Part shown: piece after piece, positions 1 through 64,000 of the stretch
How positions within the stretch are numbered: the first letter of the stretch is position 1
Layout: each line of letters starts with the position of its first letter
Assembly (NCBI RefSeq): GCF_001701045.1
Contig: NZ_CP016757.1
Span: 2,039,501 to 2,103,500, forward strand
Length of the DNA: 64,000 nt
Origin: Cloacibacillus porcorum
GTDB lineage: Bacteria > Synergistota > Synergistia > Synergistales > Synergistaceae
Direction: 5' to 3'
The notes under the pieces: generated by a model
Told to the model about the DNA's origin: nothing
Databases searched by the model: none
What the model saw: the letters and a program-made list of their open reading frames with translations, nothing else
Program-made: the position numbers and the translations under genes

Positions 1-198
1 GTACGCAGAAAGAACTTTTATGAGAGGGCCGGTTACCGCACCAATGGCTTTGAACACGTACACCCTCCGTACAGGAGAGGTTTTAACGGACACCGGCTCG
101 TTATAATGTCCTCGCCCGCCCCGCTGTCGGAGGAGGAATATAAAATTTTCGCCCGTTATCTCTCCGAGACGGTGATGAGGGACGAGCCCCGCGGCTGA
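1..198 (+). CDS. GNAT-family N-acetyltransferase, C-terminal end (partial)
   Basis: Frame 1 is open from the window edge to a TGA at 196-198, giving about 65 residues; the start lies outside the window. The segment KNFYERAGYRTNGFEH matches the end of a GNAT fold, where the penultimate strand carries an N-x-Y/F-x-x-x-G-F/Y pattern that contacts acetyl-CoA. A tail rich in acidic and aromatic residues follows. The acyl acceptor cannot be read from this piece. The family call rests on one motif, so certainty is moderate. Confidence 0.6.
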   Translation, partial: VRRKNFYERAGYRTNGFEHVHPPYRRGFNGHRLVIMSSPAPLSEEEYKIFARYLSETVMRDEPRG

Positions 199-314
199 CG
201 TGGGCTTATGAAGGACACCAAGGACATTACAGATGGTCGGAGGAGGCAAACTTAAACGTTAAATTGCGGCTTAACTTCTGCCCTATCGATGATAAACAGC
301 GTTTTTTCTTAAAG

Positions 315-500
315 CCTTCCTCTCTGAGGAAGGTGGATCGCCGCCGCTTTTGCGGCGAGACGGAAGGAGTGTTGCTCTGTATGGCGCGGAAACCGCGCCA
401 TACAGAGCCCGCGGCAAAAGCCGCGGAAGAACATAAGGTCAACACTCCCTCAGTCTCGGCGAAAAAACATCGCCGAGCCAGCTCCCTCAGAGAGGGCGCC
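315..500. repeat. Nested-palindrome intergenic repeat element (MITE- or REP-like)
   Basis: About 185 bp built almost entirely of inverted repeats. A perfect 15-bp stem (375-389 with 393-407) has an AAA loop. An 8-bp outer pair GAGTGTTG/CAACACTC (367-374 with 440-447) encloses it. Smaller hairpins lie at 342-347/352-357, 409-415/420-426 and 455-461/471-477. Both ends are short palindromes on CCTTCCTC...GAGGAAGG and CCCTC-AGA-GAGGG. I recall similar 'CTCCCTCAGAGAGGG' intergenic palindromes from gut Firmicutes, but have not checked this. It has no coding content; the two overlapping ORFs here are artefacts of the repeat. It may be a non-autonomous mobile element or a structured RNA. Confidence 0.75.
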
Positions 501-576
501 TCTAAGGGCAAAGTCAAAAGCTAACCACAATTTATATTATTTCTGGTTCCTGCTAATGCGTTTGCCTATGAAGGAG

Positions 577-615
577 GCCGCCCGCTGAACACCGAACACA
601 GCCTCCGCGGGCGGC
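577..615 (-). terminator. Hairpin downstream of exonuclease III
   Basis: A 9-bp GC-rich inverted repeat (577-585 with 607-615, GCCGCCCGC/GCGGGCGGC) begins 9 bases past the stop codon of the leftward xth gene. No T-run follows on the minus strand, so it is a weak intrinsic terminator or an mRNA 3' stabiliser. Confidence 0.45.
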
Positions 616-623
616 TGTGCTCC

Positions 624-1424
624 TTACAGCTCGAATGTGCCGACCACCGCCGTGTGGTCGGAGGGTCTCTCCATCGCGCGAAGGGAGCGTTCCACCCTCA
701 CGCCCCGGCAGAGGGCGGCGGCGCTTTGGGTCCCAAGAATGTGGTCTATACGCCAGCCGATATTCCGCGCCAGCGAATCTTTTACGCGGTAGTCCCAGAA
801 GGTGTATTCACCCTCGCCCCGAAGGTGCTCGCGGAAGATGTCCACCAGCCCCCACTCCATCGCCTTCGCGAGCGCCTCTTTCACATCCTGGTGAAAACAG
901 ACGTGGTCCTTTTTATTTTTCGGATTGGTCACGTCGATGTCGGTCGGCGCGACGTTCAGGTCGCCAAGCCAGACCACTCTGTCGGATGGACTGCACTTTT
1001 TTTCCAGCAGCTTCCGCACCCGTCCAATGAAACGAAGTTTGTAGGGATAGTCTGGATTGTCTATCTCTTTGCCCTGCGGTATGTAGGTGTTCAGCACCGT
1101 GAGCCCTCCGAAACGGACGCGCGCCACGCGCGCCATCTCCGATTCGCCGCGTCCCTCTTCGCCCTCGTCGCACAGTCCGAACTCGTATTCATCCGGCTTC
1201 GCGCGCGAGACGACGGCAACGCCGTTGTAGCTCTTCATTCCCTTGAATACGGAGTGGTATCCCCGCTCCTCGAAGAAGGCCGCGGGAAATTCTTCGTCGC
1301 GGCATTTGGTCTCCTGCAGGCAGAGGATATCCGGGGCTCCGTCGGAGGAGAGCCATGTATCGAGTATCGGCAGGCGGCTCTTTACCGAGTTCACGTTAAA
1401 TGTCGCTATGTCTGTCTTTGGCAT
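624..1424 (-). CDS. xth: Exodeoxyribonuclease III (AP endonuclease)
   Basis: Predicted Mg-dependent exonuclease III/AP endonuclease of the endonuclease-exonuclease-phosphatase fold, acting in base excision repair in the cytoplasm. Visible family motifs in order are the N-terminal FNVNSVKSR, LQETKC with the metal-binding Glu, GLTVLNTYIPQG, WLGDLNVAP with the catalytic Asp-Asn, and C-terminal RIDHILGT and PSDHTAVV with the catalytic Asp-His. At 266 aa it is normal length. I start at the ATG at 1424 rather than the GTG at 1433, because a GAGGTG Shine-Dalgarno sequence lies 6 nt before the ATG and overlaps the GTG. It is monocistronic and divergent from the GNAT gene. The symbol could equally be exoA. 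Confidence 0.93.
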   Translation of the reverse strand: MPKTDIATFNVNSVKSRLPILDTWLSSDGAPDILCLQETKCRDEEFPAAFFEERGYHSVFKGMKSYNGVAVVSRAKPDEYEFGLCDEGEEGRGESEMARVARVRFGGLTVLNTYIPQGKEIDNPDYPYKLRFIGRVRKLLEKKCSPSDRVVWLGDLNVAPTDIDVTNPKNKKDHVCFHQDVKEALAKAMEWGLVDIFREHLRGEGEYTFWDYRVKDSLARNIGWRIDHILGTQSAAALCRGVRVERSLRAMERPSDHTAVVGTFEL

Positions 1425-1552
1425 TGTCAGCACCTCATATCGGCTATTTTAGAATAATATTATACGGCACGCGGAGCGCCTCCGGAATAGCCTATTTTCA
1501 TTTGTAATGATACTATTACCACGTATTTAATCCTTATTTTGAGGTGCGAAAA
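1425..1552. promoter_or_regulatory. Divergent promoter region xth / GNAT gene
   Basis: A 128-bp AT-rich gap between divergent starts. On the minus strand a perfect TATAAT (plus-strand 1459-1464) sits 35-40 bases before the xth ATG, with a poor -35. On the plus strand TTGTAA (1502-1507) and TATTTA (1524-1529) are a weak candidate for the GNAT gene. Both genes carry a near-identical GAGGTG ribosome binding site. Confidence 0.4.
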
Positions 1553-2257
1553 ATGCCACAGACGGCGGCGGTTAAGGCAAAAGAATATCTTTCGCGGGAC
1601 GCCCTTTCCCATATTGACATGCTGGAGGCGATCGACAGGGGCAGCGCGGATATCCTCTACGCGGAGCGCGGCGGCGTAATCCTCATCGAACGGGAGAGCC
1701 GAAGCTGCATGATCTCCGTAGACGAGATCAGTATATGCGAGGAGCTGCCCTCTCTCGGCAATTATCCGCAGTACGCGGCGCACCAAAGGGATGTGGCGGC
1801 ATATATCACGCAGGGACGGAGTTTTCCACATTCTCTCACCGTCTGCCAGGCCGCCTATCTGGAGGAAGAGCCGCCCCGCGCTTTGGAGGCCGATATCCGG
1901 CCACTGACAGAGGAGCAGGAGGAAACTGTCTTTCACAGCTACGAGGCGATGGACGATCCGGCGTATATCAGGGAACTGATCTCCCGCGGACAGATGTGGG
2001 GCCTCTTTAAGGACGGCCTCTTGGCGGGCTTCATCGGCGAACACCTCGAGGGCAGTATGGGGCTGTTGGAGGTCCTTCCCGAGCACAGAGGGCGCGGATA
2101 CGGATACGCGCTGGAATCGTTTCTCATAGGGCGCACGCTGGCACGGGGAAGTATCCCCTTCTGCCAGGTCGTGACCGGCAACCGCCCCTCGCTGGCGCTG
2201 CAGAGAAAGCTGGGGATGGCGATTTCTAAAGGAAAGACATACTGGCTGTTTAACTGA
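1553..2257 (+). CDS. GNAT-family N-acetyltransferase with N-terminal extension
   Basis: A 234-aa protein. The C-terminal half is a GNAT domain: the acetyl-CoA-binding motif LPEHRGRGYGYALE lies near residue 180, followed by VTGNRPSLALQRKLGM, the usual N-x-x-S-x-x-L-x-x-K-L-G-F signature. The N-terminal about 115 residues resemble a degenerate second GNAT-like lobe, as in FR47/GCN5 fusions. It should transfer an acetyl group from acetyl-CoA to a small-molecule or protein amine; the acceptor is unknown. The ATG at 1553 is preferred over the GTG at 1544 because GAGGTG (1541-1546) is spaced correctly for it. It appears monocistronic. Confidence 0.75.
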   Translation: MPQTAAVKAKEYLSRDALSHIDMLEAIDRGSADILYAERGGVILIERESRSCMISVDEISICEELPSLGNYPQYAAHQRDVAAYITQGRSFPHSLTVCQAAYLEEEPPRALEADIRPLTEEQEETVFHSYEAMDDPAYIRELISRGQMWGLFKDGLLAGFIGEHLEGSMGLLEVLPEHRGRGYGYALESFLIGRTLARGSIPFCQVVTGNRPSLALQRKLGMAISKGKTYWLFN

Positions 2258-2321
2258 AAAGGACAAAAAATACGCCCGGCAGTTCACGGCGCTCCGCCGC
2301 AGGCTGCCAGGCGTTGGGGTA

Positions 2322-2368
2322 CGCCGCCTTAGGCGGCGCGTCCTCCAGCTTAGACGACTTTTTTATTC
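2322..2368. terminator. Possible terminator between convergent genes
   Basis: The GNAT gene and the leftward lyase alpha gene converge on this 129-bp gap. It holds a 7-bp stem CGCCGCC-TTA-GGCGGCG (2322-2338) and, 20 bases later, a T-run (plus-strand reading). Hairpin and T-run are not adjacent, so this is only a plausible plus-strand terminator. Confidence 0.3.
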
Positions 2369-2386
2369 AAGTTATGGCATATACCG

Positions 2387-3496
2387 TCAATCAGTCAGTT
2401 TATAGACCAACATAAGCTCAGCCAGGAGCTCTATTCCAAGGTCAGCCTTTCTCGCGGCGGAATAGCTGAATTCCACGTGGTCTTCCTGTCCGCCCTTTGT
2501 CGGGATGGAATCCGCGCTGACCTGCATTGTCATGCCGCGGAGTTTTGCAAGCAGCTGTGCCGCGCGCGGATTCTCTCCGCATAGTTCCACAATATCAAGG
2601 GCCATCTCGGCGATGATTACGTTGAGAAGATCCATCACGTACCCCACCTGCGTGTTGCTGCAATTACAGCCCATAACCGCTTCGAAGGTGCCGTCTTCGA
2701 GTTCGAAGAGATTGGGGTTGTCACAGGTGATATTGTTTTCAAAATCAAGTATGCCGCGTATAAAATCTACAGTCTCTTCACATGCCGCAAGTTTGTCACG
2801 GCTCACCTTGCCGGCGGCTGCTTTGCGGTATCTTTCGAAAAGCTTCTGGAACCTGATGAAGGAGACTACGGCGATGCTCTGGCTCATCGTCGATCCGTTC
2901 ATCTGCGCCAAAACTTCCTTGCATTCCAGGACAAAGGTCTCCGCCATTCCCGCCGCCTTATATGCCTCCGAGGCTGGGACTACTTTACCATCCACAATGG
3001 CTCCCGCTCCAGGAAGTCCGGCTACGGCCATGATGTTCTGCGCTATCGGCGCCAGGTCACTGAGCCCCGTGGAGCCGTCACCGTAGACGGCGGGCGATAT
3101 GCCGTTATTAAACATATCAAGCAGGCGCTCGATCAGCGAAACGCGCACCGCCGAAAACGCGCGGCAGAGGATGTTGGCGCGCAGCAGAAGTTCCGCGCGC
3201 GTAACCTCGGCCGGCAGATAATCGCCGAATCCCGCGCCGTGAACGTAGGGCAGGCTCTTGTTCCATTCAATGTGCTTGTCGGGCGGTACCGGCACGTCTT
3301 TTAAAGCGCCGAGGCCGGTGTTGATGCCATATATCGTCGGCGCTCCCTCTTTAAGCCATTCGTCTATCTGAGCGCGGCTCTTTTCGCAGCGCGCGCGGGC
3401 TTCATCTGAAATTTTTACCTGAGGATGCTCATCGCTCAGCATCTTCTCAACGTCGTCAACTGTCAGCGTGTAGCCGTCCAATACATACGTTCCCAC
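2387..3496 (-). CDS. HAL/PAL-like lyase, alpha component, MIO triad absent (copy 1)
   Basis: A 369-aa HAL/PAL-superfamily protein, shorter than the usual about 510 aa. HAL-type motifs seen in order are YGINTGLG (56-63, Tyr loop), GSTGLSDLAP (141-150), QMNGST (198-203), CDNPNLF (258-264), GCNCSN (276-281) and DSIPTKGGQEDHV (329-341). In HAL the loop reads GSVGASGDLAP, so the Ala-Ser-Gly that cyclises to MIO is replaced by Leu-Ser with the Gly deleted; a normal MIO cannot form. The QDAYSLRCQPQ and SERR segments of HAL are missing here and present in the adjacent beta gene. The GTG start lies 12 bp after the beta stop, with an AGGAGGG site overlapping that stop, which suggests translational coupling. 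I infer one subunit of a heteromeric lyase; the substrate is unknown. Confidence 0.8.
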   Translation of the reverse strand: MGTYVLDGYTLTVDDVEKMLSDEHPQVKISDEARARCEKSRAQIDEWLKEGAPTIYGINTGLGALKDVPVPPDKHIEWNKSLPYVHGAGFGDYLPAEVTRAELLLRANILCRAFSAVRVSLIERLLDMFNNGISPAVYGDGSTGLSDLAPIAQNIMAVAGLPGAGAIVDGKVVPASEAYKAAGMAETFVLECKEVLAQMNGSTMSQSIAVVSFIRFQKLFERYRKAAAGKVSRDKLAACEETVDFIRGILDFENNITCDNPNLFELEDGTFEAVMGCNCSNTQVGYVMDLLNVIIAEMALDIVELCGENPRAAQLLAKLRGMTMQVSADSIPTKGGQEDHVEFSYSAARKADLGIELLAELMLVYKLTD

Positions 3497-3508
3497 AATA
3501 ACACCCTC

Positions 3509-4744
3509 CTACTTCAATGTTCCGATAGCGGCTTCCACCGCGCTGAGGATCGTTCCGTCAGCCGTCAGCCCTTCCGCCGTGATCATATCCGGCGCGACGA
3601 ACCTGTTTTCGTCCATCATGGAAATTTTTCCGCGCAGACATTTGTGCGCCGCCGCTGTACCCGCGCCGCAGGTAAATTCCGGGATCTTCGCGTTCACTAT
3701 GTCGAGCGCCTGCGCCGACATCAGTATCTCCACAGCCATCACGCGGTTCAGCTTTTTAATGAGTTCAAACTGTTTGCTCACTGAATAATAGGCCAGGGGC
3801 CCGTCCGTCCTCTTTATCGCCGCCGCCGGCAGCGCCAGAAGTTTCAGCTCCGCAGTCTCGGCGGCCTGAGTCGACTGTATGATGGGGAAGCCATAGTTGA
3901 TACCCAGTTCATCGGGAACGAGGTTCATCGGCAGCCCGTACGAGAGGCGGGTGTCGCAGAGACGGAAGCTGCGGCGCTCGCTGGTGTGGGCCAGATCCGC
4001 CAGCGCCGTCGCGAGCGCGTCCATAGCGTATTCCGTCCGATAAAGCTCATGCGCACGGCCATCCCAATCTTTGACGACCTGCTCCACGCACCAGTGGAAA
4101 ATATCGCGCACGCCGCCGTGGGTCTGCGGCGTCGCGCGCACGCAGATAGCGTCCTGCACCCTTGGCTTTTTGTCGTATCCGAAGGCGTAGCGTCCCTCGT
4201 CTGTGGTAAGTTTGGAGCCGGCCGTGATGCGGCGCACGTTCTCCGCCGATTCGATCTGTCCTGGATATGGACGTCCCAATTCATGGAGCCTCTTGTCAAA
4301 GGCTCCAAGCTCTCCGCGAATGGCTTCAAGATTCATCGATACCGCGATATCGGCGGTCTTAATGGCACGCCCCGCAATGGCGCAGATATACAGCGCCATC
4401 CCAAGTGTGACGCAGTTGCTTTTTTTGATAAAATCCCTTTCTGCTTCAGGAAGTTTTCCAACTTCTTCCAACGCTTCGGCGAGGCTCTCCGCTACCGTCC
4501 CCTCATCCGCATCCTCGAATGACAGATCGGGCAGTTGTGAGCCGTTCATAAAATATTCGGCGGCTTTTTGAAGCTTAAGACAGCCGTTTTTCGCCGCACC
4601 CTTCGCTAAAAGTTCCATAATAACGGCGACGCAGCCTTCGGAAAGGGTTTCCCTCTTTGTGCAGCATTCCGTGTTGACGGCCGGTTCCCGCAGGCCGCCG
4701 CGGCGAACCTTCAGGATATCGTCGATCCACTGCAAGTTTTCCAA
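3509..4744 (-). CDS. HAL/PAL-like lyase, beta component (copy 1)
   Basis: A 411-aa protein matching the middle and C-terminal parts of HAL. Motifs are NLEAIRGELGAFD (138-150), GRPYPGQIESAENVRR (157-172), RVQDAICVRATPQTHGG (195-211, HAL RVQDAYSLRCQPQ with Tyr replaced by Ile and the Arg kept), TSERR (254-258) and INYGFPIIQSTQAA (282-295). It lacks the N-terminal Tyr loop, the MIO loop, the DNP/GGNFHG segment and QEDHV, all of which sit in the alpha protein. The two proteins are therefore complementary and not simply a frameshifted HAL, since alpha also contains the HAL C-terminal QEDHV. The start is TTG at 4744, placed 8 nt after a perfect GGAGGT. It is the first gene of a two-gene operon divergent from a BTAD regulator. 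Confidence 0.78.
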   Translation of the reverse strand: MENLQWIDDILKVRRGGLREPAVNTECCTKRETLSEGCVAVIMELLAKGAAKNGCLKLQKAAEYFMNGSQLPDLSFEDADEGTVAESLAEALEEVGKLPEAERDFIKKSNCVTLGMALYICAIAGRAIKTADIAVSMNLEAIRGELGAFDKRLHELGRPYPGQIESAENVRRITAGSKLTTDEGRYAFGYDKKPRVQDAICVRATPQTHGGVRDIFHWCVEQVVKDWDGRAHELYRTEYAMDALATALADLAHTSERRSFRLCDTRLSYGLPMNLVPDELGINYGFPIIQSTQAAETAELKLLALPAAAIKRTDGPLAYYSVSKQFELIKKLNRVMAVEILMSAQALDIVNAKIPEFTCGAGTAAAHKCLRGKISMMDENRFVAPDMITAEGLTADGTILSAVEAAIGTLK

Positions 4745-5048
4745 CTTTTCGCACCTCCAAAAAATAATGTCCAGCCATATTATTTAGGCCCGCCCACCTT
4801 CCGCCATTTTCCGCGTGACAGACGTTTCAGCCTTGGTATGCGATATATTTTAAGAAGAGTCCATCTAAATTTTATAGAATTTTCATAAAAAACAGCGTTC
4901 CGTAAGACGCGCGGCGTAAATTTTTGACGCCGCGCAGACGTTCTGCCTACAGCCGCATTTACATCAAATGTCCATTCAAGATAAAATGAAAGCCATGAAC
5001 GAAGCGGTAAAAAATAGGCCAAAGGAAACTCAGTGAAGGGAATTTTCG
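4745..5048. promoter_or_regulatory. Divergent control region of lyase pair 1 and its regulator
   Basis: A 304-bp gap between the divergent beta-1 and BTAD regulator starts. It is AT-rich in 4850-4900 (TAAATTTTATAGAATTTTCATAAAA) and holds a GC-rich imperfect inverted repeat near 4907-4937 (GACGCGCGGCGTAAATTTTTGACGC). No consensus sigma-70 promoter stands out. The arrangement predicts that the BTAD protein binds here and controls the lyase operon, but no operator can be named. Confidence 0.4.
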
Positions 5049-8000
5049 ATGGACACGAGAGAGATCTGGATCAAAATGATGGGCATACCGAAGATCGACG
5101 TCAACGGCTCCGCGATCAGACTACCCTTCCGTCAGGCTGACGCGCTGATCTATTATCTCGCCGTCAACGGCTCCGCCACCAAGACAAAGCTTTGCGACAT
5201 TCTCTGGGGGACTAAGTGCACTGAGGAAAACGCCAAAGCAAATCTGCGCAACACCATTTATATAATCAGAAAACAGCTGGGCACCGATTTCATCATAGAA
5301 CCGGCGAGACAGACGGTGGCGCTGAATCGAGAACGCCGCGTAGCAAGCGACCTTCAAAGTTATATAGACGGCGAAGCGGCCTGTTGGGATGATTTTCTGC
5401 GTGATTTTTATCTGAAAGAAAATGAAGCGTTCAGCGACTGGGCGTCTATGACTGCACGGGAGATCAAAGAGAGCTACTGCCTGCGGGTCAGGGAGAGGGC
5501 GGCCGCCGCTTTCAGAGCGCATGATTTTGGCCTTTGCCGCTCTCTTTGCGGCTCGCTGCTCGGCGCTGATAAATACGACGAGTGCGGCTATCGTTATCTT
5601 ATGCTTATGTTGGAAGAGGAAAAGAAAGGGAGGCAGGCGCTGAAGCTCTACGAAAAGCTAAAAGCGCTGCTTTGGGAAGAACTTTCGCAGGAGCCGGAAC
5701 CACAGACGACACAGCTCGCGCGTAGGATAAAGAACCGTCCCGCCAACGCCACTGTATCCGTGGGTACCGCCGCCGGGCAGGAAAGTTTTTTTTATGGGCG
5801 GGAGACAGAGATAAACGGTATCTCGCGTACGCTGAGGCGCTTCATAGAAGGAGCGTCCGCCGCCAGCATAGTGGTAAAGGGCGAAATGGGAATCGGAAAG
5901 AGCGCGCTGATGGAACGCGCGCTGCTCAGCGCGGCGGGTGCGGCGGCGCTGATCTCCACGCGGTGCTATCAGGCCGAGGAGAACTTTCTGCTGAAACCGT
6001 GGCTCGACATTTTCGAACAGCTGCTGATCTCCGCGGCCAATGACGATACGGAAGAGGCTAAGACGCTGAGACTGGCGGTTGCATCGCTCTTCCCTGATCC
6101 CGATTCCGTCGTCGCGCCTAAAGACGAGCTCTTCACCTCGGGACGCGAATACTTTCTCATCAGGGCTCTGGTAAGGTACTGCGCGGACAAACGCCTGATC
6201 TTAAAAATAGACGACATCCAATGGGCCGACCAGGCGAGCCTCGCATTGATCCGCAGCATCGTCACCGTTGACAGGAACCGCGCCATCCTCTTCGTTATGG
6301 GGTGCCGAAACGACGCGCCGGCTGAGACGGAGAGCCTGACAAACGGCTTGAAACTTGCCGGTTTTTTGGAGGAGTATGAGCTGCCGCGGTTCACGCCCGC
6401 GCAGACCGTCGATTTTGCGAAGAGATTCCTGCCGCGCCATAAGATAGACGCCGCCTTTGAACGCGCGATCTTTCAGGAAACAGAGGGCAATCCGCTCTTC
6501 ATAACTGAAATGCTGAATAACATCTCCCTCAGCGGCTCCTTTTCAGGCTTCACGCCGAAGCTCGGCGACGTCATCCGCCAGCGTATCCTCACCATTAACG
6601 GCAAGGCGCGCGATGCGCTGGAACTGATCTCCATGATGCCTGACGGCGCGGCCTTCGAGACGCTGACACGTATCTCTCAAATAGAACCCGCAGAGATGGC
6701 AGAGAACCTTGAACAGCTGATCGCGCGAAAGCTCATTCGTGAGGAGCCCTCCTCCGGCGGAGCCGTCCTGCGCTTCAGCCACCAGAAGATCAGGGAATAT
6801 ATCTATGAAAACATCCCTCTTTTCAGAAGGCGGCTGCTGCACGGAAAGACGGCTCTTTACTTTGAGAGCGCCCTGCCCGCCCAGGCTCACGGTGCCTTTA
6901 TATTTCCAAAGCTTATCTATCACTTTGAAAAGAGCCTTCTCTTAAAAAAATATCTCGAGTACGTCATAAAGAACATCATCGGTTACCTGAATATGACGCA
7001 GGAATATTTCCCCACCGGCGGCGACTCCGCCCAGCCGCTGATCTTCAGCGGTAAAAACGGCGCCTCGGTGCTCAAGCTGAGCAACATCGAAAGTTACTTC
7101 CGCGGTGTAGAGCAAAAAATAACGGCAAACCCGGTACACTTTCAGAACGAAGAGGGACAGGCGCTGCTCTCGGAGTTCTATGTGCTCCAGGCCAGGCATT
7201 ACACTCATAATCTCGGATATGACCGAGCCAGAGAATGTATCGCGAAGGTGCGGGAGCTCAACGGCCCCTGCGCGACGGCGGCTCAGCGCGGGTATATATT
7301 AAATGCCAATTATCATCTGAGCTCCATCTGCATGGACAGGATGGAGATACCGCTGCTGCTGCGGACTGCGGAGGAATCGACTCGGCTTTCCGCGGTGGAC
7401 CGCGACAGAAACTGGCAGGCGGCCTGGCTCCGCATAAGCGGCATGTCGCGCGCCTTTGCGGGAGATTACGGAGAGGCGATCTGGCAGCTGGAAGAGGCGG
7501 CCGCGCTCTTTGACTCCTTCAACGATATAAATACGTACCGCTACTCCATCTGCGCCTGTTACGCCTGGCTCGGCGAGACGAAGCGCTGGCAGTTTGATTT
7601 TACGGCGGCGGACGCCTGGCATAGGCGTGCCCTGGAACTCATCCAGGCTGCGGAGCTGCGCGGAGGAGCGGCTATCTTTTATACGCTCTGCGCGCAGTCG
7701 CTGGCGGACGGGCGGCTTGCCGGGCTTGAGTGTGACGGCGAGCGGCTGCGCCGCGTCCTGAAAAGAGCGCGCTCGCTCTTCGATAAATTCCGCCTGCGCT
7801 GGTATCGCGGCGTGGCCTACGCCTATTCGGCTCTTGCCTCCTGCGAGAGCGGCGAATACGATAAAGCGGCGGAGTATCTCACGGAGGCGCGCGCATCCGC
7901 GGAGCGCCTCGACAACGATTACGAGCGCTGCGTTGCAGACCGCGCCGCGGCGCAGATCAAGGTACATCTTTTGCAAAAGGGGCCGGGCGCCGATACATTA

Positions 8001-8105
8001 GCCGCTCTGGTCGACAAAGACGTCTTCTTCTATAAGGAGAGGGCCCTAGCCGTAACGGAGCGGCTGTCGCTCCCCATAGAAAAAGCCTACCTCAAGCTGC
8101 TGTAA
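5049..8105 (+). CDS. BTAD-AAA-TPR transcriptional regulator (copy 1)
   Basis: A 1018-aa SARP/MalT-like regulator. Residues 1-100 form an OmpR-type winged helix (LPFRQADALIYYLA; NAKANLRNTIYIIRKQLG). Residues about 105-235 are a BTAD helical domain. An AAA/NACHT-type ATPase follows, with Walker A GEMGIGKS at 278-285 and Walker B KIDDIQWAD, whose acidic pair is at 388-389. The C-terminal 400 residues are alpha-helical TPR-like repeats that usually sense a ligand or partner. Family knowledge predicts ATP-dependent activation of neighbouring genes. It is divergent from lyase pair 1 and paralogous to the regulator at 25623. Its stop codon coincides with the left junction of a conjugative-element remnant; the C-terminus aligns with that of the paralog, so it is probably intact. 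Confidence 0.85.
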   Translation: MDTREIWIKMMGIPKIDVNGSAIRLPFRQADALIYYLAVNGSATKTKLCDILWGTKCTEENAKANLRNTIYIIRKQLGTDFIIEPARQTVALNRERRVASDLQSYIDGEAACWDDFLRDFYLKENEAFSDWASMTAREIKESYCLRVRERAAAAFRAHDFGLCRSLCGSLLGADKYDECGYRYLMLMLEEEKKGRQALKLYEKLKALLWEELSQEPEPQTTQLARRIKNRPANATVSVGTAAGQESFFYGRETEINGISRTLRRFIEGASAASIVVKGEMGIGKSALMERALLSAAGAAALISTRCYQAEENFLLKPWLDIFEQLLISAANDDTEEAKTLRLAVASLFPDPDSVVAPKDELFTSGREYFLIRALVRYCADKRLILKIDDIQWADQASLALIRSIVTVDRNRAILFVMGCRNDAPAETESLTNGLKLAGFLEEYELPRFTPAQTVDFAKRFLPRHKIDAAFERAIFQETEGNPLFITEMLNNISLSGSFSGFTPKLGDVIRQRILTINGKARDALELISMMPDGAAFETLTRISQIEPAEMAENLEQLIARKLIREEPSSGGAVLRFSHQKIREYIYENIPLFRRRLLHGKTALYFESALPAQAHGAFIFPKLIYHFEKSLLLKKYLEYVIKNIIGYLNMTQEYFPTGGDSAQPLIFSGKNGASVLKLSNIESYFRGVEQKITANPVHFQNEEGQALLSEFYVLQARHYTHNLGYDRARECIAKVRELNGPCATAAQRGYILNANYHLSSICMDRMEIPLLLRTAEESTRLSAVDRDRNWQAAWLRISGMSRAFAGDYGEAIWQLEEAAALFDSFNDINTYRYSICACYAWLGETKRWQFDFTAADAWHRRALELIQAAELRGGAAIFYTLCAQSLADGRLAGLECDGERLRRVLKRARSLFDKFRLRWYRGVAYAYSALASCESGEYDKAAEYLTEARASAERLDNDYERCVADRAAAQIKVHLLQKGPGADTLAALVDKDVFFYKERALAVTERLSLPIEKAYLKLL

Positions 8106-8655
8106 AACGGCGCTCTTTTTTATTATCTCGGACACTGACAGCACCTATAACTTCATCGTGGCGCTGGCATTTTCGCAGATGTTCAATCTGCTGTGCGAGA
8201 GGGCTGACAACGTGTTCGGCGGGCGGGAAAGCTACACCATCAAGGAGATTTCCGAAAACTGGCTGGGCAAGGCCACCATCTCCATGCAGACAGAGGGGCG
8301 CACAAGGGGGCAATCGGAGAGCTACAACCAAAACACCCAACGGCTGGGCCGGGAGCTTATGACCCCAGTAAACTTTCCTCCATGCCGGGGAACAAGTGTA
8401 TTTTGCAGCTCCGGGGCCTGCCGCCGTTCCTTTCCCCCAAGTACGACCTAAAGCAGCACCCCAATCACAAGTACACCGCCTAGGCCAATAAGAAAAACGC
8501 CTTTGGCCTCGGCAAGCTAATAAACCGCCGTATGCGCCCCACCCCTAACGAGCAGTATGCGGCCTACGAAGTGGACAACTCCAGCCGAGCGCATGGGAGA
8601 GGACGGGGACATCCTCAATTATAACGACCTCGACGGTGTGGACGATACGACGTGA
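8104..8655 (+). pseudogene. TraG/VirD4 conjugal coupling protein remnant
   Basis: A decayed piece of a type IV coupling ATPase. Reading from AAA at 8104 gives KTALFFIISDTDSTYNF then AFSQMFNLLCERAD, a conserved VirD4/TraG stretch. The reading then jumps from NVFGG to RESYTIKEISENWLGK, missing roughly 60 residues expected between these blocks, probably by deletion between GGCGGG-like sites. A frameshift near 8365 is needed to continue as SSMPGNKCILQLRGLPPFLSPKYD. A TAG interrupts at about 8481, and the last part needs another shift before a TGA at 8653-8655. It has no start and no Walker A. It marks the left edge of an old integrative conjugative element inserted exactly at the end of the upstream regulator. 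Confidence 0.85.
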
Positions 8656-8705
8656 CTTCGGGCCAATTTGGCCCGAAGTCATACCGGGTTTGGGGCTGGC
8701 CCCAA
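8654..8705 (+). terminator. Paired hairpins after the traG remnant
   Basis: A perfect 11-bp stem GACTTCGGGCC/GGCCCGAAGTC (8654-8664, 8670-8680) is followed by TTGGGGC-TG-GCCCCAA (8690-8705). Neither has a T-run. They resemble transfer-region or operon-end hairpins of conjugative elements. The rest of 8706-8884 has no gene; it includes AT-rich sequence and GGGAAGGGGG just before the next gene. Confidence 0.5.
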
Positions 8706-8884
8706 CAAGTAGATTTTCGCAAAAAATCGCAACTATGGCCACAGTTGCCCTGCTTGCTAAGTGAAAAAAGAAGTGGCAGAGATGTATCAGATAGTTATAG
8801 CTCCGCATATTGTAACTATCATTATTGATATTAATAGTTACTTATGATATGATTATAAACAAGGGAAGGGGGTGAAGTTCAATC

Positions 8885-9439
8885 ATGGAGTTATTGTGTC
8901 TGGATATAATTAACAGCAATCGTTTCGGGGAATATCTTGCAAAACCGGGAAGGGATATGTTGAATAATGCGAATTGGTTACACGTATTGGTGGATAAATG
9001 GAATTTAGATGTCAAATTTCCAATCCAGTCAAATGATTTAAAAATTTTGCAAGAGTTACGCGACAACATGCAACAGGCGGTAAAATACCTAAATCTTGAT
9101 ACAAAGCTGTGCGCTGAAGAATTGGTCAAGGTAAATTCAATATTGAAAAATACACCTTGCCAAATAAAGCTCGTGTATAAAGATGGAAATTTTGTATTAC
9201 AAGATATACCTTTGTGTGACAGTTGGGCTAACGTGATTTGGAGTACCGCATATTCATTTGCGAAATTGATAAGCGAGTATGACATAACCCGTATAAAGAT
9301 TTGCGAAAACAAAGATTGTGGTTGGATTTTTTATGATGAAAGTAAAAGCAGAACACGCCGCTGGTGCGACCACAAGATATGCGGTAATCTAATGAAAGTG
9401 CGCCGATACCGAGAGCGTCAAAAACAAACCGAACAATAA
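8885..9439 (+). CDS. CGNR zinc-finger protein
   Basis: A 184-aa protein with the layout of the CGNR/ABATE family. A helical N-terminal domain of about 140 residues is followed by a C-terminal zinc finger near residues 143-175, C-x4-C...WC-x4-CGN, ending in a basic helix (KVRRYRERQK). CGNR is the family's name-giving motif; here it reads CGNL with basic residues just after. Family members are putative DNA-binding stress regulators. The gene is AT-richer than the flanking chromosome and lies within conjugative-element remnants, so it is probably cargo. The ATG follows GGAAGGGGGTGAAG. Confidence 0.75.
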   Translation: MELLCLDIINSNRFGEYLAKPGRDMLNNANWLHVLVDKWNLDVKFPIQSNDLKILQELRDNMQQAVKYLNLDTKLCAEELVKVNSILKNTPCQIKLVYKDGNFVLQDIPLCDSWANVIWSTAYSFAKLISEYDITRIKICENKDCGWIFYDESKSRTRRWCDHKICGNLMKVRRYRERQKQTEQ

Positions 9440-9457
9440 CATAAGGAGAACATAGAC

Positions 9458-10042
9458 ATGAGACATCCTGAGGTAGATAAATTACTTTGTAGCTTAACGG
9501 AGAACGGTTACGACAGTTTGGCAAAAGAAATTGAACAAGAAATGGGCCTTCCGCTTGAGGCCGATGCAAAGCAGCGTGAAAACTGGATGCGTTGCACATT
9601 GAACAAATTGGATGCGAATATGAATGATGAAGCAGTCAAAAAAGTCCGCAAAGGCTGCGTTTGTTCGTTAAAAAAAGAAGTCAGAATACCCGGATACAAG
9701 GAGGTTTATGAACGGACAAAATCCAGAAAGGAACAATATCGGAAATTGTACTTAACTGCATCGTCTTTAGACGAGTTTGTTGCTGAACTAAAAAAACTTG
9801 AAGATAAACCGGGAAAGCCATCAGTGGAACTAATCAATGGAAAGATATATAAGTATTTTTACTCTTGTACTTGTCCTTTCCTAAACGACATCTCGCCTGT
9901 TGTTCCAAAGGCATGGTGTTATTGTACTCTGGGAAATAGTGAGGATACATTTTCTTACGCTTTGGGCAGAGAAGTACACGGTAATTTGATAGAGTCAATT
10001 AAAATGGGGGATAGCCGCTGCACAATTGAAATAGAGGTATAA
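9458..10042 (+). CDS. Cys-rich conserved protein of unknown function
   Basis: A 194-aa protein 18 bp after the CGNR gene, preceded by AAGGAG. I do not recognise a named family with certainty. Cysteines fall in two groups: KGCVCSL near residue 66 and, in the C-terminal half, SCTCPFL, AWCYCTLG and SRCTIEIEV. The C-terminal pattern CxCP...CYC...G...ESI..GD..C resembles small-molecule-binding proteins related to the aminothiazoline-carboxylate-hydrolase-like or DUF6144-type family, which is a weak visual impression. Probable metal or thiol chemistry. It is probably co-transcribed with the CGNR gene as cargo of the element. Confidence 0.55.
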   Translation: MRHPEVDKLLCSLTENGYDSLAKEIEQEMGLPLEADAKQRENWMRCTLNKLDANMNDEAVKKVRKGCVCSLKKEVRIPGYKEVYERTKSRKEQYRKLYLTASSLDEFVAELKKLEDKPGKPSVELINGKIYKYFYSCTCPFLNDISPVVPKAWCYCTLGNSEDTFSYALGREVHGNLIESIKMGDSRCTIEIEV

Positions 10043-10078
10043 CAATCTCCCTTGTCCGGATATGATGGGAGCAACGCC

Positions 10079-10264
10079 ATGAATAGCTTTAAATTGGTGC
10101 TATGCCCTGTTTGTGGAAGCAAAACACGGATAAAGGCAGATGATACGATACTTAAAAACTACCCTCTGTTTAGCCCAAAGTGTAGGTGCGAGGCACTTAT
10201 CAATGTGAAACAATTAAATACTTCAATTATCACAGAGCCAGACGCTAAGACGCAGAGCCGATAG
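10079..10264 (+). CDS. Small Cys-rich KTR-domain protein of conjugative elements
   Basis: A 61-aa protein with two zinc-ribbon-like pairs, LCPVCGSKTR and FSPKCRCE, ending in ITEPDAKTQSR. This is the cysteine-rich KTR protein that commonly sits beside the recombinase or cargo end of Tn916-like and related elements; the terminal PDAKTQSR is characteristic. I chose the ATG at 10079, preceded by GGGAG, over the upstream GTG at 10052. The function is unknown. Its presence supports the view that 8104-12265 is a deleted conjugative transposon. Confidence 0.8.
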   Translation: MNSFKLVLCPVCGSKTRIKADDTILKNYPLFSPKCRCEALINVKQLNTSIITEPDAKTQSR

Positions 10265-10597
10265 CCAACGAGAATGTATCTTGTGGTTGTCGGCTCTTTA
10301 TTTATCAAAAGCAGATCGCTGTTTTTTAAAGACAGGTATGGGCGGTGTAATCTATACCCTTTTATAACATGGCGGTACTAAGAAGGTATCTCCGTGTTCA
10401 TTTTACCTATCAGTACCACCAACGAGCTGGGCCGTTATGGAAACATAGCGGCTTGATGTAATTAGCTAACGGCAGACTTGTGGTCAAGGTGGAAAACGAG
10501 ATTGAAAGTCTGCCGAACACACTGACAGGTGCAAACGCCGTGTTGCTGGCCTATGCGAACAGTAAGATTGAAGAGTTGGATGCCAAGCGGCAGCAGC

Positions 10598-10632
10598 TTA
10601 TGAAAGAGCCTATGAAACAAACTCTGTAAATA
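10598..10632 (+). repeat. Left target duplication and left inverted repeat of the IS
   Basis: TTATGAAA (10598-10605) is the 8-bp target duplication, identical to 12084-12091. The 27-bp terminal repeat 10606-10632 follows. It matches the right end at 23 of 27 positions and shares the core AAACTCTGTAAATA. Confidence 0.88.
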
Positions 10633-12083
10633 AAGAAATCGCCCAAAAAGGCCTTCTGTGATAAATTAAAATTACTTACAGGAGGCCTTTAAAATGGCAA
10701 AAGATAAGAAGATTACTCACAAAGTTCAGATGACAGACGGGAAAAGAGATATCATCAGATACCTACTTCAGGAATACGATATCAAATCTGCAAAGGATAT
10801 CCAGGATGCGCTGAAAGATCTTCTGGGGGGTACGATTAAAGAGATGATGGAGACTGAGATGGACGAACATCTCGGTTATAAGAAATCTCAGCGTTCAGAA
10901 GGCAGCGACTACCGCAACGGATACAAACAAAAGCATGTAAACTCAAGTTTTGGAGAGTTTTGCATAGACGTTCCTCAGGACAGGGAATCCAGCTTCGATC
11001 CTAAGATAGTAAGAAAGCGACAAAAAGATATTTCCGAGATAGACCAGAAAATAATATCTATGTACGCTAAAGGAATGACTACCCGTCAGATATCGGCAAC
11101 GATACAGGATATTTACGGGTTCGACGTTTCAGAAGGCTTCATATCGGATGTGACTGACAAGATAATGCCGCAGATCGAAGAATGGCAGAACAGGGCACTC
11201 TCCGAAGTCTATCCCATTGTTTTTATAGATGCGATTCATTATTCTGTCAGGGAAGATAACGCTGTAAAGAAGCTCGCAGCCTATGTAATACTTGGAATCA
11301 ACAGCAACGGTATAAAAGAAGTGCTTTGTCTGCAGGTGGGAGAAAATGAAAGCGCCAAATACTGGCTGACAGTCCTGAATTCCCTGAAGAACCGTGGTGT
11401 AAAGGATATCTTCATTCTCTGTGCAGACGGCCTTAGCGGAATGCGCGAAGCAGTAGAAAGTGCGTTCCCGCAGACTGAATACCAGCGCTGCCTTATACAT
11501 CAGGTCAGGAGCACTATGAAATATGTGGTTGAAAAAGACCGCAAAGAATTTGCCGCAGACCTAAAAACAATATATCAAGCCCCGACGAGTCCCATGCGCT
11601 GGAAGCGAGGGAGCATGTTGCTGAGAAGTGGGGATTAAAATATGCAAATGCAGTGAAGGGGTGGGAGCGCAACTGGGATACGATCTCTCCGATATTTAAA
11701 TTTTCTTGCCAGGTAAGAAAGGTCATTTACACGACAAACGCGATAGAAAGCCTTAATTCCACCTATCGCAGGCTCAACAGCCAAAGAAGCGTATTCCCCA
11801 GCGCAGGCGCCCTTCTGAAAGCCTTATATCTTGCTACTTTTGAAGCAACCAAGAAATGGAGTATGCCAGTTAGGAACTGGCGCAGTATCCTTGGTGAACT
11901 AGCTGTAATGTATGAAGGACGGATGCCTGAATAGGCTAAGAATAATAAAAAGCGGCCAGTGTTTGTATTGACACTGGCCACTTAATAGGTTGATAATTTT
12001 GTTATACAGGGATCGTTATTAGCCCTAGTTGTATTGGATTTCTCACAGAAGGTCCATATTTACAGAGTTTTTTTCACACGCCC
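10606..12083 (+). mobile_element. IS256-family insertion sequence, 1478 bp
   Basis: The limits are set by three independent observations. There are 27-bp imperfect terminal inverted repeats (10606-10632 and 12057-12083; 23 of 27 match). An 8-bp direct repeat TTATGAAA lies immediately outside both ends. The reading frame of the recombinase remnant is restored when the IS is removed. Length, repeat type and 8-bp duplication fit the IS256 family. It encodes one transposase, now frameshifted. A hairpin (GGCCAGTGT at 11954-11962 with ACACTGGCC at 11971-11979) follows the transposase and may act as its terminator. Confidence 0.92.
10694..11934 (+). pseudogene. IS256-family (mutator-type) transposase, frameshifted
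   Basis: The first frame (10694-11638) encodes 314 aa with the IS256 N-terminal features and two catalytic acids, FIDAIH (Asp179) and CADGLSG (Asp245). The third, Glu in TTNAIESLN, is only in the downstream frame (to 11934). Around 11580-11584, CAAGCCCCGACGAGTCCCATGCG leaves the expected frame: reading GAC GAG TCC CAT GCG CTG restores DESHALEAREHVAEKWGLKYANAVKGW. One base appears lost from the C-run. Joined, the protein would be about 413 aa, normal for the family. It is either inactive or, less likely, expressed by frameshifting or affected by a sequencing error. A GGAGG site precedes the ATG. Confidence 0.88.
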
Positions 12084-12091
12084 TTATGAAA
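12057..12091 (+). repeat. Right inverted repeat of the IS and right target duplication
   Basis: 12057-12083 is the inverted copy of the left end; on the minus strand it begins GGGCGTGTGAAAAAAACTCT. The second copy of TTATGAAA (12084-12091) follows directly. Confidence 0.88.
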
Positions 12092-12339
12092 TCCATATCA
12101 GACTTGACCGCCGAGGGCGTTTCTCCCGAACAGGCAAACCGCATTTCCGGCTATCTGGATAAATGGGAGCATATCAGCTTTAACGATAGGCGGCAAGTCG
12201 TTGATGGGCTTGTCTCCTGTATCAGAGCCACAAGTGACACCATACAGATTGAATGGAAAATCTGACGATTTATCCATCACATTTCATTCTATGGTTAGTT
12301 GTACATTGTCAAGTGATGTTTACCTTAGGACAGAAACAA

Positions 12340-12379
12340 AAGTGCCTCTTTCTTGAGATATCCCAAGAAGGAGGCACTT
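12340..12379. terminator. Bidirectional terminator hairpin
   Basis: Sixteen-base arms AAGTGCCTCTTTCTTG (12340-12355) and CAAGAAGGAGGCACTT (12364-12379) pair with one mismatch across an 8-nt loop. It lies 20 bp past the stop of the leftward molybdenum-hydroxylase operon and is the likely end of that 13-kb transcript. It also separates the operon from the conjugative remnant. Confidence 0.75.
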
Positions 12380-12398
12380 AAATGGTACATCAGGCAGC

Positions 12399-13346
12399 TT
12401 AAGCAGCGTTAAGTTTTCGGAGCAGCTCTCCGATCATCCGGTAGGACATCTGCTTCACCTTTGGCGGCACGACCGATTCACGGATGAGACCGCCGCCAGC
12501 TTTTATCTCTTTTACCGCCTCTTCAGTCCAGACTTCTGAGTCGGCGCTGCATTCGTCAAGCTGCCGCGATGACTTTTCTAAAACAAGCGGCGCCGGGGCG
12601 ACCGCTCCCGCGACGGCCATCGCCGGACGGGTTCCACCAGAGAGGCGCAGCGCGAAGTTCACGAGCGGGAAGTCGATCGACGAGCGAACGCTGTATTTCA
12701 GAAAACCGCTCTTTTCGCCCTCGGGCGGCAGCGGAATATGGAGCCTCACGAGCAGCGGGCCGCTTTCTTCGGCATATAGACCGTTCGCGGTGCTGTGCTC
12801 TGCGATCAGCTTCGTAACCGGCACTCTTTCCAGCCGCCCCTCTCTCAAGAGTTCCGCCTCGGCCTCGTAGAGTACTAACGCGGTGGCGGTGTCCGAGTAG
12901 TATATGGCACGACAGAACGGAGAGTTCCTGATTTGCAGGCAGACATCGCCGCCCGCCTTGAAGCACTTCGGCAGCGAACTGCGCCAGGAGGCGGACTGAT
13001 TGAAAAATATGCAGCGCCGGTCCTGCATAAGATTGCCGCCGATCGTACCCACGTTTCTTATCTGTAATGAGGCGGTCTTTTCGGCGCTTTGCGCGAGCGC
13101 TGGAAGGTATTGCAGGACCGCGGCATCTTCGGCGATCTCCGTGAGCGTCGCCGCCGCGCCGATCGATATCTCTTTATCGGAGAGGCTTACCCCGCAAAGT
13201 TCCGGAATATTCGTCACGTCGATCAGCATGGACGGGCTTTTAAGCCCCAGCTTCATCAGCGGCACGAAGTCTGTACCGCCCGCGATAAAACGCCCCGCAA
13301 GTTTTTGCTCCTCTATCTCCGCAAGGGATTTGATCTTTATATACAT
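12399..13346 (-). CDS. Molybdenum hydroxylase FAD subunit with an HcrB-like 4Fe-4S site (system A)
   Basis: A 315-aa FAD-binding middle subunit of the xanthine dehydrogenase/CO dehydrogenase family. FAD motifs are FIAGGTDFVP (20-29) and IRNVGTIGGN (96-105). Right after the second motif is a Cys-bearing insert with cysteines at 112, 128, 136 and 145. Their spacing (16, 8, 9) equals what I recall for Cys122/138/146/155 of 4-hydroxybenzoyl-CoA reductase beta, which hold an extra 4Fe-4S cluster. The insert ends YYSDTATAL, like that family. This suggests a low-potential, possibly reductive, enzyme rather than a plain dehydrogenase. It is the last gene of the operon, 9 bp after the large subunit. 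The equivalent subunit of system B (21566) lacks the insert. Confidence 0.87.
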   Translation of the reverse strand: MYIKIKSLAEIEEQKLAGRFIAGGTDFVPLMKLGLKSPSMLIDVTNIPELCGVSLSDKEISIGAAATLTEIAEDAAVLQYLPALAQSAEKTASLQIRNVGTIGGNLMQDRRCIFFNQSASWRSSLPKCFKAGGDVCLQIRNSPFCRAIYYSDTATALVLYEAEAELLREGRLERVPVTKLIAEHSTANGLYAEESGPLLVRLHIPLPPEGEKSGFLKYSVRSSIDFPLVNFALRLSGGTRPAMAVAGAVAPAPLVLEKSSRQLDECSADSEVWTEEAVKEIKAGGGLIRESVVPPKVKQMSYRMIGELLRKLNAA

Positions 13347-13355
13347 TTTTTCGCC

Positions 13356-15599
13356 TCACTCCGTCACATTCGGCAGCACGAGGAACTCCTCGCAGAGCGG
13401 CAGCCTGCTTATCTCGCGCCCGCTCGCGCGCGACACCGCGTTCACTATCGCGGGCGCGATTGGTACCGTGCTTAGTTCACCAACGCTCTTCGCGCCGCAG
13501 GGACCCACTGGCTCGTAGCCGTCGGCGATGAGCGCGTGGATACGCGGCAGGTCGGAGGCCAGCGGTATCTTATAGTGCAGCAGGTCTGTGGAGAGCGGCT
13601 TTTTCGCGATATTATTTATTTCGATCTGCTCCGTCAGCGTGTAGCCAACTCCCTGCGCCGCGCCGCCCTCGATCTGCCCCTCCACCGTCAGGGGATTGAT
13701 CGGCGTCCCCACATCCACCGCCTCGATGAGATGCAGCAGGCGTACCGCGTTTATGCTCCGGTGGTACTCCGCCTTAACCATGCAGACGGAGAACGGGTTG
13801 GGACAGGCGTCGGCCTTGTAGCATCCCCTGCCGATTATGACGCCGCCGCGCTGGTGGAACATAGCCAGCTTCACCGCCGCCCGGAAATCCAGCTTTTCCT
13901 TTCCGATGAAAAAGCTCCGGTCACAGAGCGACACCATCTCGCCGGAGAGCTCCGAGAGCAGCTTTTTCAGCGATTCATAGACGTCGAGGCAGGCGCGGCG
14001 AACCGCGGTGCCGCAGATGAAGGTCTGGCTGCTGCCGAAGGTCCCTGTGTCGTAGGGCGTGATCTTTGTGTCGGCGGCCGCTATCGAAACCTCCGCGAGC
14101 GGAATGCCAAGCGTCTCGGCGGCGATCTGCGAAAGCATCGTCTCGCTGCCTTGGCCGATATCCGCGGAGCCGACAAGCAGTTCGACGCTGCCGTCGCTGT
14201 TGACGTTCACGACCGCGGAGCTCAGCCCCTCTTTAGAGGAAGGGCCGGAGCCGTGGCAGGCAAAAGCCACGCCCCAGGCCTGAGTGATCTCGCCATCGTC
14301 GGTAACGCCCTCGGCCGCGTCTATCTCCTCGCGTTTTTCAAGGCAGAGCCGCACACATTCTTTTATTTCACAGCTCGTGACGGACTGCTCCGAACCAGGG
14401 AAATGGCCGCCGACCGCCACATGGTTTTTGAGACGCAGCTCCACCGGGTCGAGACCGAGCCTGAGCGCGAGCCGGTCTATCATCACCTCACGCGCGAAGG
14501 CGAGCTGCATGTTGCCGTATCCCCGGAACGCCCCCGCCGTCGCATGGTTGGTGAGCACGCATCTGCCGTCAAAAAAGTAATGCGGGATGGCGTACTGAAA
14601 TTTTCTCGCGCCTGCGCAGAGGACGGTCGGCCCGTGCGTCGTGTAGGGGCCAGTATTCAGTTTATAGTCTGCGTAGAAAGCCGTCATGCTGCCGTCGTTC
14701 ATAGCGCCAAGGCGCACGCTGGCGGAGGCTCCGTGCCTCACGACGGTGGAGGTCAGCTCCTCTTCGCGGCTGTTGACGATCTTGACCGGACGTTTGAGCT
14801 TCCGCGACAGGAGCGCGGCCACCGGCTGCGAATGAAGCTGCTGGCGCGCGCCGAAGCCACCTCCGACAGCCGGTTTCACGATGCGTATCCGGCTTTCAGG
14901 GATGCCCACAAGCTCACTGATTATCCGCCGCTCCTGAAATACGGTCTGCGAATTACTCCATATCGTAAGCTCGCGCCCGTCGCTGAAGTCACAGATACAT
15001 ACGGTGGGTTCGATCGCCGTATGCTGCATTGGAGGAATAAAAAAACTGCCCTCAATAACGATATCCGACTGTTTAAAGCCTTCGCCGGTGTCGCCCTCTT
15101 TGACCTCCCTCTTCCAGATAACGTTGTCTTCCGAGAGATGCGGCTGAAGCGGCTCCGCCCCCTTTTTCAAAGCTTCGTCTATCGTAAAAAACGGGCTTTG
15201 CGGCCTGTATTCCAATATCACTTTCTCACAGGCCTCGCGGCAGGCCTCGGGCGTCTCCGCCGCTATGCAGAGTATCCTGTCACCCGCGCACTTCGGCTCT
15301 TTCGTAAGGATTTTTTCATCCTTCAGGAGCAGCGCGGAGGGCGGGTTCCCCGAACAGTTATACAGTGTATCCGGCACTTCGTCTGGCAGCAGCGCCCCGA
15401 CATAGCCCGGTACGGATTCCGCGGCGCTCAGGTCTATCCCGGTAACGACGGCGCGCGCGTAAGGGCTTCTGACGACGGCGGCATATACCATTCCGGGCAG
15501 CGTCATATCGTCGGTATAAACTGCCTGCCCCGTCAATTTCTCTTTCGCCTCGAGCCGCACCACCGGATGTCCGACAACGGCAAAGTTCCTCTCCATCAT
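13356..15599 (-). CDS. Molybdenum hydroxylase large (molybdopterin) subunit (system A)
   Basis: A 747-aa catalytic subunit of the xanthine dehydrogenase family. Conserved blocks are GQAVYTDDM (substrate-domain start), VGGGFGAR (Mo-pterin loop), GAFRGYGNMQ, GSADIGQGSETML, VGTPINPLTVEGQIEGG and CGAKSVGE with the active-site Glu at 708. It should bind the Mo-pyranopterin cytosine dinucleotide cofactor and add or remove oxygen at an electron-poor carbon, with electrons passing through the 2Fe-2S and FAD subunits. The start ATG (15599) overlaps the stop of the 2Fe-2S gene by 4 bp. The substrate is not readable from sequence; the operon context points to an imidazole- or acrylate-type intermediate. 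Confidence 0.9.
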   Translation of the reverse strand: MMERNFAVVGHPVVRLEAKEKLTGQAVYTDDMTLPGMVYAAVVRSPYARAVVTGIDLSAAESVPGYVGALLPDEVPDTLYNCSGNPPSALLLKDEKILTKEPKCAGDRILCIAAETPEACREACEKVILEYRPQSPFFTIDEALKKGAEPLQPHLSEDNVIWKREVKEGDTGEGFKQSDIVIEGSFFIPPMQHTAIEPTVCICDFSDGRELTIWSNSQTVFQERRIISELVGIPESRIRIVKPAVGGGFGARQQLHSQPVAALLSRKLKRPVKIVNSREEELTSTVVRHGASASVRLGAMNDGSMTAFYADYKLNTGPYTTHGPTVLCAGARKFQYAIPHYFFDGRCVLTNHATAGAFRGYGNMQLAFAREVMIDRLALRLGLDPVELRLKNHVAVGGHFPGSEQSVTSCEIKECVRLCLEKREEIDAAEGVTDDGEITQAWGVAFACHGSGPSSKEGLSSAVVNVNSDGSVELLVGSADIGQGSETMLSQIAAETLGIPLAEVSIAAADTKITPYDTGTFGSSQTFICGTAVRRACLDVYESLKKLLSELSGEMVSLCDRSFFIGKEKLDFRAAVKLAMFHQRGGVIIGRGCYKADACPNPFSVCMVKAEYHRSINAVRLLHLIEAVDVGTPINPLTVEGQIEGGAAQGVGYTLTEQIEINNIAKKPLSTDLLHYKIPLASDLPRIHALIADGYEPVGPCGAKSVGELSTVPIAPAIVNAVSRASGREISRLPLCEEFLVLPNVTE

Positions 15600-16075
15600 C
15601 TTGCCCCTCCGCCAAGTCTTTCGGCGGCGAGCTTCACCGCCTCTTCTATCTTCGTATAACCGGTGCAGCGGCAGAGGTTTCCCGAGAGAGCTTTGCGTAT
15701 CTCATCCGACGACGGCGCCGGATTTTTATCGAGCAGAGCCTTCGCCGAGAGCACCATTCCGGGGATACAGTAGCCGCACTGAACGGCTCCAGCGTCATAA
15801 AAGGCCTGCTGTACAGGATGGAGCTCAGTTCCTTTCGTTAACCCCTCTATGGTGACGACCGACCTGCCGTCGGCCTGGACGGATAAGTAAGAGCATGAGT
15901 TTACCGGCTGGCCGTCAAGGAGCACGGTACAGGCGCCGCACTCACCGCTGTCGCAGCCGCGCTTGCATCCTTCCAGTCCGGCCTTTACGCGTATCGTATC
16001 CAGCAGCGTCTCATCTTCGGAGACCGCAAAAGAACAGCTCTCTCCGTTCAGGAATATCTCTATTTTGTAATCCAT
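15596..16075 (-). CDS. Molybdenum hydroxylase 2Fe-2S subunit (system A)
   Basis: A 159-aa small subunit with the two standard [2Fe-2S] domains. The plant-ferredoxin-like cluster is CKRGCDSGECGACTVLLDG (residues 37-55) with a further Cys in PVNSC. The C-terminal helical cluster is CGYC...CRCTG. It carries electrons from the Mo site to FAD. It is the first gene of the small-large-medium set and is separated from the upstream lyase gene by 98 bp, which shows no clear promoter or terminator, so read-through from the BCCT-lyase genes is likely. Confidence 0.93.
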   Translation of the reverse strand: MDYKIEIFLNGESCSFAVSEDETLLDTIRVKAGLEGCKRGCDSGECGACTVLLDGQPVNSCSYLSVQADGRSVVTIEGLTKGTELHPVQQAFYDAGAVQCGYCIPGMVLSAKALLDKNPAPSSDEIRKALSGNLCRCTGYTKIEEAVKLAAERLGGGAR

Positions 16076-16173
16076 AACTCTCTTCCTCGCAAAATAAAAT
16101 CTTGCCGTATAAAGCCAAGGGGCATGGACGGAACCGCCCCGCCCCCTTCGTAACAGTTATCTTTTGCGGATGC

Positions 16174-17691
16174 TTACCGCGCCTCGCCAACGCTCCTGAG
16201 GAGTGCCGCGCTCTTGACGAACTCGTAAGCCTTTTTGACATCAGGCGCAAGCGGACGGTCGTTGGTGTAAAGCGGAAGCTCCTTACGGAACGCCTCATAC
16301 GCGGCGGCCGTGCCTTTGCCAAGGTTGAATTTCCCCTGCCGTTTACGGAGCTCTATCGCCTGGCAGGCATGAATGAGCTCCATTCCATATATGTACTGGA
16401 GATTTTTCACGATCTGACGCAGATGCTGCACGACCAGCGGCGTGTTGTTCGCGTGGTCCTCTATCGAACCGGAGAGCGAGAGGTAGTCTACTGAGCATGG
16501 GTTTGAGAGATGGCGTATCTCCGTGTCGAGAGAGGCGAAGCATTTCTGTATCGTTCCGAAGCAGTGCGACTGACCGCCGTCATGGCTCAGGAAACGGGGC
16601 AGTTTCGTCAGCTCCGGATTCACCAGTCTCAGCATCCGATAGCAGGACATACGCGACACGTGGCTCAGGACGATGGAGAGCATCTCTATGGCCGTGGCAA
16701 GTGTCGTAGTCTCAAAATTGGAATTTGAGATGATCCGCCTCTCGTCAAGCAGCAGACAGGGGTTGTCATCCGTGCTGTTCATCTGTATGAAGAGGTATTT
16801 CTGGGCGTATTCAAGCGCGTCGCGCAGCGAGCCGTTGATATAGGCAGCGCCCCTGAAACAGAGAGGGTCCTGTACTGGCTTTCCGGGATAGGTTCCGTAG
16901 ATGTCGCTGCCCGCGAGATATTCGCGCATCCGTTCCGCGCTCTTCGCCTGCCCCTCCATCTTACGCGCCGCCATAACGCCGGCCTCAATCGGCGAGGTGT
17001 TGCCGTTGAAGCCTTCAAGCGACAGGCAGGATATTATGTCCCCCATGTCAACGAGCTCCCGCAGCTCTTTTATTGCCAGCGCCGCCTCACCAGCGGAAAA
17101 GGCGCTGGAGCTGACGATCGCAAGCCCGTCCTTCGGGCCGAGCACAACCGGATCAAGTCCGGCGAGCTTGTGCGCCTCGGCGGAGCTCATCCGGCGTCCC
17201 TTATAATTGGCCTCTCCTTCGCCGATCATCACTAGGCCGATATGCGCGAGCGGCGTCAGGTCACCCTCGCCGACGGAACCCTTTTCGGGAACTACGGGGT
17301 GCAGTCCCGCGTTCAGCAGCTCAGCATAACGGCGCGCGACCGCCGGCTGTATCCCGGTATAGCCGAGCAGCAGGCAGTTGAGCCTGACGGCCATCATCGC
17401 ACGTACCTCGGCCTCGGATGCCTCGGGCTCTACGCCGAAAGAATGGCAGTAGATGAGCTTGCGGTTGAAATCCTCAAAAAACTCTTTCGCTATTTTATGG
17501 TCTTTGTTCCAGCCGACCCCGGTATTGAAACCATAGACGGGGACGTCGGCGTCTACCAGTTCGTATACCAATTTACGCGCGGCTTCGAGCTTTGCCTCGG
17601 CCTCGGGGCTGATCTCCACCTGCGCTCCGTTTACCGCAATCTCCCATACGTCGCTGACAGTCAGGTCGTTTCCCGTAAGAACTATTTTCAT
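16174..17691 (-). CDS. Full-length HAL/PAL-like lyase without MIO triad; ergothionase candidate
   Basis: A 505-aa protein, collinear with HAL over its whole length. It has YGFNTGVG (53-60), GSVGEGDLTPLAH (138-150), KDGLAIVSSS (187-196), PVQDPLCFR (272-280), STDDNP (306-311), NSNFE (323-327) and SGSIEDHANN (407-416). HAL has GSVGASGDLAPLAH, so the MIO serine is gone and one residue is deleted; HAL Asn195 in LING is Ser, and Tyr280 of QDAYSLR is Leu. Tyr53, Arg280 and Glu411 are retained. Ergothionase, which eliminates trimethylamine from ergothioneine, is a HAL-family enzyme I recall as working by acid-base chemistry without MIO. The adjacent BCCT betaine carrier, 24 bp upstream, supports that role. 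I chose ATG at 17691 over the TTG before it because GAGAGGGGA is spaced correctly. Confidence 0.8.
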   Translation of the reverse strand: MKIVLTGNDLTVSDVWEIAVNGAQVEISPEAEAKLEAARKLVYELVDADVPVYGFNTGVGWNKDHKIAKEFFEDFNRKLIYCHSFGVEPEASEAEVRAMMAVRLNCLLLGYTGIQPAVARRYAELLNAGLHPVVPEKGSVGEGDLTPLAHIGLVMIGEGEANYKGRRMSSAEAHKLAGLDPVVLGPKDGLAIVSSSAFSAGEAALAIKELRELVDMGDIISCLSLEGFNGNTSPIEAGVMAARKMEGQAKSAERMREYLAGSDIYGTYPGKPVQDPLCFRGAAYINGSLRDALEYAQKYLFIQMNSTDDNPCLLLDERRIISNSNFETTTLATAIEMLSIVLSHVSRMSCYRMLRLVNPELTKLPRFLSHDGGQSHCFGTIQKCFASLDTEIRHLSNPCSVDYLSLSGSIEDHANNTPLVVQHLRQIVKNLQYIYGMELIHACQAIELRKRQGKFNLGKGTAAAYEAFRKELPLYTNDRPLAPDVKKAYEFVKSAALLRSVGEAR

Positions 17692-17715
17692 CAAAAATAT
17701 CCCCTCTCTCCCGAG

Positions 17716-19287
17716 TTATTCCTGGACTTTATCCACGAAGAATACTTTGACAAAGGCGACAACCTGTACGGCGAAGATGAAGAGCACTACGAAACCGGCT
17801 GCCGCTGCAAGCGCTTTGACACCGTCGACGCCCTGCGCGCCGCCGCCGAAGGCCGCCATAATTATCGCGACAATACCGACGGAGATACCCCATATCATCT
17901 TCATCTTTGCCGGAGGCTCCGTCCCGATGGGGACGTCGCGCACGCACATCGAGCCGATGTTGGTGAGCGTCGCGTCGGCGCAGGTGATGAAGGAGGCGAG
18001 GATTACCAGAATATTTACCGGCAGCACGACATAGCCGATTCCGAACGGCAGGTGCTTGAGGAATTCCCAGAGCGCCATGACCGCGCCGCCGCTGTTGATC
18101 GCGCCGACAAGGTCCGCCGCGCCGGTCGCCTGCATGTGCATCGCGCTCGCACCCCAGATGGCAAACCAGATGATGCCGAATATCGACGGAAGGACCCAGT
18201 TGACAATCATGTATTCACGCACCGTCCTGCCGTATGAAAGCATGGCAAGGAAGATGCCGGTAACGGGGGCGTAGCCGACCCAGAAGGCCCAGTCAAAGAG
18301 CGTCCATGAACGGGTGAGCGCCGCGCCGCCGATATCGATCGGGTCAAGGCCCCAGAGCCAGAAGTTGTGCATCCAGGTGGCGAGCCCCGCCGTGCCTATC
18401 CTGAGTATGTAGAGCGTCGGCCCGGTGACGAACAGCAGGACGATAAGCCCGTAATAGAACCAGGCGTTGAGGCTGCCTATTATCTTCAGCCCCTTGTCGA
18501 GGCCGACATATGTCGAGAAGGTAAAGGCGAAGATGATCGCCACGCCGATGCCGATAAAGAGCGGCAGGCTTTCGGCGATACCGTAGGCGCTTTTGAGCCC
18601 GGTGACGGTTAGCGTGATGCACATCGTAAGCCCCGTAGCGAGGCCGATCGTCAGCGCTAGCATCGAAAGGGTGTCAATGACCGCCGAGGCTACTGGGGTC
18701 GTGATTTTGTCGCCAAAGAGCGGTTTCAGCGTCGCGGTTACCGTGAGGCTCCCCCTCTTATGGTAATAGATATAGGCGACGAGCAGGCCGCACATCGCGT
18801 AGATGGCGTAAGGTATAAAGGTCCAGTTATAGTATGTACGGGCCATCGCGAAGATCGCCGCGTTGGTCGTTCCCGGCTCGATTCCGAGGGTGTTCAGCTC
18901 CCCCCAGACGTTGCCGAAGTAAATTACAGGCTCGTTGACGCCCCAGGTGACGATCCCCGTCGCAATACCGCCGGTGAGCGCCATCGCGAACCAGGTCCAG
19001 AAACCGTACTTTGGCTTGGCGTCTTTGCCGCCTATCCTCATGCTGCCGATCTTTGAGAAGCAGGTGACGAATGCGACAAGGACAAAGCTCGCCATGATCG
19101 AGATCTGATAGAGCCACCCGAAGCTGTCGAGAGACCAGAAGAAGAACATGTTGCTGGCTTTCGTGAGCATATCTTTGTTTACGATGCCGACGATGGCCGC
19201 CACCGCGACTACGAGGTAGGCGGGAATAAATACCTCCCAGCGTATCGCCCTCTTCATATCCTCGTTTGAAGACTTTCCAGAATCCAT
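17716..19287 (-). CDS. BCCT-family betaine/carnitine/choline transporter
   Basis: A 523-aa inner-membrane carrier with about 12 hydrophobic segments beginning after a 15-residue cytoplasmic N-terminus. Family signatures are GGIATGIVTWGVNEPV (around residue 107, the glycine-rich unwound helix) and FDWAFWVGYAP...SYGRTVREYM (around 325-350, the Trp-rich substrate-box helix and following loop). BCCT proteins take up quaternary ammonium compounds by Na+ or H+ symport or by exchange. It lies directly upstream of the ergothionase-like lyase in the same run, so uptake of the lyase's betaine substrate, or exchange against a product, is the natural reading. Which betaine cannot be decided from the sequence. 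The long C-terminal osmosensing tail of BetP is absent. Confidence 0.9.
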   Translation of the reverse strand: MDSGKSSNEDMKRAIRWEVFIPAYLVVAVAAIVGIVNKDMLTKASNMFFFWSLDSFGWLYQISIMASFVLVAFVTCFSKIGSMRIGGKDAKPKYGFWTWFAMALTGGIATGIVTWGVNEPVIYFGNVWGELNTLGIEPGTTNAAIFAMARTYYNWTFIPYAIYAMCGLLVAYIYYHKRGSLTVTATLKPLFGDKITTPVASAVIDTLSMLALTIGLATGLTMCITLTVTGLKSAYGIAESLPLFIGIGVAIIFAFTFSTYVGLDKGLKIIGSLNAWFYYGLIVLLFVTGPTLYILRIGTAGLATWMHNFWLWGLDPIDIGGAALTRSWTLFDWAFWVGYAPVTGIFLAMLSYGRTVREYMIVNWVLPSIFGIIWFAIWGASAMHMQATGAADLVGAINSGGAVMALWEFLKHLPFGIGYVVLPVNILVILASFITCADATLTNIGSMCVRDVPIGTEPPAKMKMIWGISVGIVAIIMAAFGGGAQGVDGVKALAAAAGFVVLFIFAVQVVAFVKVFFVDKVQE

Positions 19288-19331
19288 AAGAACATCCTCC
19301 TTTGTTTTTATAATAAAGAGCCGGTTGCTCC

Positions 19332-21575
19332 CTATTTACATTTTGCCGCCGCCGCGATCTTCGCCGGCGTCAGCGGCAGCTCCGTGAGCGACGTTCCGAG
19401 CGCGCGGTTGACAGCGTTCACCACCGCGGCGGTCACTGGTACGGTGCAGACTTCGCCGATGCTCTTCGCCCCGAAGGGGCCGCCGGGCTCGCCGTCCTCA
19501 ATGAGCATCACCTCTACCTCCGGCATATCCGGAGCGTTTACCATGTGATATTTGTCAAAGTTATCCGCCTTCGGTATTCCCTCGGCGCTGTAATCAAGCT
19601 CTTCGCAGAGGGCCATGCCGATGCCCATCTGCACGCCGCCGTATATCTGTCCCTCAACAAAGCTGCGGTTGATAGACTGGCCGATGTCGTGCGCCGCAAG
19701 GTAGCGGTCCACCTTCACAAGGCCGGAGAGCCTGTCGACCGTTACCTGCGCGAAGTGTACCCCAAAAGAGGCGGGGTTGTTCTCCGGGGCGTGTTCGTAA
19801 TGGGCCTCGATCGAGCAGCGCTTTTCGCGCATTATGCGCCGCACCGCTTCGCCGATCTCTATTTTATCTCCGCCCGCGGCGAGGACGCCGTCGTGAAGCT
19901 CCACGGAGGTGTCGTATATCTCGGAGGCCTTCGCGCAGAGCAATTTAACCGCCTCCTCGGAGACGAGGCGCGCGCATTCGCCGCAGACGTAGATCACGCG
20001 GCTGGCCTGGCATCCGGCGTCGTAGGAGCTGAAGTTCGTATCGCCTTCGGTGACGGTGATCCGCGAAATATCTATCCCCGTCGTCTCGGCGACGATCTGG
20101 GCCAGCGCAGTCGTCGTTCCGTTGCCGAGCTCGTGGATCGCCGTGCGCAGGATCGCCGAACCATCCTCAAGGATACGCAGAGACATCTGCGTCATATCAT
20201 GGTATATGGTCTTGTAGTAACCGTTGCCGTGCGTACAGCAGGCAAAGCCCGCGCCGGTGGCGTAGCGTCCGTCGGCACTCAGCCGCGGCTCGCGGCATTC
20301 GTCCCAGCCAAAGCGCCGCGCTCCCTCTTCGAGACATTCGATGACGCGGGCGTGGCCGATATTCGACGCGCCGCTGGGGTCGGCGTCGCCGTCGTGCACA
20401 AGGTTTTCAAGGCGGAAGCGCAGCGGGTCGAGGCCGAGCCTGCGGCACATAAGGTCCGTGTGGATCTCGGTTATCGTGTGGATCTGCGGCGAACCGTAGC
20501 CGCGGCAGGCGCCCGCCGGAGTCGTGGAGGTGCGCACTGTGCGTCCCTCAAAGCGCAGCGCCGGAATGCGGTAGAGGCGCGAAGCCTTTTTCCCCATCGC
20601 CATCATCACCTTTTTCGTTCCGGTCAGGTAGGCTCCGGCGTCGGCCGTTATGTCGAATTTACGCGCGAGGATACGTCCCTCGCCGTCGAGCGCCGTCGTG
20701 ACGCGGCCAAGCGCCGCAGCGCGCGTGCGCGTCGCGGCCATCGTCTCGCCGCGGTTCGTGTTGATAAATACGGGACGGCGCAGCTTCCAAGCAGCCCAGG
20801 CGCAGAGAGGTTCAAAGACGCTCTCTTGTTTGCCGCCGAAGGTCCCGCCCATGTTCGCCTTGATGACGCGGATCTTCGAAAGCGGCAGAGGCAGCACCTG
20901 CGCCACCGCGTGCTGTACGCCGAAGATTATCTGGCAGGGCGTGTGGATCTCGATAACCCTTTCCGGGCGCGGAATGGCGAGGACGCAGTGCGTCTCCATC
21001 GCCGCGTGATGTATCTTAGGCGTGTATATTACGTCGCTTTCGATGTGCGCGGCGGCGGCGAAAGCGCCCTCGACGTCGCCGTACCCGAGGCTGCCGGGGA
21101 AGGAGCGCTGTCCATCCTCATGGAGCATATGCGCCATCTCCTGCGCCTCGCTCAGGCTGACGACCGCGGGGAGCGGCTCGTACTCCACACTTATCTTTTG
21201 CAGCGCAGCGCGGGCGCTCTTTTCGTCTTCCGCAAGGACAAGGCCGATGCGGTCGCCCACGTGACGCGCGTGTCCCGTGAGGACCGTCTCGTCACGAAAA
21301 TCGTTCTGTCCGGGGAACCATTCGCCGCTGTTGTATTTATTGTCCGGCGCCTCCCTGAAGGTCAGTATCGTCACGCCCTCAATCTTTTCCGCCTCCGCGG
21401 TATCGATCTCCTTTATGAGCGCGTTGGCCCGCGTGCTGAGAAGCGGGATGCCGACCAGCGTGTCCTGCGGCAGAGAATCGGCGAGATAGTCATACCTGCC
21501 GCGTACCTTATCGGCGGAATCTTCGCGGATCACCCGTTTGCCAATATACTTAAACTCATCTTTTTTCATCTGCAT
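19332..21575 (-). CDS. Molybdenum hydroxylase large (molybdopterin) subunit (system B)
   Basis: A 747-aa catalytic subunit, the same length as system A but clearly diverged. Motifs are GRYDYLADSL near the N-terminus, NMGGTFGGKQ (Mo-pterin loop), GACRGYGSPQ, HELGNGTTTALAQI, IGQSINRSFVEGQIYGG and FGAKSIGE with the active-site Glu at 708. The start is the ATG at 21575, inside the end of the FAD gene, because GGAGGAGG lies 5 nt before it; the longer reading adds 12 unlikely residues. It overlaps the upstream FAD subunit by 10 bp. The gene order is small-medium-large here but small-large-medium in system A, so the two systems are not a simple recent tandem copy. Confidence 0.9.
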   Translation of the reverse strand: MQMKKDEFKYIGKRVIREDSADKVRGRYDYLADSLPQDTLVGIPLLSTRANALIKEIDTAEAEKIEGVTILTFREAPDNKYNSGEWFPGQNDFRDETVLTGHARHVGDRIGLVLAEDEKSARAALQKISVEYEPLPAVVSLSEAQEMAHMLHEDGQRSFPGSLGYGDVEGAFAAAAHIESDVIYTPKIHHAAMETHCVLAIPRPERVIEIHTPCQIIFGVQHAVAQVLPLPLSKIRVIKANMGGTFGGKQESVFEPLCAWAAWKLRRPVFINTNRGETMAATRTRAAALGRVTTALDGEGRILARKFDITADAGAYLTGTKKVMMAMGKKASRLYRIPALRFEGRTVRTSTTPAGACRGYGSPQIHTITEIHTDLMCRRLGLDPLRFRLENLVHDGDADPSGASNIGHARVIECLEEGARRFGWDECREPRLSADGRYATGAGFACCTHGNGYYKTIYHDMTQMSLRILEDGSAILRTAIHELGNGTTTALAQIVAETTGIDISRITVTEGDTNFSSYDAGCQASRVIYVCGECARLVSEEAVKLLCAKASEIYDTSVELHDGVLAAGGDKIEIGEAVRRIMREKRCSIEAHYEHAPENNPASFGVHFAQVTVDRLSGLVKVDRYLAAHDIGQSINRSFVEGQIYGGVQMGIGMALCEELDYSAEGIPKADNFDKYHMVNAPDMPEVEVMLIEDGEPGGPFGAKSIGEVCTVPVTAAVVNAVNRALGTSLTELPLTPAKIAAAAKCK

Positions 21576-22408
21576 CCGGCCTCCTCCGCCCGCCTTCCCA
21601 GCAGTACGCATATATCCTGCGCGAGCGCGCGCAGCGCCGACTGTTTGTAGGGCAGCGTAGATCTTCCCGGTATCGCCTCGGCGGCGAGCCCGCAGAGCTC
21701 TTCCGGCAGTTTTTGCGCGAAATTAGGCGTATTGAGCGCTGCCTCCGCGCCGGCGCACCTTCTCGCTGCCGCGCCCAGCGTTCCCACATAGACCCGCGCC
21801 TCTTTATAAAGGCCGTTTTCGCGGCGCGCGGAGACGGCGATGTTTATTCTGGAGATGCTGACCTGGCTGCGGCTGCCGATCTTTAAGAAGGCCGATATCC
21901 GTCCATCGTCAGCGGGAATGAGAAACTCCTTGATGATCTCGCCCTCGGAAAGGCTGTTTTTGTTTCTTCCCACAATCTCCTCGACGGAGGCCCGCCGCTC
22001 TCCGCAGGGTGAGGCGATGACGACCGCCGCGCCCAGCGCGGCAAGCGGCGCGGGGGTATCCGCGGCGGGAGAGGCGTTCGCAACATTGCCGCCGACGGTG
22101 GCGCGGTTCCTTATCTGTTCGGAGCCCATCACATAGGCGGCGTCGGCCAGAGCCGCGGCGTATCTGCGCACGATGTCGCTGCCGTGCAGCGCCGTCATCG
22201 TCTCCATCGCGCCGATGCGAAGATATCCGCCTTCAACGGAAATGCCCCTCAATTCGGCTATCCGCGAGATATCGGCCACCGCCGCGCCGGGGGCGAGCTT
22301 TCCGTGGTTCTTTATTATCCAGTCGGTGCCGCCCGCGAGAAATTCCATTCCCGGACGGTATGCCGAAAAGAGTTCTTCCAAAGTGCAGGGACGTTCGAGA
22401 CCGCTCAT
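21566..22408 (-). CDS. Molybdenum hydroxylase FAD subunit (system B)
   Basis: A 280-aa FAD-binding subunit of the CoxM/XdhB type. It has FLAGGTDWI near residue 23 and SEQIRNRATVGGNVANASPAAD near 95-117, the standard FAD-contacting stretch with ASPxxD. It has no 4Fe-4S insert, in contrast to the system A equivalent, so electron flow here should be the usual 2Fe-2S to FAD oxidation. The start overlaps the stop of the 2Fe-2S gene (ATGA-type), showing translational coupling. Confidence 0.9.
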   Translation of the reverse strand: MSGLERPCTLEELFSAYRPGMEFLAGGTDWIIKNHGKLAPGAAVADISRIAELRGISVEGGYLRIGAMETMTALHGSDIVRRYAAALADAAYVMGSEQIRNRATVGGNVANASPAADTPAPLAALGAAVVIASPCGERRASVEEIVGRNKNSLSEGEIIKEFLIPADDGRISAFLKIGSRSQVSISRINIAVSARRENGLYKEARVYVGTLGAAARRCAGAEAALNTPNFAQKLPEELCGLAAEAIPGRSTLPYKQSALRALAQDICVLLGRRAEEAGCR

Positions 22409-22878
22409 CTATCCCCGCCTCCCAGCAGCGCCGCCGCCTTTTCAACGGCATTCACGATGGGGATGTATCCCGTACAGCGGCAGATGTTGCCCGCGAGCGC
22501 ACGTTTGATATCGTCGCGGCTCGGGCGGGGATTTTTCAGCAGCAGGGCCTTGGCGGACATTATCATGCCGGGGGTGCAGAAGCCGCACTGCACGGCGTCG
22601 CAGTCGATAAAGGCCTGCTGTATCACGTCAAGTTCGCCGTTTTTCTCAAGCCCCTCGATCGTCGTCACCGAACAGCCGTCGGCCTGAACGGCGGGCACAA
22701 CGCAGGAGCAGACGGCCTCGCCGTCGAGCAGCACCGTACAGGCGCCGCACTCCCCCGCGCCGCAGCCCTCTTTCACGCCCGTGAGTCGGAAGTTGCCGCG
22801 CAGCATATCGATCAGCCGCGTGTCGGCGTCGACCTCCGCCGTTTTTGTCTCTCCATTAAGGTTCAATGAAATCCGCAT
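22405..22878 (-). CDS. Molybdenum hydroxylase 2Fe-2S subunit (system B)
   Basis: A 157-aa subunit with CGAGECGACTVLLDG and the C-terminal CGFCTPGM...CRCTGY clusters, as in all small subunits of this family. A GAGGAGAG site precedes the ATG. The 82-bp gap to the upstream lyase alpha-2 stop has no obvious terminator, so it probably belongs to the same transcript as the lyase pair. Confidence 0.93.
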   Translation of the reverse strand: MRISLNLNGETKTAEVDADTRLIDMLRGNFRLTGVKEGCGAGECGACTVLLDGEAVCSCVVPAVQADGCSVTTIEGLEKNGELDVIQQAFIDCDAVQCGFCTPGMIMSAKALLLKNPRPSRDDIKRALAGNICRCTGYIPIVNAVEKAAALLGGGDR

Positions 22879-22960
22879 TATTCTCTCCTCGTAATAACCA
22901 ACACATCGAAGCCACCTGCCGGTATCCGCACGGCGGGGCTCCGTTCCGCAAACGCCGCGA

Positions 22961-24064
22961 TCAGAGCGCCAGGAGTTTTCCCGTCAGCTCCACGGCGTAG
23001 TAAAACTTACGGGCGGCGGTGAAGCTGAATTCCACATGGTCCTCCTGACCGCCCTTCGTCGGTATGGAATCCGCGCTCACCTGCATGGCGCAGGTTTTTA
23101 TCTTATTCAGCAGGTGGCGGGCCTCGCTCTTCGCAAGGCCGCCGGTCTTTTCATGGAGGCCGTTCGCCAGCTCGGCAATGACGGTGTTCATCATGTCCAT
23201 CGCGTAGCCGACCTGCGTATTGCTGCAGTTGCAGCCCATCACCGCCTCATAGCCGCCTTCGGGCAGTTCAAAGAGCAGCGGGTTGTCGCAGGAGATATTG
23301 TTTTCCCTGTTAAGAACGCCCTTCGTGAAGCCTATGACCTCGCGGCAGCCCTCATAGAACTCAGGCAGCTCCCCGCCGGAGGAAAGACGCGCCTCGATCC
23401 CCGCCGACAGCTCCTCAAAGCGCAGGAAGGCAAGCACAGCGATCGCCTGCGTCATCGTCGAACCGTTCATCTGCGCAAGGACCTCTTTGCATTCAAGCGT
23501 AAAGCTCTCCGCCAGTCCCGCAAGGCGCAGCGCCTCACGCGAGGGGAGAAGATTTCCGCGATAGTAGGCCTTCGCCTCGTCGAGCCCCGCTACCGTCATA
23601 ACGTTCTGCGCGAGCGGCCCTAGGTCGGAGAGTCCCGTCGAGCCCTCGCTGTGCACGGCTGGCGCGACCTTGGCGTTATATATGGAGAGTATCCTCTCAA
23701 TAAGCTCAGGGCGCACGCCGCTGTAACCACGCGCAAGCACGTTGGCGCGCAGCAGCAGCGAGGTCAGCGTCACTTCGGGCGGCAGATATTCCCCCATACC
23801 CGCGGCGTGCGGATACGGCAGGGTCTTGTTCCATTCGATATGTTTTTCGGGCGGCACCACCACGTCTTTGAGATTGCCGAGGCCAGTGTTGACGCCGTAG
23901 ACTACGGGAGCGTCCTTCTCCATCCAGCGGTCGATCTGAGCGCGCGTGGCGCGGCAGCGCGCGGAGGCCTCTTCGGAGAGAGCTACCCGCGCCTCTTTAT
24001 CGGCCGTTATCCGGCCGATCATGTCCAGTGTAAGGCTGTTTCCATCTATATAGTAAAGACTCAT
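22961..24064 (-). CDS. HAL/PAL-like lyase, alpha component, MIO triad absent (copy 2)
   Basis: A 367-aa paralog of the protein at 2387. Key segments sit at the same numbering: YGVNTGLG (56-63), GSTGLSDLGP (141-150), QMNGST, CDNPLLF, GCNCSN and DSIPTKGGQEDHV near the C-terminus. Again the MIO Ala-Ser-Gly is replaced by Leu-Ser with the Gly missing, and Phe of the HAL GGNFHG segment is replaced within a GCNC pattern. Conservation of these departures in both copies argues for selected function rather than decay. It lies 15 bp downstream of beta-2 and upstream of Mo system B. Confidence 0.82.
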   Translation of the reverse strand: MSLYYIDGNSLTLDMIGRITADKEARVALSEEASARCRATRAQIDRWMEKDAPVVYGVNTGLGNLKDVVVPPEKHIEWNKTLPYPHAAGMGEYLPPEVTLTSLLLRANVLARGYSGVRPELIERILSIYNAKVAPAVHSEGSTGLSDLGPLAQNVMTVAGLDEAKAYYRGNLLPSREALRLAGLAESFTLECKEVLAQMNGSTMTQAIAVLAFLRFEELSAGIEARLSSGGELPEFYEGCREVIGFTKGVLNRENNISCDNPLLFELPEGGYEAVMGCNCSNTQVGYAMDMMNTVIAELANGLHEKTGGLAKSEARHLLNKIKTCAMQVSADSIPTKGGQEDHVEFSFTAARKFYYAVELTGKLLAL

Positions 24065-24079
24065 CGCTGCCGCTCCCCT

Positions 24080-25360
24080 CTATCTGAGCCCGCCGACAGT
24101 TGCTTCGACGGCTTTCAAAACTTCACCGCTCGTAATGAAACGGTCCGCCTCGTTCATATCCGGCGAGACAAAGCGGTTCTCGGTCATCATCGCAATCTTT
24201 TCGCGCACCTTATCTTTAGCGGCCGCCGTTCCTAGGCCAAATGAGAGCTCAGGGAGCCTCTCTTTGACGATATCCATTCCCTGGCAGGCCATCAGCAGCT
24301 CTATCGCCATCACTTTGGACAAAAGCGGCAGCGCCCGCAGCATCTTGCAGGCCGCGTAATAGGCGGCGCATTCGCCGGGGGCCTTTACGACTGCGCTGGG
24401 CAGCACAAGCAGCTTCAGCTCGGCGACCAAAGCCGCCTGGTTCGACTGCACCACGGGGAAGCCGTGGTTAAGCCCCGTAGCGCCGTGAGTGAGGTTCATC
24501 GGCAGGCCGTACGAAAGACGGCTGTCGTTGAGCCGGAAGGTGCGGCGTTCGCAGATGTGCGCCAGATCGGCAAGGGCCGTCTCCAGGCCGTCAAGCGCGT
24601 ATTCGGCGCCGTAACCGCTGCCGCCCTCCAATATCGCCCTCTCCACCACATCTTCGGCAAAGTAGCAGACGTCTCTAGCGCCGCCGTGCGTCTGCGGCGT
24701 GGCGCGGACGCAGATCGCGTCCTGCACGCGCGGATGGGTATCATAGCCGAAGGCATAGCGCCCCTCGTCCGTGGTCATCCGGCTGCCATCGACAAGACGG
24801 CGCACATTCGACGCGCAGTCTATCTGCCCAGGGAAGGGACGCGCGACAGAAGAGAGACGGTCGTCGAAGGCTCCAAGCTCGCCGCGGATCGCCTCGAGGT
24901 TGAGAGCCACGGCGATGTCCGCAACTTTCATATACTCATGGGCCTTGGATACGGCATACCACGCGATGCCGTTTACCACGCAGCGGCTCTTCGCGACAAA
25001 CTCCCAATCTTCGGGGAGAGCGCCCACAGACGACAGATGTCCGAAGAGCTCCGCCAGCAGCAGCTCCTCGGAGTTTGTCTCGTAGTGGAGCGACGGCGAG
25101 TCATCCGCGCACAGCATCTTTTCCAGCGCGGAGGCCAGTCTGTTTTCTTTGCATATAAGAGTTTCAAAATAAAGAAGAGATATGACGCGCTTCGCCGCCT
25201 CAAGCGGCAGTACGGAACAGGAAAGATCAAGCATCTTCTTCGCTTCGCTGAACGAGAATCCCTCGGCCATGCGGCGCGGAGGCCGAGATTTCGCCGCTGC
25301 CTGCCGTACGGACTCCGGCGTAAATCCGGAAGATACGATCGTTTCAAGACAATTTTGCAT
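24080..25360 (-). CDS. HAL/PAL-like lyase, beta component (copy 2)
   Basis: A 426-aa paralog of the protein at 3509, about 15 residues longer at the N-terminus. It has NLEAIRGELGAFD, ARPFPGQIDCASNVRR, RVQDAICVRATPQTHGG, CERRTFRLNDSRLSYG and LNHGFPVVQSNQAA in the same order as beta-1. TSERR of beta-1 is ICERR here. As in beta-1, the Tyr loop, MIO loop, DNP and QEDHV segments are absent and supplied by alpha. It is the first gene of the 13-kb minus-strand run and is divergent from the second BTAD regulator. The ATG has AGGGGGAC upstream. Confidence 0.8.
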   Translation of the reverse strand: MQNCLETIVSSGFTPESVRQAAAKSRPPRRMAEGFSFSEAKKMLDLSCSVLPLEAAKRVISLLYFETLICKENRLASALEKMLCADDSPSLHYETNSEELLLAELFGHLSSVGALPEDWEFVAKSRCVVNGIAWYAVSKAHEYMKVADIAVALNLEAIRGELGAFDDRLSSVARPFPGQIDCASNVRRLVDGSRMTTDEGRYAFGYDTHPRVQDAICVRATPQTHGGARDVCYFAEDVVERAILEGGSGYGAEYALDGLETALADLAHICERRTFRLNDSRLSYGLPMNLTHGATGLNHGFPVVQSNQAALVAELKLLVLPSAVVKAPGECAAYYAACKMLRALPLLSKVMAIELLMACQGMDIVKERLPELSFGLGTAAAKDKVREKIAMMTENRFVSPDMNEADRFITSGEVLKAVEATVGGLR

Positions 25361-25622
25361 AGCAGTGTCCCCCTTTTATAGATCCCGCCGCCCTCCGCCG
25401 CGGCAGAGCCGAAAACGGAAACAACGACGGGGCAAACTCTATTTTTAATTAAACTTCGGCTGAATTTACACACTTTTCTGTCCGTTTACATTCTACTCCG
25501 GCCCCGTCAATCAAACGTCAAAGTTTTATAAAAATATATAAGGACGTACGGCATACGTTTTTACGTCATACTATTATCCTGATATAATCTAAATAATTGC
25601 GGAAACGGAAGAGGGCGAAGAT
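25361..25622. promoter_or_regulatory. Divergent control region of the catabolic operon and regulator 2
   Basis: A 262-bp gap. For the rightward regulator a good candidate promoter is TTTACG (25560-25565), 17 bp, then TATAAT (25583-25588). Just upstream, 25541-25568 holds overlapping ACGTA/TACGT elements (GGACGTACGGCATACGTTTTTACGTCAT) with dyad symmetry that could be an operator. AT-rich stretches (TTTTTAATTAAA near 25441) could serve the leftward operon. No element is obviously shared with the gap at 4745-5048. Confidence 0.5.
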
Positions 25623-28592
25623 GTGAAATTAAAGATATCGCTGCTTGGAAACAGTTTGATCGAATATGAGGGAAAAAGGATTGCGTTCAAGCTCCACAAG
25701 GCGGAGGCATTACTGTACTATATCGCGCTGAACAAAGAGGTGACACGCGACGAACTGAAGGCCGTATTCTGGTACGATAAAAACGAGTCACAGGCCTCGG
25801 CAAACCTCAGAAACGCCCTCTATCTTATAAACAACATCATGCCGGAGGCGCTCGACGTAGACCGGAGAACCGTTACGATCCGCCCCTTCGACGACGATAT
25901 AAGAGGTCTCGGCGCCGTCACCGACCCTAAGATACCAATTCCCTCCGCCGTCTACGCCGCTCCGCTTAAAGGTTTATCGTCACTGAATTCCCCCGCTTTC
26001 AGCGAATGGCTGGAGGCCGCTAGAGGCAAGATCAGGGAGGGACTCATCGAGCTGATAAAGAAACGCATTGAGGCGGCCTATGAGGCGCAGAACAACGAAG
26101 CGCTCGGCGAATCGCTGGCCGCCCTCCTCAGACTGGACCCCTTCGACGAGGACTCCGTGCTTGAGCTGATGGAGCTCTATTCAAATATGGGTCAGGACAG
26201 GCGCGCCGCGGAGCTGTTCCAGAGTTATTCGTCACTGCTCAGCTCAAAGCTGGCAATCGCCCCCTCGGAGAGGGCAAAGAAATTTTACGCGAAGATCGTC
26301 GGACGCCGCGGCAAAAAAGAGGGGCAGCAAAGATTCTGGTGCCGTGAGCGGGAGCTTGCGCTGCTCTCGGAGAAACTCGCCGACGCCGCCCCCTGCCTGC
26401 TTTTCATACACGGCGAGGCCGGTATTGGAAAATCAACGCTCATAAACGAGCTTCTCTCAACGACGCCAGCGGATGATATCTCCCTGCTCTCCACCAAAGC
26501 CACGGCCATCGGCGGTAACTACGCCTATTCCTCGTGGAACAACATCCTCCGGGAGCTGCGCCTCCTTCTGGACAGGGAGGGGGCCGCGCCCGACAAGAGG
26601 ACCGCCTCGATGCTGGCGGGGATATCGCCAGGATTCATAAAAGACGAAGGGCTCTCCTTCAACGCCGATATCTCAAGTATGACGGAGATAAACCCCGTCG
26701 CGCTCGGCGCGATGATCGCCGACCTCGTTGCCGTTATTGCTAAAAACAGACCAGTAGTGATGGTCTTCGAGGACATCCACTGGTTTGATACGCGCTCCAT
26801 CGAACTCCTCTGCGCCTTTCTCTCCTGCGCGCCGCGGGCGGATATAATCATCTCCGGACGTCCGGAGTCCGCACGGATGACGATGGCGATGCTCCGGCAG
26901 GCAAAGAGCGGACGCGCGATCACCGAGGTGGAGCTGACGCCCTTCCGCGACGAAGAGATAATATATATAAGCCGCAGCCTGCTTCCCGAGAGCACGATCC
27001 GTGAGCGCGGCCTTTCGTATTTTGTCCGCGAAAGCGAGGGCGTGCCGCTCATGCTCTTTGAGATACTGCGTACTCTGAGGGAAAACCCCGGCTCCGACTG
27101 CACGAAGGGGCTTGGAGGCCTCATAATCGAGCGCATGGGCGAGCTGGACCAACGCGAGCGCGACGTGCTGAACGCAGTCGCCGTATGCGTCGGCGGAACA
27201 TCGGAGATCATCTCCGAGATAACGCTGATACCGATAGAAGAGACATTGGCCGCCGCAGAGCTGCTCATCTCCAAAGGCCTCATCCGCGAACGTGAGGGGT
27301 CCGGCGGCGCCGTCTGGGAATTTACCCATCTCAAACTGCGTGAATGCGTCTACGACTCTATCCCCGCGGCGCGGCGCCGCGAGCTCCACCGACGCGCCGC
27401 CGCCGCGCTCAACAAGAGATATCTGCCTCAGCACTGGGACCCCGCGCTCAGCGCGATGCTGAGCCACCATTACGCGAAGGCGGGAGAGCGGGTGCTGGAG
27501 CTGAAACAATACCTGCGTGAGCTTATCTTCGACATCACGCTCAATCACGACCTCTTTCCTATGCTCTCCGACCGCCTGTTCCTCTCATGCTCCATACCCT
27601 TCAGCAGCCGCGAAGAGACGGACAAGAAGGTGGAACATGCGATCTCCATATTGGACGAGCTGAGAGGTTCCGAGGCGCTCACCGAGAGGGAATACGCACA
27701 GCTGGAGGCATCATGCTTCGAACTGGCCGGCGGTTACCGCATCAGCTGGGGAGAGTACACCGGCGCTAAGCTCTATACGGACGAGGCGATACATATCTCA
27801 AAACAGTACGGCTTTACCGAGACTCACATACACTGCCTCAAACATTACGCCTATATGTACCTCCAGATCGAAGAGGCGGATAAACTGATAAAGGTTTCCC
27901 GCGAATTGCTGCGCCTCGCCAAGGAGGCCCCTGCGCCGCACTATTTCGCCACGGCGGTGCGTTTCATCGGCATGGGGTACATGATGAGGGGAAATTACGC
28001 GGCGGCGGAAAAGATATTCCTTCACTCCGTCAAGCTCTTTGAGCAGATGCAGCTGACCGGCAGGAGATACACCCTCGGAATGCTTGTCGCCAAATGCTAC
28101 CTCGGGGAGATCTACGAGCGAACCGGCGACCTGGAGCGGGCGGCGGCGCAGCTCTCCGAATGTACGCGGCAGTGCGAGGCGATGAATCTTTATTGGGGAA
28201 GAAGCTACTTTCACACCACCGCCGCAAACATCGCGCTTGACGCGGGAAATATGGAGGGGCTCTTCTCCCACATAGACCGGGCGGCGGCCCTCTTTGAAAG
28301 CTGCCGCGGCGGCCGCTGCGGATCGATACTGTACAGCACCAAGGCCATCGCAGACGCGGAGCGCGGCGATTTTGAGGGCGCTCGCAAGGCGCTTGAGAAC
28401 TCGGAGCTGCTTCTGCGCCTTATCGCAAAGCGCGACTGGATCGCCGCCCATAACCTGGCTAAGGCCTGGACGGCGCGTCTGAGCGGCGGGGATTTTTCCG
28501 GCGACGCCATGACGGCGGCAAAGCAGTACGGGGAGAACGGTTTCCCGCTGCGCGCCGACTGGATAAGAAAAAAGTTCGGCCTCGGCGGGTAA
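25623..28592 (+). CDS. BTAD-AAA-TPR transcriptional regulator (copy 2)
   Basis: A 989-aa paralog of the regulator at 5049. An N-terminal winged helix (FKLHKAEALLYYIAL; SANLRNALYLINNIM) and a BTAD domain extend to about residue 230. An ATPase follows with Walker A GEAGIGKS (264-271) and Walker B VFEDIHWFD (acidic pair 383-384). C-terminal TPR-like helices complete it. The GTG start is preceded by GAGGGCGAAG. It is divergent from the lyase-Mo-BCCT operon, mirroring regulator 1 with lyase pair 1, and probably activates that operon in response to substrate or nucleotide state. The two regulators may cross-regulate. Confidence 0.85.
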   Translation: MKLKISLLGNSLIEYEGKRIAFKLHKAEALLYYIALNKEVTRDELKAVFWYDKNESQASANLRNALYLINNIMPEALDVDRRTVTIRPFDDDIRGLGAVTDPKIPIPSAVYAAPLKGLSSLNSPAFSEWLEAARGKIREGLIELIKKRIEAAYEAQNNEALGESLAALLRLDPFDEDSVLELMELYSNMGQDRRAAELFQSYSSLLSSKLAIAPSERAKKFYAKIVGRRGKKEGQQRFWCRERELALLSEKLADAAPCLLFIHGEAGIGKSTLINELLSTTPADDISLLSTKATAIGGNYAYSSWNNILRELRLLLDREGAAPDKRTASMLAGISPGFIKDEGLSFNADISSMTEINPVALGAMIADLVAVIAKNRPVVMVFEDIHWFDTRSIELLCAFLSCAPRADIIISGRPESARMTMAMLRQAKSGRAITEVELTPFRDEEIIYISRSLLPESTIRERGLSYFVRESEGVPLMLFEILRTLRENPGSDCTKGLGGLIIERMGELDQRERDVLNAVAVCVGGTSEIISEITLIPIEETLAAAELLISKGLIREREGSGGAVWEFTHLKLRECVYDSIPAARRRELHRRAAAALNKRYLPQHWDPALSAMLSHHYAKAGERVLELKQYLRELIFDITLNHDLFPMLSDRLFLSCSIPFSSREETDKKVEHAISILDELRGSEALTEREYAQLEASCFELAGGYRISWGEYTGAKLYTDEAIHISKQYGFTETHIHCLKHYAYMYLQIEEADKLIKVSRELLRLAKEAPAPHYFATAVRFIGMGYMMRGNYAAAEKIFLHSVKLFEQMQLTGRRYTLGMLVAKCYLGEIYERTGDLERAAAQLSECTRQCEAMNLYWGRSYFHTTAANIALDAGNMEGLFSHIDRAAALFESCRGGRCGSILYSTKAIADAERGDFEGARKALENSELLLRLIAKRDWIAAHNLAKAWTARLSGGDFSGDAMTAAKQYGENGFPLRADWIRKKFGLGG

Positions 28593-28612
28593 GATAAAGG
28601 CAACATTTAAAA

Positions 28613-28644
28613 AGCGGGCCGTCCCAATCCAGGGACGGCCCGCT
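28613..28644. terminator. Strong bidirectional terminator
   Basis: A perfect 13-bp stem AGCGGGCCGTCCC/GGGACGGCCCGCT with a 6-nt loop. It is flanked by A- and T-rich sequence and lies between the convergent regulator 2 and guaB. Confidence 0.85.
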
Positions 28645-28662
28645 TTCGTTATCTTTAAAAAT

Positions 28663-31358
<2,696 letters not shown>

Positions 31359-31361
31359 CGG

Positions 31362-32510
31362 CTAAGGGTGGATACGGCCAAAGACCATCCTGCCGGCCGA
31401 GGTCTGCAGCATGGAGGTTACCGTGACCTTCACGCGCTCGCCGACGTGGCGGTAGCCGTCTTCCACGACAAGCATCGTGCCGTCGTCAAGATAGCCGATG
31501 CCCTGATGGTTTTCCTTGCCGAGGCGGATGATATCTATCTCGACCTTCTCGCCGGGAAGCAGCATCGGTTTCAGGGAATTAGCAAGATCGTTGACGTTTA
31601 GCACGTCGACGCCCTCTATCTGAGCCACCTGGTTAAGGTTGTAGTCCGTGGTTATGACTTTGCCGTTCAGCTGACGCGCGAGTACGACAAGCGCCTCGTC
31701 GACCTTGTCGCGTCCGAGGTCACGCAGCGACATCTCCGGTATCTCGATCGTCAGCCCCTTTACCTTTTGAAGTTCGGTGACGACGGAGAGCCCGCGGCGT
31801 CCGCGCGTACGGCGCAGCGAATCGGTGGAATCGGCGACCCCCTGCAGCTCCGCGAGTATAAAGCGCGGCAGCACTATCGTCCCCTCCAGGAATCCTGTCT
31901 GGGCGACATCGAGAATACGCCCGTCGATTATCGCGCTGGTGTCGAGCACCTTCGGATAGGAGACGACCGCCTGCGGTCCGACGATATCCTCGATCACCCC
32001 GTCGACGCCCTTTTTCTTAGAACGCGTAAGCTTCGACTTGAGATCGATGTTCGTCAGCATATTCCAGAAATCGTCTCCGCGTTTGGCGAAGAAGCGCAGC
32101 CCCCAATAGCCAAGGGCCACGTTGAGAAGCACGGCGATATAGACGCCGACACCTCCGGGGATCTTCGCGAGGGGTATCGCGATCAGGTTTGCCAGAAGCA
32201 GCCCCAGTATCAGCCCTATCATGCTTACGATCAGATCCGACACACTTACATTCTGTATTTTGGATTCGAAAAACTGTCCGAATTTTATTAATGCCCACCA
32301 GAACAAAGGTGCAAGAATAAAGCCGCAAGCTGCTGACAACAGTACGATAAAAACGCTGGTCCCTATCGGGTGGATAAGGGACATCGAGGGCCACCAGTTT
32401 TCCTTGAGTATCAGCAGAGAAAACTGATAGCCGGCCGCGCCGCATATGAAAACCATTACCGCGGTGACCAGTCTTTTCATCACTTTTGAAAGTTCCATGT
32501 CATGACGCAT
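31362..32510 (-). CDS. PIN-TRAM domain membrane protein (YacL family)
   Basis: A 382-aa protein with about four N-terminal transmembrane helices (residues 10-145), a PIN nuclease-like domain (KVLDTSAIIDGR with the first acidic residues, DEALVVLA, ITTDYNLN) and a C-terminal TRAM RNA-binding domain (GYLDDGTMLVVEDG, VTSMLQTSAGRM). Family members are predicted membrane-bound RNases; the physiological target is not established. The ATG at 32510 is preceded by GAGGAGG. The next gene, ispDF, follows within 3 bp. Confidence 0.9.
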   Translation of the reverse strand: MRHDMELSKVMKRLVTAVMVFICGAAGYQFSLLILKENWWPSMSLIHPIGTSVFIVLLSAACGFILAPLFWWALIKFGQFFESKIQNVSVSDLIVSMIGLILGLLLANLIAIPLAKIPGGVGVYIAVLLNVALGYWGLRFFAKRGDDFWNMLTNIDLKSKLTRSKKKGVDGVIEDIVGPQAVVSYPKVLDTSAIIDGRILDVAQTGFLEGTIVLPRFILAELQGVADSTDSLRRTRGRRGLSVVTELQKVKGLTIEIPEMSLRDLGRDKVDEALVVLARQLNGKVITTDYNLNQVAQIEGVDVLNVNDLANSLKPMLLPGEKVEIDIIRLGKENHQGIGYLDDGTMLVVEDGYRHVGERVKVTVTSMLQTSAGRMVFGRIHP

Positions 32511-32583
32511 TTCTTTTTCCTCCTCTCTAAAAATTTCCTCAGTCCGTTATTGCGCGAAACATACTCACACTGTCTTTGCGAAA

Positions 32584-33183
32584 TCAGCTCATCTCCTTTC
32601 TGGACTCCATAGCCATATGCAGCGTTACACGGTCCGCGAAACCGATGCTGCCGCCCACGGGAAGCCCGTAGGAGAGGCGGGATATCTTCACCGGCAGCCC
32701 CTCAAGCGCCTCCTGTATCGCGTAGGCCGTGAGGTCTCCCTCTATACGCGGGGCGGTGGCGAGGATTATCTCCTCTATTCCGCCCTCCTCGACACGCTGC
32801 CGCATGCGTTCAATACTCTCCTCCGGTATCTCCTCGTCGTCAAGCGGCGAAAGCCTGCCGCCGAGAACATGATATATACCGTTGAAGATTCCCGCCTGCT
32901 CCATCGCGACGCAGTCTTCTTCGCTTTCCACTATGCAGAGCAGCTTCCTGTTCCGTATCGGGTCGGTACAGATGGGACAGGGGTCAACATCAGTGATCGC
33001 GCCGCAGACGCTGCAGCGGCGGATGTTTTCCGTCAGCGCGATGACCGCGTTACCAAAATCTTTTATCTGCCCAGGCTCCTGCCTGAGCAGATGAAAGACC
33101 ATCCGGCGCGCCGTCTTTTCACCGACGCCCGGCAGTTTGCTCCACTGTTTTATCAGTTTCTGAACGGGACCTGGGAGAGACAA
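32584..33183 (-). CDS. recR: Recombination mediator RecR
   Basis: A 199-aa protein for RecFOR-dependent loading of RecA at gaps. It has the helix-hairpin-helix start LPGVGEKTARRMVFHLL, the zinc finger CSVCGAITDVDPCPIC, a TOPRIM domain (LCIVESEEDCVAMEQ) and the C-terminal SRLSYGLPVGGSIGFAD Walker-B-like block. Length is standard. It follows ybaB by 9 bp in the conserved ybaB-recR arrangement. Confidence 0.97.
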   Translation of the reverse strand: MSLPGPVQKLIKQWSKLPGVGEKTARRMVFHLLRQEPGQIKDFGNAVIALTENIRRCSVCGAITDVDPCPICTDPIRNRKLLCIVESEEDCVAMEQAGIFNGIYHVLGGRLSPLDDEEIPEESIERMRQRVEEGGIEEIILATAPRIEGDLTAYAIQEALEGLPVKISRLSYGLPVGGSIGFADRVTLHMAMESRKEMS

Positions 33184-33192
33184 TTACGGCCT

Positions 33193-33504
33193 CTACATAA
33201 GTCCGGGTAAGCCGCCCATACCGCCGGTCACAGAGTTCATCTTGTCGTTCGAGAGCTCCTTCGATTTCGAGATCGCCTCTTTGACGGCGCCAAGCACGAG
33301 ATCCTCGAGCATCTCCACGTCGTCGGGATTCACAACCTCTTTATCTATCGTAATGGAAAGGATGTCGCCGTGGCCGTTGGCCGTCGCCTTCACGGCGCCG
33401 CCGCCTGCCGCGCCCTCAAGAACCGCGTTCTGCAGCTCCTCCTGCGCCAGCGCCATCTGCGCCTGCATTCTCTGAGCCTGTTTGATTATCTTATCCATCT
33501 TCAT
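33193..33504 (-). CDS. ybaB: YbaB/EbfC nucleoid-associated protein
   Basis: A 103-aa small basic/acidic DNA-binding protein. It has the family pattern MDKIIKQAQRMQAQMALAQEEL at the N-terminus, GGGAVKATANGHGDI in the middle, and a Gly/Met-rich C-terminus. It forms dimers that bind and bridge DNA. It is paired with recR as in many genomes; dnaX, the usual third member, is not in the window. Confidence 0.95.
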   Translation of the reverse strand: MKMDKIIKQAQRMQAQMALAQEELQNAVLEGAAGGGAVKATANGHGDILSITIDKEVVNPDDVEMLEDLVLGAVKEAISKSKELSNDKMNSVTGGMGGLPGLM

Positions 33505-33570
33505 TTACAGATCAATCCTTTCAATTTCTACTATAAAATAGCACACTTTATCGCTAAATTCTCGGATAAA

Positions 33571-35322
33571 CTACTTATCGACCTTAATATCGTCATTTTT
33601 ATAGCTGTCGATATGCAGATATGTCAGAACAAGATACCAGACGAAGAGCGGCAGCTTTGTAAGCCTGCGCCAGCGCCACGGCTCCTGTATCACGCGGTAG
33701 AGCCACTCCATGCCGACCTTCTGCCATATCTTCGGCGCACGCGTCAGCCTGCCGGAGATGACGTCCATGCTGCCGCCTATTCCCATACCGACGACAGCGC
33801 CGGTCTTTCCGAGGTACTCCTCAAGCCAGTATTCCTGCTTCGGCACGCCGAGTCCCACAAAAAGTATATCCGTCTCCGCTCTGCGTATCGCGGCGCATAT
33901 CTCATCCGTATCTTCGGGCTTGAAGAAGCCGTCGCAGGTACCGGAGACCGTAAGGCCGGGGAACTTCTCCGCCAGCCTCTCAGCCGCCGTTTCGGCGACT
34001 CCGGGCGCGCCTCCGAGCATCCAGACGCGCCAGCCCTCGTAGGCGGCGCGGCGGCAAAGATGTTCGGTGAATTCTACACCGGGGATGCGTTCCTGTATAG
34101 GGGTCCCGATAAGCTTAAGCGCGCCGATTAGCCCCGCGCCGTCCGGCAGGACAAGCCCCGCGCCGCGCACTATGCGCCGGTAGTTTTCGTCTGTGCGGCT
34201 GCGCAGCGCCGCGAGCGCGTCGGGGGTAACGATGATATGCGGCGTACGTTCGGTCTTTATCCAGTGCTGAACCTTAGTAAGAGCGTAGTTGAGCGAGATG
34301 TTGTCGACGGTGACTCCCCAGAGTCCCGGCTTCCGGCACTCGCCGTTCATCTTCGCCCGCTTGTATTTAAATGTGTATACCACCCAGATCACCCCGGATA
34401 CGCCGCCGACGGCGGCCAGAAGATAGAGAAAGTCAGGCATCCCAAGCTGGATCGCGGAGACGAGACAGCCAAGGACGGCGCAGACCGTGACGACGAGATA
34501 TATCGCGACCGGGTGCGTATGGCCGCGCGTGATGAGCTTTCGGTAAAGAATGAGGTTGCCGGTAGGCCGCGGAGAGAGGGCGGCGCTGATAACCCCCATA
34601 GAAGTCTCCGTTATCGGAAGGGCGAAAAAGCCCAGCGGCAGCAGCGCAAGGGTATAAAAGGTTATCCCCTTGCTGACGCCGAGGATCGAGAGCCCCGCGA
34701 AGAGCGTACCCCAAAGCCCAGTAAGCGGCTCGGTGAGCCGGCGATAGGCGTAGATGTGGCGGCTCCAGAATACAAGCAGCAGCACAAGCCCGATCATACA
34801 GATCTGCGAGGCGTCGTGAAGGCTCTGCGAAGAGGAGAGGATGACCACAGAGATCATCGTCCAGCTTACGGTGAGCAGCAGGCCGCAGAGCCCCGGTATC
34901 TCGTCGATCTCCTGGAAGAAGATGGGAAATATCCCCACCCAGAGGGTGCTGATGGCGACCGAGGCGAAGTACGAGAGGTAATAGTATTCTCCGTTAGCAA
35001 ATTCAATAAAGGCGATGCGCGGTCCGAAGAGAGAAAAGACGAGGCCTACGAGAAAATAGAGGAAGCGCAGATTTTTGCCCTTCGTCGCCCGCTGGCAGAA
35101 TCCGATGCAGGCCGAGGCGACGCCGGCGGCGACGGTAATGCGCAGCGGGCCGTCAGGCATCCAGATGCCGCAGAGAGCCCACGCACCTACCAGCGTTATA
35201 TCTTTCAGATAGTAGTATTGGTCGCTTTCAAGGTATTTTTTAAAAAACTTCTGTATCGAGATACAGATCAATGCGACCATCGCGACCATGATCACCGTTG
35301 TCCCATATGAGCTGTTAAACAT
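33571..35322 (-). CDS. Membrane domain (degenerate WecA/MraY-like) fused to a WecG/TagA/CpsF glycosyltransferase
   Basis: A 583-aa protein. Residues 1 to about 320 hold roughly ten hydrophobic segments. Residues 205-285 read LSILGVSKG...LPLGFFALPITETSMGV...RKLITRGHTHPVAIYLV, which I align by eye with the WecA/MraY end (LPILDTLFAI...HHRLLRLGLSH). The catalytic Asp pairs and HxHHH loop of those enzymes are not visible, so this half is probably inactive as a transferase. Residues about 335-575 are a TagA/WecG domain with VTPDAL, the catalytic LPDGAGL (Asp394), MLGGAPGVAE and FVGLGVPKQE. The TagA part should add a second amino sugar to an undecaprenyl-linked sugar. The fusion would place it beside its lipid acceptor at the membrane. 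Confidence 0.8.
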   Translation of the reverse strand: MFNSSYGTTVIMVAMVALICISIQKFFKKYLESDQYYYLKDITLVGAWALCGIWMPDGPLRITVAAGVASACIGFCQRATKGKNLRFLYFLVGLVFSLFGPRIAFIEFANGEYYYLSYFASVAISTLWVGIFPIFFQEIDEIPGLCGLLLTVSWTMISVVILSSSQSLHDASQICMIGLVLLLVFWSRHIYAYRRLTEPLTGLWGTLFAGLSILGVSKGITFYTLALLPLGFFALPITETSMGVISAALSPRPTGNLILYRKLITRGHTHPVAIYLVVTVCAVLGCLVSAIQLGMPDFLYLLAAVGGVSGVIWVVYTFKYKRAKMNGECRKPGLWGVTVDNISLNYALTKVQHWIKTERTPHIIVTPDALAALRSRTDENYRRIVRGAGLVLPDGAGLIGALKLIGTPIQERIPGVEFTEHLCRRAAYEGWRVWMLGGAPGVAETAAERLAEKFPGLTVSGTCDGFFKPEDTDEICAAIRRAETDILFVGLGVPKQEYWLEEYLGKTGAVVGMGIGGSMDVISGRLTRAPKIWQKVGMEWLYRVIQEPWRWRRLTKLPLFVWYLVLTYLHIDSYKNDDIKVDK

Positions 35323-35520
35323 AATAAAGCCCTGCTCCCGTCACATAAAAAATAAAGCCGTCATAACCATAATAAAAAGCCAATAAAAACCATATACACA
35401 ACTCTCAGCCGTACTGATTATGGCTGAGGAATAATTTACCGCATTCACCGCACAGGGAAGGACAATTACATCAGTCGTCCCCATAACCGGCGTGCTTCCG
35501 TATATCGTATCATAAAACAG

Positions 35521-35555
35521 AGAAGCCGCAAGATAAAATTTCTCCCGCGGCCTCT
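35521..35555 (-). terminator. Terminator after serS
   Basis: AGAAGCCGC (35521-35529) pairs with GCGGCCTCT (35547-35555) with one wobble. On the minus strand it is followed by TCTGTTTTA. The rest of 35323-35520 shows only a 7-bp stem CTCAGCC/GGCTGAG (about 35406-35430) and AT-rich sequence near 35340-35390 that could carry the promoter of the fusion gene. Confidence 0.5.
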
Positions 35556-35579
35556 TTTGCTGATCATTTTATTTTAGCG

Positions 35580-37339
<1,760 letters not shown>

Positions 37340-37410
37340 TAAAAATTCCTCCCGTAAAAAATATTTTTATTAAAATTTATTAAATTCTCCGCCCGCCGGT
37401 GGGCGGCGGA

Positions 37411-38655
37411 TCACTTGTGCATGGCGCAGTCCTTGCAGCCGTACTCCCGTTCGTTGTTGAGCATGTGTCCCATCTTGCAGATCTTCGTGTTCATATAGCG
37501 TTCATTGTAGGGGTTCGGCGCGATCTCTATCGGCACGCGCTCCGTGATCTCAAGGCCGTAGCCCGCGAGTCCCGTTATCTTGACGGGGTTGTTCGTCATC
37601 AGACGCAGCTTTTTAAGCCCCAGATCGGCCAGTATCTGCGCGCCTACGCCATAGTCGCGCTGGTCGGGCGCGAAGCCGAGGGCGAGATTCGCCTCGACGG
37701 TGTCGAGTCCCTTGTCCTGAAGGTCGTATGCCTTGAGCTTCGCGAGCAGGCCGATGCCGCGCCCCTCCTGACGCAGATAGAGCAGCACGCCGCGCCCCTC
37801 CTTCTCGATCATCGACATCGCGGTATGCAGCTGCGGGCCGCAGTCGCAGCGCAGCGAGCCGAGCAAGTCCCCCGTGAAGCACTCCGAGTGGACCCGCGTG
37901 AGCACCGGCTCGTCGCCGGAGAGGTCCCCCTTAACGAGCGCCAGATGGACGGCGCCGGGGTTATCCCCGTAGGGGCTCGTATATACGTGGCAGGTGAAGT
38001 CTCCCCACTGCGTCGGCATATGGACGGCGACCTCTTTTTTTACGAACTTCTCACGGATGACGCGGTAACGGATGAGCTCTTCTACCGTGATTATCTTCAA
38101 GCCCTCTTTTTTCGCGAACTCCACAAGCTGCGGCAGACGCGCCATGCTGCCGTCGTCGTTAATTATCTCGCAGATGACGCCCGCGGGGTGAAGCCCCGCG
38201 AGACGCGTGAGATCCACCGCCGCCTCCGTGTGCCCGGCGCGCTGCAAAACGCCTCCGGGACGCGCGATGAGCGGGAATATGTGGCCCGGGCGGCGAAAAT
38301 CCCCCGCCAGCGACTCCGGCTGCGCGAGAGCGCGCGCTGTAAAGGCGCGCTCCTCCGCCGAAATTCCGGTCGTCGTGCCGCGCAGGTGGTCGACGGTGAC
38401 GGTGAAGGCAGTGCCGTGAGCGTCCGTGTTGTGCTCGACCATCGGCGTGAGTTCGAGCCGCTGTGCCTGCTGGCACGACAGCGGCACACAGACGAGCCCG
38501 CGCGCTTTGTTTATCATGTAATTTATATCTTCCGTCCGGCAGTGGTCCGCCGCCATCACGAGGTCTCCCTCGTTCTCGCGGTTCTCGTCGTCGACGACGA
38601 TCACCATCTTACCAGCCTGAATGTCGGCGATCGCTTCTTCTATCGTGTTGAACAT
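37411..38655 (-). CDS. ribBA: Bifunctional DHBP synthase / GTP cyclohydrolase II
   Basis: A 414-aa fusion. The N-terminal half is 3,4-dihydroxy-2-butanone 4-phosphate synthase ([50 protein letters not shown]). The C-terminal half is GTP cyclohydrolase II ([20 protein letters not shown] with zinc ligands, [17 protein letters not shown]). It makes both early precursors of riboflavin. I start at MFNTIEEA (38655), preceded by GGAGGGG; the longer reading adds 15 residues and overlaps ribE. A GC-rich hairpin just after the stop (about 37390-37411) may slow transcription before ribH. Confidence 0.96.
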
Positions 38656-38686
38656 CTTTTCCCCTCCATTATCGGAGACAACTCCG

Positions 38687-39352
38687 TCAGTTCCAGCCAT
38701 ACTCAGTAAGTTTATCCCAAGTTAACGAATTTTTCACCTTTTCGCCGCCGTTTTTTTCACAGAATGCGGCCTCCATGAATTTTTTTATATACTTGCCGAT
38801 CATATCGGTTTCGATGTTGACGACGTCGCCAGCCTTCAGATCTTTGAGCGTCGTCTCCGCGAGGGTCGTCGGAATCACGCCGACGGAGAAGAAATCCCTC
38901 TCGGCGTCGATCACAGTGAGGCTTACGCCGTCTATCGTGACGGAGCCCTTCTCCACGATCCCCCCAAGTATCTCCTCCGGCGCGGAGAAGTATATCTTTT
39001 TTGTCTTATCCAGCGACTCTATCTTGGAGACGCTCGCCATGCCGTCCACATGGCCCGCGACGAGATGACCGTCCAGCCGCGAGTCCAGCCGCATCGCGCG
39101 CTCAAGATTGACGGGAGAGCCGGTCTTCAGGCGCCCCAGCTTGGTGCGGGCCTGCGTCTCCGGCATCATCTGCACCTTAAACGAATTGGCGTCGAAGAAG
39201 GTCACGGTGTTGCAGGCGCCCGAGAGCGATACCGAATCGCCGAGCCGCAGCTCGGAGGCGATCGCGGGAGCCTGGACCGTCAGCTCCACCACTTCGCCCG
39301 ACGGCATTATCGAAACGACCGTACCGATCGTCTCTATAAGTCCGGTGAACAT
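38687..39352 (-). CDS. ribE: Riboflavin synthase alpha chain
   Basis: A 221-aa riboflavin synthase catalysing dismutation of two lumazines to riboflavin. Two homologous lumazine-binding barrels start [12 protein letters not shown] and VDGMASV, each with a [13 protein letters not shown] / [12 protein letters not shown] repeat. Cys in GACNTV and His in GHVDG are the expected active-site residues. It overlaps the ribD stop by 19 bp. In some nomenclatures this gene is ribC. Confidence 0.95.
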
Positions 39353-40428
39353 TCAAAAACACCCCTTATCAGCAGATCTTCTCCGCAATTTGTATATTTT
39401 ATATCCCTCAGCCGCGGGACCTCCGCCATTGAGGAAAACTCCAGCCCGTCAGTATATGAGAGGCCGCGGCCCATGAGCTTTGGCGCGAGGAACAACGCCA
39501 GTTCGTCGCAGAGCCCCTCTTTTATGAAGGCGGATGTGACACCCGCCCCCGCCTCGACCATCAGATAGTTCACATCCATCGCGCAGAGCCTCTTCAGCGC
39601 TTCACCGAGGAAGGGCGCGCCATTCGGTATGCTCTCCACGACGGCTCCCGCCGCGGAGAGCGCGGGAATCCTCTCCTCCGGCGCGGCCTCCGTCGTGAAG
39701 ATCACCGCGCCGCCCGCCAGTATCTTTGACTCCGGCGGCGTGCGCAGCTCACGGTCAAGGATCACGCGCAGCGGCGTCTCGCCCGGCGCGTCGCGCACCG
39801 TAAGCAGCGGGTCGTCGGCGATGACCGTGCCCACGCCAGTAAGCACGGCGTCGTTCTCCGCCCGCATCCGGTGCACGCAGACGCGGGCCTCCGTCCCCGT
39901 GACCCACCGGCTCTCGCCGTTTGACAGCGCCACCCGGCCGTCAAGCGAGGCGGCGCACTTCACCGTCACCCACGGACGGGCCTGCGACATCCGTCTGATA
40001 AAGCCTCTGTTCATCCATTTGCACTCTTTCTCAAGTACGCCGCTCTTCACCTCGATGCCGGCGGCCCTGAGCTTCTCCAGCCCCCGGCCAGCGACCCGCG
40101 GATTCGGGTCGGTCATCCCAGCGACAACGCGCTTCGGCCTGTGCTCCACGAGCATATCGGCGCAGGGCGGCGTCTTGCCGTAGTGCGAACAGGGTTCGAG
40201 CGTCACATAGACCTCCGCCTCCGCGATGTCGCCGCCCGCGTCGCGTACCGCCTCCACCTCGGCGTGCGGGCCGCCGCATATATCGTGCCAGCCGCGCCCG
40301 ATTATCTCGCCGCCGCGCACAATGACGCAGCCGACGCGCGGGTTGGGGCTGCACCGGCGTCCGTTGCGCGCCAGCTCCAGCGCGCAGTTCATATAATATT
40401 CGTCAATTTTGCTCTTTGGCAGCGGCAT
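39334..40428 (-). CDS. ribD: Bifunctional riboflavin deaminase-reductase
   Basis: A 364-aa fusion. Residues 1 to about 145 are the zinc-dependent deaminase with CGGPHAEVEAV (catalytic HAE) and LEPCSHYGKTPPCADML (Cys ligands). Residues about 150-364 are the NADPH-dependent 5-amino-6-(5-phosphoribosylamino)uracil reductase (SLDGRVALSNGESRWVTG, VDYLMVEAGAGV-like VNYLMVEAGAG). The start overlaps the end of uvrC by 26 bp, so it is coupled to it. Confidence 0.95.
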   Translation of the reverse strand: MPLPKSKIDEYYMNCALELARNGRRCSPNPRVGCVIVRGGEIIGRGWHDICGGPHAEVEAVRDAGGDIAEAEVYVTLEPCSHYGKTPPCADMLVEHRPKRVVAGMTDPNPRVAGRGLEKLRAAGIEVKSGVLEKECKWMNRGFIRRMSQARPWVTVKCAASLDGRVALSNGESRWVTGTEARVCVHRMRAENDAVLTGVGTVIADDPLLTVRDAPGETPLRVILDRELRTPPESKILAGGAVIFTTEAAPEERIPALSAAGAVVESIPNGAPFLGEALKRLCAMDVNYLMVEAGAGVTSAFIKEGLCDELALFLAPKLMGRGLSYTDGLEFSSMAEVPRLRDIKYTNCGEDLLIRGVFECSPDL

Positions 40429-41920
40429 CCACAGTCTCCTCCCCCGGCATGTTATTTATATTTTCATCGCCGTCTTCATTCAGCTTTGCCAGTATCCTCT
40501 TCGCCAGCGCCGGTCCGATTCCCGGCGCGGCGGCCAGCTCCTCGGCGGGGAGATCTCTTATCGCCCTCACGCTGCCAAACTTCGTGATGAGCATCGCGGC
40601 CTTCGCTTTGCCAATGCCGGAAACCTCTTCTATTTTGCTCCGCTTGAAGCTCTGGGCGCGCCGCGTCCGGTGCGAGGTTATCGCGAAACGATGCGACTCG
40701 TCGCGCACATGCTGGAGCAGACGCAGCACCGGGTCGGTGTGATCCAGTCGTATCGGCTCCTTACGGTTCGGAAGATAGACCTCCTCAAACTCCTTCGCAA
40801 GCGAAATTATCGGGATGTTGTGGATGCCAAGGCCGTCGAGGGCCTGCATCGCGAAGTCGAGCTGCACTGGGCCGCCGTCGATCAGAATCAGCTGCGGCAG
40901 CGGCTCCTGCCCCTCAAGGCAGCGGCTGTAGCGGCGCGTCAGCGTCTCCCGCATCGAACGGAAGTCGTCAATCCCCTCCACCGTTTTAATATTAAACTTT
41001 CTGTACAGCGAGGGGTTCGGATATCCCTGCTCAAAGACCACGGCGACACCGACGGTGTACTCCCCCGCGCTGTGCGAAATATCAAAGCCGTCGATACGCC
41101 AGGGGAGGATCGGCAGCTCAAAGGCCTTTTGCATCGCGTTCAGCACCTCGAAGAAATTGTCCTGCCCCGATGGGATGTCCGGAATCGTATGCTGCTGGCG
41201 GCTGACGCGCCATATCGCGCGGATCGTATCGCGCAGGTGCGCCGCCTCCTCAAAACGCATCTCGCGCGCCGCCCTGTCCATACGGCGGCGCAGCCTCTCG
41301 ATAAGCTCCGCCCCCTGCCCCTGTAAAAGCAGCACGACGTCGGCGACGCGGTCGCGGTACTCGTGCTCCGAACAGAGGCCGCAGCAGGGCGCGAGACAGC
41401 GGCCCAGAGAGTACTTCATACAGGGCCTGCCGTTCACCGGACGCGCTAATTCGCTCTTGCACGAGCGCAGAGGCAGATAACGCTCCACGAGCCGCAGCAG
41501 GGCGCGCACCTCCTGCACGCGGACATAGGGGCCGATATAGACCGCCCCGTCGTCGAGCTTGATACGCGTGACCACGATACGCGGGTACTTCTCCGCGGTG
41601 ATCTTTATGTAGGCGTAGCGCTCGTTCATCTTGAGGTCCACGTTAAAAAATGGCTGATAGAGCTTTATCAGCCTGTTTTCCAGTATCAGCGCCTCGATCT
41701 CGCTCTCGGTGCGCATCGTCGAAATGTCGCGTATCGTCGCGACGAGCTTGCGCAGCCGCGGCGAGGCGAAGTTGCTGTGGCGAAAGTAAGATGAGACCCT
41801 CTTCTTAAGGGATTTTGCCTTGCCGATATATATGATCTCCCCGTGGCCGTCGCGCATGAGGTAGACGCCGGGCTTGTCGGGAAAGCCCTTTACAAATTTT
41901 ATCAATTCTTCTTTATTCAA
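40403..41920 (-). CDS. uvrC: Excinuclease ABC subunit C, short form
   Basis: A 505-aa nucleotide excision repair nuclease. Visible domains are GIY-YIG (GVYLMRDGHGEIIYIGKAKSLKKRV, residues 18-42), a Cys cluster (CKSELARPVNGRPCMKYSLGRCLAPC), a UVR domain (about 205-240), an RNase H-like nuclease (GFDISH, LILIDGG, RFAITSHR) and a C-terminal helix-hairpin-helix pair (SGIGKAKAAMLI; PGIGPALAKRIL). Standard UvrC is about 600 aa; the stretch between the UVR domain and GFDISH is about 100 residues shorter than usual. All catalytic parts remain. It is the first gene of the uvrC-rib-serS run and is divergent from cysS. Confidence 0.94.
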   Translation of the reverse strand: MNKEELIKFVKGFPDKPGVYLMRDGHGEIIYIGKAKSLKKRVSSYFRHSNFASPRLRKLVATIRDISTMRTESEIEALILENRLIKLYQPFFNVDLKMNERYAYIKITAEKYPRIVVTRIKLDDGAVYIGPYVRVQEVRALLRLVERYLPLRSCKSELARPVNGRPCMKYSLGRCLAPCCGLCSEHEYRDRVADVVLLLQGQGAELIERLRRRMDRAAREMRFEEAAHLRDTIRAIWRVSRQQHTIPDIPSGQDNFFEVLNAMQKAFELPILPWRIDGFDISHSAGEYTVGVAVVFEQGYPNPSLYRKFNIKTVEGIDDFRSMRETLTRRYSRCLEGQEPLPQLILIDGGPVQLDFAMQALDGLGIHNIPIISLAKEFEEVYLPNRKEPIRLDHTDPVLRLLQHVRDESHRFAITSHRTRRAQSFKRSKIEEVSGIGKAKAAMLITKFGSVRAIRDLPAEELAAAPGIGPALAKRILAKLNEDGDENINNMPGEETVDAAAKEQN

Positions 41921-42011
41921 AAAAATTTATCCTTTCTGTGATTGCAGTACGCCACCACATGGTATAGGATATCACAATAATGTGTAAGAAGTAACGCGGA
42001 GGTGCTTAAAG

Positions 42012-43418
<1,407 letters not shown>

Positions 43419-43466
43419 GCCGGAAGGAAAACGCCAACGGCAGGGAGACATCAGCAATAAATAAAA

Positions 43467-43503
43467 GATGAGAGGGACGCGGTGAAACAGTGTCCCTCTC
43501 ATC
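43467..43503 (+). terminator. Terminator between cysS and the convergent hydrolase gene
   Basis: A perfect 12-bp stem GATGAGAGGGAC/GTCCCTCTCATC with a 13-nt loop, followed by TTTATCT. It lies about 50 bp after cysS and can also stop the leftward operon that ends at 43527. Confidence 0.82.
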
Positions 43504-43526
43504 TTTATCTCAATATTACGATTACC

Positions 43527-44471
43527 CTATTTCTCCGATACTCCGATCCCCGCGACGAGGCCGTGCTCCTTCATCGCCGGATTCCCCGTAAGGAAGAGGG
43601 CTTTGCCGTCCACGGGAGAGGCCACGGTCTCCAGGTAGTTACCGAAGTAATCCTCAAGCACGCCGATGGTATCTCCCTTTTTAACATAATCGCCGACCTT
43701 GACGTTCATGTAGAAAATACCCTTCTGCCCGGTGTAGACCCACGCCATGTTTTCGAATATCTCAGGCGGCGTGACCGGGGAAACTTCGCCCTTCAGCGTC
43801 CCGAACTTCCGCAGGACGTTTTTCAGGCCGAAAAGGTGCTTCTGCACAGAAGGTTCGTCAAGTACGCCCATCGCCCCCACCTCAACTATCGCCGAGGGTA
43901 TGTGCAGCCTCTCCGAGACGTTAGCGTATGTGGTGCCGTCGTCGGGCCACAGTCCGCCCTTCTCGGTGACGACCACATTGGGCAGGCCATAATAGTGGGT
44001 GATATCATACGAAAGATCGTTAAGCTCTTTGGAATCGCCCCTGTGGTATATCGAGAACGGGTCGAGGTCCTCCACCATATCGCCGCCGTGCAGGTCCATA
44101 TGATAATCGGCGCCGGCGATCAGCTCCATCGCCCTGTAGGTCAGCACCTCGCTGTAGCTGCCGTCGGCCCTGCCGGGAAAGACCCGGTTGGGGTTCATCT
44201 TGTCATAAGGGGTGACGAACATGCTCCTCTCCTCAAAGGCCGCGGTGCTCGTTATGGTCACGATCTTAACGCTGCCGTTGACATCTTCCGGCGTCAGCTC
44301 CTTGAAAAGCCTTATCGCAGAGACTATCCCCGGATATTCGCAGCCGTGCACGCCGGCCGTGATGACCGCAGCCGGGCCGGGGTTATTGCCGGTCACGGTG
44401 GCTACCGGGAAAAAGAGCTCCTTCCCGCACGGCGTCTCAAAACGTATGATCTCAGTCTTTTTTTCTCCCAT
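43527..44471 (-). CDS. Succinylglutamate desuccinylase/aspartoacylase-family zinc hydrolase
   Basis: A 314-aa M14-like metallohydrolase. It has the zinc ligands of GVHGCEYPG (His42, Glu45) and HMDLHGG (His128), the substrate-carboxylate contact NPNRVFPG, and a likely catalytic Glu in AIVEVGAMG. The C-terminal 75 residues (GYVKKGDTIG-like GDYVKKGDTIGVLEDYFGN) form the beta-sandwich found in this family. It should remove an acyl group from an N-acyl amino acid or a similar amide; the exact substrate is unknown. It is the last gene of the operon, 29 bp after the symporter, which probably imports the substrate. Confidence 0.85.
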   Translation of the reverse strand: MGEKKTEIIRFETPCGKELFFPVATVTGNNPGPAAVITAGVHGCEYPGIVSAIRLFKELTPEDVNGSVKIVTITSTAAFEERSMFVTPYDKMNPNRVFPGRADGSYSEVLTYRAMELIAGADYHMDLHGGDMVEDLDPFSIYHRGDSKELNDLSYDITHYYGLPNVVVTEKGGLWPDDGTTYANVSERLHIPSAIVEVGAMGVLDEPSVQKHLFGLKNVLRKFGTLKGEVSPVTPPEIFENMAWVYTGQKGIFYMNVKVGDYVKKGDTIGVLEDYFGNYLETVASPVDGKALFLTGNPAMKEHGLVAGIGVSEK

Positions 44472-44500
44472 TTTGGGTCCCCTCTTTCGACAAATGATCT

Positions 44501-45880
44501 CTATTTAAAGCTGCTCAGCTGCTGCTCCGTCGGAGCCGGCGTCACATAGCTGACGACGATAAGCAGCGCCGTGGAAACCAGGATCGTCATAAACGAGGTG
44601 TCGATGCCGAATGGCATGCCCATGGCCTCCCATGTTACGGTCGTCACGCCCGCGGAAAGCACGCAGACCAGTCCGGCGATCGGCGTGGCCCGCTTCCAAT
44701 AGAAGGCCGCGATGAGGGCCGGCGCCAGTCCGCCCTCCATCGTATAGGCGTAGATGACCATCGCCAGTATCGACGGGAAGTACTGTATCTGTATCAGCGC
44801 GAGGATTCCCAAGCAGAGCACTACAAGGCGCGTATATAAAAGGATACGTTTCTCTTCCGCCTTTGGATTGATATAGCGCAGGTAGATGTCGTTGATGATA
44901 TTAGAGGAGGCGGAGAGCAGCATCGAGTCTCCCGTGGAGACGATCACCGCCACGGCGGCGCAGAGCATAACCACGCCGATTACCGGGGGCAGCGTGTGGG
45001 CCGCCAGCGCGATGATTACCGTGCCGCCGTCCTCCAGGTTGGGCAGGACCACGGCGCCGATCGTCGCGGTAAAGGCCAGTATCGCCACGAGGAATATCAG
45101 TGCGGGAACGCTGGCAGAGACGGCGATACGGCATGTCTTCTCATCCCTGCAGGAGAAGATACGCTGCCATATCGGCTGCATAACGAATACTAGACAGAAG
45201 GTCGGAAAGAGCACCTTCATCGCGTCGCGGAACGAGCTGCCAAGAAGGCTGAGTCTCTCGGGAGGCAGCGAGGCGGCCACGGCGGACATCCCGCCGGCGG
45301 CCTCGATCACAAACGGCGCGCCGATGAGAAGCGCCAGGATGATCGTCACTCCCTGGATAAGGTCGGTATAAGCCACGGAGAGCATTCCCGCAAACATGGT
45401 ATAACCGATGATAAAGGCCGCCGTGATGATCATCCCCGTGCCGCTCTCAACACCGGCGACGAGTTTGAGGACATAGGCGCCCGCGCGTATCTGATAACCG
45501 ACGATCGCCGTCTCCGCCGCGATGATGATCAGCGCGGCCACGAGGCGGGTCGGTTCGTTGAAGCGGACGCCGAGTATCTCGGGCGTGGTCAGCCCCTCAA
45601 AACGGCGGATACGGCCGGCGATAAAGGCCAGCGCCACAATTGCCAGGATACCGCCGATGTCCATCCACATCGCGGAGAGGCCGACTTTGTAGGCCAGCCC
45701 CGCCGCGCCGATGAGCGAACCGGCGCCCATAAAGGTGGCGACGATCGTACCGGTGCTGACATACCACGGGAGCGCCCTATCGGCGACCAAAAAGCTTTTC
45801 GAGTCCTTGACCCTTCTGGCGAGCCAGGCTCCGACGGCGAGAAGCGCAAAAAGATAGATAAGAATAGCTGCCAAATACAT
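44501..45880 (-). CDS. Sodium:solute symporter (SSS family)
   Basis: A 459-aa integral membrane protein with about 13 hydrophobic segments. WYVSTGTIVATFMGAGSLIGAAGLAY near residue 40-65 is the Na+-coupled symporter signature region of SSS helix 2, and RFNEPTRLVAALIIIAAETAIVGYQI covers the next core helices. Substrates in this family range from proline and pantothenate to carboxylates; the operon with an acyl-amide hydrolase suggests an amino-acid derivative. It is co-transcribed with genes on both sides (gaps of 27 and 29 bp). Confidence 0.9.
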   Translation of the reverse strand: MYLAAILIYLFALLAVGAWLARRVKDSKSFLVADRALPWYVSTGTIVATFMGAGSLIGAAGLAYKVGLSAMWMDIGGILAIVALAFIAGRIRRFEGLTTPEILGVRFNEPTRLVAALIIIAAETAIVGYQIRAGAYVLKLVAGVESGTGMIITAAFIIGYTMFAGMLSVAYTDLIQGVTIILALLIGAPFVIEAAGGMSAVAASLPPERLSLLGSSFRDAMKVLFPTFCLVFVMQPIWQRIFSCRDEKTCRIAVSASVPALIFLVAILAFTATIGAVVLPNLEDGGTVIIALAAHTLPPVIGVVMLCAAVAVIVSTGDSMLLSASSNIINDIYLRYINPKAEEKRILLYTRLVVLCLGILALIQIQYFPSILAMVIYAYTMEGGLAPALIAAFYWKRATPIAGLVCVLSAGVTTVTWEAMGMPFGIDTSFMTILVSTALLIVVSYVTPAPTEQQLSSFK

Positions 45881-45907
45881 AGCAAGAAAACCTCCAAAGG
45901 ATAATTG

Positions 45908-46459
45908 TTATTCAGCGGTCTTGGTGCACATTACACAAACATCGTCCGCGGCAAGGTTCTTCGGGAATTCAAGGCGGACCTTCTCGTAGGGGGCAAGAAG
46001 CGCGAAGTCGAGGGGCATAAGCAGCTTGGTGCAGAGCTTTATCCGCTCCTCCTTGGAGCATCCCAGCTCTTCAAAGGCTTCGATATGAGGGCAGCGGCGG
46101 ATAACCTTTATCGACTCCTCCGGCGTAAGCTTGGTTATCTCCTGGTCAAAGGCGAGCATCCCAGCTTTGGAGGTCTGATTCAGCACCGCATCCTCCGCGT
46201 CCTCAACCTTGCCAAGATTCGGCGCCTTGTACTCGCCAAGCCTGCGCGAGGCCTCCGCCATCACGGCGTCGGCGTCTATCTCGGGGTGCATATCCTGCAG
46301 CGTTTTCCAGGTAAAATAAAAAAGCAAAGCTCTGTCCTTTATCGCTCCGGCGACCGCGCTCGCCAGATATTCCGGCGACACGGGGGCGTCCAGCGCAATT
46401 TTTTCCATATATTCGTTGATCCTAGTGGTACACATAAGACAAATCGCGTCCTCTCTCAT
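45908..46459 (-). CDS. L-2-amino-thiazoline-4-carboxylate hydrolase-like protein
   Basis: A 183-aa protein. The C-terminal half, RRCPHIEAFEELGCSKEERIKLC...LDFALLAPYEKVRLEFPKNL-type text, matches by eye the ATC hydrolase fold family, which opens the aminothiazoline ring on the way to cysteine in some bacteria. It has two near-terminal CxxCT motifs, ICLMCT at residues 6-11 and VCVMCT near 175-180, that could form a shared metal or disulfide site. The ribosome binding site is weak (AGCAGAAAAT). It lies 8 bp after the XRE-cupin gene and upstream of the symporter. Many family members are not true ATC hydrolases, so treat the activity as unproven. Confidence 0.6.
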   Translation of the reverse strand: MREDAICLMCTTRINEYMEKIALDAPVSPEYLASAVAGAIKDRALLFYFTWKTLQDMHPEIDADAVMAEASRRLGEYKAPNLGKVEDAEDAVLNQTSKAGMLAFDQEITKLTPEESIKVIRRCPHIEAFEELGCSKEERIKLCTKLLMPLDFALLAPYEKVRLEFPKNLAADDVCVMCTKTAE

Positions 46460-46467
46460 ATTTTCTG

Positions 46468-47016
46468 CTACATTACTGGCGGGTCGTTACAGGTCATGAT
46501 GCGCGCCTCACTATCGGACATATTCTGCCAATGGTGCTGAAAAAGGCCGTTATAATAGATAAAATCGCCCCTTTTCACATCAAAGGCCTCATCTCCGTAA
46601 AAGAAACGCACCCTGCCATCTAGCACGTAAAAAAACTCGTCGCCAGGATGGGATTTTGAGGCCCCGGTATCCATACCTGCCGGGATCGTAACGATCATCG
46701 GCTGCATCCTGGCCTCCCTGTTGAGCGTCAGGTACCTTACAGTGACATTATCATCCCCCCTTCTGCACCACCTGACGATAAACCCCTCGCCGTCCAGCAC
46801 CGGACTCAGCTTCTGCTCCGACTCCGTCAGAGTGATAGACGAAAGAGGTATCCGAAAGACATTAGCCAGCTTCCGCAGACTGTCGATACTCGCGCTGGAT
46901 TTTTCATTCTCCAGCTTTGAGAGCTGCGCCACCGACAGCCCGCACCTCTCAGAAAGCTCTTTGAGGGTCCAGCCGTTCTCTTTTCTGTGGCATTTTATCG
47001 TCTCTCCAAAGTGCAT
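46468..47016 (-). CDS. XRE-family regulator with C-terminal cupin domain
   Basis: A 182-aa transcription factor. Residues 1-60 are a helix-turn-helix (ETIKCHRKENGWTLKELSERCGLSVAQLSKLENEKS). Residues about 100-180 are a cupin barrel (HPGDEFFYVLDGRVRF, DVKRGDFIYYNGLFQHHW) that likely binds the operon's inducer. This class (PuuR/SutR-like) typically represses nearby uptake and degradation genes. It is the first gene of the operon. A perfect palindrome in its own leader is a candidate autoregulatory operator. Confidence 0.92.
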   Translation of the reverse strand: MHFGETIKCHRKENGWTLKELSERCGLSVAQLSKLENEKSSASIDSLRKLANVFRIPLSSITLTESEQKLSPVLDGEGFIVRWCRRGDDNVTVRYLTLNREARMQPMIVTIPAGMDTGASKSHPGDEFFYVLDGRVRFFYGDEAFDVKRGDFIYYNGLFQHHWQNMSDSEARIMTCNDPPVM

Positions 47017-47042
47017 AAGACCGCTCCTTTTATTTTCCCAAC

Positions 47043-47100
47043 ATGAAAATTTTCATATTAGGAAATAAACACAATATAGCATTATTTTTTCTTGTGTCAA
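47043..47100 (-). promoter_or_regulatory. Sigma-70 promoter and candidate operator of the XRE-cupin operon
   Basis: On the minus strand a perfect TTGACA (plus-strand 47095-47100) is followed after 16 bp by TATATT (47073-47078). A perfect 14-bp palindrome ATGAAAATTTTCAT (47043-47056) lies just downstream of the expected transcription start, and AAAGGAG precedes the ATG. Confidence 0.75.
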
Positions 47101-47435
47101 GTTAAAAAGATCCAACGTACCGCGAAGATATTGCTCCTAATTTTATTAGCTTTCCGCCCACCAACAGACACATATAAGAGGGCCATATGGCCGTCATATT
47201 TTCTTAAATAATATAAAATCGGAAATAAAGCGCGTACTACTAAATGGCATTACCCACTGCCATTTTAAGCAAGAAACAGAAAAACCACCCTTTTAAAAAC
47301 CGCCGGTCATTGGTAGAAGCATGCCCCAGAAAGACAAACACAAAGTAATGCTGACATGATAGTGTGTGAAAGACTTTCTTACTTGTAAAGTCAAAAAAAT
47401 AACGCAGAACTATTTATTTATCGGAGGAGTGGCGG
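47101..47435. other. AT-rich gap upstream of the serine recombinase
   Basis: No gene is supported. It contains an inverted repeat AAATGGCA/TGCCATTT (47242-47249, 47258-47265) that could be part of a recombinase site. A second ATG frame at 47366 overlaps the recombinase start and is judged a shadow. GGAGGAG precedes the recombinase ATG. Confidence 0.45.
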
Positions 47436-48026
47436 ATGGGAAATCAATACGCATACATACGAGTCTCATCAAAGGAACAAAACGAGGAGAGACAGCGGGC
47501 GGCGATGCTGGAATACGGCGTGCCCGCGAAAAACATCATCTTGGACAAGCAGTCGGGCAAGGATTTTGAGCGGCAGGGCTACAAAAGGCTGATGAAAAAA
47601 CTGAAACGGGGAGACATCCTGATAATCAAAAGCATCGACAGGCTGGGCCGCAATTATCATGAAATATTGGAACAGTGGCGAATACTGACGAAAGAAAAAG
47701 AGGCCGCGATCGTCGTCCTGGACATGCCGCTTCTGGATACGCGGCAGAACCGCGACCTCACCGGCGTCCTGATCGCCGACATCGTACTGCAGCTGCTCAG
47801 CTACGTGGCGGAGACAGAGCGTAAATTTATCCGGCAGCGGCAGGCCGAAGGGATCGCCGCGGCAAGAGCACGTGGAGCCAACCTCGGACGCCGCCCAAAG
47901 GACCGCCCGCCGGAGTTCGCGGCGGTCAAGGCCGCCTGGGAAAACGGAGAAATCTCCGCCAGGTCCGCCGCACGGCGTCTAAAGATCAACCATATGACAT
48001 TTAAACGCTGGGCTTCCAACTGCTAA
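47436..48026 (+). CDS. Small serine recombinase (resolvase/invertase family)
   Basis: A 196-aa protein with the resolvase catalytic domain: YAYIRVSSKEQNEERQ (nucleophile Ser near residue 10), ILIIKSIDRLGRNYHEILEQW with the active-site arginine, and the long E-helix QLLSYVAETERKFIRQRQAEGIAAARARG. A C-terminal helix-turn-helix (ISARSAARRLKINHMTFKRW) completes it. It catalyses strand exchange between short sites to invert or resolve DNA. It stands alone at the left edge of a surface-polysaccharide region, where such enzymes may control promoter inversion, or it may be left over from a plasmid or transposon. Confidence 0.92.
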   Translation: MGNQYAYIRVSSKEQNEERQRAAMLEYGVPAKNIILDKQSGKDFERQGYKRLMKKLKRGDILIIKSIDRLGRNYHEILEQWRILTKEKEAAIVVLDMPLLDTRQNRDLTGVLIADIVLQLLSYVAETERKFIRQRQAEGIAAARARGANLGRRPKDRPPEFAAVKAAWENGEISARSAARRLKINHMTFKRWASNC

Positions 48027-48038
48027 AAAATAGAAACG

Positions 48039-48068
48039 TGGCGAAAAAGGCGTACCTTTTTCGCCACA
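48039..48068 (+). terminator. Terminator after the serine recombinase
   Basis: A perfect 13-bp stem GTGGCGAAAAAGG/CCTTTTTCGCCAC with a 4-nt loop CGTA, 12 bp after the stop. A related but imperfect string AAAAAGGTACACTTTTTTAGCCGC recurs at about 48172-48194. The rest of 48069-48348 is AT-rich and shows no gene. Confidence 0.75.
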
Positions 48069-48348
48069 CTCAAATATTCAATATTATCCCCTTAAAAAAG
48101 CCAAAATCCCTCATCCTGCGTCTCAATATTAATACAACGAATCCATATAAAAGTCAATAACTATCCGGATAAAAAGGTACACTTTTTTAGCCGCAACTAA
48201 ATAGTTTCAAATAATTCAATTTTTTATCTCTCTGCAATATCTAAATAAGACAAAGTCTGTGATATGCCAATTTTAATAAAGGCAGCAGCCGCATCCGTAC
48301 AGGAACCTAAAAGGGAAGTTTTGCAGTGTTGGGAGAGGAAACGACGTC

Positions 48349-50904
48349 ATGATCGACCTGTTTGAGCATAACCGGACAGCCTATGAAAACGCCGTCTCCG
48401 TGTTAAAGGAGAACGGCAAGGCCGCCGTTGTCCACCCCACCGGCACGGGAAAATCTTTTATCGGCTTCAAACTGGCCGAGGAGAACCCGCAGGCTGCCGT
48501 CTGCTGGCTCTCGCCCAGTGAGTACATCTTTAAGACGCAGATAGAAAACCTCAGGGCCGCGGGCGCCGCCCAACCGCAAAACATTTGTTTTTTCACCTAT
48601 GCCAAGCTCATGATGATGGACGCCGCAGAAATCGAAGATATCCGTCCCGACTATATCGTGCTCGACGAATTCCACCGCTGCGGCGCGCAGATGTGGGGCG
48701 ACGGAGTCCAGCGGCTGCTTGCGGCGTATCCGGAGGCGCCGGTGCTTGGCCTGTCGGCGACAAACATTCGTTACCTCGACAATCAGCGCGACATGGCCGA
48801 CGAACTCTTTGACGGCAACATCGCCTCGGAAATGACGCTCGGCGAGGCGGTGGTGCGCGGCATCCTCGCTCCGCCGACATATGTCGTTTCCATATATTCC
48901 TGCCAGAAAGATATAGAGAGATATCAGTCCCGCATAAGCAGCGCCAAAAACAGGGCCGTGCGTGACGCGGCACAGAAGCGCCTCGACGCGCTGCGCCGTT
49001 CGCTTGAGAAGGCGGAGGGGCTTGACACCGTATTTCAGAAACATATCACCGAAAGGCATGGCAAGTATATTATCTTCTGCTCCAGCGTCGAACATCTCAA
49101 CGAGGTGGCTTGTCACATAGACGAGTGGTTCGGTAAAATCGACGGCAACTTGCGTCTCTACCGCGCCTACGCAGACGATCCGGAGGCGGCCCGCGCCTTT
49201 GCCGGCTTCAAGGCCGACGACAGCGAGCGGCTAAAGCTCCTGCTCTGCATCGACATGCTCAACGAGGGCGTCCATATCGAGAACATCTCGGGCGTGATAC
49301 TATTCCGCCCCACCGTCTCGCCCATCATCTACAAACAGCAGATCGGGCGCGCCCTATCGGCGGGCAGCCGCAGGAGCACCGTCATCATCGACGTGGTAAA
49401 CAACATTGAAAACCTCTACAGCATCTCCGCCCTGCAGGAAGAGATGAAATTCGCCGCCGACTACTACCGCGCCACGGGAGAGGCTTCACTGGTCGTCAAC
49501 GACTCCTTCACCATCATCGACGAAGTGCGCGACAGCAGACGGCTCTTCAACGAGCTCGAAGAGGCGCTCTCCGCCTCCTGGGAGGCGATGTACAGCTACG
49601 CAAAGGCCTATTACGGCGAGCACGGCAGCCTGGAAGTTCCCAAACGCTATCGGACGCCGGAGGGGTACTCTCTCGGCTCATGGCTGAACACCCAGAGGCT
49701 CGTCCGCGCCGGCAAGATCCCCGGACTGCTCGGCGAAGAGAGAATCACAAAACTTGAAAACATCGGCATGCGCTGGAAAAACCGCTACGAATATTCGTGG
49801 GAGAGATATTACCGCGCGCTGTGCGAATATAGATCAAAGAACGGCAATATCGACATCCGCGCCAACTATATCACTCCTGAAGGGCTTGAGCTCGGCAAAT
49901 GGATCTGCAACCTCCGCCAGTCAAAAAACAGCGGCAGGAGCGGATATTACCTGACCGACGAACGTATCGCGGCCCTCAACAAACTCGGCATGATCTGGGA
50001 CAAGCTCGACTACCAGTGGGAGCTGAACTACCTCGCCTGCGCGGAATACTACCTGAAAAACCATGATCTCAACATTCCCGCCGGCTACATCTCCCCCAAC
50101 GGTCTGCGTATCGGCGCCTGGCTGCGCCGGATGCGCAAGATCCGCAGCGGACGGCTGAACGGCTCCGCGCCATTAACACGGGAACAGATAGAGCGCCTAG
50201 ACGCCATCAGGATGGACTGGCTCGACACCTACACGCGGCAGTGGGAATACGGCTACGAACAGGCGAAGGAATATCACCGTGAATTCGGCTCGCTCGACGT
50301 CCCCGCCGGATACGTGAACAAAAAAGGCTTTCCCCTCGGCAGATGGCTGAGAAACCACATAGAGGGCAAATCAAAGACGGGCCGAAGCTCCATCAAGGTG
50401 ACGCCGGAACGCAGGGCAAAACTGGACGCCCTCGGTTTTCAGTGGACGGCGGAAGACCCATGGCAAAAGAAAATCGCCGCCTGCCGGGAATACCTCGCGG
50501 AACACGGCGACCTCGCCGTCCCGCAGCAATACGTGACAACAGAGGGAATCTGGCTCGGCAAATGGCTCTACGAGTGCCGCCGCACATACCGAGGAGAGCT
50601 GAAGGGCAAGAGCCTGACGGAGACGCAGATAAAAGAGCTTGAAGAGCTCGGCGTCGACTGGCGCACCCCTGCCGAACGCGCCTGGTCGGAAAAATACGAG
50701 GCCGCCGCGCGCCTGTTAAAAACAAAGGACGTTTCAGAGGGCGACAAAACGTCAGAAAGCGCCAGAATCGGCCAATGGATCGCCCGCCAAAGAACGCTGC
50801 ACAAACAGGGCAAGCTCAAACAGAAACAGATAGAGATGCTGAACGCGCTGAATGTGGCGAAAACGATGATATCAAAGGAAGTATCAATAAATGCAAAGAT
50901 TTGA
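48349..50904 (+). CDS. DEAD/DEAH-box helicase with six helicase-associated repeats
   Basis: An 851-aa protein. Residues 1 to about 400 form an SF2 helicase core: Walker A TGTGKS (31-36), DEFH (105-108), motif III LSATN, and IGRALSAGSRR (motif VI, arginine finger). From about residue 404 to 845 are six tandem helicase-associated (HA) repeats of roughly 70 residues, each W-x4-Y...G.L.VP..Y.T.EG..LG.WL...R...L...RI..L..LG..W. The sixth is degraded. HA repeats are thought to bind nucleic acid. The role is unknown; such proteins are often found in accessory regions. The ATG has GGGAGAGGAAAC upstream. The stop overlaps the next gene by 14 bp. Confidence 0.88.
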   Translation: MIDLFEHNRTAYENAVSVLKENGKAAVVHPTGTGKSFIGFKLAEENPQAAVCWLSPSEYIFKTQIENLRAAGAAQPQNICFFTYAKLMMMDAAEIEDIRPDYIVLDEFHRCGAQMWGDGVQRLLAAYPEAPVLGLSATNIRYLDNQRDMADELFDGNIASEMTLGEAVVRGILAPPTYVVSIYSCQKDIERYQSRISSAKNRAVRDAAQKRLDALRRSLEKAEGLDTVFQKHITERHGKYIIFCSSVEHLNEVACHIDEWFGKIDGNLRLYRAYADDPEAARAFAGFKADDSERLKLLLCIDMLNEGVHIENISGVILFRPTVSPIIYKQQIGRALSAGSRRSTVIIDVVNNIENLYSISALQEEMKFAADYYRATGEASLVVNDSFTIIDEVRDSRRLFNELEEALSASWEAMYSYAKAYYGEHGSLEVPKRYRTPEGYSLGSWLNTQRLVRAGKIPGLLGEERITKLENIGMRWKNRYEYSWERYYRALCEYRSKNGNIDIRANYITPEGLELGKWICNLRQSKNSGRSGYYLTDERIAALNKLGMIWDKLDYQWELNYLACAEYYLKNHDLNIPAGYISPNGLRIGAWLRRMRKIRSGRLNGSAPLTREQIERLDAIRMDWLDTYTRQWEYGYEQAKEYHREFGSLDVPAGYVNKKGFPLGRWLRNHIEGKSKTGRSSIKVTPERRAKLDALGFQWTAEDPWQKKIAACREYLAEHGDLAVPQQYVTTEGIWLGKWLYECRRTYRGELKGKSLTETQIKELEELGVDWRTPAERAWSEKYEAAARLLKTKDVSEGDKTSESARIGQWIARQRTLHKQGKLKQKQIEMLNALNVAKTMISKEVSINAKI

Positions 50905-52036
50905 TAAAAAAATCTGGCTATCCAGTCCATACATCCACAAAGAAGAACGTAAGTTTGTAAACGAAGCGTTCGACACAAACTGGATGTCCACGATTGGAGA
51001 AAACATAGATAAATTAGAGGGGGCCATGTGCAGCTATCTTGGTTGTAAAGCCAGCGTAGCCCTAGCTTCAGGCACGGCGGCCCTGCATCTGGCCGTTAAA
51101 CTTGCAAACGTACAACACGGGGATATCGTCCTCTGTTCAGATATGACCTTTGCCGCCACCGTCAACCCAGTATCATATGAAAGAGGTATTCAGGTTTTTA
51201 TTGACTGCGAAAAAGATACTTGGAATATGAACCCTACTGCGCTTGAAATTGCTTTAAAAAAGTATGGAAAAAAAGTAAAGGCCGTCATCGTTGCAGACCT
51301 TTACGGCACGCCTGCCAAACTGGACGAAATTTCGGCGCTGTGCGAAAAATACAACGCGGTAATGATTGAGGACGCAGCCGAAAGCTTATCTGCCACCTAT
51401 AAGGAACGGCAGTCAGGCACATTTGGTAAATATAACGTTGTCTCCTTTAACGGCAACAAAATCATTACCGGTACAAGCGGCGGGATGCTTTTATCCGACG
51501 ACGAGGCGGCAATCAGCAAAGCAAAATTTTTATCTACCCAAGCAAGAGAACCATTCCCTTGGTATCAGCACTGTGAACTCGGATATAACTATCGAATGAG
51601 CAACCTTATAGCCGGCGTTGCGAGAGGTCAGCTTCTCCACCTTGACCAACACAAGGCCATGAAAAAGAAAATATGGCAAAGGTACCAAAATGGTTTGAAA
51701 GACCTGCCGGTACAGATGAATCCCTTTGTGGAACATTCTGAACCAAACTACTGGCTGAGCTGCCTGACAATCAACAAGGATTCTTTCGGTGATGGTATCG
51801 GAAAAGCAACTCCAGAAAAAATCCGGCTCACGCTCGACAAATACAACGTTGAAAGCCGTCCAATATGGAAACCGATGCACCTACAGCCTCTTTATGCTGA
51901 TAGAGATTTTATCACCGTTGGCAACGATAACGTCGGCGAGGATATCTTCACTAGGGGGCTTTGTCTGCCAAGCGATTTGAATATGACAGAGGAACAGCAA
52001 ACTGTCGTTATCGAAATTATAAAGAATTGTTTTTAA
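50891..52036 (+). CDS. DegT/DnrJ/EryC1/StrS aminotransferase (EpsN/PglE-like)
   Basis: A 381-aa PLP-dependent sugar aminotransferase. It has LSSPYIHKEERKFVNEAF at the N-terminus, ASGTAALHLAV (PLP phosphate site), IEDAAESLSATYK, and the PLP lysine in SFNGNKIITGTSGG (near residue 187). The text closely resembles B. subtilis EpsN, which acts on a UDP-4-keto-6-deoxy-amino sugar. Together with the next gene (EpsL/PglC-like) it suggests a UDP-diNAcBac-type initiating sugar, but the 4,6-dehydratase is not in this window. Alternatively it may serve as the C3 aminotransferase (WbpE-like) for the WbpA/WbpB pair downstream. The start lies inside the helicase gene, preceded by AAGGAAG. Confidence 0.88.
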   Translation: MQRFDKKIWLSSPYIHKEERKFVNEAFDTNWMSTIGENIDKLEGAMCSYLGCKASVALASGTAALHLAVKLANVQHGDIVLCSDMTFAATVNPVSYERGIQVFIDCEKDTWNMNPTALEIALKKYGKKVKAVIVADLYGTPAKLDEISALCEKYNAVMIEDAAESLSATYKERQSGTFGKYNVVSFNGNKIITGTSGGMLLSDDEAAISKAKFLSTQAREPFPWYQHCELGYNYRMSNLIAGVARGQLLHLDQHKAMKKKIWQRYQNGLKDLPVQMNPFVEHSEPNYWLSCLTINKDSFGDGIGKATPEKIRLTLDKYNVESRPIWKPMHLQPLYADRDFITVGNDNVGEDIFTRGLCLPSDLNMTEEQQTVVIEIIKNCF

Positions 52037-52041
52037 GACAA

Positions 52042-52749
52042 ATGGAACGTCACGCTGGTTTTTATGAAAGGTATATAAAGCGGATGTTTGATATCTTATG
52101 CTCACTATTTGTAATTATAATATTCTGTTGGCTTTATGTAATTATTGCTGCCATGGTGCGAATCAAGCTTGGTTCACCCGTGTTATTCCAGCAACCAAGG
52201 CCCGGCAAAGATGAAAAAATATTTAAGATGTATAAATTTCGCACCATGACAGACAAAAAGGATGCCTACGGAAATCTGTTGCCGGACGAAGCCAGACTCA
52301 CAGAATTTGGTAAAACGCTAAGAAATACCAGTATGGACGAGCTGCCGGAGGCATTCAACATATTAAAGGGCGAGATGAGTTTCATCGGACCGCGCCCTCT
52401 ATTAGTGCGTGACATGGTATTTATGACCGATAAACAAAGACAACGTCATAACGTACGTCCCGGACTTTCCGGACTTGCACAGGTAAACGGACGTAACGCC
52501 ATCGATTGGGAAAGAAAACTGGATTACGACCTGGAATACATTAAGGACATCACATTCCTCGGCGATATGAAAATTATTCTCAAAACATTGTCAAAGGCCA
52601 TTATAAAGCAGGAAGGCATAACGGAAGAAGGAATGGCGACAGCGGAAGATTATGGTGATTATTTGCTGAACAAAAGATTGGTCGATAAAGAAGAATATGA
52701 AATTAAGCAAGCGAAGGCTAGAAAACTACTTGCATTGGTTGATTTATAG
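52042..52749 (+). CDS. Initiating sugar-phosphate transferase (PglC/EpsL-like)
   Basis: A 235-aa monotopic phosphoglycosyl transferase. A single hydrophobic hairpin (about 18-38) is followed by SPVLFQQPRPGKDEKIFKMYKFRTM, then TSMDELPEAFNILKGEMSFIGPRPLL with the catalytic Asp-Glu, and HNVRPGLSGLAQVNGRN. It transfers a sugar phosphate from a UDP-sugar to undecaprenyl phosphate and starts repeat-unit assembly. I start at ATG 52042, 5 bp after the aminotransferase stop; longer readings run into that gene. It has an acidic C-terminal extension of about 45 residues. Confidence 0.92.
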   Translation: MERHAGFYERYIKRMFDILCSLFVIIIFCWLYVIIAAMVRIKLGSPVLFQQPRPGKDEKIFKMYKFRTMTDKKDAYGNLLPDEARLTEFGKTLRNTSMDELPEAFNILKGEMSFIGPRPLLVRDMVFMTDKQRQRHNVRPGLSGLAQVNGRNAIDWERKLDYDLEYIKDITFLGDMKIILKTLSKAIIKQEGITEEGMATAEDYGDYLLNKRLVDKEEYEIKQAKARKLLALVDL

Positions 52750-52809
52750 AAAGAATAGGTATTTTAGTACAATTTTAATTCAACGTATTAATAGTAAAGA
52801 GGGAGCCAT

Positions 52810-54042
52810 ATGAAAATACTGCTAATAAACCATTACGCAGGCTCAATATATCACGGAATGGAATTTCGTCCCTACTACCTCTCGAAGGAATGGGTAAAGA
52901 TGGGACATGAGGTTGTGATCGTGGCAGCTTCGTTCTCTCACCTTAGGCAGAAAAATGTTGATATGACCACAGACGTGAGAGAAGAAAATATTGACGGAGT
53001 CAGATATTTGTGGCTGAAAACACCGGAATACAACGGAAACGGCTTGGGACGCATCCGTAATATGCTTGCGTTTATCCGCAAACTCTACGTTCACTTACCA
53101 AAGATTACAGCAGATTTCATTCCAGATGCGGTTATCGCATCCTCGACATATCCGCTCGATTCATATCCAGCGAAATGGATCGCTAAAAAACACGGCGCAA
53201 AATTTGTCTTTGAACTCCACGACCTCTGGCCGATGTCGCCGCAGGTACTTGGGAACATGTCCAAATGGCACCCTTTCATCATAACAATGCAGATGGCGGA
53301 AGATTACTGGTGCAGAAACGCCGACGTCGTAATTTCTCTTTTGCCGGATGCCTACAAACATCTGGTCACGCGCGGCATGAAAATGGATAAATATACCGTA
53401 GTCCCTAATGGCGTAAGTATTGATGAATGGCAGGATGAGACCGAAAAAGAAGAGCTTCCTGAATTACACAGAGATGCGTTGTTTAAGCTAAAGAAATCTG
53501 GCAAAACAATCGTGGGATATGTTGGAGGTCATGGCGTCAGTAATGGCCTGGACATGTTGATTGATGCCGCTGCTAGAACTTCTGATTTTTCAAAAATTCA
53601 ACTTGTTTTAGTCGGAAAAGGCCCAGAAAAAGCCAGGCTGGAAGAAACGACCAAACGACTGAATCTGTCAAATATCACTTTTTTGCCCCCTGTTTTAAAA
53701 AAAGCGGTTCCTGCTTTGCTGAAGCAAATGGATATATTGGTGTGTACGGTTAAAGAAACTCCCCTATATCAGTATGGAATGTCATTAAATAAAATCTTCG
53801 ATTATATGATGGCAGGAAAACCCGTTTTATGGAGCGCCAACGTCAGTAATGATTTAGTTGCAGATTCGCATTGTGGTTTCACAGTCCCCTGCGGTGATAT
53901 TACTTCTTTTTGCAACAAATTATATGAAATGTCAAATATGCAAAAAGAGCTCTTGGATGCCATGGGCATTCGAGGAAAGGAATACATATTGAAGCAATAT
54001 ACATATCCAAAACTGGCAAGAAAATTTATTGATGCACTATAA
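52810..54042 (+). CDS. Glycosyltransferase family 4 (WbuB-like)
   Basis: A 410-aa GT-B glycosyltransferase. The N-terminal domain opens MKILLINHYAGSIYHGMEFRPYYL, with a Gly-rich acceptor loop as in WbuB-type fucosamine transferases. The C-terminal donor domain has VPNGVSIDEW, GYVGGHGVSNGLDML, KGPEKARLEE and a KIFDYMMAGKPVLW nucleotide-binding segment. It should add the second sugar to the lipid-linked primer. A GAGGGAG site precedes the ATG. Confidence 0.88.
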   Translation: MKILLINHYAGSIYHGMEFRPYYLSKEWVKMGHEVVIVAASFSHLRQKNVDMTTDVREENIDGVRYLWLKTPEYNGNGLGRIRNMLAFIRKLYVHLPKITADFIPDAVIASSTYPLDSYPAKWIAKKHGAKFVFELHDLWPMSPQVLGNMSKWHPFIITMQMAEDYWCRNADVVISLLPDAYKHLVTRGMKMDKYTVVPNGVSIDEWQDETEKEELPELHRDALFKLKKSGKTIVGYVGGHGVSNGLDMLIDAAARTSDFSKIQLVLVGKGPEKARLEETTKRLNLSNITFLPPVLKKAVPALLKQMDILVCTVKETPLYQYGMSLNKIFDYMMAGKPVLWSANVSNDLVADSHCGFTVPCGDITSFCNKLYEMSNMQKELLDAMGIRGKEYILKQYTYPKLARKFIDAL

Positions 54043-54069
54043 AAAGTATATAGAGAGGAAATTATAAAT

Positions 54070-55389
54070 ATGCGTTTAATAAATAAAATACAAAATAAGA
54101 CTGCCCAAATCGGAGTAATCGGTCTCGGCTACGTTGGTCTTCCACTGGCTGTAGAAAAGGCCAAAGCCGGTTTCAAAGTCCTTGGGTTCGACATTCAATC
54201 CTCAAAGGTCGAGATGGTCAATAGAGGTGAAAACTACATCGGTGACATAATCCCGCAGGACCTAAAAGATCTTGTCGTAAACGGGCACCTTTCCGCCACG
54301 ACCGACTTTGACCGTCTCATGGAGTGTGACGTCGTCGCCATCTGCGTCCCCACACCACTCGACAAATTCAAGCAGCCAGACCTTTCGTACATTATCAACT
54401 CCGCCAAAGAAATAGCGAAACGTATACACAAAGATATGCTTATCGTTCTTGAATCTACCACTTACCCGGGTACGACGGAAGAAGTAGTAAAACCTATACT
54501 TGAAGAAAGTGGCTTTAAAGTTGGCAAAGACTTCCACCTGGCCTTCAGCCCTGAGCGGGTCGATCCCGGCAACGCGCGCTTTAAGACCCATAACACCCCG
54601 AAAGTTGTCGGCGGCTGTACGCCGGAGTGCACTGAAATCGCCAAAACCCTTTACAGTATTGTACTCGGGGCAGAAGTATTCACAGTCTCCTCTCCTAAAG
54701 AGGCCGAGGCGACAAAGATACTAGAAAACACCTTCCGCATCGTCAACTGCGCTCTCGCGAACGAGATGGCGATCGTCTACAACAAAATGGGCATTAACAT
54801 CTGGGAGGTCATCGCTGCCGCCGCGACAAAGCCCTTCGGCTTCACCCCCTTCTACCCCGGACCAGGCGTCGGCGGACACTGCATCCCGCTCGACCCATTC
54901 TATCTCACATACAAGGCACGGGAATATGACTACCACACACGTCTTATAGAACTTTCAGGAGAAATAAACGACAACATGCCGGAATACGTCGTCGAACGGC
55001 TAATGGAGATACTAAACGAACAGGAAAAGCCGCTCAAAAACAGCAAGATAATGCTTTTAGGTATTGCATACAAGGGAGATATCGACGACCTGCGCGAATC
55101 ACCAGCCCTCAAAGTATGGGAAGAGCTGGAAAAGAAGGGCGCGAAGGTAATATACCACGACCCCTACTGCCATAGCGCAAAATGGAAGGACAACATCGTC
55201 AACGCCACAGAACTGACGCCGGATAATGTGTCCTCCTGCAACGCCGTCGTCGTCACCACCTGGCACAAACACAATGTGGATTATCAAATGGTGCTGGACA
55301 ACGCGAAGATACTTTTCGACACCAAAAATGCGGTGGTAAGTGTACTTGGTGAAAGCGTCTTATCCGCTGCAAACTATATCAGGCTTTAG
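54070..55389 (+). CDS. UDP-N-acetyl-hexosamine 6-dehydrogenase (WbpA/WecC-like)
   Basis: A 439-aa nucleotide-sugar dehydrogenase oxidising C6 of a UDP-amino sugar to a uronic acid with two NAD+. It has the Rossmann motif GVIGLGYVGLPLAVE (15-29), SPERVDPGN, KILENTFRIVNCALANE and the catalytic Cys in GVGGHCIPLDPFY. The closest resemblance by eye is to WbpA/TviB-type UDP-GlcNAc dehydrogenases. Its product would be the substrate for the WlbA/WbpB-like oxidoreductase at 58379. Confidence 0.92.
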   Translation: MRLINKIQNKTAQIGVIGLGYVGLPLAVEKAKAGFKVLGFDIQSSKVEMVNRGENYIGDIIPQDLKDLVVNGHLSATTDFDRLMECDVVAICVPTPLDKFKQPDLSYIINSAKEIAKRIHKDMLIVLESTTYPGTTEEVVKPILEESGFKVGKDFHLAFSPERVDPGNARFKTHNTPKVVGGCTPECTEIAKTLYSIVLGAEVFTVSSPKEAEATKILENTFRIVNCALANEMAIVYNKMGINIWEVIAAAATKPFGFTPFYPGPGVGGHCIPLDPFYLTYKAREYDYHTRLIELSGEINDNMPEYVVERLMEILNEQEKPLKNSKIMLLGIAYKGDIDDLRESPALKVWEELEKKGAKVIYHDPYCHSAKWKDNIVNATELTPDNVSSCNAVVVTTWHKHNVDYQMVLDNAKILFDTKNAVVSVLGESVLSAANYIRL

Positions 55390-55413
55390 CAGAATCATTA
55401 GGAGCTAATAAAT

Positions 55414-56286
55414 ATGAAATTAAAAAATTTTGTTTCTGAGTTTCTTAATGTGACAATTAAAAATGATATTGAGTACACAGGTATGGTTGATTCCGTCAGG
55501 CCAAATACAATAAGTTTTTTAGATAATCCTAAATTTGCCAAAGATATAAACAGAAATCCTAATATTTCTGTAGTACTAGTTAGAGAAAAGGATGCGGCAT
55601 TGCTTCAGGGTAATGTTGAAACAGTGATAGTAGAAAATCCTAAAGCGGCTTTATTTAGTTTGCATAATGAATATTGCAAAAAATACTTGACATATAAGGT
55701 GAATAAAATTGCAAAATCTGCTTCTATTCACGCAAGTGCCTATATTGCTCCTGAAGGGGTTAACATCGGAGAAAATGTTATTATCGCCCCAAACGCCACT
55801 ATTCTTTGTGGCGTAGAAATTGGCGACAATACAACGATTGGTCCCAACTGTGTCATTGGAGAAGATGGCTTCCATGTATTTGAAGATTTAAATGCGACAA
55901 AAAGAATAGTGATACACGATGGTTTTGTAAAAATAGGAAAAAAGGTTGACATACAAGCATCTGTTACAGTTGATAAAGGTTTTATGGGACGTGATACAGT
56001 TATAGGCGATGAGTGCAAAATAGATAATGCAGTACATATAGCACACAGAGTACATGTGGGCAGAAAAACGTTAATAGCGTCAGGCGCATGTATTGCCGGT
56101 TCTGCTGACATTGGTGAAAATGTGTGGATAGGTCCCCATTCCGTCATTTCAAACAGAGTGTCCATTTGCGATAACGCGAAAATTCTAATCGGCTCCATTG
56201 TCATAAGAAATATTAAGAAAGCCATCAGTGTTTCTGGCAATTTCGCTGTAGAACATGCGAAACACATAAAATCACAATGCAGTTAA
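55414..56286 (+). CDS. LpxD-like hexapeptide-repeat acyltransferase
   Basis: A 290-aa protein. Residues 1 to about 100 resemble the uridine-binding N-domain of LpxD (MVDSVRPNTISFLDNPKFAKDI). From about 105 on there are left-handed beta-helix hexapeptides (VNIGENVIIAPNATILCGVEIGDNTTIGPNCVIG) with the catalytic-type His in NAVHIAHRVHVG. It should move an acyl group from acyl-ACP to the amine of a nucleotide sugar. Its place next to a dedicated KAS III, ACP and SDR suggests it uses their product, rather than being the housekeeping lipid A enzyme. It is notably AT-rich compared with its neighbours. Confidence 0.82.
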   Translation: MKLKNFVSEFLNVTIKNDIEYTGMVDSVRPNTISFLDNPKFAKDINRNPNISVVLVREKDAALLQGNVETVIVENPKAALFSLHNEYCKKYLTYKVNKIAKSASIHASAYIAPEGVNIGENVIIAPNATILCGVEIGDNTTIGPNCVIGEDGFHVFEDLNATKRIVIHDGFVKIGKKVDIQASVTVDKGFMGRDTVIGDECKIDNAVHIAHRVHVGRKTLIASGACIAGSADIGENVWIGPHSVISNRVSICDNAKILIGSIVIRNIKKAISVSGNFAVEHAKHIKSQCS

Positions 56287-56307
56287 TATGGTTAAGGAGT
56301 TAACATT

Positions 56308-57309
56308 ATGCTAATATCCTACTATCTTCCTTCAAACAATCTAACCAACGACACGTTGGAAACTCTCTACGCCGCTCCCTCCTGGACGGCGTCAAAGATA
56401 TACCGTAAGACTGGCATCAAGTCACGTCCTATCGCTGGAACGGAGCTCGTCTCCGACATGGCGGTAAAGGCGGCGCAAAATCTTTTTGACGAATACAACA
56501 TATCCCCGCAGGATATAGACTTCGTTCTGCTTTGCACCCAGAGCCCCGATTATTTCCTGCCGACGACAGCCTGTCTTGTACAGGAACGTCTTGGTATCCC
56601 CACAACATCCGGGGCCTTCGATTACAATCTCGGCTGCTCCGGCTACATCTATGGACTGGCGACCGCCAAGGGACTGCTCTGCGCCGGCATCGCAAAAAAT
56701 ATCCTGCTCATCACCGCCGAGACATACACCAAACATATCAATCCGCTGGACAGGAGCACGAGAACAGTATTCGGAGACGCGGCAGCGGCCACATATCTCA
56801 CCATAGAGGATATTGACCTGATTGGGAACTTTGTACTCGGCACCGACGGTAAAGGCGCACAAAACCTCATCGTCCCGGCAGGAGGCATGGCACGGACACG
56901 AGATGACCAGACCGCTGTCGAGCATGAAGATGCCAGTGGAAACATCCGCAGCGATAACGACCTCTACATGAACGGGCCGGAAATATATGCATTCACCTTG
57001 CGGGCGGTTCCGGGACTAGTCTCGGAGATATTAACTAAAAACAGCCTGACAATGGAGGACATTGACTACGTGATACTCCACCAGGCCAACAGACTTGTTC
57101 TCACCTCATTGAGAGACAAGCTTGAAATTGCTGAAGAAAAATTTTGCATCGATGTTGAAGAACTTGGCAACACCGTCAGCTCCACCGTCCCCATCGCGAT
57201 AAAGAGGGCACTCAAAAGAGAACCGGAGAAACTTCACCCGGGCGCAAAAATCCTCATCGCGGGATTCGGCGTCGGCTACTCCTGGGGAGGAACGGTCGTC
57301 ACACTTTGA
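56308..57309 (+). CDS. Beta-ketoacyl-ACP synthase III-like enzyme
   Basis: A 333-aa thiolase-fold condensing enzyme of the FabH class with the full Cys-His-Asn triad: NLGCSGY (Cys110), LHQANRL (His) and GNTVSST (Asn). It has FGDAAAATYL and the C-terminal GFGVGYSWGGTVV typical of FabH. It condenses a short acyl-CoA with malonyl-ACP. Here it is followed by an ACP and a FabG-like SDR, so the likely product is a 3-ketoacyl- then 3-hydroxyacyl-ACP for sugar acylation. It is not the housekeeping fabH by context. Confidence 0.88.
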   Translation: MLISYYLPSNNLTNDTLETLYAAPSWTASKIYRKTGIKSRPIAGTELVSDMAVKAAQNLFDEYNISPQDIDFVLLCTQSPDYFLPTTACLVQERLGIPTTSGAFDYNLGCSGYIYGLATAKGLLCAGIAKNILLITAETYTKHINPLDRSTRTVFGDAAAATYLTIEDIDLIGNFVLGTDGKGAQNLIVPAGGMARTRDDQTAVEHEDASGNIRSDNDLYMNGPEIYAFTLRAVPGLVSEILTKNSLTMEDIDYVILHQANRLVLTSLRDKLEIAEEKFCIDVEELGNTVSSTVPIAIKRALKREPEKLHPGAKILIAGFGVGYSWGGTVVTL

Positions 57310-57380
57310 CAGACAAAAATACAGCTAATAACCACAACGATACACATAAGATAAGAACACGAAGAAAGGAAGATTACACA

Positions 57381-57599
57381 ATGACGATAGAAGAAAAAAT
57401 CACACTGATAGCCGAAACACTGGATACAGATCAGGACAATATCAAACCTGATGCGGAACTCAAATCCATCGAAGAATGGGATTCCATGGGAGTGATATCG
57501 ACGATAGCCATGCTCGACAGAAAATTCGGCAAAATCCTCAGCGCCGAACAGATAGAAGAGCTAAAGACAGTCCAGGACATCCTCAACCTGATGATTTAA
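57381..57599 (+). CDS. Acyl carrier protein
   Basis: A 72-aa acidic four-helix carrier protein. The phosphopantetheine attachment motif is EWDSMG with Ser35, and Met replaces the more common Leu. The start is ATG 57381, preceded by GAAAGGA; an upstream start adds an unlikely basic leader. It lies 2 bp before the SDR gene. It probably carries the acyl group made by the KAS III-like enzyme to the LpxD-like transferase. Confidence 0.92.
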   Translation: MTIEEKITLIAETLDTDQDNIKPDAELKSIEEWDSMGVISTIAMLDRKFGKILSAEQIEELKTVQDILNLMI

Positions 57600-57601
57600 C
57601 A

Positions 57602-58366
57602 ATGAATAACGGCGTATTTGGACTTGAAGGACAAAAAATACTTATAACCGGCGCCTCCTCAGGCATCGGCAGAGCGACGGCACAGTTAGCCGCCGCACAG
57701 GGAGCCATATGCATAATCAACGGGCGTGACGGGACCAGACTGAACGAAACACTTTCAACTCTTGAGGGAGAAGGCCATATCGCGATAGCTTCTGAACTGA
57801 CGCCTGAAAACTGCTCTGCGCTGGTCAAAGAAGCAGTCGCTAAAGCTGGAGCATTGAACGGCTTTGTCCATTGCGCCGGAATCGAAAAAACTTTGCCATT
57901 TCGTATGACAGAGCTTTCGGATTTGCACGAAATAATGTCCATTAACCTCGATTCCTATTGGGAGATAACGAAAGAGATACTAAAAAAGAAAAACCACGAA
58001 CCGCAAAAACTATCTGTAGTCGCGATATCCTCTGTCGCCGGACAATACGGTGCGGCGGGCAAGACGGCATACGCGGCATCCAAAGGGGCTTTGATATCGC
58101 TAACAAAATCTCTGGCGGCAGAATATGCCGGCCAGGGAATAAGGTTCAACTGCGTGTGTCCCGGATATGTAAACACGCCCATGCTGGGCAACGTAAAGAG
58201 GCTCTACAGGACAGAACAGGATTTTGCAAACGCCATCGTGAAAAAGCACCTTCTCGGACTAGGCGAACCGGACGACGTAGCTTCGGCGGTCGTCTATCTG
58301 CTCTCCGTTGCGGCTAAATGGCTGACTGGCAGCGTTATGAATGTTGATGGCGGGTATAACTTATAA
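57602..58366 (+). CDS. Short-chain dehydrogenase/reductase (FabG-like)
   Basis: A 254-aa SDR with the cofactor motif TGASSGIG (16-23), the NAG-equivalent HCAG, the catalytic Ser in ISSVAG, the YAASK Tyr-Lys pair, and the C-terminal LTGSVMNVDGGYNL typical of FabG-type ketoreductases. The likely role is reduction of a 3-ketoacyl-ACP on the neighbouring ACP; a sugar ketoreductase is the alternative. The ATG lies 2 bp after the ACP stop, indicating coupling. Confidence 0.88.
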   Translation: MNNGVFGLEGQKILITGASSGIGRATAQLAAAQGAICIINGRDGTRLNETLSTLEGEGHIAIASELTPENCSALVKEAVAKAGALNGFVHCAGIEKTLPFRMTELSDLHEIMSINLDSYWEITKEILKKKNHEPQKLSVVAISSVAGQYGAAGKTAYAASKGALISLTKSLAAEYAGQGIRFNCVCPGYVNTPMLGNVKRLYRTEQDFANAIVKKHLLGLGEPDDVASAVVYLLSVAAKWLTGSVMNVDGGYNL

Positions 58367-58378
58367 GGAGTGGATGAA

Positions 58379-59380
58379 ATGCACAAGATAGCACTGGCAG
58401 GCTGCGGCAGAATAAGTAAAAACCATATAGAGGCAATTACAAAACTAAAAGAAGAGGGACTGGCGGAACTTGTCGCCTGCTGCGACATTATCCCCGAACG
58501 CGCAATAGAGGCGGCGATGAAAGCCGGAGGCAGCTGCAAATCATATACAGACTATTCGCAGATGCTCAAAGAAACGGACACCGACCTTATCAGTATTTGC
58601 ACTCCCTCCGGCCTTCATCCATACCAGGCCATCGAGGCGGCGGGAGCTGGGAAAAACATCCTCTCAGAAAAGCCGCAGGGCTGCTCGCTTGAGGCCTGCG
58701 ACAGAGCGATAGAAGCGGCGGACAAGGCCGGCGTCAAATACATGGTGGTCAAGCAAAACCGCTTCAACCCCAGCATTCAGCTATTGCGCAGGGCATATGA
58801 AAAAGGCAGATTCGGCAAAATATACATGATCCTCGCAAACGTCCTTTGGACCCGTCCACAGGACTACTACGACATGGCCAAATGGCGCGGCACCTATGAG
58901 CTTGACGGCGGCTGCCTATCGAATCAGGCAAGCCACTACGTTGACCTTGTGCAGTGGTTCGGCGGCGAGGTACAAAACGTAACGTCCCAATATTCGACCC
59001 AGAAGATAAAAATGGAGGCCGAAGACACAATATCGGTAGCCCTGAAATTCAAAAGCGGCGCCATAGGCAGCATCAACGCCACAGTACTCACCTATCCTAA
59101 AAACCTTGAAGGCAGTCTGACGATCCTGGGAGAAAAAGGCACGGTAAGAGTAGGAGGCTTTGCTCTCAACAAAATAGAACACTGGACATTTGCCGATGAG
59201 GACCCCATGGACGAAGAGGTAACCAACACCAGCGAAGCCCCGCAGTCCGTCTATGGTCATGGACATCTGCCGTATTACAGACATGTACTGGATGTGCTTG
59301 ACGGAAAGACAGAGCCGATGTGCACGGGGAAAGAGGCCAGAAAAACTGTGGAAATAATCATGACGAGTTATGGGAAGTAA
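58379..59380 (+). CDS. Gfo/Idh/MocA oxidoreductase (WlbA/WbpB-like)
   Basis: A 333-aa NAD-dependent sugar dehydrogenase. The N-terminal Rossmann domain begins KIALAGCGRISKNHIEAI. The EKPQG motif (SEKPQGCSLEACDRAI) holds the catalytic Lys. The C-terminal domain has VVKQNRFNPSIQLLRRAYEKG and LDGGCLSNQASHYVD. This matches WlbA/WbpB, which oxidises C3 of UDP-GlcNAc uronic acid before transamination. The start ATG 58379 follows AAGGAG. With the WbpA-like gene it implies a 2,3-diamino uronic acid. Confidence 0.88.
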   Translation: MHKIALAGCGRISKNHIEAITKLKEEGLAELVACCDIIPERAIEAAMKAGGSCKSYTDYSQMLKETDTDLISICTPSGLHPYQAIEAAGAGKNILSEKPQGCSLEACDRAIEAADKAGVKYMVVKQNRFNPSIQLLRRAYEKGRFGKIYMILANVLWTRPQDYYDMAKWRGTYELDGGCLSNQASHYVDLVQWFGGEVQNVTSQYSTQKIKMEAEDTISVALKFKSGAIGSINATVLTYPKNLEGSLTILGEKGTVRVGGFALNKIEHWTFADEDPMDEEVTNTSEAPQSVYGHGHLPYYRHVLDVLDGKTEPMCTGKEARKTVEIIMTSYGK

Positions 59381-59381
59381 A

Positions 59382-60515
59382 ATGTCGATAAAGGTTTGTC
59401 ACATAACAAGCGTACATCAAAGATACGATACACGAATATTCCATAAAGAATGCACATCTCTGGCCAACGCAGGGTATGATGTGACATTGCTTGTAGCAGA
59501 CGGTAAAAAAGATGAGGTCCGCAATGGAGTAAAGATTGTATCCACCGATTACGTGCCTACGTCACGCTATAGAAGAATACTGTTGTCAGGACATATAATG
59601 TTCAAAGCGGCACGACAGATAGACGCTGAAATATATCATTTGCATGACCCGGAACTTCTGCCGCTTGGGAAAAAACTGAAGCGCTGCGGTAAAAAAGTGA
59701 TATTTGACAGTCATGAAAACTACCCAGCACAAATCGCATGTAAACCATATTTGCCAAAGACACTGAGATGGTGCGTATCAAAAATCTATAGACATTATGA
59801 GACTGGCGCGCTTAAGAAATATGACGCCGTAGTTGCCCCCTGTACTTTTTTCGGAGGTACTAATATTTTTGAGGGACGCTGCAAAAGGACAAAAATTATA
59901 TCTAACGCCCCATTACTTAATGAATTTTACGATAAATATGACCATGCGTTAGAGAAAAATGGCAACGCGATTTGTCATGTCGGTGGGTTGACCTATGAAA
60001 GAGGAATCACACATTTAATAAAAGCCGCGTATAAGGCAGGTGTAAAATTGATTCTCGCGGGAAAATTTTCGCCTGAAGGATATCATGAGCAGCTAAAGAA
60101 AATGCCAGAGTATCAGTGTGTAGATTATCGGGGATTCCTCCCTAGGGAAGAGTTGTTGCGTGTCTATAAAGAATCCTCTGCTGGGATTGCAACAATATTA
60201 AACATTGGGCAATACAACACAGGCGATAACTTTGCAACGAAAGTCTATGAATATATGTCTATGGGACTTCCGGTCATTTTAAGCAAATATAAATATGCGA
60301 AGGATGTACTTTCTGAACTTAAATTTGGTTTAGTTGTCAATCCTTCTGACATTGAAGAAATAGCAAATGCCATATGTTTTCTAAGAAATAATCCCAATAT
60401 CACAGCAGAAATGGGTGCTAATGGAAGAAAAGCTGTTATTACAGAATTTAACTGGGAAGTCGAAGTTAAAAAATTATTAGAACTTTATATAAACATTTTA
60501 ACTATTGACAATTAA
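59382..60515 (+). CDS. Glycosyltransferase (GT4-like)
   Basis: A 377-aa GT-B glycosyltransferase. The N-terminus reads KVCHITSVHQRYDTRIFHKECTSLANAGYDV, followed by YHLHDPELLPLG and DSHENYP. The donor domain has HVGGLTYERGITHL and ATKVYEYMSMGLPVI near residue 295. It adds one sugar of the repeat unit; donor and acceptor are unknown. It begins one base after the oxidoreductase stop, with GGGAAG upstream. Confidence 0.85.
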   Translation: MSIKVCHITSVHQRYDTRIFHKECTSLANAGYDVTLLVADGKKDEVRNGVKIVSTDYVPTSRYRRILLSGHIMFKAARQIDAEIYHLHDPELLPLGKKLKRCGKKVIFDSHENYPAQIACKPYLPKTLRWCVSKIYRHYETGALKKYDAVVAPCTFFGGTNIFEGRCKRTKIISNAPLLNEFYDKYDHALEKNGNAICHVGGLTYERGITHLIKAAYKAGVKLILAGKFSPEGYHEQLKKMPEYQCVDYRGFLPREELLRVYKESSAGIATILNIGQYNTGDNFATKVYEYMSMGLPVILSKYKYAKDVLSELKFGLVVNPSDIEEIANAICFLRNNPNITAEMGANGRKAVITEFNWEVEVKKLLELYINILTIDN

Positions 60516-60528
60516 TGGAGGCTTTTTC

Positions 60529-62439
60529 ATGTGTGGAATATTTGGATGGATACCAGATAAAAGATATAGAGATTCAAACCCTCAACCATTCATCGATAAA
60601 ATATACAAAACTATGGCACATCGCGGCCCTGACGATAGAGGTCATGCCATATTTGGAGAGGCTTTATTCAAAGTATTAATTGCACAGGTACGCCTCTCGA
60701 TAATAGATCTTTCACCAACTGGTCATCAGCCTATGTTCAGCGAAGATGGCAGATATGCCATCACATATAACGGCGAAGTTTACAACTATCTTGAGCTTAG
60801 AAAAGAACTTGAGAAAGAAGGTGTCATATTTAACACACCAAACGATACAGAAGTTGTAATGAAGGCGATAATCCAATGGGGTAAGGACGCACTGCTACGT
60901 TTTACGGGTATGTTTGCGTTTGCCTTATATGATAAAGAGAAAGAAACATTGATATGTGCACGTGATTTTTTCGGTATCAAACCTTTTTACTGGTACACCG
61001 GAGATATGGGCTTTTGCTTCGCTTCTGAATTACCATCGCTCCTTGAATTTCCAGATGTTCCAAGAAAACTTGATCCTACCAGTGCATATAACTATCTTGC
61101 CTATGGAATCACTAACGTTGGGGACCGTACTATGTTGAAGGATATATATCAGCTTCCGCCAGCTCATTACGTTGAGATAGACATCAATAAACCACAGGAT
61201 ATAAAACCAGTGAGATATTGGAAACCCAATATCTTTAAGCGTTCGGATATATCTTTCGATGACGCTGCGAAAGAACTCAGGGCAATGTTTCTAGATTCGG
61301 TTCGTTTACATTTACGTTCTGATGTACCACTTGGTGTAGCATTATCTGGTGGTATAGATTCATCCTCAGTAACGTGCGCTATAAGATACTTAGAACCACA
61401 CACAGAGTTACATACGTTTAGTTTTATAGTAAAAGGAACACCTGTATCAGAGGAAAAATGGGCTAGCATCGTTGCGGAACATACACACGCAATCAGGCAC
61501 ATAATAGAAGTTGCACCATACGAACTGATTAATGATTTAGATGATATGATTAGAGCGCAAGGAGAACCTTTTGGCTCTACATCAATATACGCGGGATACA
61601 AAGTCTTTCAATTAGCAAAAAGCTGTGGGATTACTGTCACTCTTGACGGACAAGGAGCAGATGAAATGCTCGCTGGCTATTTTGGATACCCTGGGCAAAG
61701 ATTGTCGACTTTGATCTGTTCCGGCCATTTTATAAAAGCCTATAAGTTTTTTATAGCTACTTCGAAATGGCCTGGAAGATCAAAGTTTAATACGTTGGCA
61801 TTTACCATTCAGGAACTCATACCCCGCCGTATGATACCATTTGCGCGAAAAATTATTGGTAAAAATCCTGAACCAAAATGGCTTGACATCAAGAAGATAA
61901 AAGAAAACGGCGGCAATATTATCGGTCGGGGGAAAAAACTTGAAAACCAAATGTATCCGTCACCGAACAAGGTAATAAGTTTTTTAGCCTATTCCTTAAC
62001 ATGGGATGGTATCCCTAATCTTCTCCGCCATGGAGATAGAAATGCGATGGCTCATTCTATTGAAAGCAGAGTCCCCTTTCTTACCAAAGAAATGGCGGAG
62101 TTCTGCCTCTCCTTACCGGAAGAATATCTTATTGACATGAACGGCAGAACAAAAAGCGTATTCAGGGAAGCAATGCGTGGAATTGTACCTGATGCGATAC
62201 TAGACCGTAGAGACAAAATTGGCTTTGCGACACCGGAGGAAGATTGGCTGAATAATATTTCGGATTGGGTGGACAAGCTTTTATGCAATACGACGGATAT
62301 TCCATTCCTAAACATGAAGGCGCTTCAAGAAGAATGGCGCGCTGTCAAAGAAAAACACAGTGGATACGATTGGCGTGTCTGGCGATGGATCAATTATATT
62401 CGCTGGATAGAAATGTTTAATATTTCTATGGGCAAATAA
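60529..62439 (+). CDS. Asparagine synthase-type amidotransferase
   Basis: A 636-aa AsnB-family protein. The N-terminal class II glutaminase domain starts MCGIFGW with nucleophile Cys2 and includes MAHRGPDD and YNGEVYN. The C-terminal synthase domain has the ATP-pyrophosphatase P-loop LSGGIDSSSV and the DGQGADEMLAGY segment. In polysaccharide clusters such proteins amidate uronic acids (for example WbpS-like), which suits the WbpA-like dehydrogenase here. The ATG at 60529 has TGGAGG upstream and overlaps nothing important; a longer reading adds 8 residues and would displace Cys2. AT-rich. Confidence 0.9.
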   Translation: MCGIFGWIPDKRYRDSNPQPFIDKIYKTMAHRGPDDRGHAIFGEALFKVLIAQVRLSIIDLSPTGHQPMFSEDGRYAITYNGEVYNYLELRKELEKEGVIFNTPNDTEVVMKAIIQWGKDALLRFTGMFAFALYDKEKETLICARDFFGIKPFYWYTGDMGFCFASELPSLLEFPDVPRKLDPTSAYNYLAYGITNVGDRTMLKDIYQLPPAHYVEIDINKPQDIKPVRYWKPNIFKRSDISFDDAAKELRAMFLDSVRLHLRSDVPLGVALSGGIDSSSVTCAIRYLEPHTELHTFSFIVKGTPVSEEKWASIVAEHTHAIRHIIEVAPYELINDLDDMIRAQGEPFGSTSIYAGYKVFQLAKSCGITVTLDGQGADEMLAGYFGYPGQRLSTLICSGHFIKAYKFFIATSKWPGRSKFNTLAFTIQELIPRRMIPFARKIIGKNPEPKWLDIKKIKENGGNIIGRGKKLENQMYPSPNKVISFLAYSLTWDGIPNLLRHGDRNAMAHSIESRVPFLTKEMAEFCLSLPEEYLIDMNGRTKSVFREAMRGIVPDAILDRRDKIGFATPEEDWLNNISDWVDKLLCNTTDIPFLNMKALQEEWRAVKEKHSGYDWRVWRWINYIRWIEMFNISMGK

Positions 62440-62595
62440 GTACATAAAACATCTCAGAGTCAAGATTTCCGCAAATAAAATCTATAAACCATTGAATATT
62501 TACATGAAATTTAATACAGCACACATTTGATCCACTACATAAAACGCGTAAAGTGGAAAAAGTAGCAGGTAAATATACGAGGCATCGCACAAAAT
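62440..62595. other. AT-rich gap before the flippase
   Basis: A 156-bp gap without a coding frame. No clear terminator or consensus promoter is visible, and no good ribosome binding site precedes the next ATG. The flippase may be read through from asnB. Confidence 0.35.
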
Positions 62596-64000
62596 ATGAC
62601 AATAAAACAACAAATATCGCAGTATTTGAAAAACAATAACTTTATCAGACATGTAACAATATTATCTGGCGCCTCGGTAATTGCGCAACTGATAAATATT
62701 ATCATCATGCCCGTTGTATCACGGCTATACTCACCAGCTGACTTTGGTGTATTAGCGCTTTATTCTTCTATTGTGGGATTGCTTGCTACAGTATCAGGCT
62801 TTAGATACTATCTTGTGATTCCGCTTGCCCGCAGAGATCGTTACATACATGCAATAGCCTGGCTAAGCTTTCTATCCCAATGTTTTTGTGTACTGGCATT
62901 TACAATCATAATCATAGAATGGAAAGAGTACTTGGCAGAGACTCCCTATGGAGTATTATTATCCTACTGGTACATGGTCCCTATAGGTGTATTGTGTGTT
63001 GGAGTCTATTCCTTGTTGGTTCAGTGGGCAATAAGAGAGAGGGAGTTCACGCTTATCGCAAAAACAAAAATAGTGCAGACTGTTTCAAGGTGCTTCGTTT
63101 TCTTATTGTGTGGAATTATAAACACATCCCCAATTGGTCTGCTTCTTGGCAATATCGCTGGGCAGAGCGGTGGAAGTACATCACTTTTACATTCTATAAA
63201 AAGAAAAAATCTAAAGATTAAATTTAGTTTCACGCATATAAAACGTGCGGCATTGTCATATCGTAAGATGTTTCTCTTTGATACACCGTCCAGCTTAATA
63301 AATATGTCCGGTGCGTATCTATTGCCTATAGTCATGACATATTACTGGATTCCTAATATCGTAGGCTCTTTCTCCATGGCACAACAGGTTTTAGCTTTGC
63401 CATCTGCCATCGTTGGCACTGCGATAGGACAGGTCTTTATTCAGCGTTGCAGTCAGGCTAAGTATGAGGGGAATATTGAGAATATTTACACAAAAACATT
63501 AATAATACTTTTCATTGTCGGTGTTTATCCTATAATGCTACTAAGTATGCTGGCGCCGATTATTTTTCCTGTTGTACTAGGGCAAAAGTGGATTGTGGCC
63601 GGTAATTTTGCTCTGTTGATGTCTCCGTGGGTGGCGTTAGATTTTGTATACACGCCCTTAAGTATGATTTATATCATTATGATGCTTCAGCGCCCAGCAT
63701 TTATTTTTTTATTTCTTTACACAATTGTGCGAATTGCTTCTATATATATTATGCGCGATAATCCTGATTACGCAATGATGTTGCTATCTGGGATCAGCAC
63801 ACTATTTATAATTATTGGAATAATATTACCTGGGTATTTCATTCATATAAAAATATCGTCTTTGATCAGTATTGTCGCTTGCTTATCTGTAAAGGTATTA
63901 ATAGCGTTGGCTCCTGTATATTTTTGCTTATATGTTTTAAAGACACATCTATATGTCACCATTATAGCCCTGCTATTATCAATGGCGTTATATATGACAT
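62596..64000 (+). CDS. Polysaccharide flippase (Wzx/MATE-like), N-terminal part
   Basis: One frame stays open from ATG 62596 to the window edge (about 468 codons). The protein is strongly hydrophobic with at least ten membrane segments. The N-terminus IRHVTILSGASVIAQLINIIIMPVVSRLYSPADFGVLALY is the hallmark of O-antigen/teichoic-acid flippases (Wzx, polysaccharide_synt family). LPSAIVGTAIGQVFIQR in the middle is also typical. It moves lipid-linked repeat units across the inner membrane. It implies a Wzx/Wzy-type pathway, with the polymerase probably beyond the edge. The C-terminal end is missing from the window. Confidence 0.9.
   Translation, partial: MTIKQQISQYLKNNNFIRHVTILSGASVIAQLINIIIMPVVSRLYSPADFGVLALYSSIVGLLATVSGFRYYLVIPLARRDRYIHAIAWLSFLSQCFCVLAFTIIIIEWKEYLAETPYGVLLSYWYMVPIGVLCVGVYSLLVQWAIREREFTLIAKTKIVQTVSRCFVFLLCGIINTSPIGLLLGNIAGQSGGSTSLLHSIKRKNLKIKFSFTHIKRAALSYRKMFLFDTPSSLINMSGAYLLPIVMTYYWIPNIVGSFSMAQQVLALPSAIVGTAIGQVFIQRCSQAKYEGNIENIYTKTLIILFIVGVYPIMLLSMLAPIIFPVVLGQKWIVAGNFALLMSPWVALDFVYTPLSMIYIIMMLQRPAFIFLFLYTIVRIASIYIMRDNPDYAMMLLSGISTLFIIIGIILPGYFIHIKISSLISIVACLSVKVLIALAPVYFCLYVLKTHLYVTIIALLLSMALYMT

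Follow-up and report, generated by a model that had tools for sequence, protein, structure and literature searches.

Two alpha-beta gene pairs and the run headed by the second

The window, the whole 64-kb stretch of DNA analysed here, comes from a gut-type anaerobe and carries two gene pairs; all four products match PF00221 (aromatic amino acid lyase). In pair 2, the first gene is beta2 (24080-25360, minus strand, 426 aa; PF00221 E 4.2e-49, 168 bits), followed after a gap of 15 bp by alpha2 (22961-24064, minus strand, 367 aa; E 1.8e-72, 245 bits; cut-off 27.3 for both). Pair 1 consists of beta1 (3509-4744, minus strand), 51% identical to beta2, and, 12 bp further on, alpha1 (2387-3496, minus strand), 56% identical to alpha2. 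The beta-then-alpha order, the short spacing and the motifs GSTGLSD, GCNCSN and QDAICVR, which the earlier note had described for copy 2, were all confirmed by the open reading frames and alignments, and the motifs are present in both copies. A transposase-like ORF (10694-11638), IS256-like by eye, lies between the pairs. No Rfam RNA family was detected in the window.

Pair 2 also heads a 13-kb run, as previously noted; the run spans 12399-25360 and contains ten genes, all on the minus strand. Behind alpha2 lie the FeS (22405-22878), FAD (21566-22408) and molybdopterin (19332-21611) subunits of a xanthine-dehydrogenase-type enzyme and a BCCT betaine/carnitine/choline-type transporter (17716-19287), each assigned by family match. 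The next gene (16174-17694), which the earlier note on copy 2 leaves unmentioned, encodes a single-chain lyase identified by sequence match and tree as an ergothionase orthologue; its product scored 500 bits against the Treponema denticola ergothionase (6s7j), with the runner-up chain at 254. The remaining genes encode a second Mo-hydroxylase, assigned by homology: an FeS subunit (15596-16075), whose homologues match the same ORFs as those of 22405-22878, a Mo subunit (13356-15599) and an FAD subunit (12399-13346).

A divergent promoter region (25361-25622) separates beta2 from reg2 (25623-28592, plus strand), a BTAD/AAA (STAND-type) regulator of the run recognised by family match and homology. 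Copy 1 likewise has a divergent regulator (5049-8105, plus strand), which is homologous to reg2 over its full length and 25% identical to it. The contrast drawn earlier, between a solitary copy 1 with a regulator to itself and a copy 2 heading the run, therefore fell away as far as regulators go, since copy 2 too faces a divergently transcribed member of that regulator family. The promoters of copies 1 and 2 had no exact 10-mers in common. The promoter block AAAACTTTGACGTTTGATTGACGGG before beta2 is identical in the sister species, and a block resembling it precedes xdhS in the relative G169, whose cluster is without alpha-beta. In G169 the run and reg2 are present with no pair at the head, and pair 2 is located elsewhere, as though the pair had been inserted in first position in a pre-existing operon or had dropped out of that of G169. 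The gene immediately upstream of pair 2 in G169 encodes a family 1 encapsulin shell protein (L018:9130-9930).

Division of the HAL residues between alpha and beta

The sample comprised 23 alphas and 23 betas: the two pairs of the window, four from two relatives, and 17 loci obtained by scanning about 85,000 species genomes. The scan found pairs in Cuneatibacter, Dethiosulfatibacter, Acidaminobacter, Tissierellales, Paenibacillaceae, Lawsonibacter, Pseudoflavonifractor and Devosia, so that about 23 beta-then-alpha pairs are distributed over Firmicutes, Synergistota and Devosia. Beta preceded alpha at every locus, with gaps from -38 to +27 bp. Under strict E-value limits the carriers were rare (3 of 188 Synergistota, 6 of 396 Paenibacillaceae, and 1 of 391 in the class of Dethiosulfatibacter). 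The viral contigs searched yielded no relatives; on the plasmids searched, all matches were below 60% identity and the best ones were single-chain hutH-type proteins. None of the curated models describes a split alpha-beta enzyme, and a literature search for heteromeric or MIO-independent ammonia-lyases found none. A few loci were irregular. The alphas of Lawsonibacter (L036:543-2172) and Pseudoflavonifractor (L037:1016-2711) are without the first 192 residues and sit right behind the beta stop. The Devosia alpha (L038:9989-11247) consists of two ORFs with a TGATG stop-start overlap, which may be a natural split, a frameshift or an assembly error. In Cuneatibacter the pair is followed immediately by a second alpha, which is frameshifted (L022:11158-12247).

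We mapped the residues of both proteins to HAL numbering. Tyr53, His83 and Asp145, together with an extra Lys, were present in all 21 alphas that have that region, Asn195 in 23/23 and Glu414 in all 22 that cover it. The betas contributed Gln277, Asp278 and Arg283 (23/23). The two sets do not overlap: alpha is without the 277-283 segment, and beta is without Tyr53, the MIO loop and Glu414. The equivalents are Y56 (Tyr53), H86 (His83), N200 (Asn195), E341 (Glu414) and the additional Lys66 in alpha2, and Q213 (Gln277) and R219 (Arg283) in beta2. In Geobacillus kaustophilus HAL, whose active sites are each built from three chains of the homotetramer, mutating the equivalents of Tyr53, His83, Asn195 or Glu414 abolishes activity, whereas mutating those of Gln277 or Arg283 merely reduces it (PMC11432326). 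These four essential residues are exactly the set retained by alpha.

The Ala-Ser-Gly MIO triad is missing from alphas and betas alike. The alpha loop reads GSTGLS-D (21/21) and is one residue shorter than the HAL GSVGASGD, so MIO cannot form. Two further departures are Phe329 to Cys (22/23, in GCNCSN) and Tyr280 to Ile (23/23). The unusual residues noticed in the two copies of the window thus recur in essentially all other pairs; as every full-length pair from other bacteria shows the pattern, it is not a chance feature. Against the hutH equivalog, alpha2 and beta2 scored 208 and 149 bits, under the cut-off of 539. The genome (3.585 Mb, single contig) holds six further PF00221 members, all single-chain. 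Three of them are also without the MIO triad, having GVVGALS, GSVGYLD and GSVQYLA in its place (L003-L005; G000:C1:3467283, 3516351, 430498), an MIO loss unlike that of ergothionase.

AF2 models gave the HAL fold for alpha2 (pLDDT 82) and for beta2 (pLDDT 85), where it starts at about residue 33. The alpha2 model matched 7tqr (Z 32.6, 2.9 A, 338 residues aligned) and ergothionase (Z 31.9, 2.6 A, 351 residues) in a tie; the beta2 model matched 3kdz (Z 35.4, 2.5 A, 375 residues aligned). Low confidence in alpha2 was confined to residues 57-68 (Tyr/Lys loop), 143-146 (MIO loop) and 332-340 (Glu loop), as would be expected of these modelled loops if they became ordered in a complex only.

Selection, ancestry and genomic company

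Orthologues from both species of the genus were compared by the Nei-Gojobori method. The dN/dS values were 0.07 for alpha1, 0.12 for beta1, 0.11 for alpha2 and 0.14 for beta2, next to 0.064 for ergothionase and 0.107 for the Mo subunit xdhMo. The earlier note had inferred that both copies are under selection, and this was supported: the selection is purifying (orthologue dN/dS 0.07-0.14), and the unusual residues are conserved, so that neither of the refuting outcomes named in the note, relaxed selection or loss of the residues from other pairs, came about. The dN/dS between copies, its suggested check, could be computed, but it says little because dS (1.3-1.7) is near saturation.

The proposed phylogeny across genomes placed alpha and beta in one clade each, with matching internal order. 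Alpha and beta distances were correlated (r 0.95 over 19 complete pairs; none of 2000 permutations was as high), and with the matching trees this identifies the copies as old lineages inherited as pairs. A recent tandem duplication was ruled out, since alpha1 and beta1 cluster with Cuneatibacter, apart from alpha2 and beta2. Being old lineages, copies 1 and 2 possibly act on different substrates; the earlier note had proposed successive or stereochemically different ones. In a combined tree alpha and beta grouped together (97%); their sequences hint at a single duplication as the common origin, tentatively, because the N-terminal part of beta aligns poorly. Alpha, beta and ergothionase fell in separate clades. 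Descent of alpha from ergothionase, with the two in one clade, was rejected (p-AU 0.0016), a result to be taken with caution given the length of alpha's branch (2.17).

Ergothionase (at least 45% identity) was present in 14 of the 19 pair genomes, the exceptions being Devosia, three MAGs and Pseudoflavonifractor. The Lawsonibacter MAG and Pseudoflavonifractor, which have N-terminally deleted alphas, have no ergothionase. Devosia has a thiourocanate hydratase over the cut-off, plus desulfurase-, ErtD- and ErtE-like genes. It also has a divergent (28-32%) MIO-less ergothionase-like lyase (L103:8972-10531), which keeps the Lys (GVGAMKD) and sits beside an OsmF-type ABC transporter. Ergothionase occurs in 38 of 396 Paenibacillaceae genomes, which include all six pair carriers of the family (p 5e-7, phylogeny ignored), and in 26 of 188 Synergistota genomes, which include all three carriers there (p 0.002, phylogeny ignored).

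The pairs and ergothionase also share neighbourhoods. In Dethiosulfatibacter, Mo-hydroxylase-beta-alpha adjoins ergothionase and BCCT; a Clostridium MAG has the order regulator-ergothionase-Mo-hydroxylase-beta-alpha-hutI, and Acidaminobacter has Mo-hydroxylase-ergothionase-regulator-beta-alpha. Five Paenibacillus pairs adjoin an OsmF-type binding protein that shares 56-64% identity with its counterparts in ergothionase clusters, and the sixth adjoins a transporter/monooxygenase cassette whose members are 57-84% identical to ergothionase-cluster genes. In several anaerobes ergothionase comes with two kinds of xanthine-dehydrogenase-like Mo-hydroxylase (window 12399-16075 and 19332-22878; L077, L081, L083). 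No thiourocanate hydratase over the cut-off was found in the anaerobic pair genomes tested, and the Mo-hydroxylases possibly provide an alternative thiourocanate route in those anaerobes.

Several pair genomes already hold the ergothioneine pathway with a single-chain ergothionase. Away from its pair, P. radicis encodes a thiourocanate hydratase (1013 bits, cut-off 930), a thiohydantoin desulfurase (605, cut-off 440), ErtE (555, cut-off 520) and an ErtD-like protein (494, below the cut-off of 650). Since Paenibacillus has the Ert genes separately, the idea that the known ergothioneine pathway depends on the pair was rejected. Ergothioneine itself can be handled without the pair, which favours a parallel, chemically similar substrate.

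A probable heteromeric MIO-less lyase and its relation to known enzymes

Taken together, the split residues, the purifying selection and the mirrored trees make alpha-beta almost certainly an obligate heteromeric, MIO-less enzyme of the HAL fold. We give a probability of about 0.6 to the reading that the heteromer removes trimethylamine from an aromatic betaine in the manner of ergothionase. Its parts differ in strength. Alpha and beta very probably form a heteromeric complex, and a role in ergothioneine-related betaine catabolism is likely; trimethylamine elimination is favoured less firmly. Hercynine and ergothioneine derivatives are the leading substrate candidates; hercynine itself has less than even odds, with ergothioneine sulfonate or an S-methyl form as alternatives. 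The reading draws on the ergothionase-like loop and Lys, the neighbourhoods and the co-occurrence. Counting against it are the rejected alpha-ergothionase clade, the small share of ergothionase-specific residues, the single-chain ergothioneine pathway of several pair genomes and, in G169, the location of pair 2 away from the run.

In this model, the alpha2 and beta2 subunits would assemble on the HAL tetramer plan, probably as alpha2beta2, and the three-chain site of HAL would then predict two complete sites and two dead ones. The residues for acid/base chemistry and for recognising the ring would come from alpha, and the Arg that binds the carboxylate from beta. Without MIO, the enzyme is presumably not an ordinary ammonia-lyase. 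A betaine imported through the neighbouring betaine transporter would lose trimethylamine from its quaternary ammonium, as with ergothionase, to yield an acrylate of the urocanate type. The chemical reason for the loss of MIO may be that a trimethylammonium group leaves readily without activation and is unable to add to MIO. Pair 2 would head the ergothioneine/betaine run under reg2, and copy 1 would be a second, separately regulated version.

The strongest competing explanation places the heteromer further down the breakdown of ergothioneine or histidine, where, instead of releasing trimethylamine, it would hydrate or isomerise an intermediate such as (thio)urocanate. Pairs often come directly after Mo-hydroxylase genes, and before hutI in one MAG; urocanate is bound by HAL-fold sites, and the anaerobes with pairs show no thiourocanate hydratase over the cut-off. 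However, most Paenibacillaceae pair genomes and Devosia have that hydratase over the cut-off and yet keep the pair, some of the hydratase-bearing genomes have most or all of the Ert set, and a betaine substrate is suggested by the betaine-type binding proteins next to the pair. We consider this explanation unlikely. Slightly less probable still is that the pair serves as lyase or aminomutase for some other polar aromatic compound, an amino acid or a betaine derived from tyrosine or otherwise from histidine; the link to ergothionase would then be an incidental clustering of HAL-family catabolic genes. The His83 equivalent suits imidazole or phenol rings, copy 1 has no catabolic neighbour, and the G169 pair is alone beside the encapsulin gene; set against this, the ergothionase neighbourhood and co-occurrence recur in several phyla, and the family has no known route of ammonia elimination once MIO is lost. 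It is highly improbable that alpha and beta have no catalytic activity and are sensory, regulatory or decaying HAL relatives, for although MIO is gone and the Lawsonibacter and Pseudoflavonifractor alphas have decayed, dN/dS is 0.07-0.14, the pairs are inherited together (r 0.95), every essential HAL residue save MIO is retained once across the two subunits, and both N-terminally deleted alphas sit in genomes without ergothionase.

Within the preferred reading, a trimethylamine-releasing heteromer, a bolder version has slightly less than even odds: alpha-beta would be a second MIO-less trimethylammonia-lyase that evolved independently, when duplicates of an ancestral homotetrameric HAL lost complementary active-site residues; the resulting obligate heteromer, with fewer and composite sites, would open a betaine other than ergothioneine, such as hercynine or a derivative. 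HAL-family lyases are described as homotetramers with four identical sites (PMC11432326). A heteromeric branch of the family, with its catalytic residues divided between paralogues, would be a clear example of subunit subfunctionalisation. If the guess at the substrate is right, the pair would be an unrecognised enzyme by which gut bacteria break down ergothioneine or hercynine and produce trimethylamine; if the bolder version is right, a betaine other than ergothioneine would be a source of trimethylamine in gut and soil.

Alpha-beta has the same fold as the MIO-dependent HutH (PF00221), and Tyr53, His83, Asn195, Gln277, Arg283 and Glu414 of HutH each occur once across alpha and beta. HutH is one chain with an Ala-Ser-Gly MIO and four equal sites, whereas alpha-beta is two chains without MIO, with Phe329 replaced by Cys and Tyr280 by Ile. 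The fumarase/aspartase superfamily has the helical core in common, with weaker model matches (Z about 12 for alpha and about 17 for beta); its members use other catalytic residues and are single-gene enzymes.

A close parallel is ergothionase (ergothioneine trimethylammonia-lyase, T. denticola 6s7j), itself a HAL relative without MIO; divergent homologues of it may have gone undetected, according to a 2026 paper (PMC13405746). Like alpha-beta, it has the HAL fold, no MIO and a loop one residue short, and the two occur in the same genomic neighbourhoods. Lys63 of GxNKD is common to ergothionase and alpha (21/21 alphas covering the site), as is Asn76; at the Tyr280 position ergothionase and beta both have an aliphatic residue, Leu in the former and Ile in the latter. 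Unlike alpha-beta, ergothionase is one chain, keeps Phe329 and has Ser at the Asn195 position. Its specific Lys383 (T. denticola numbering) is missing from alpha and beta, and of 42 ergothionase-specific residues, defined by conservation alone, alpha has four and beta none. Judged by these residues and the trees, alpha-beta resembles ergothionase in several points without being one; it is a heteromeric, MIO-less variant, new within a known fold family.
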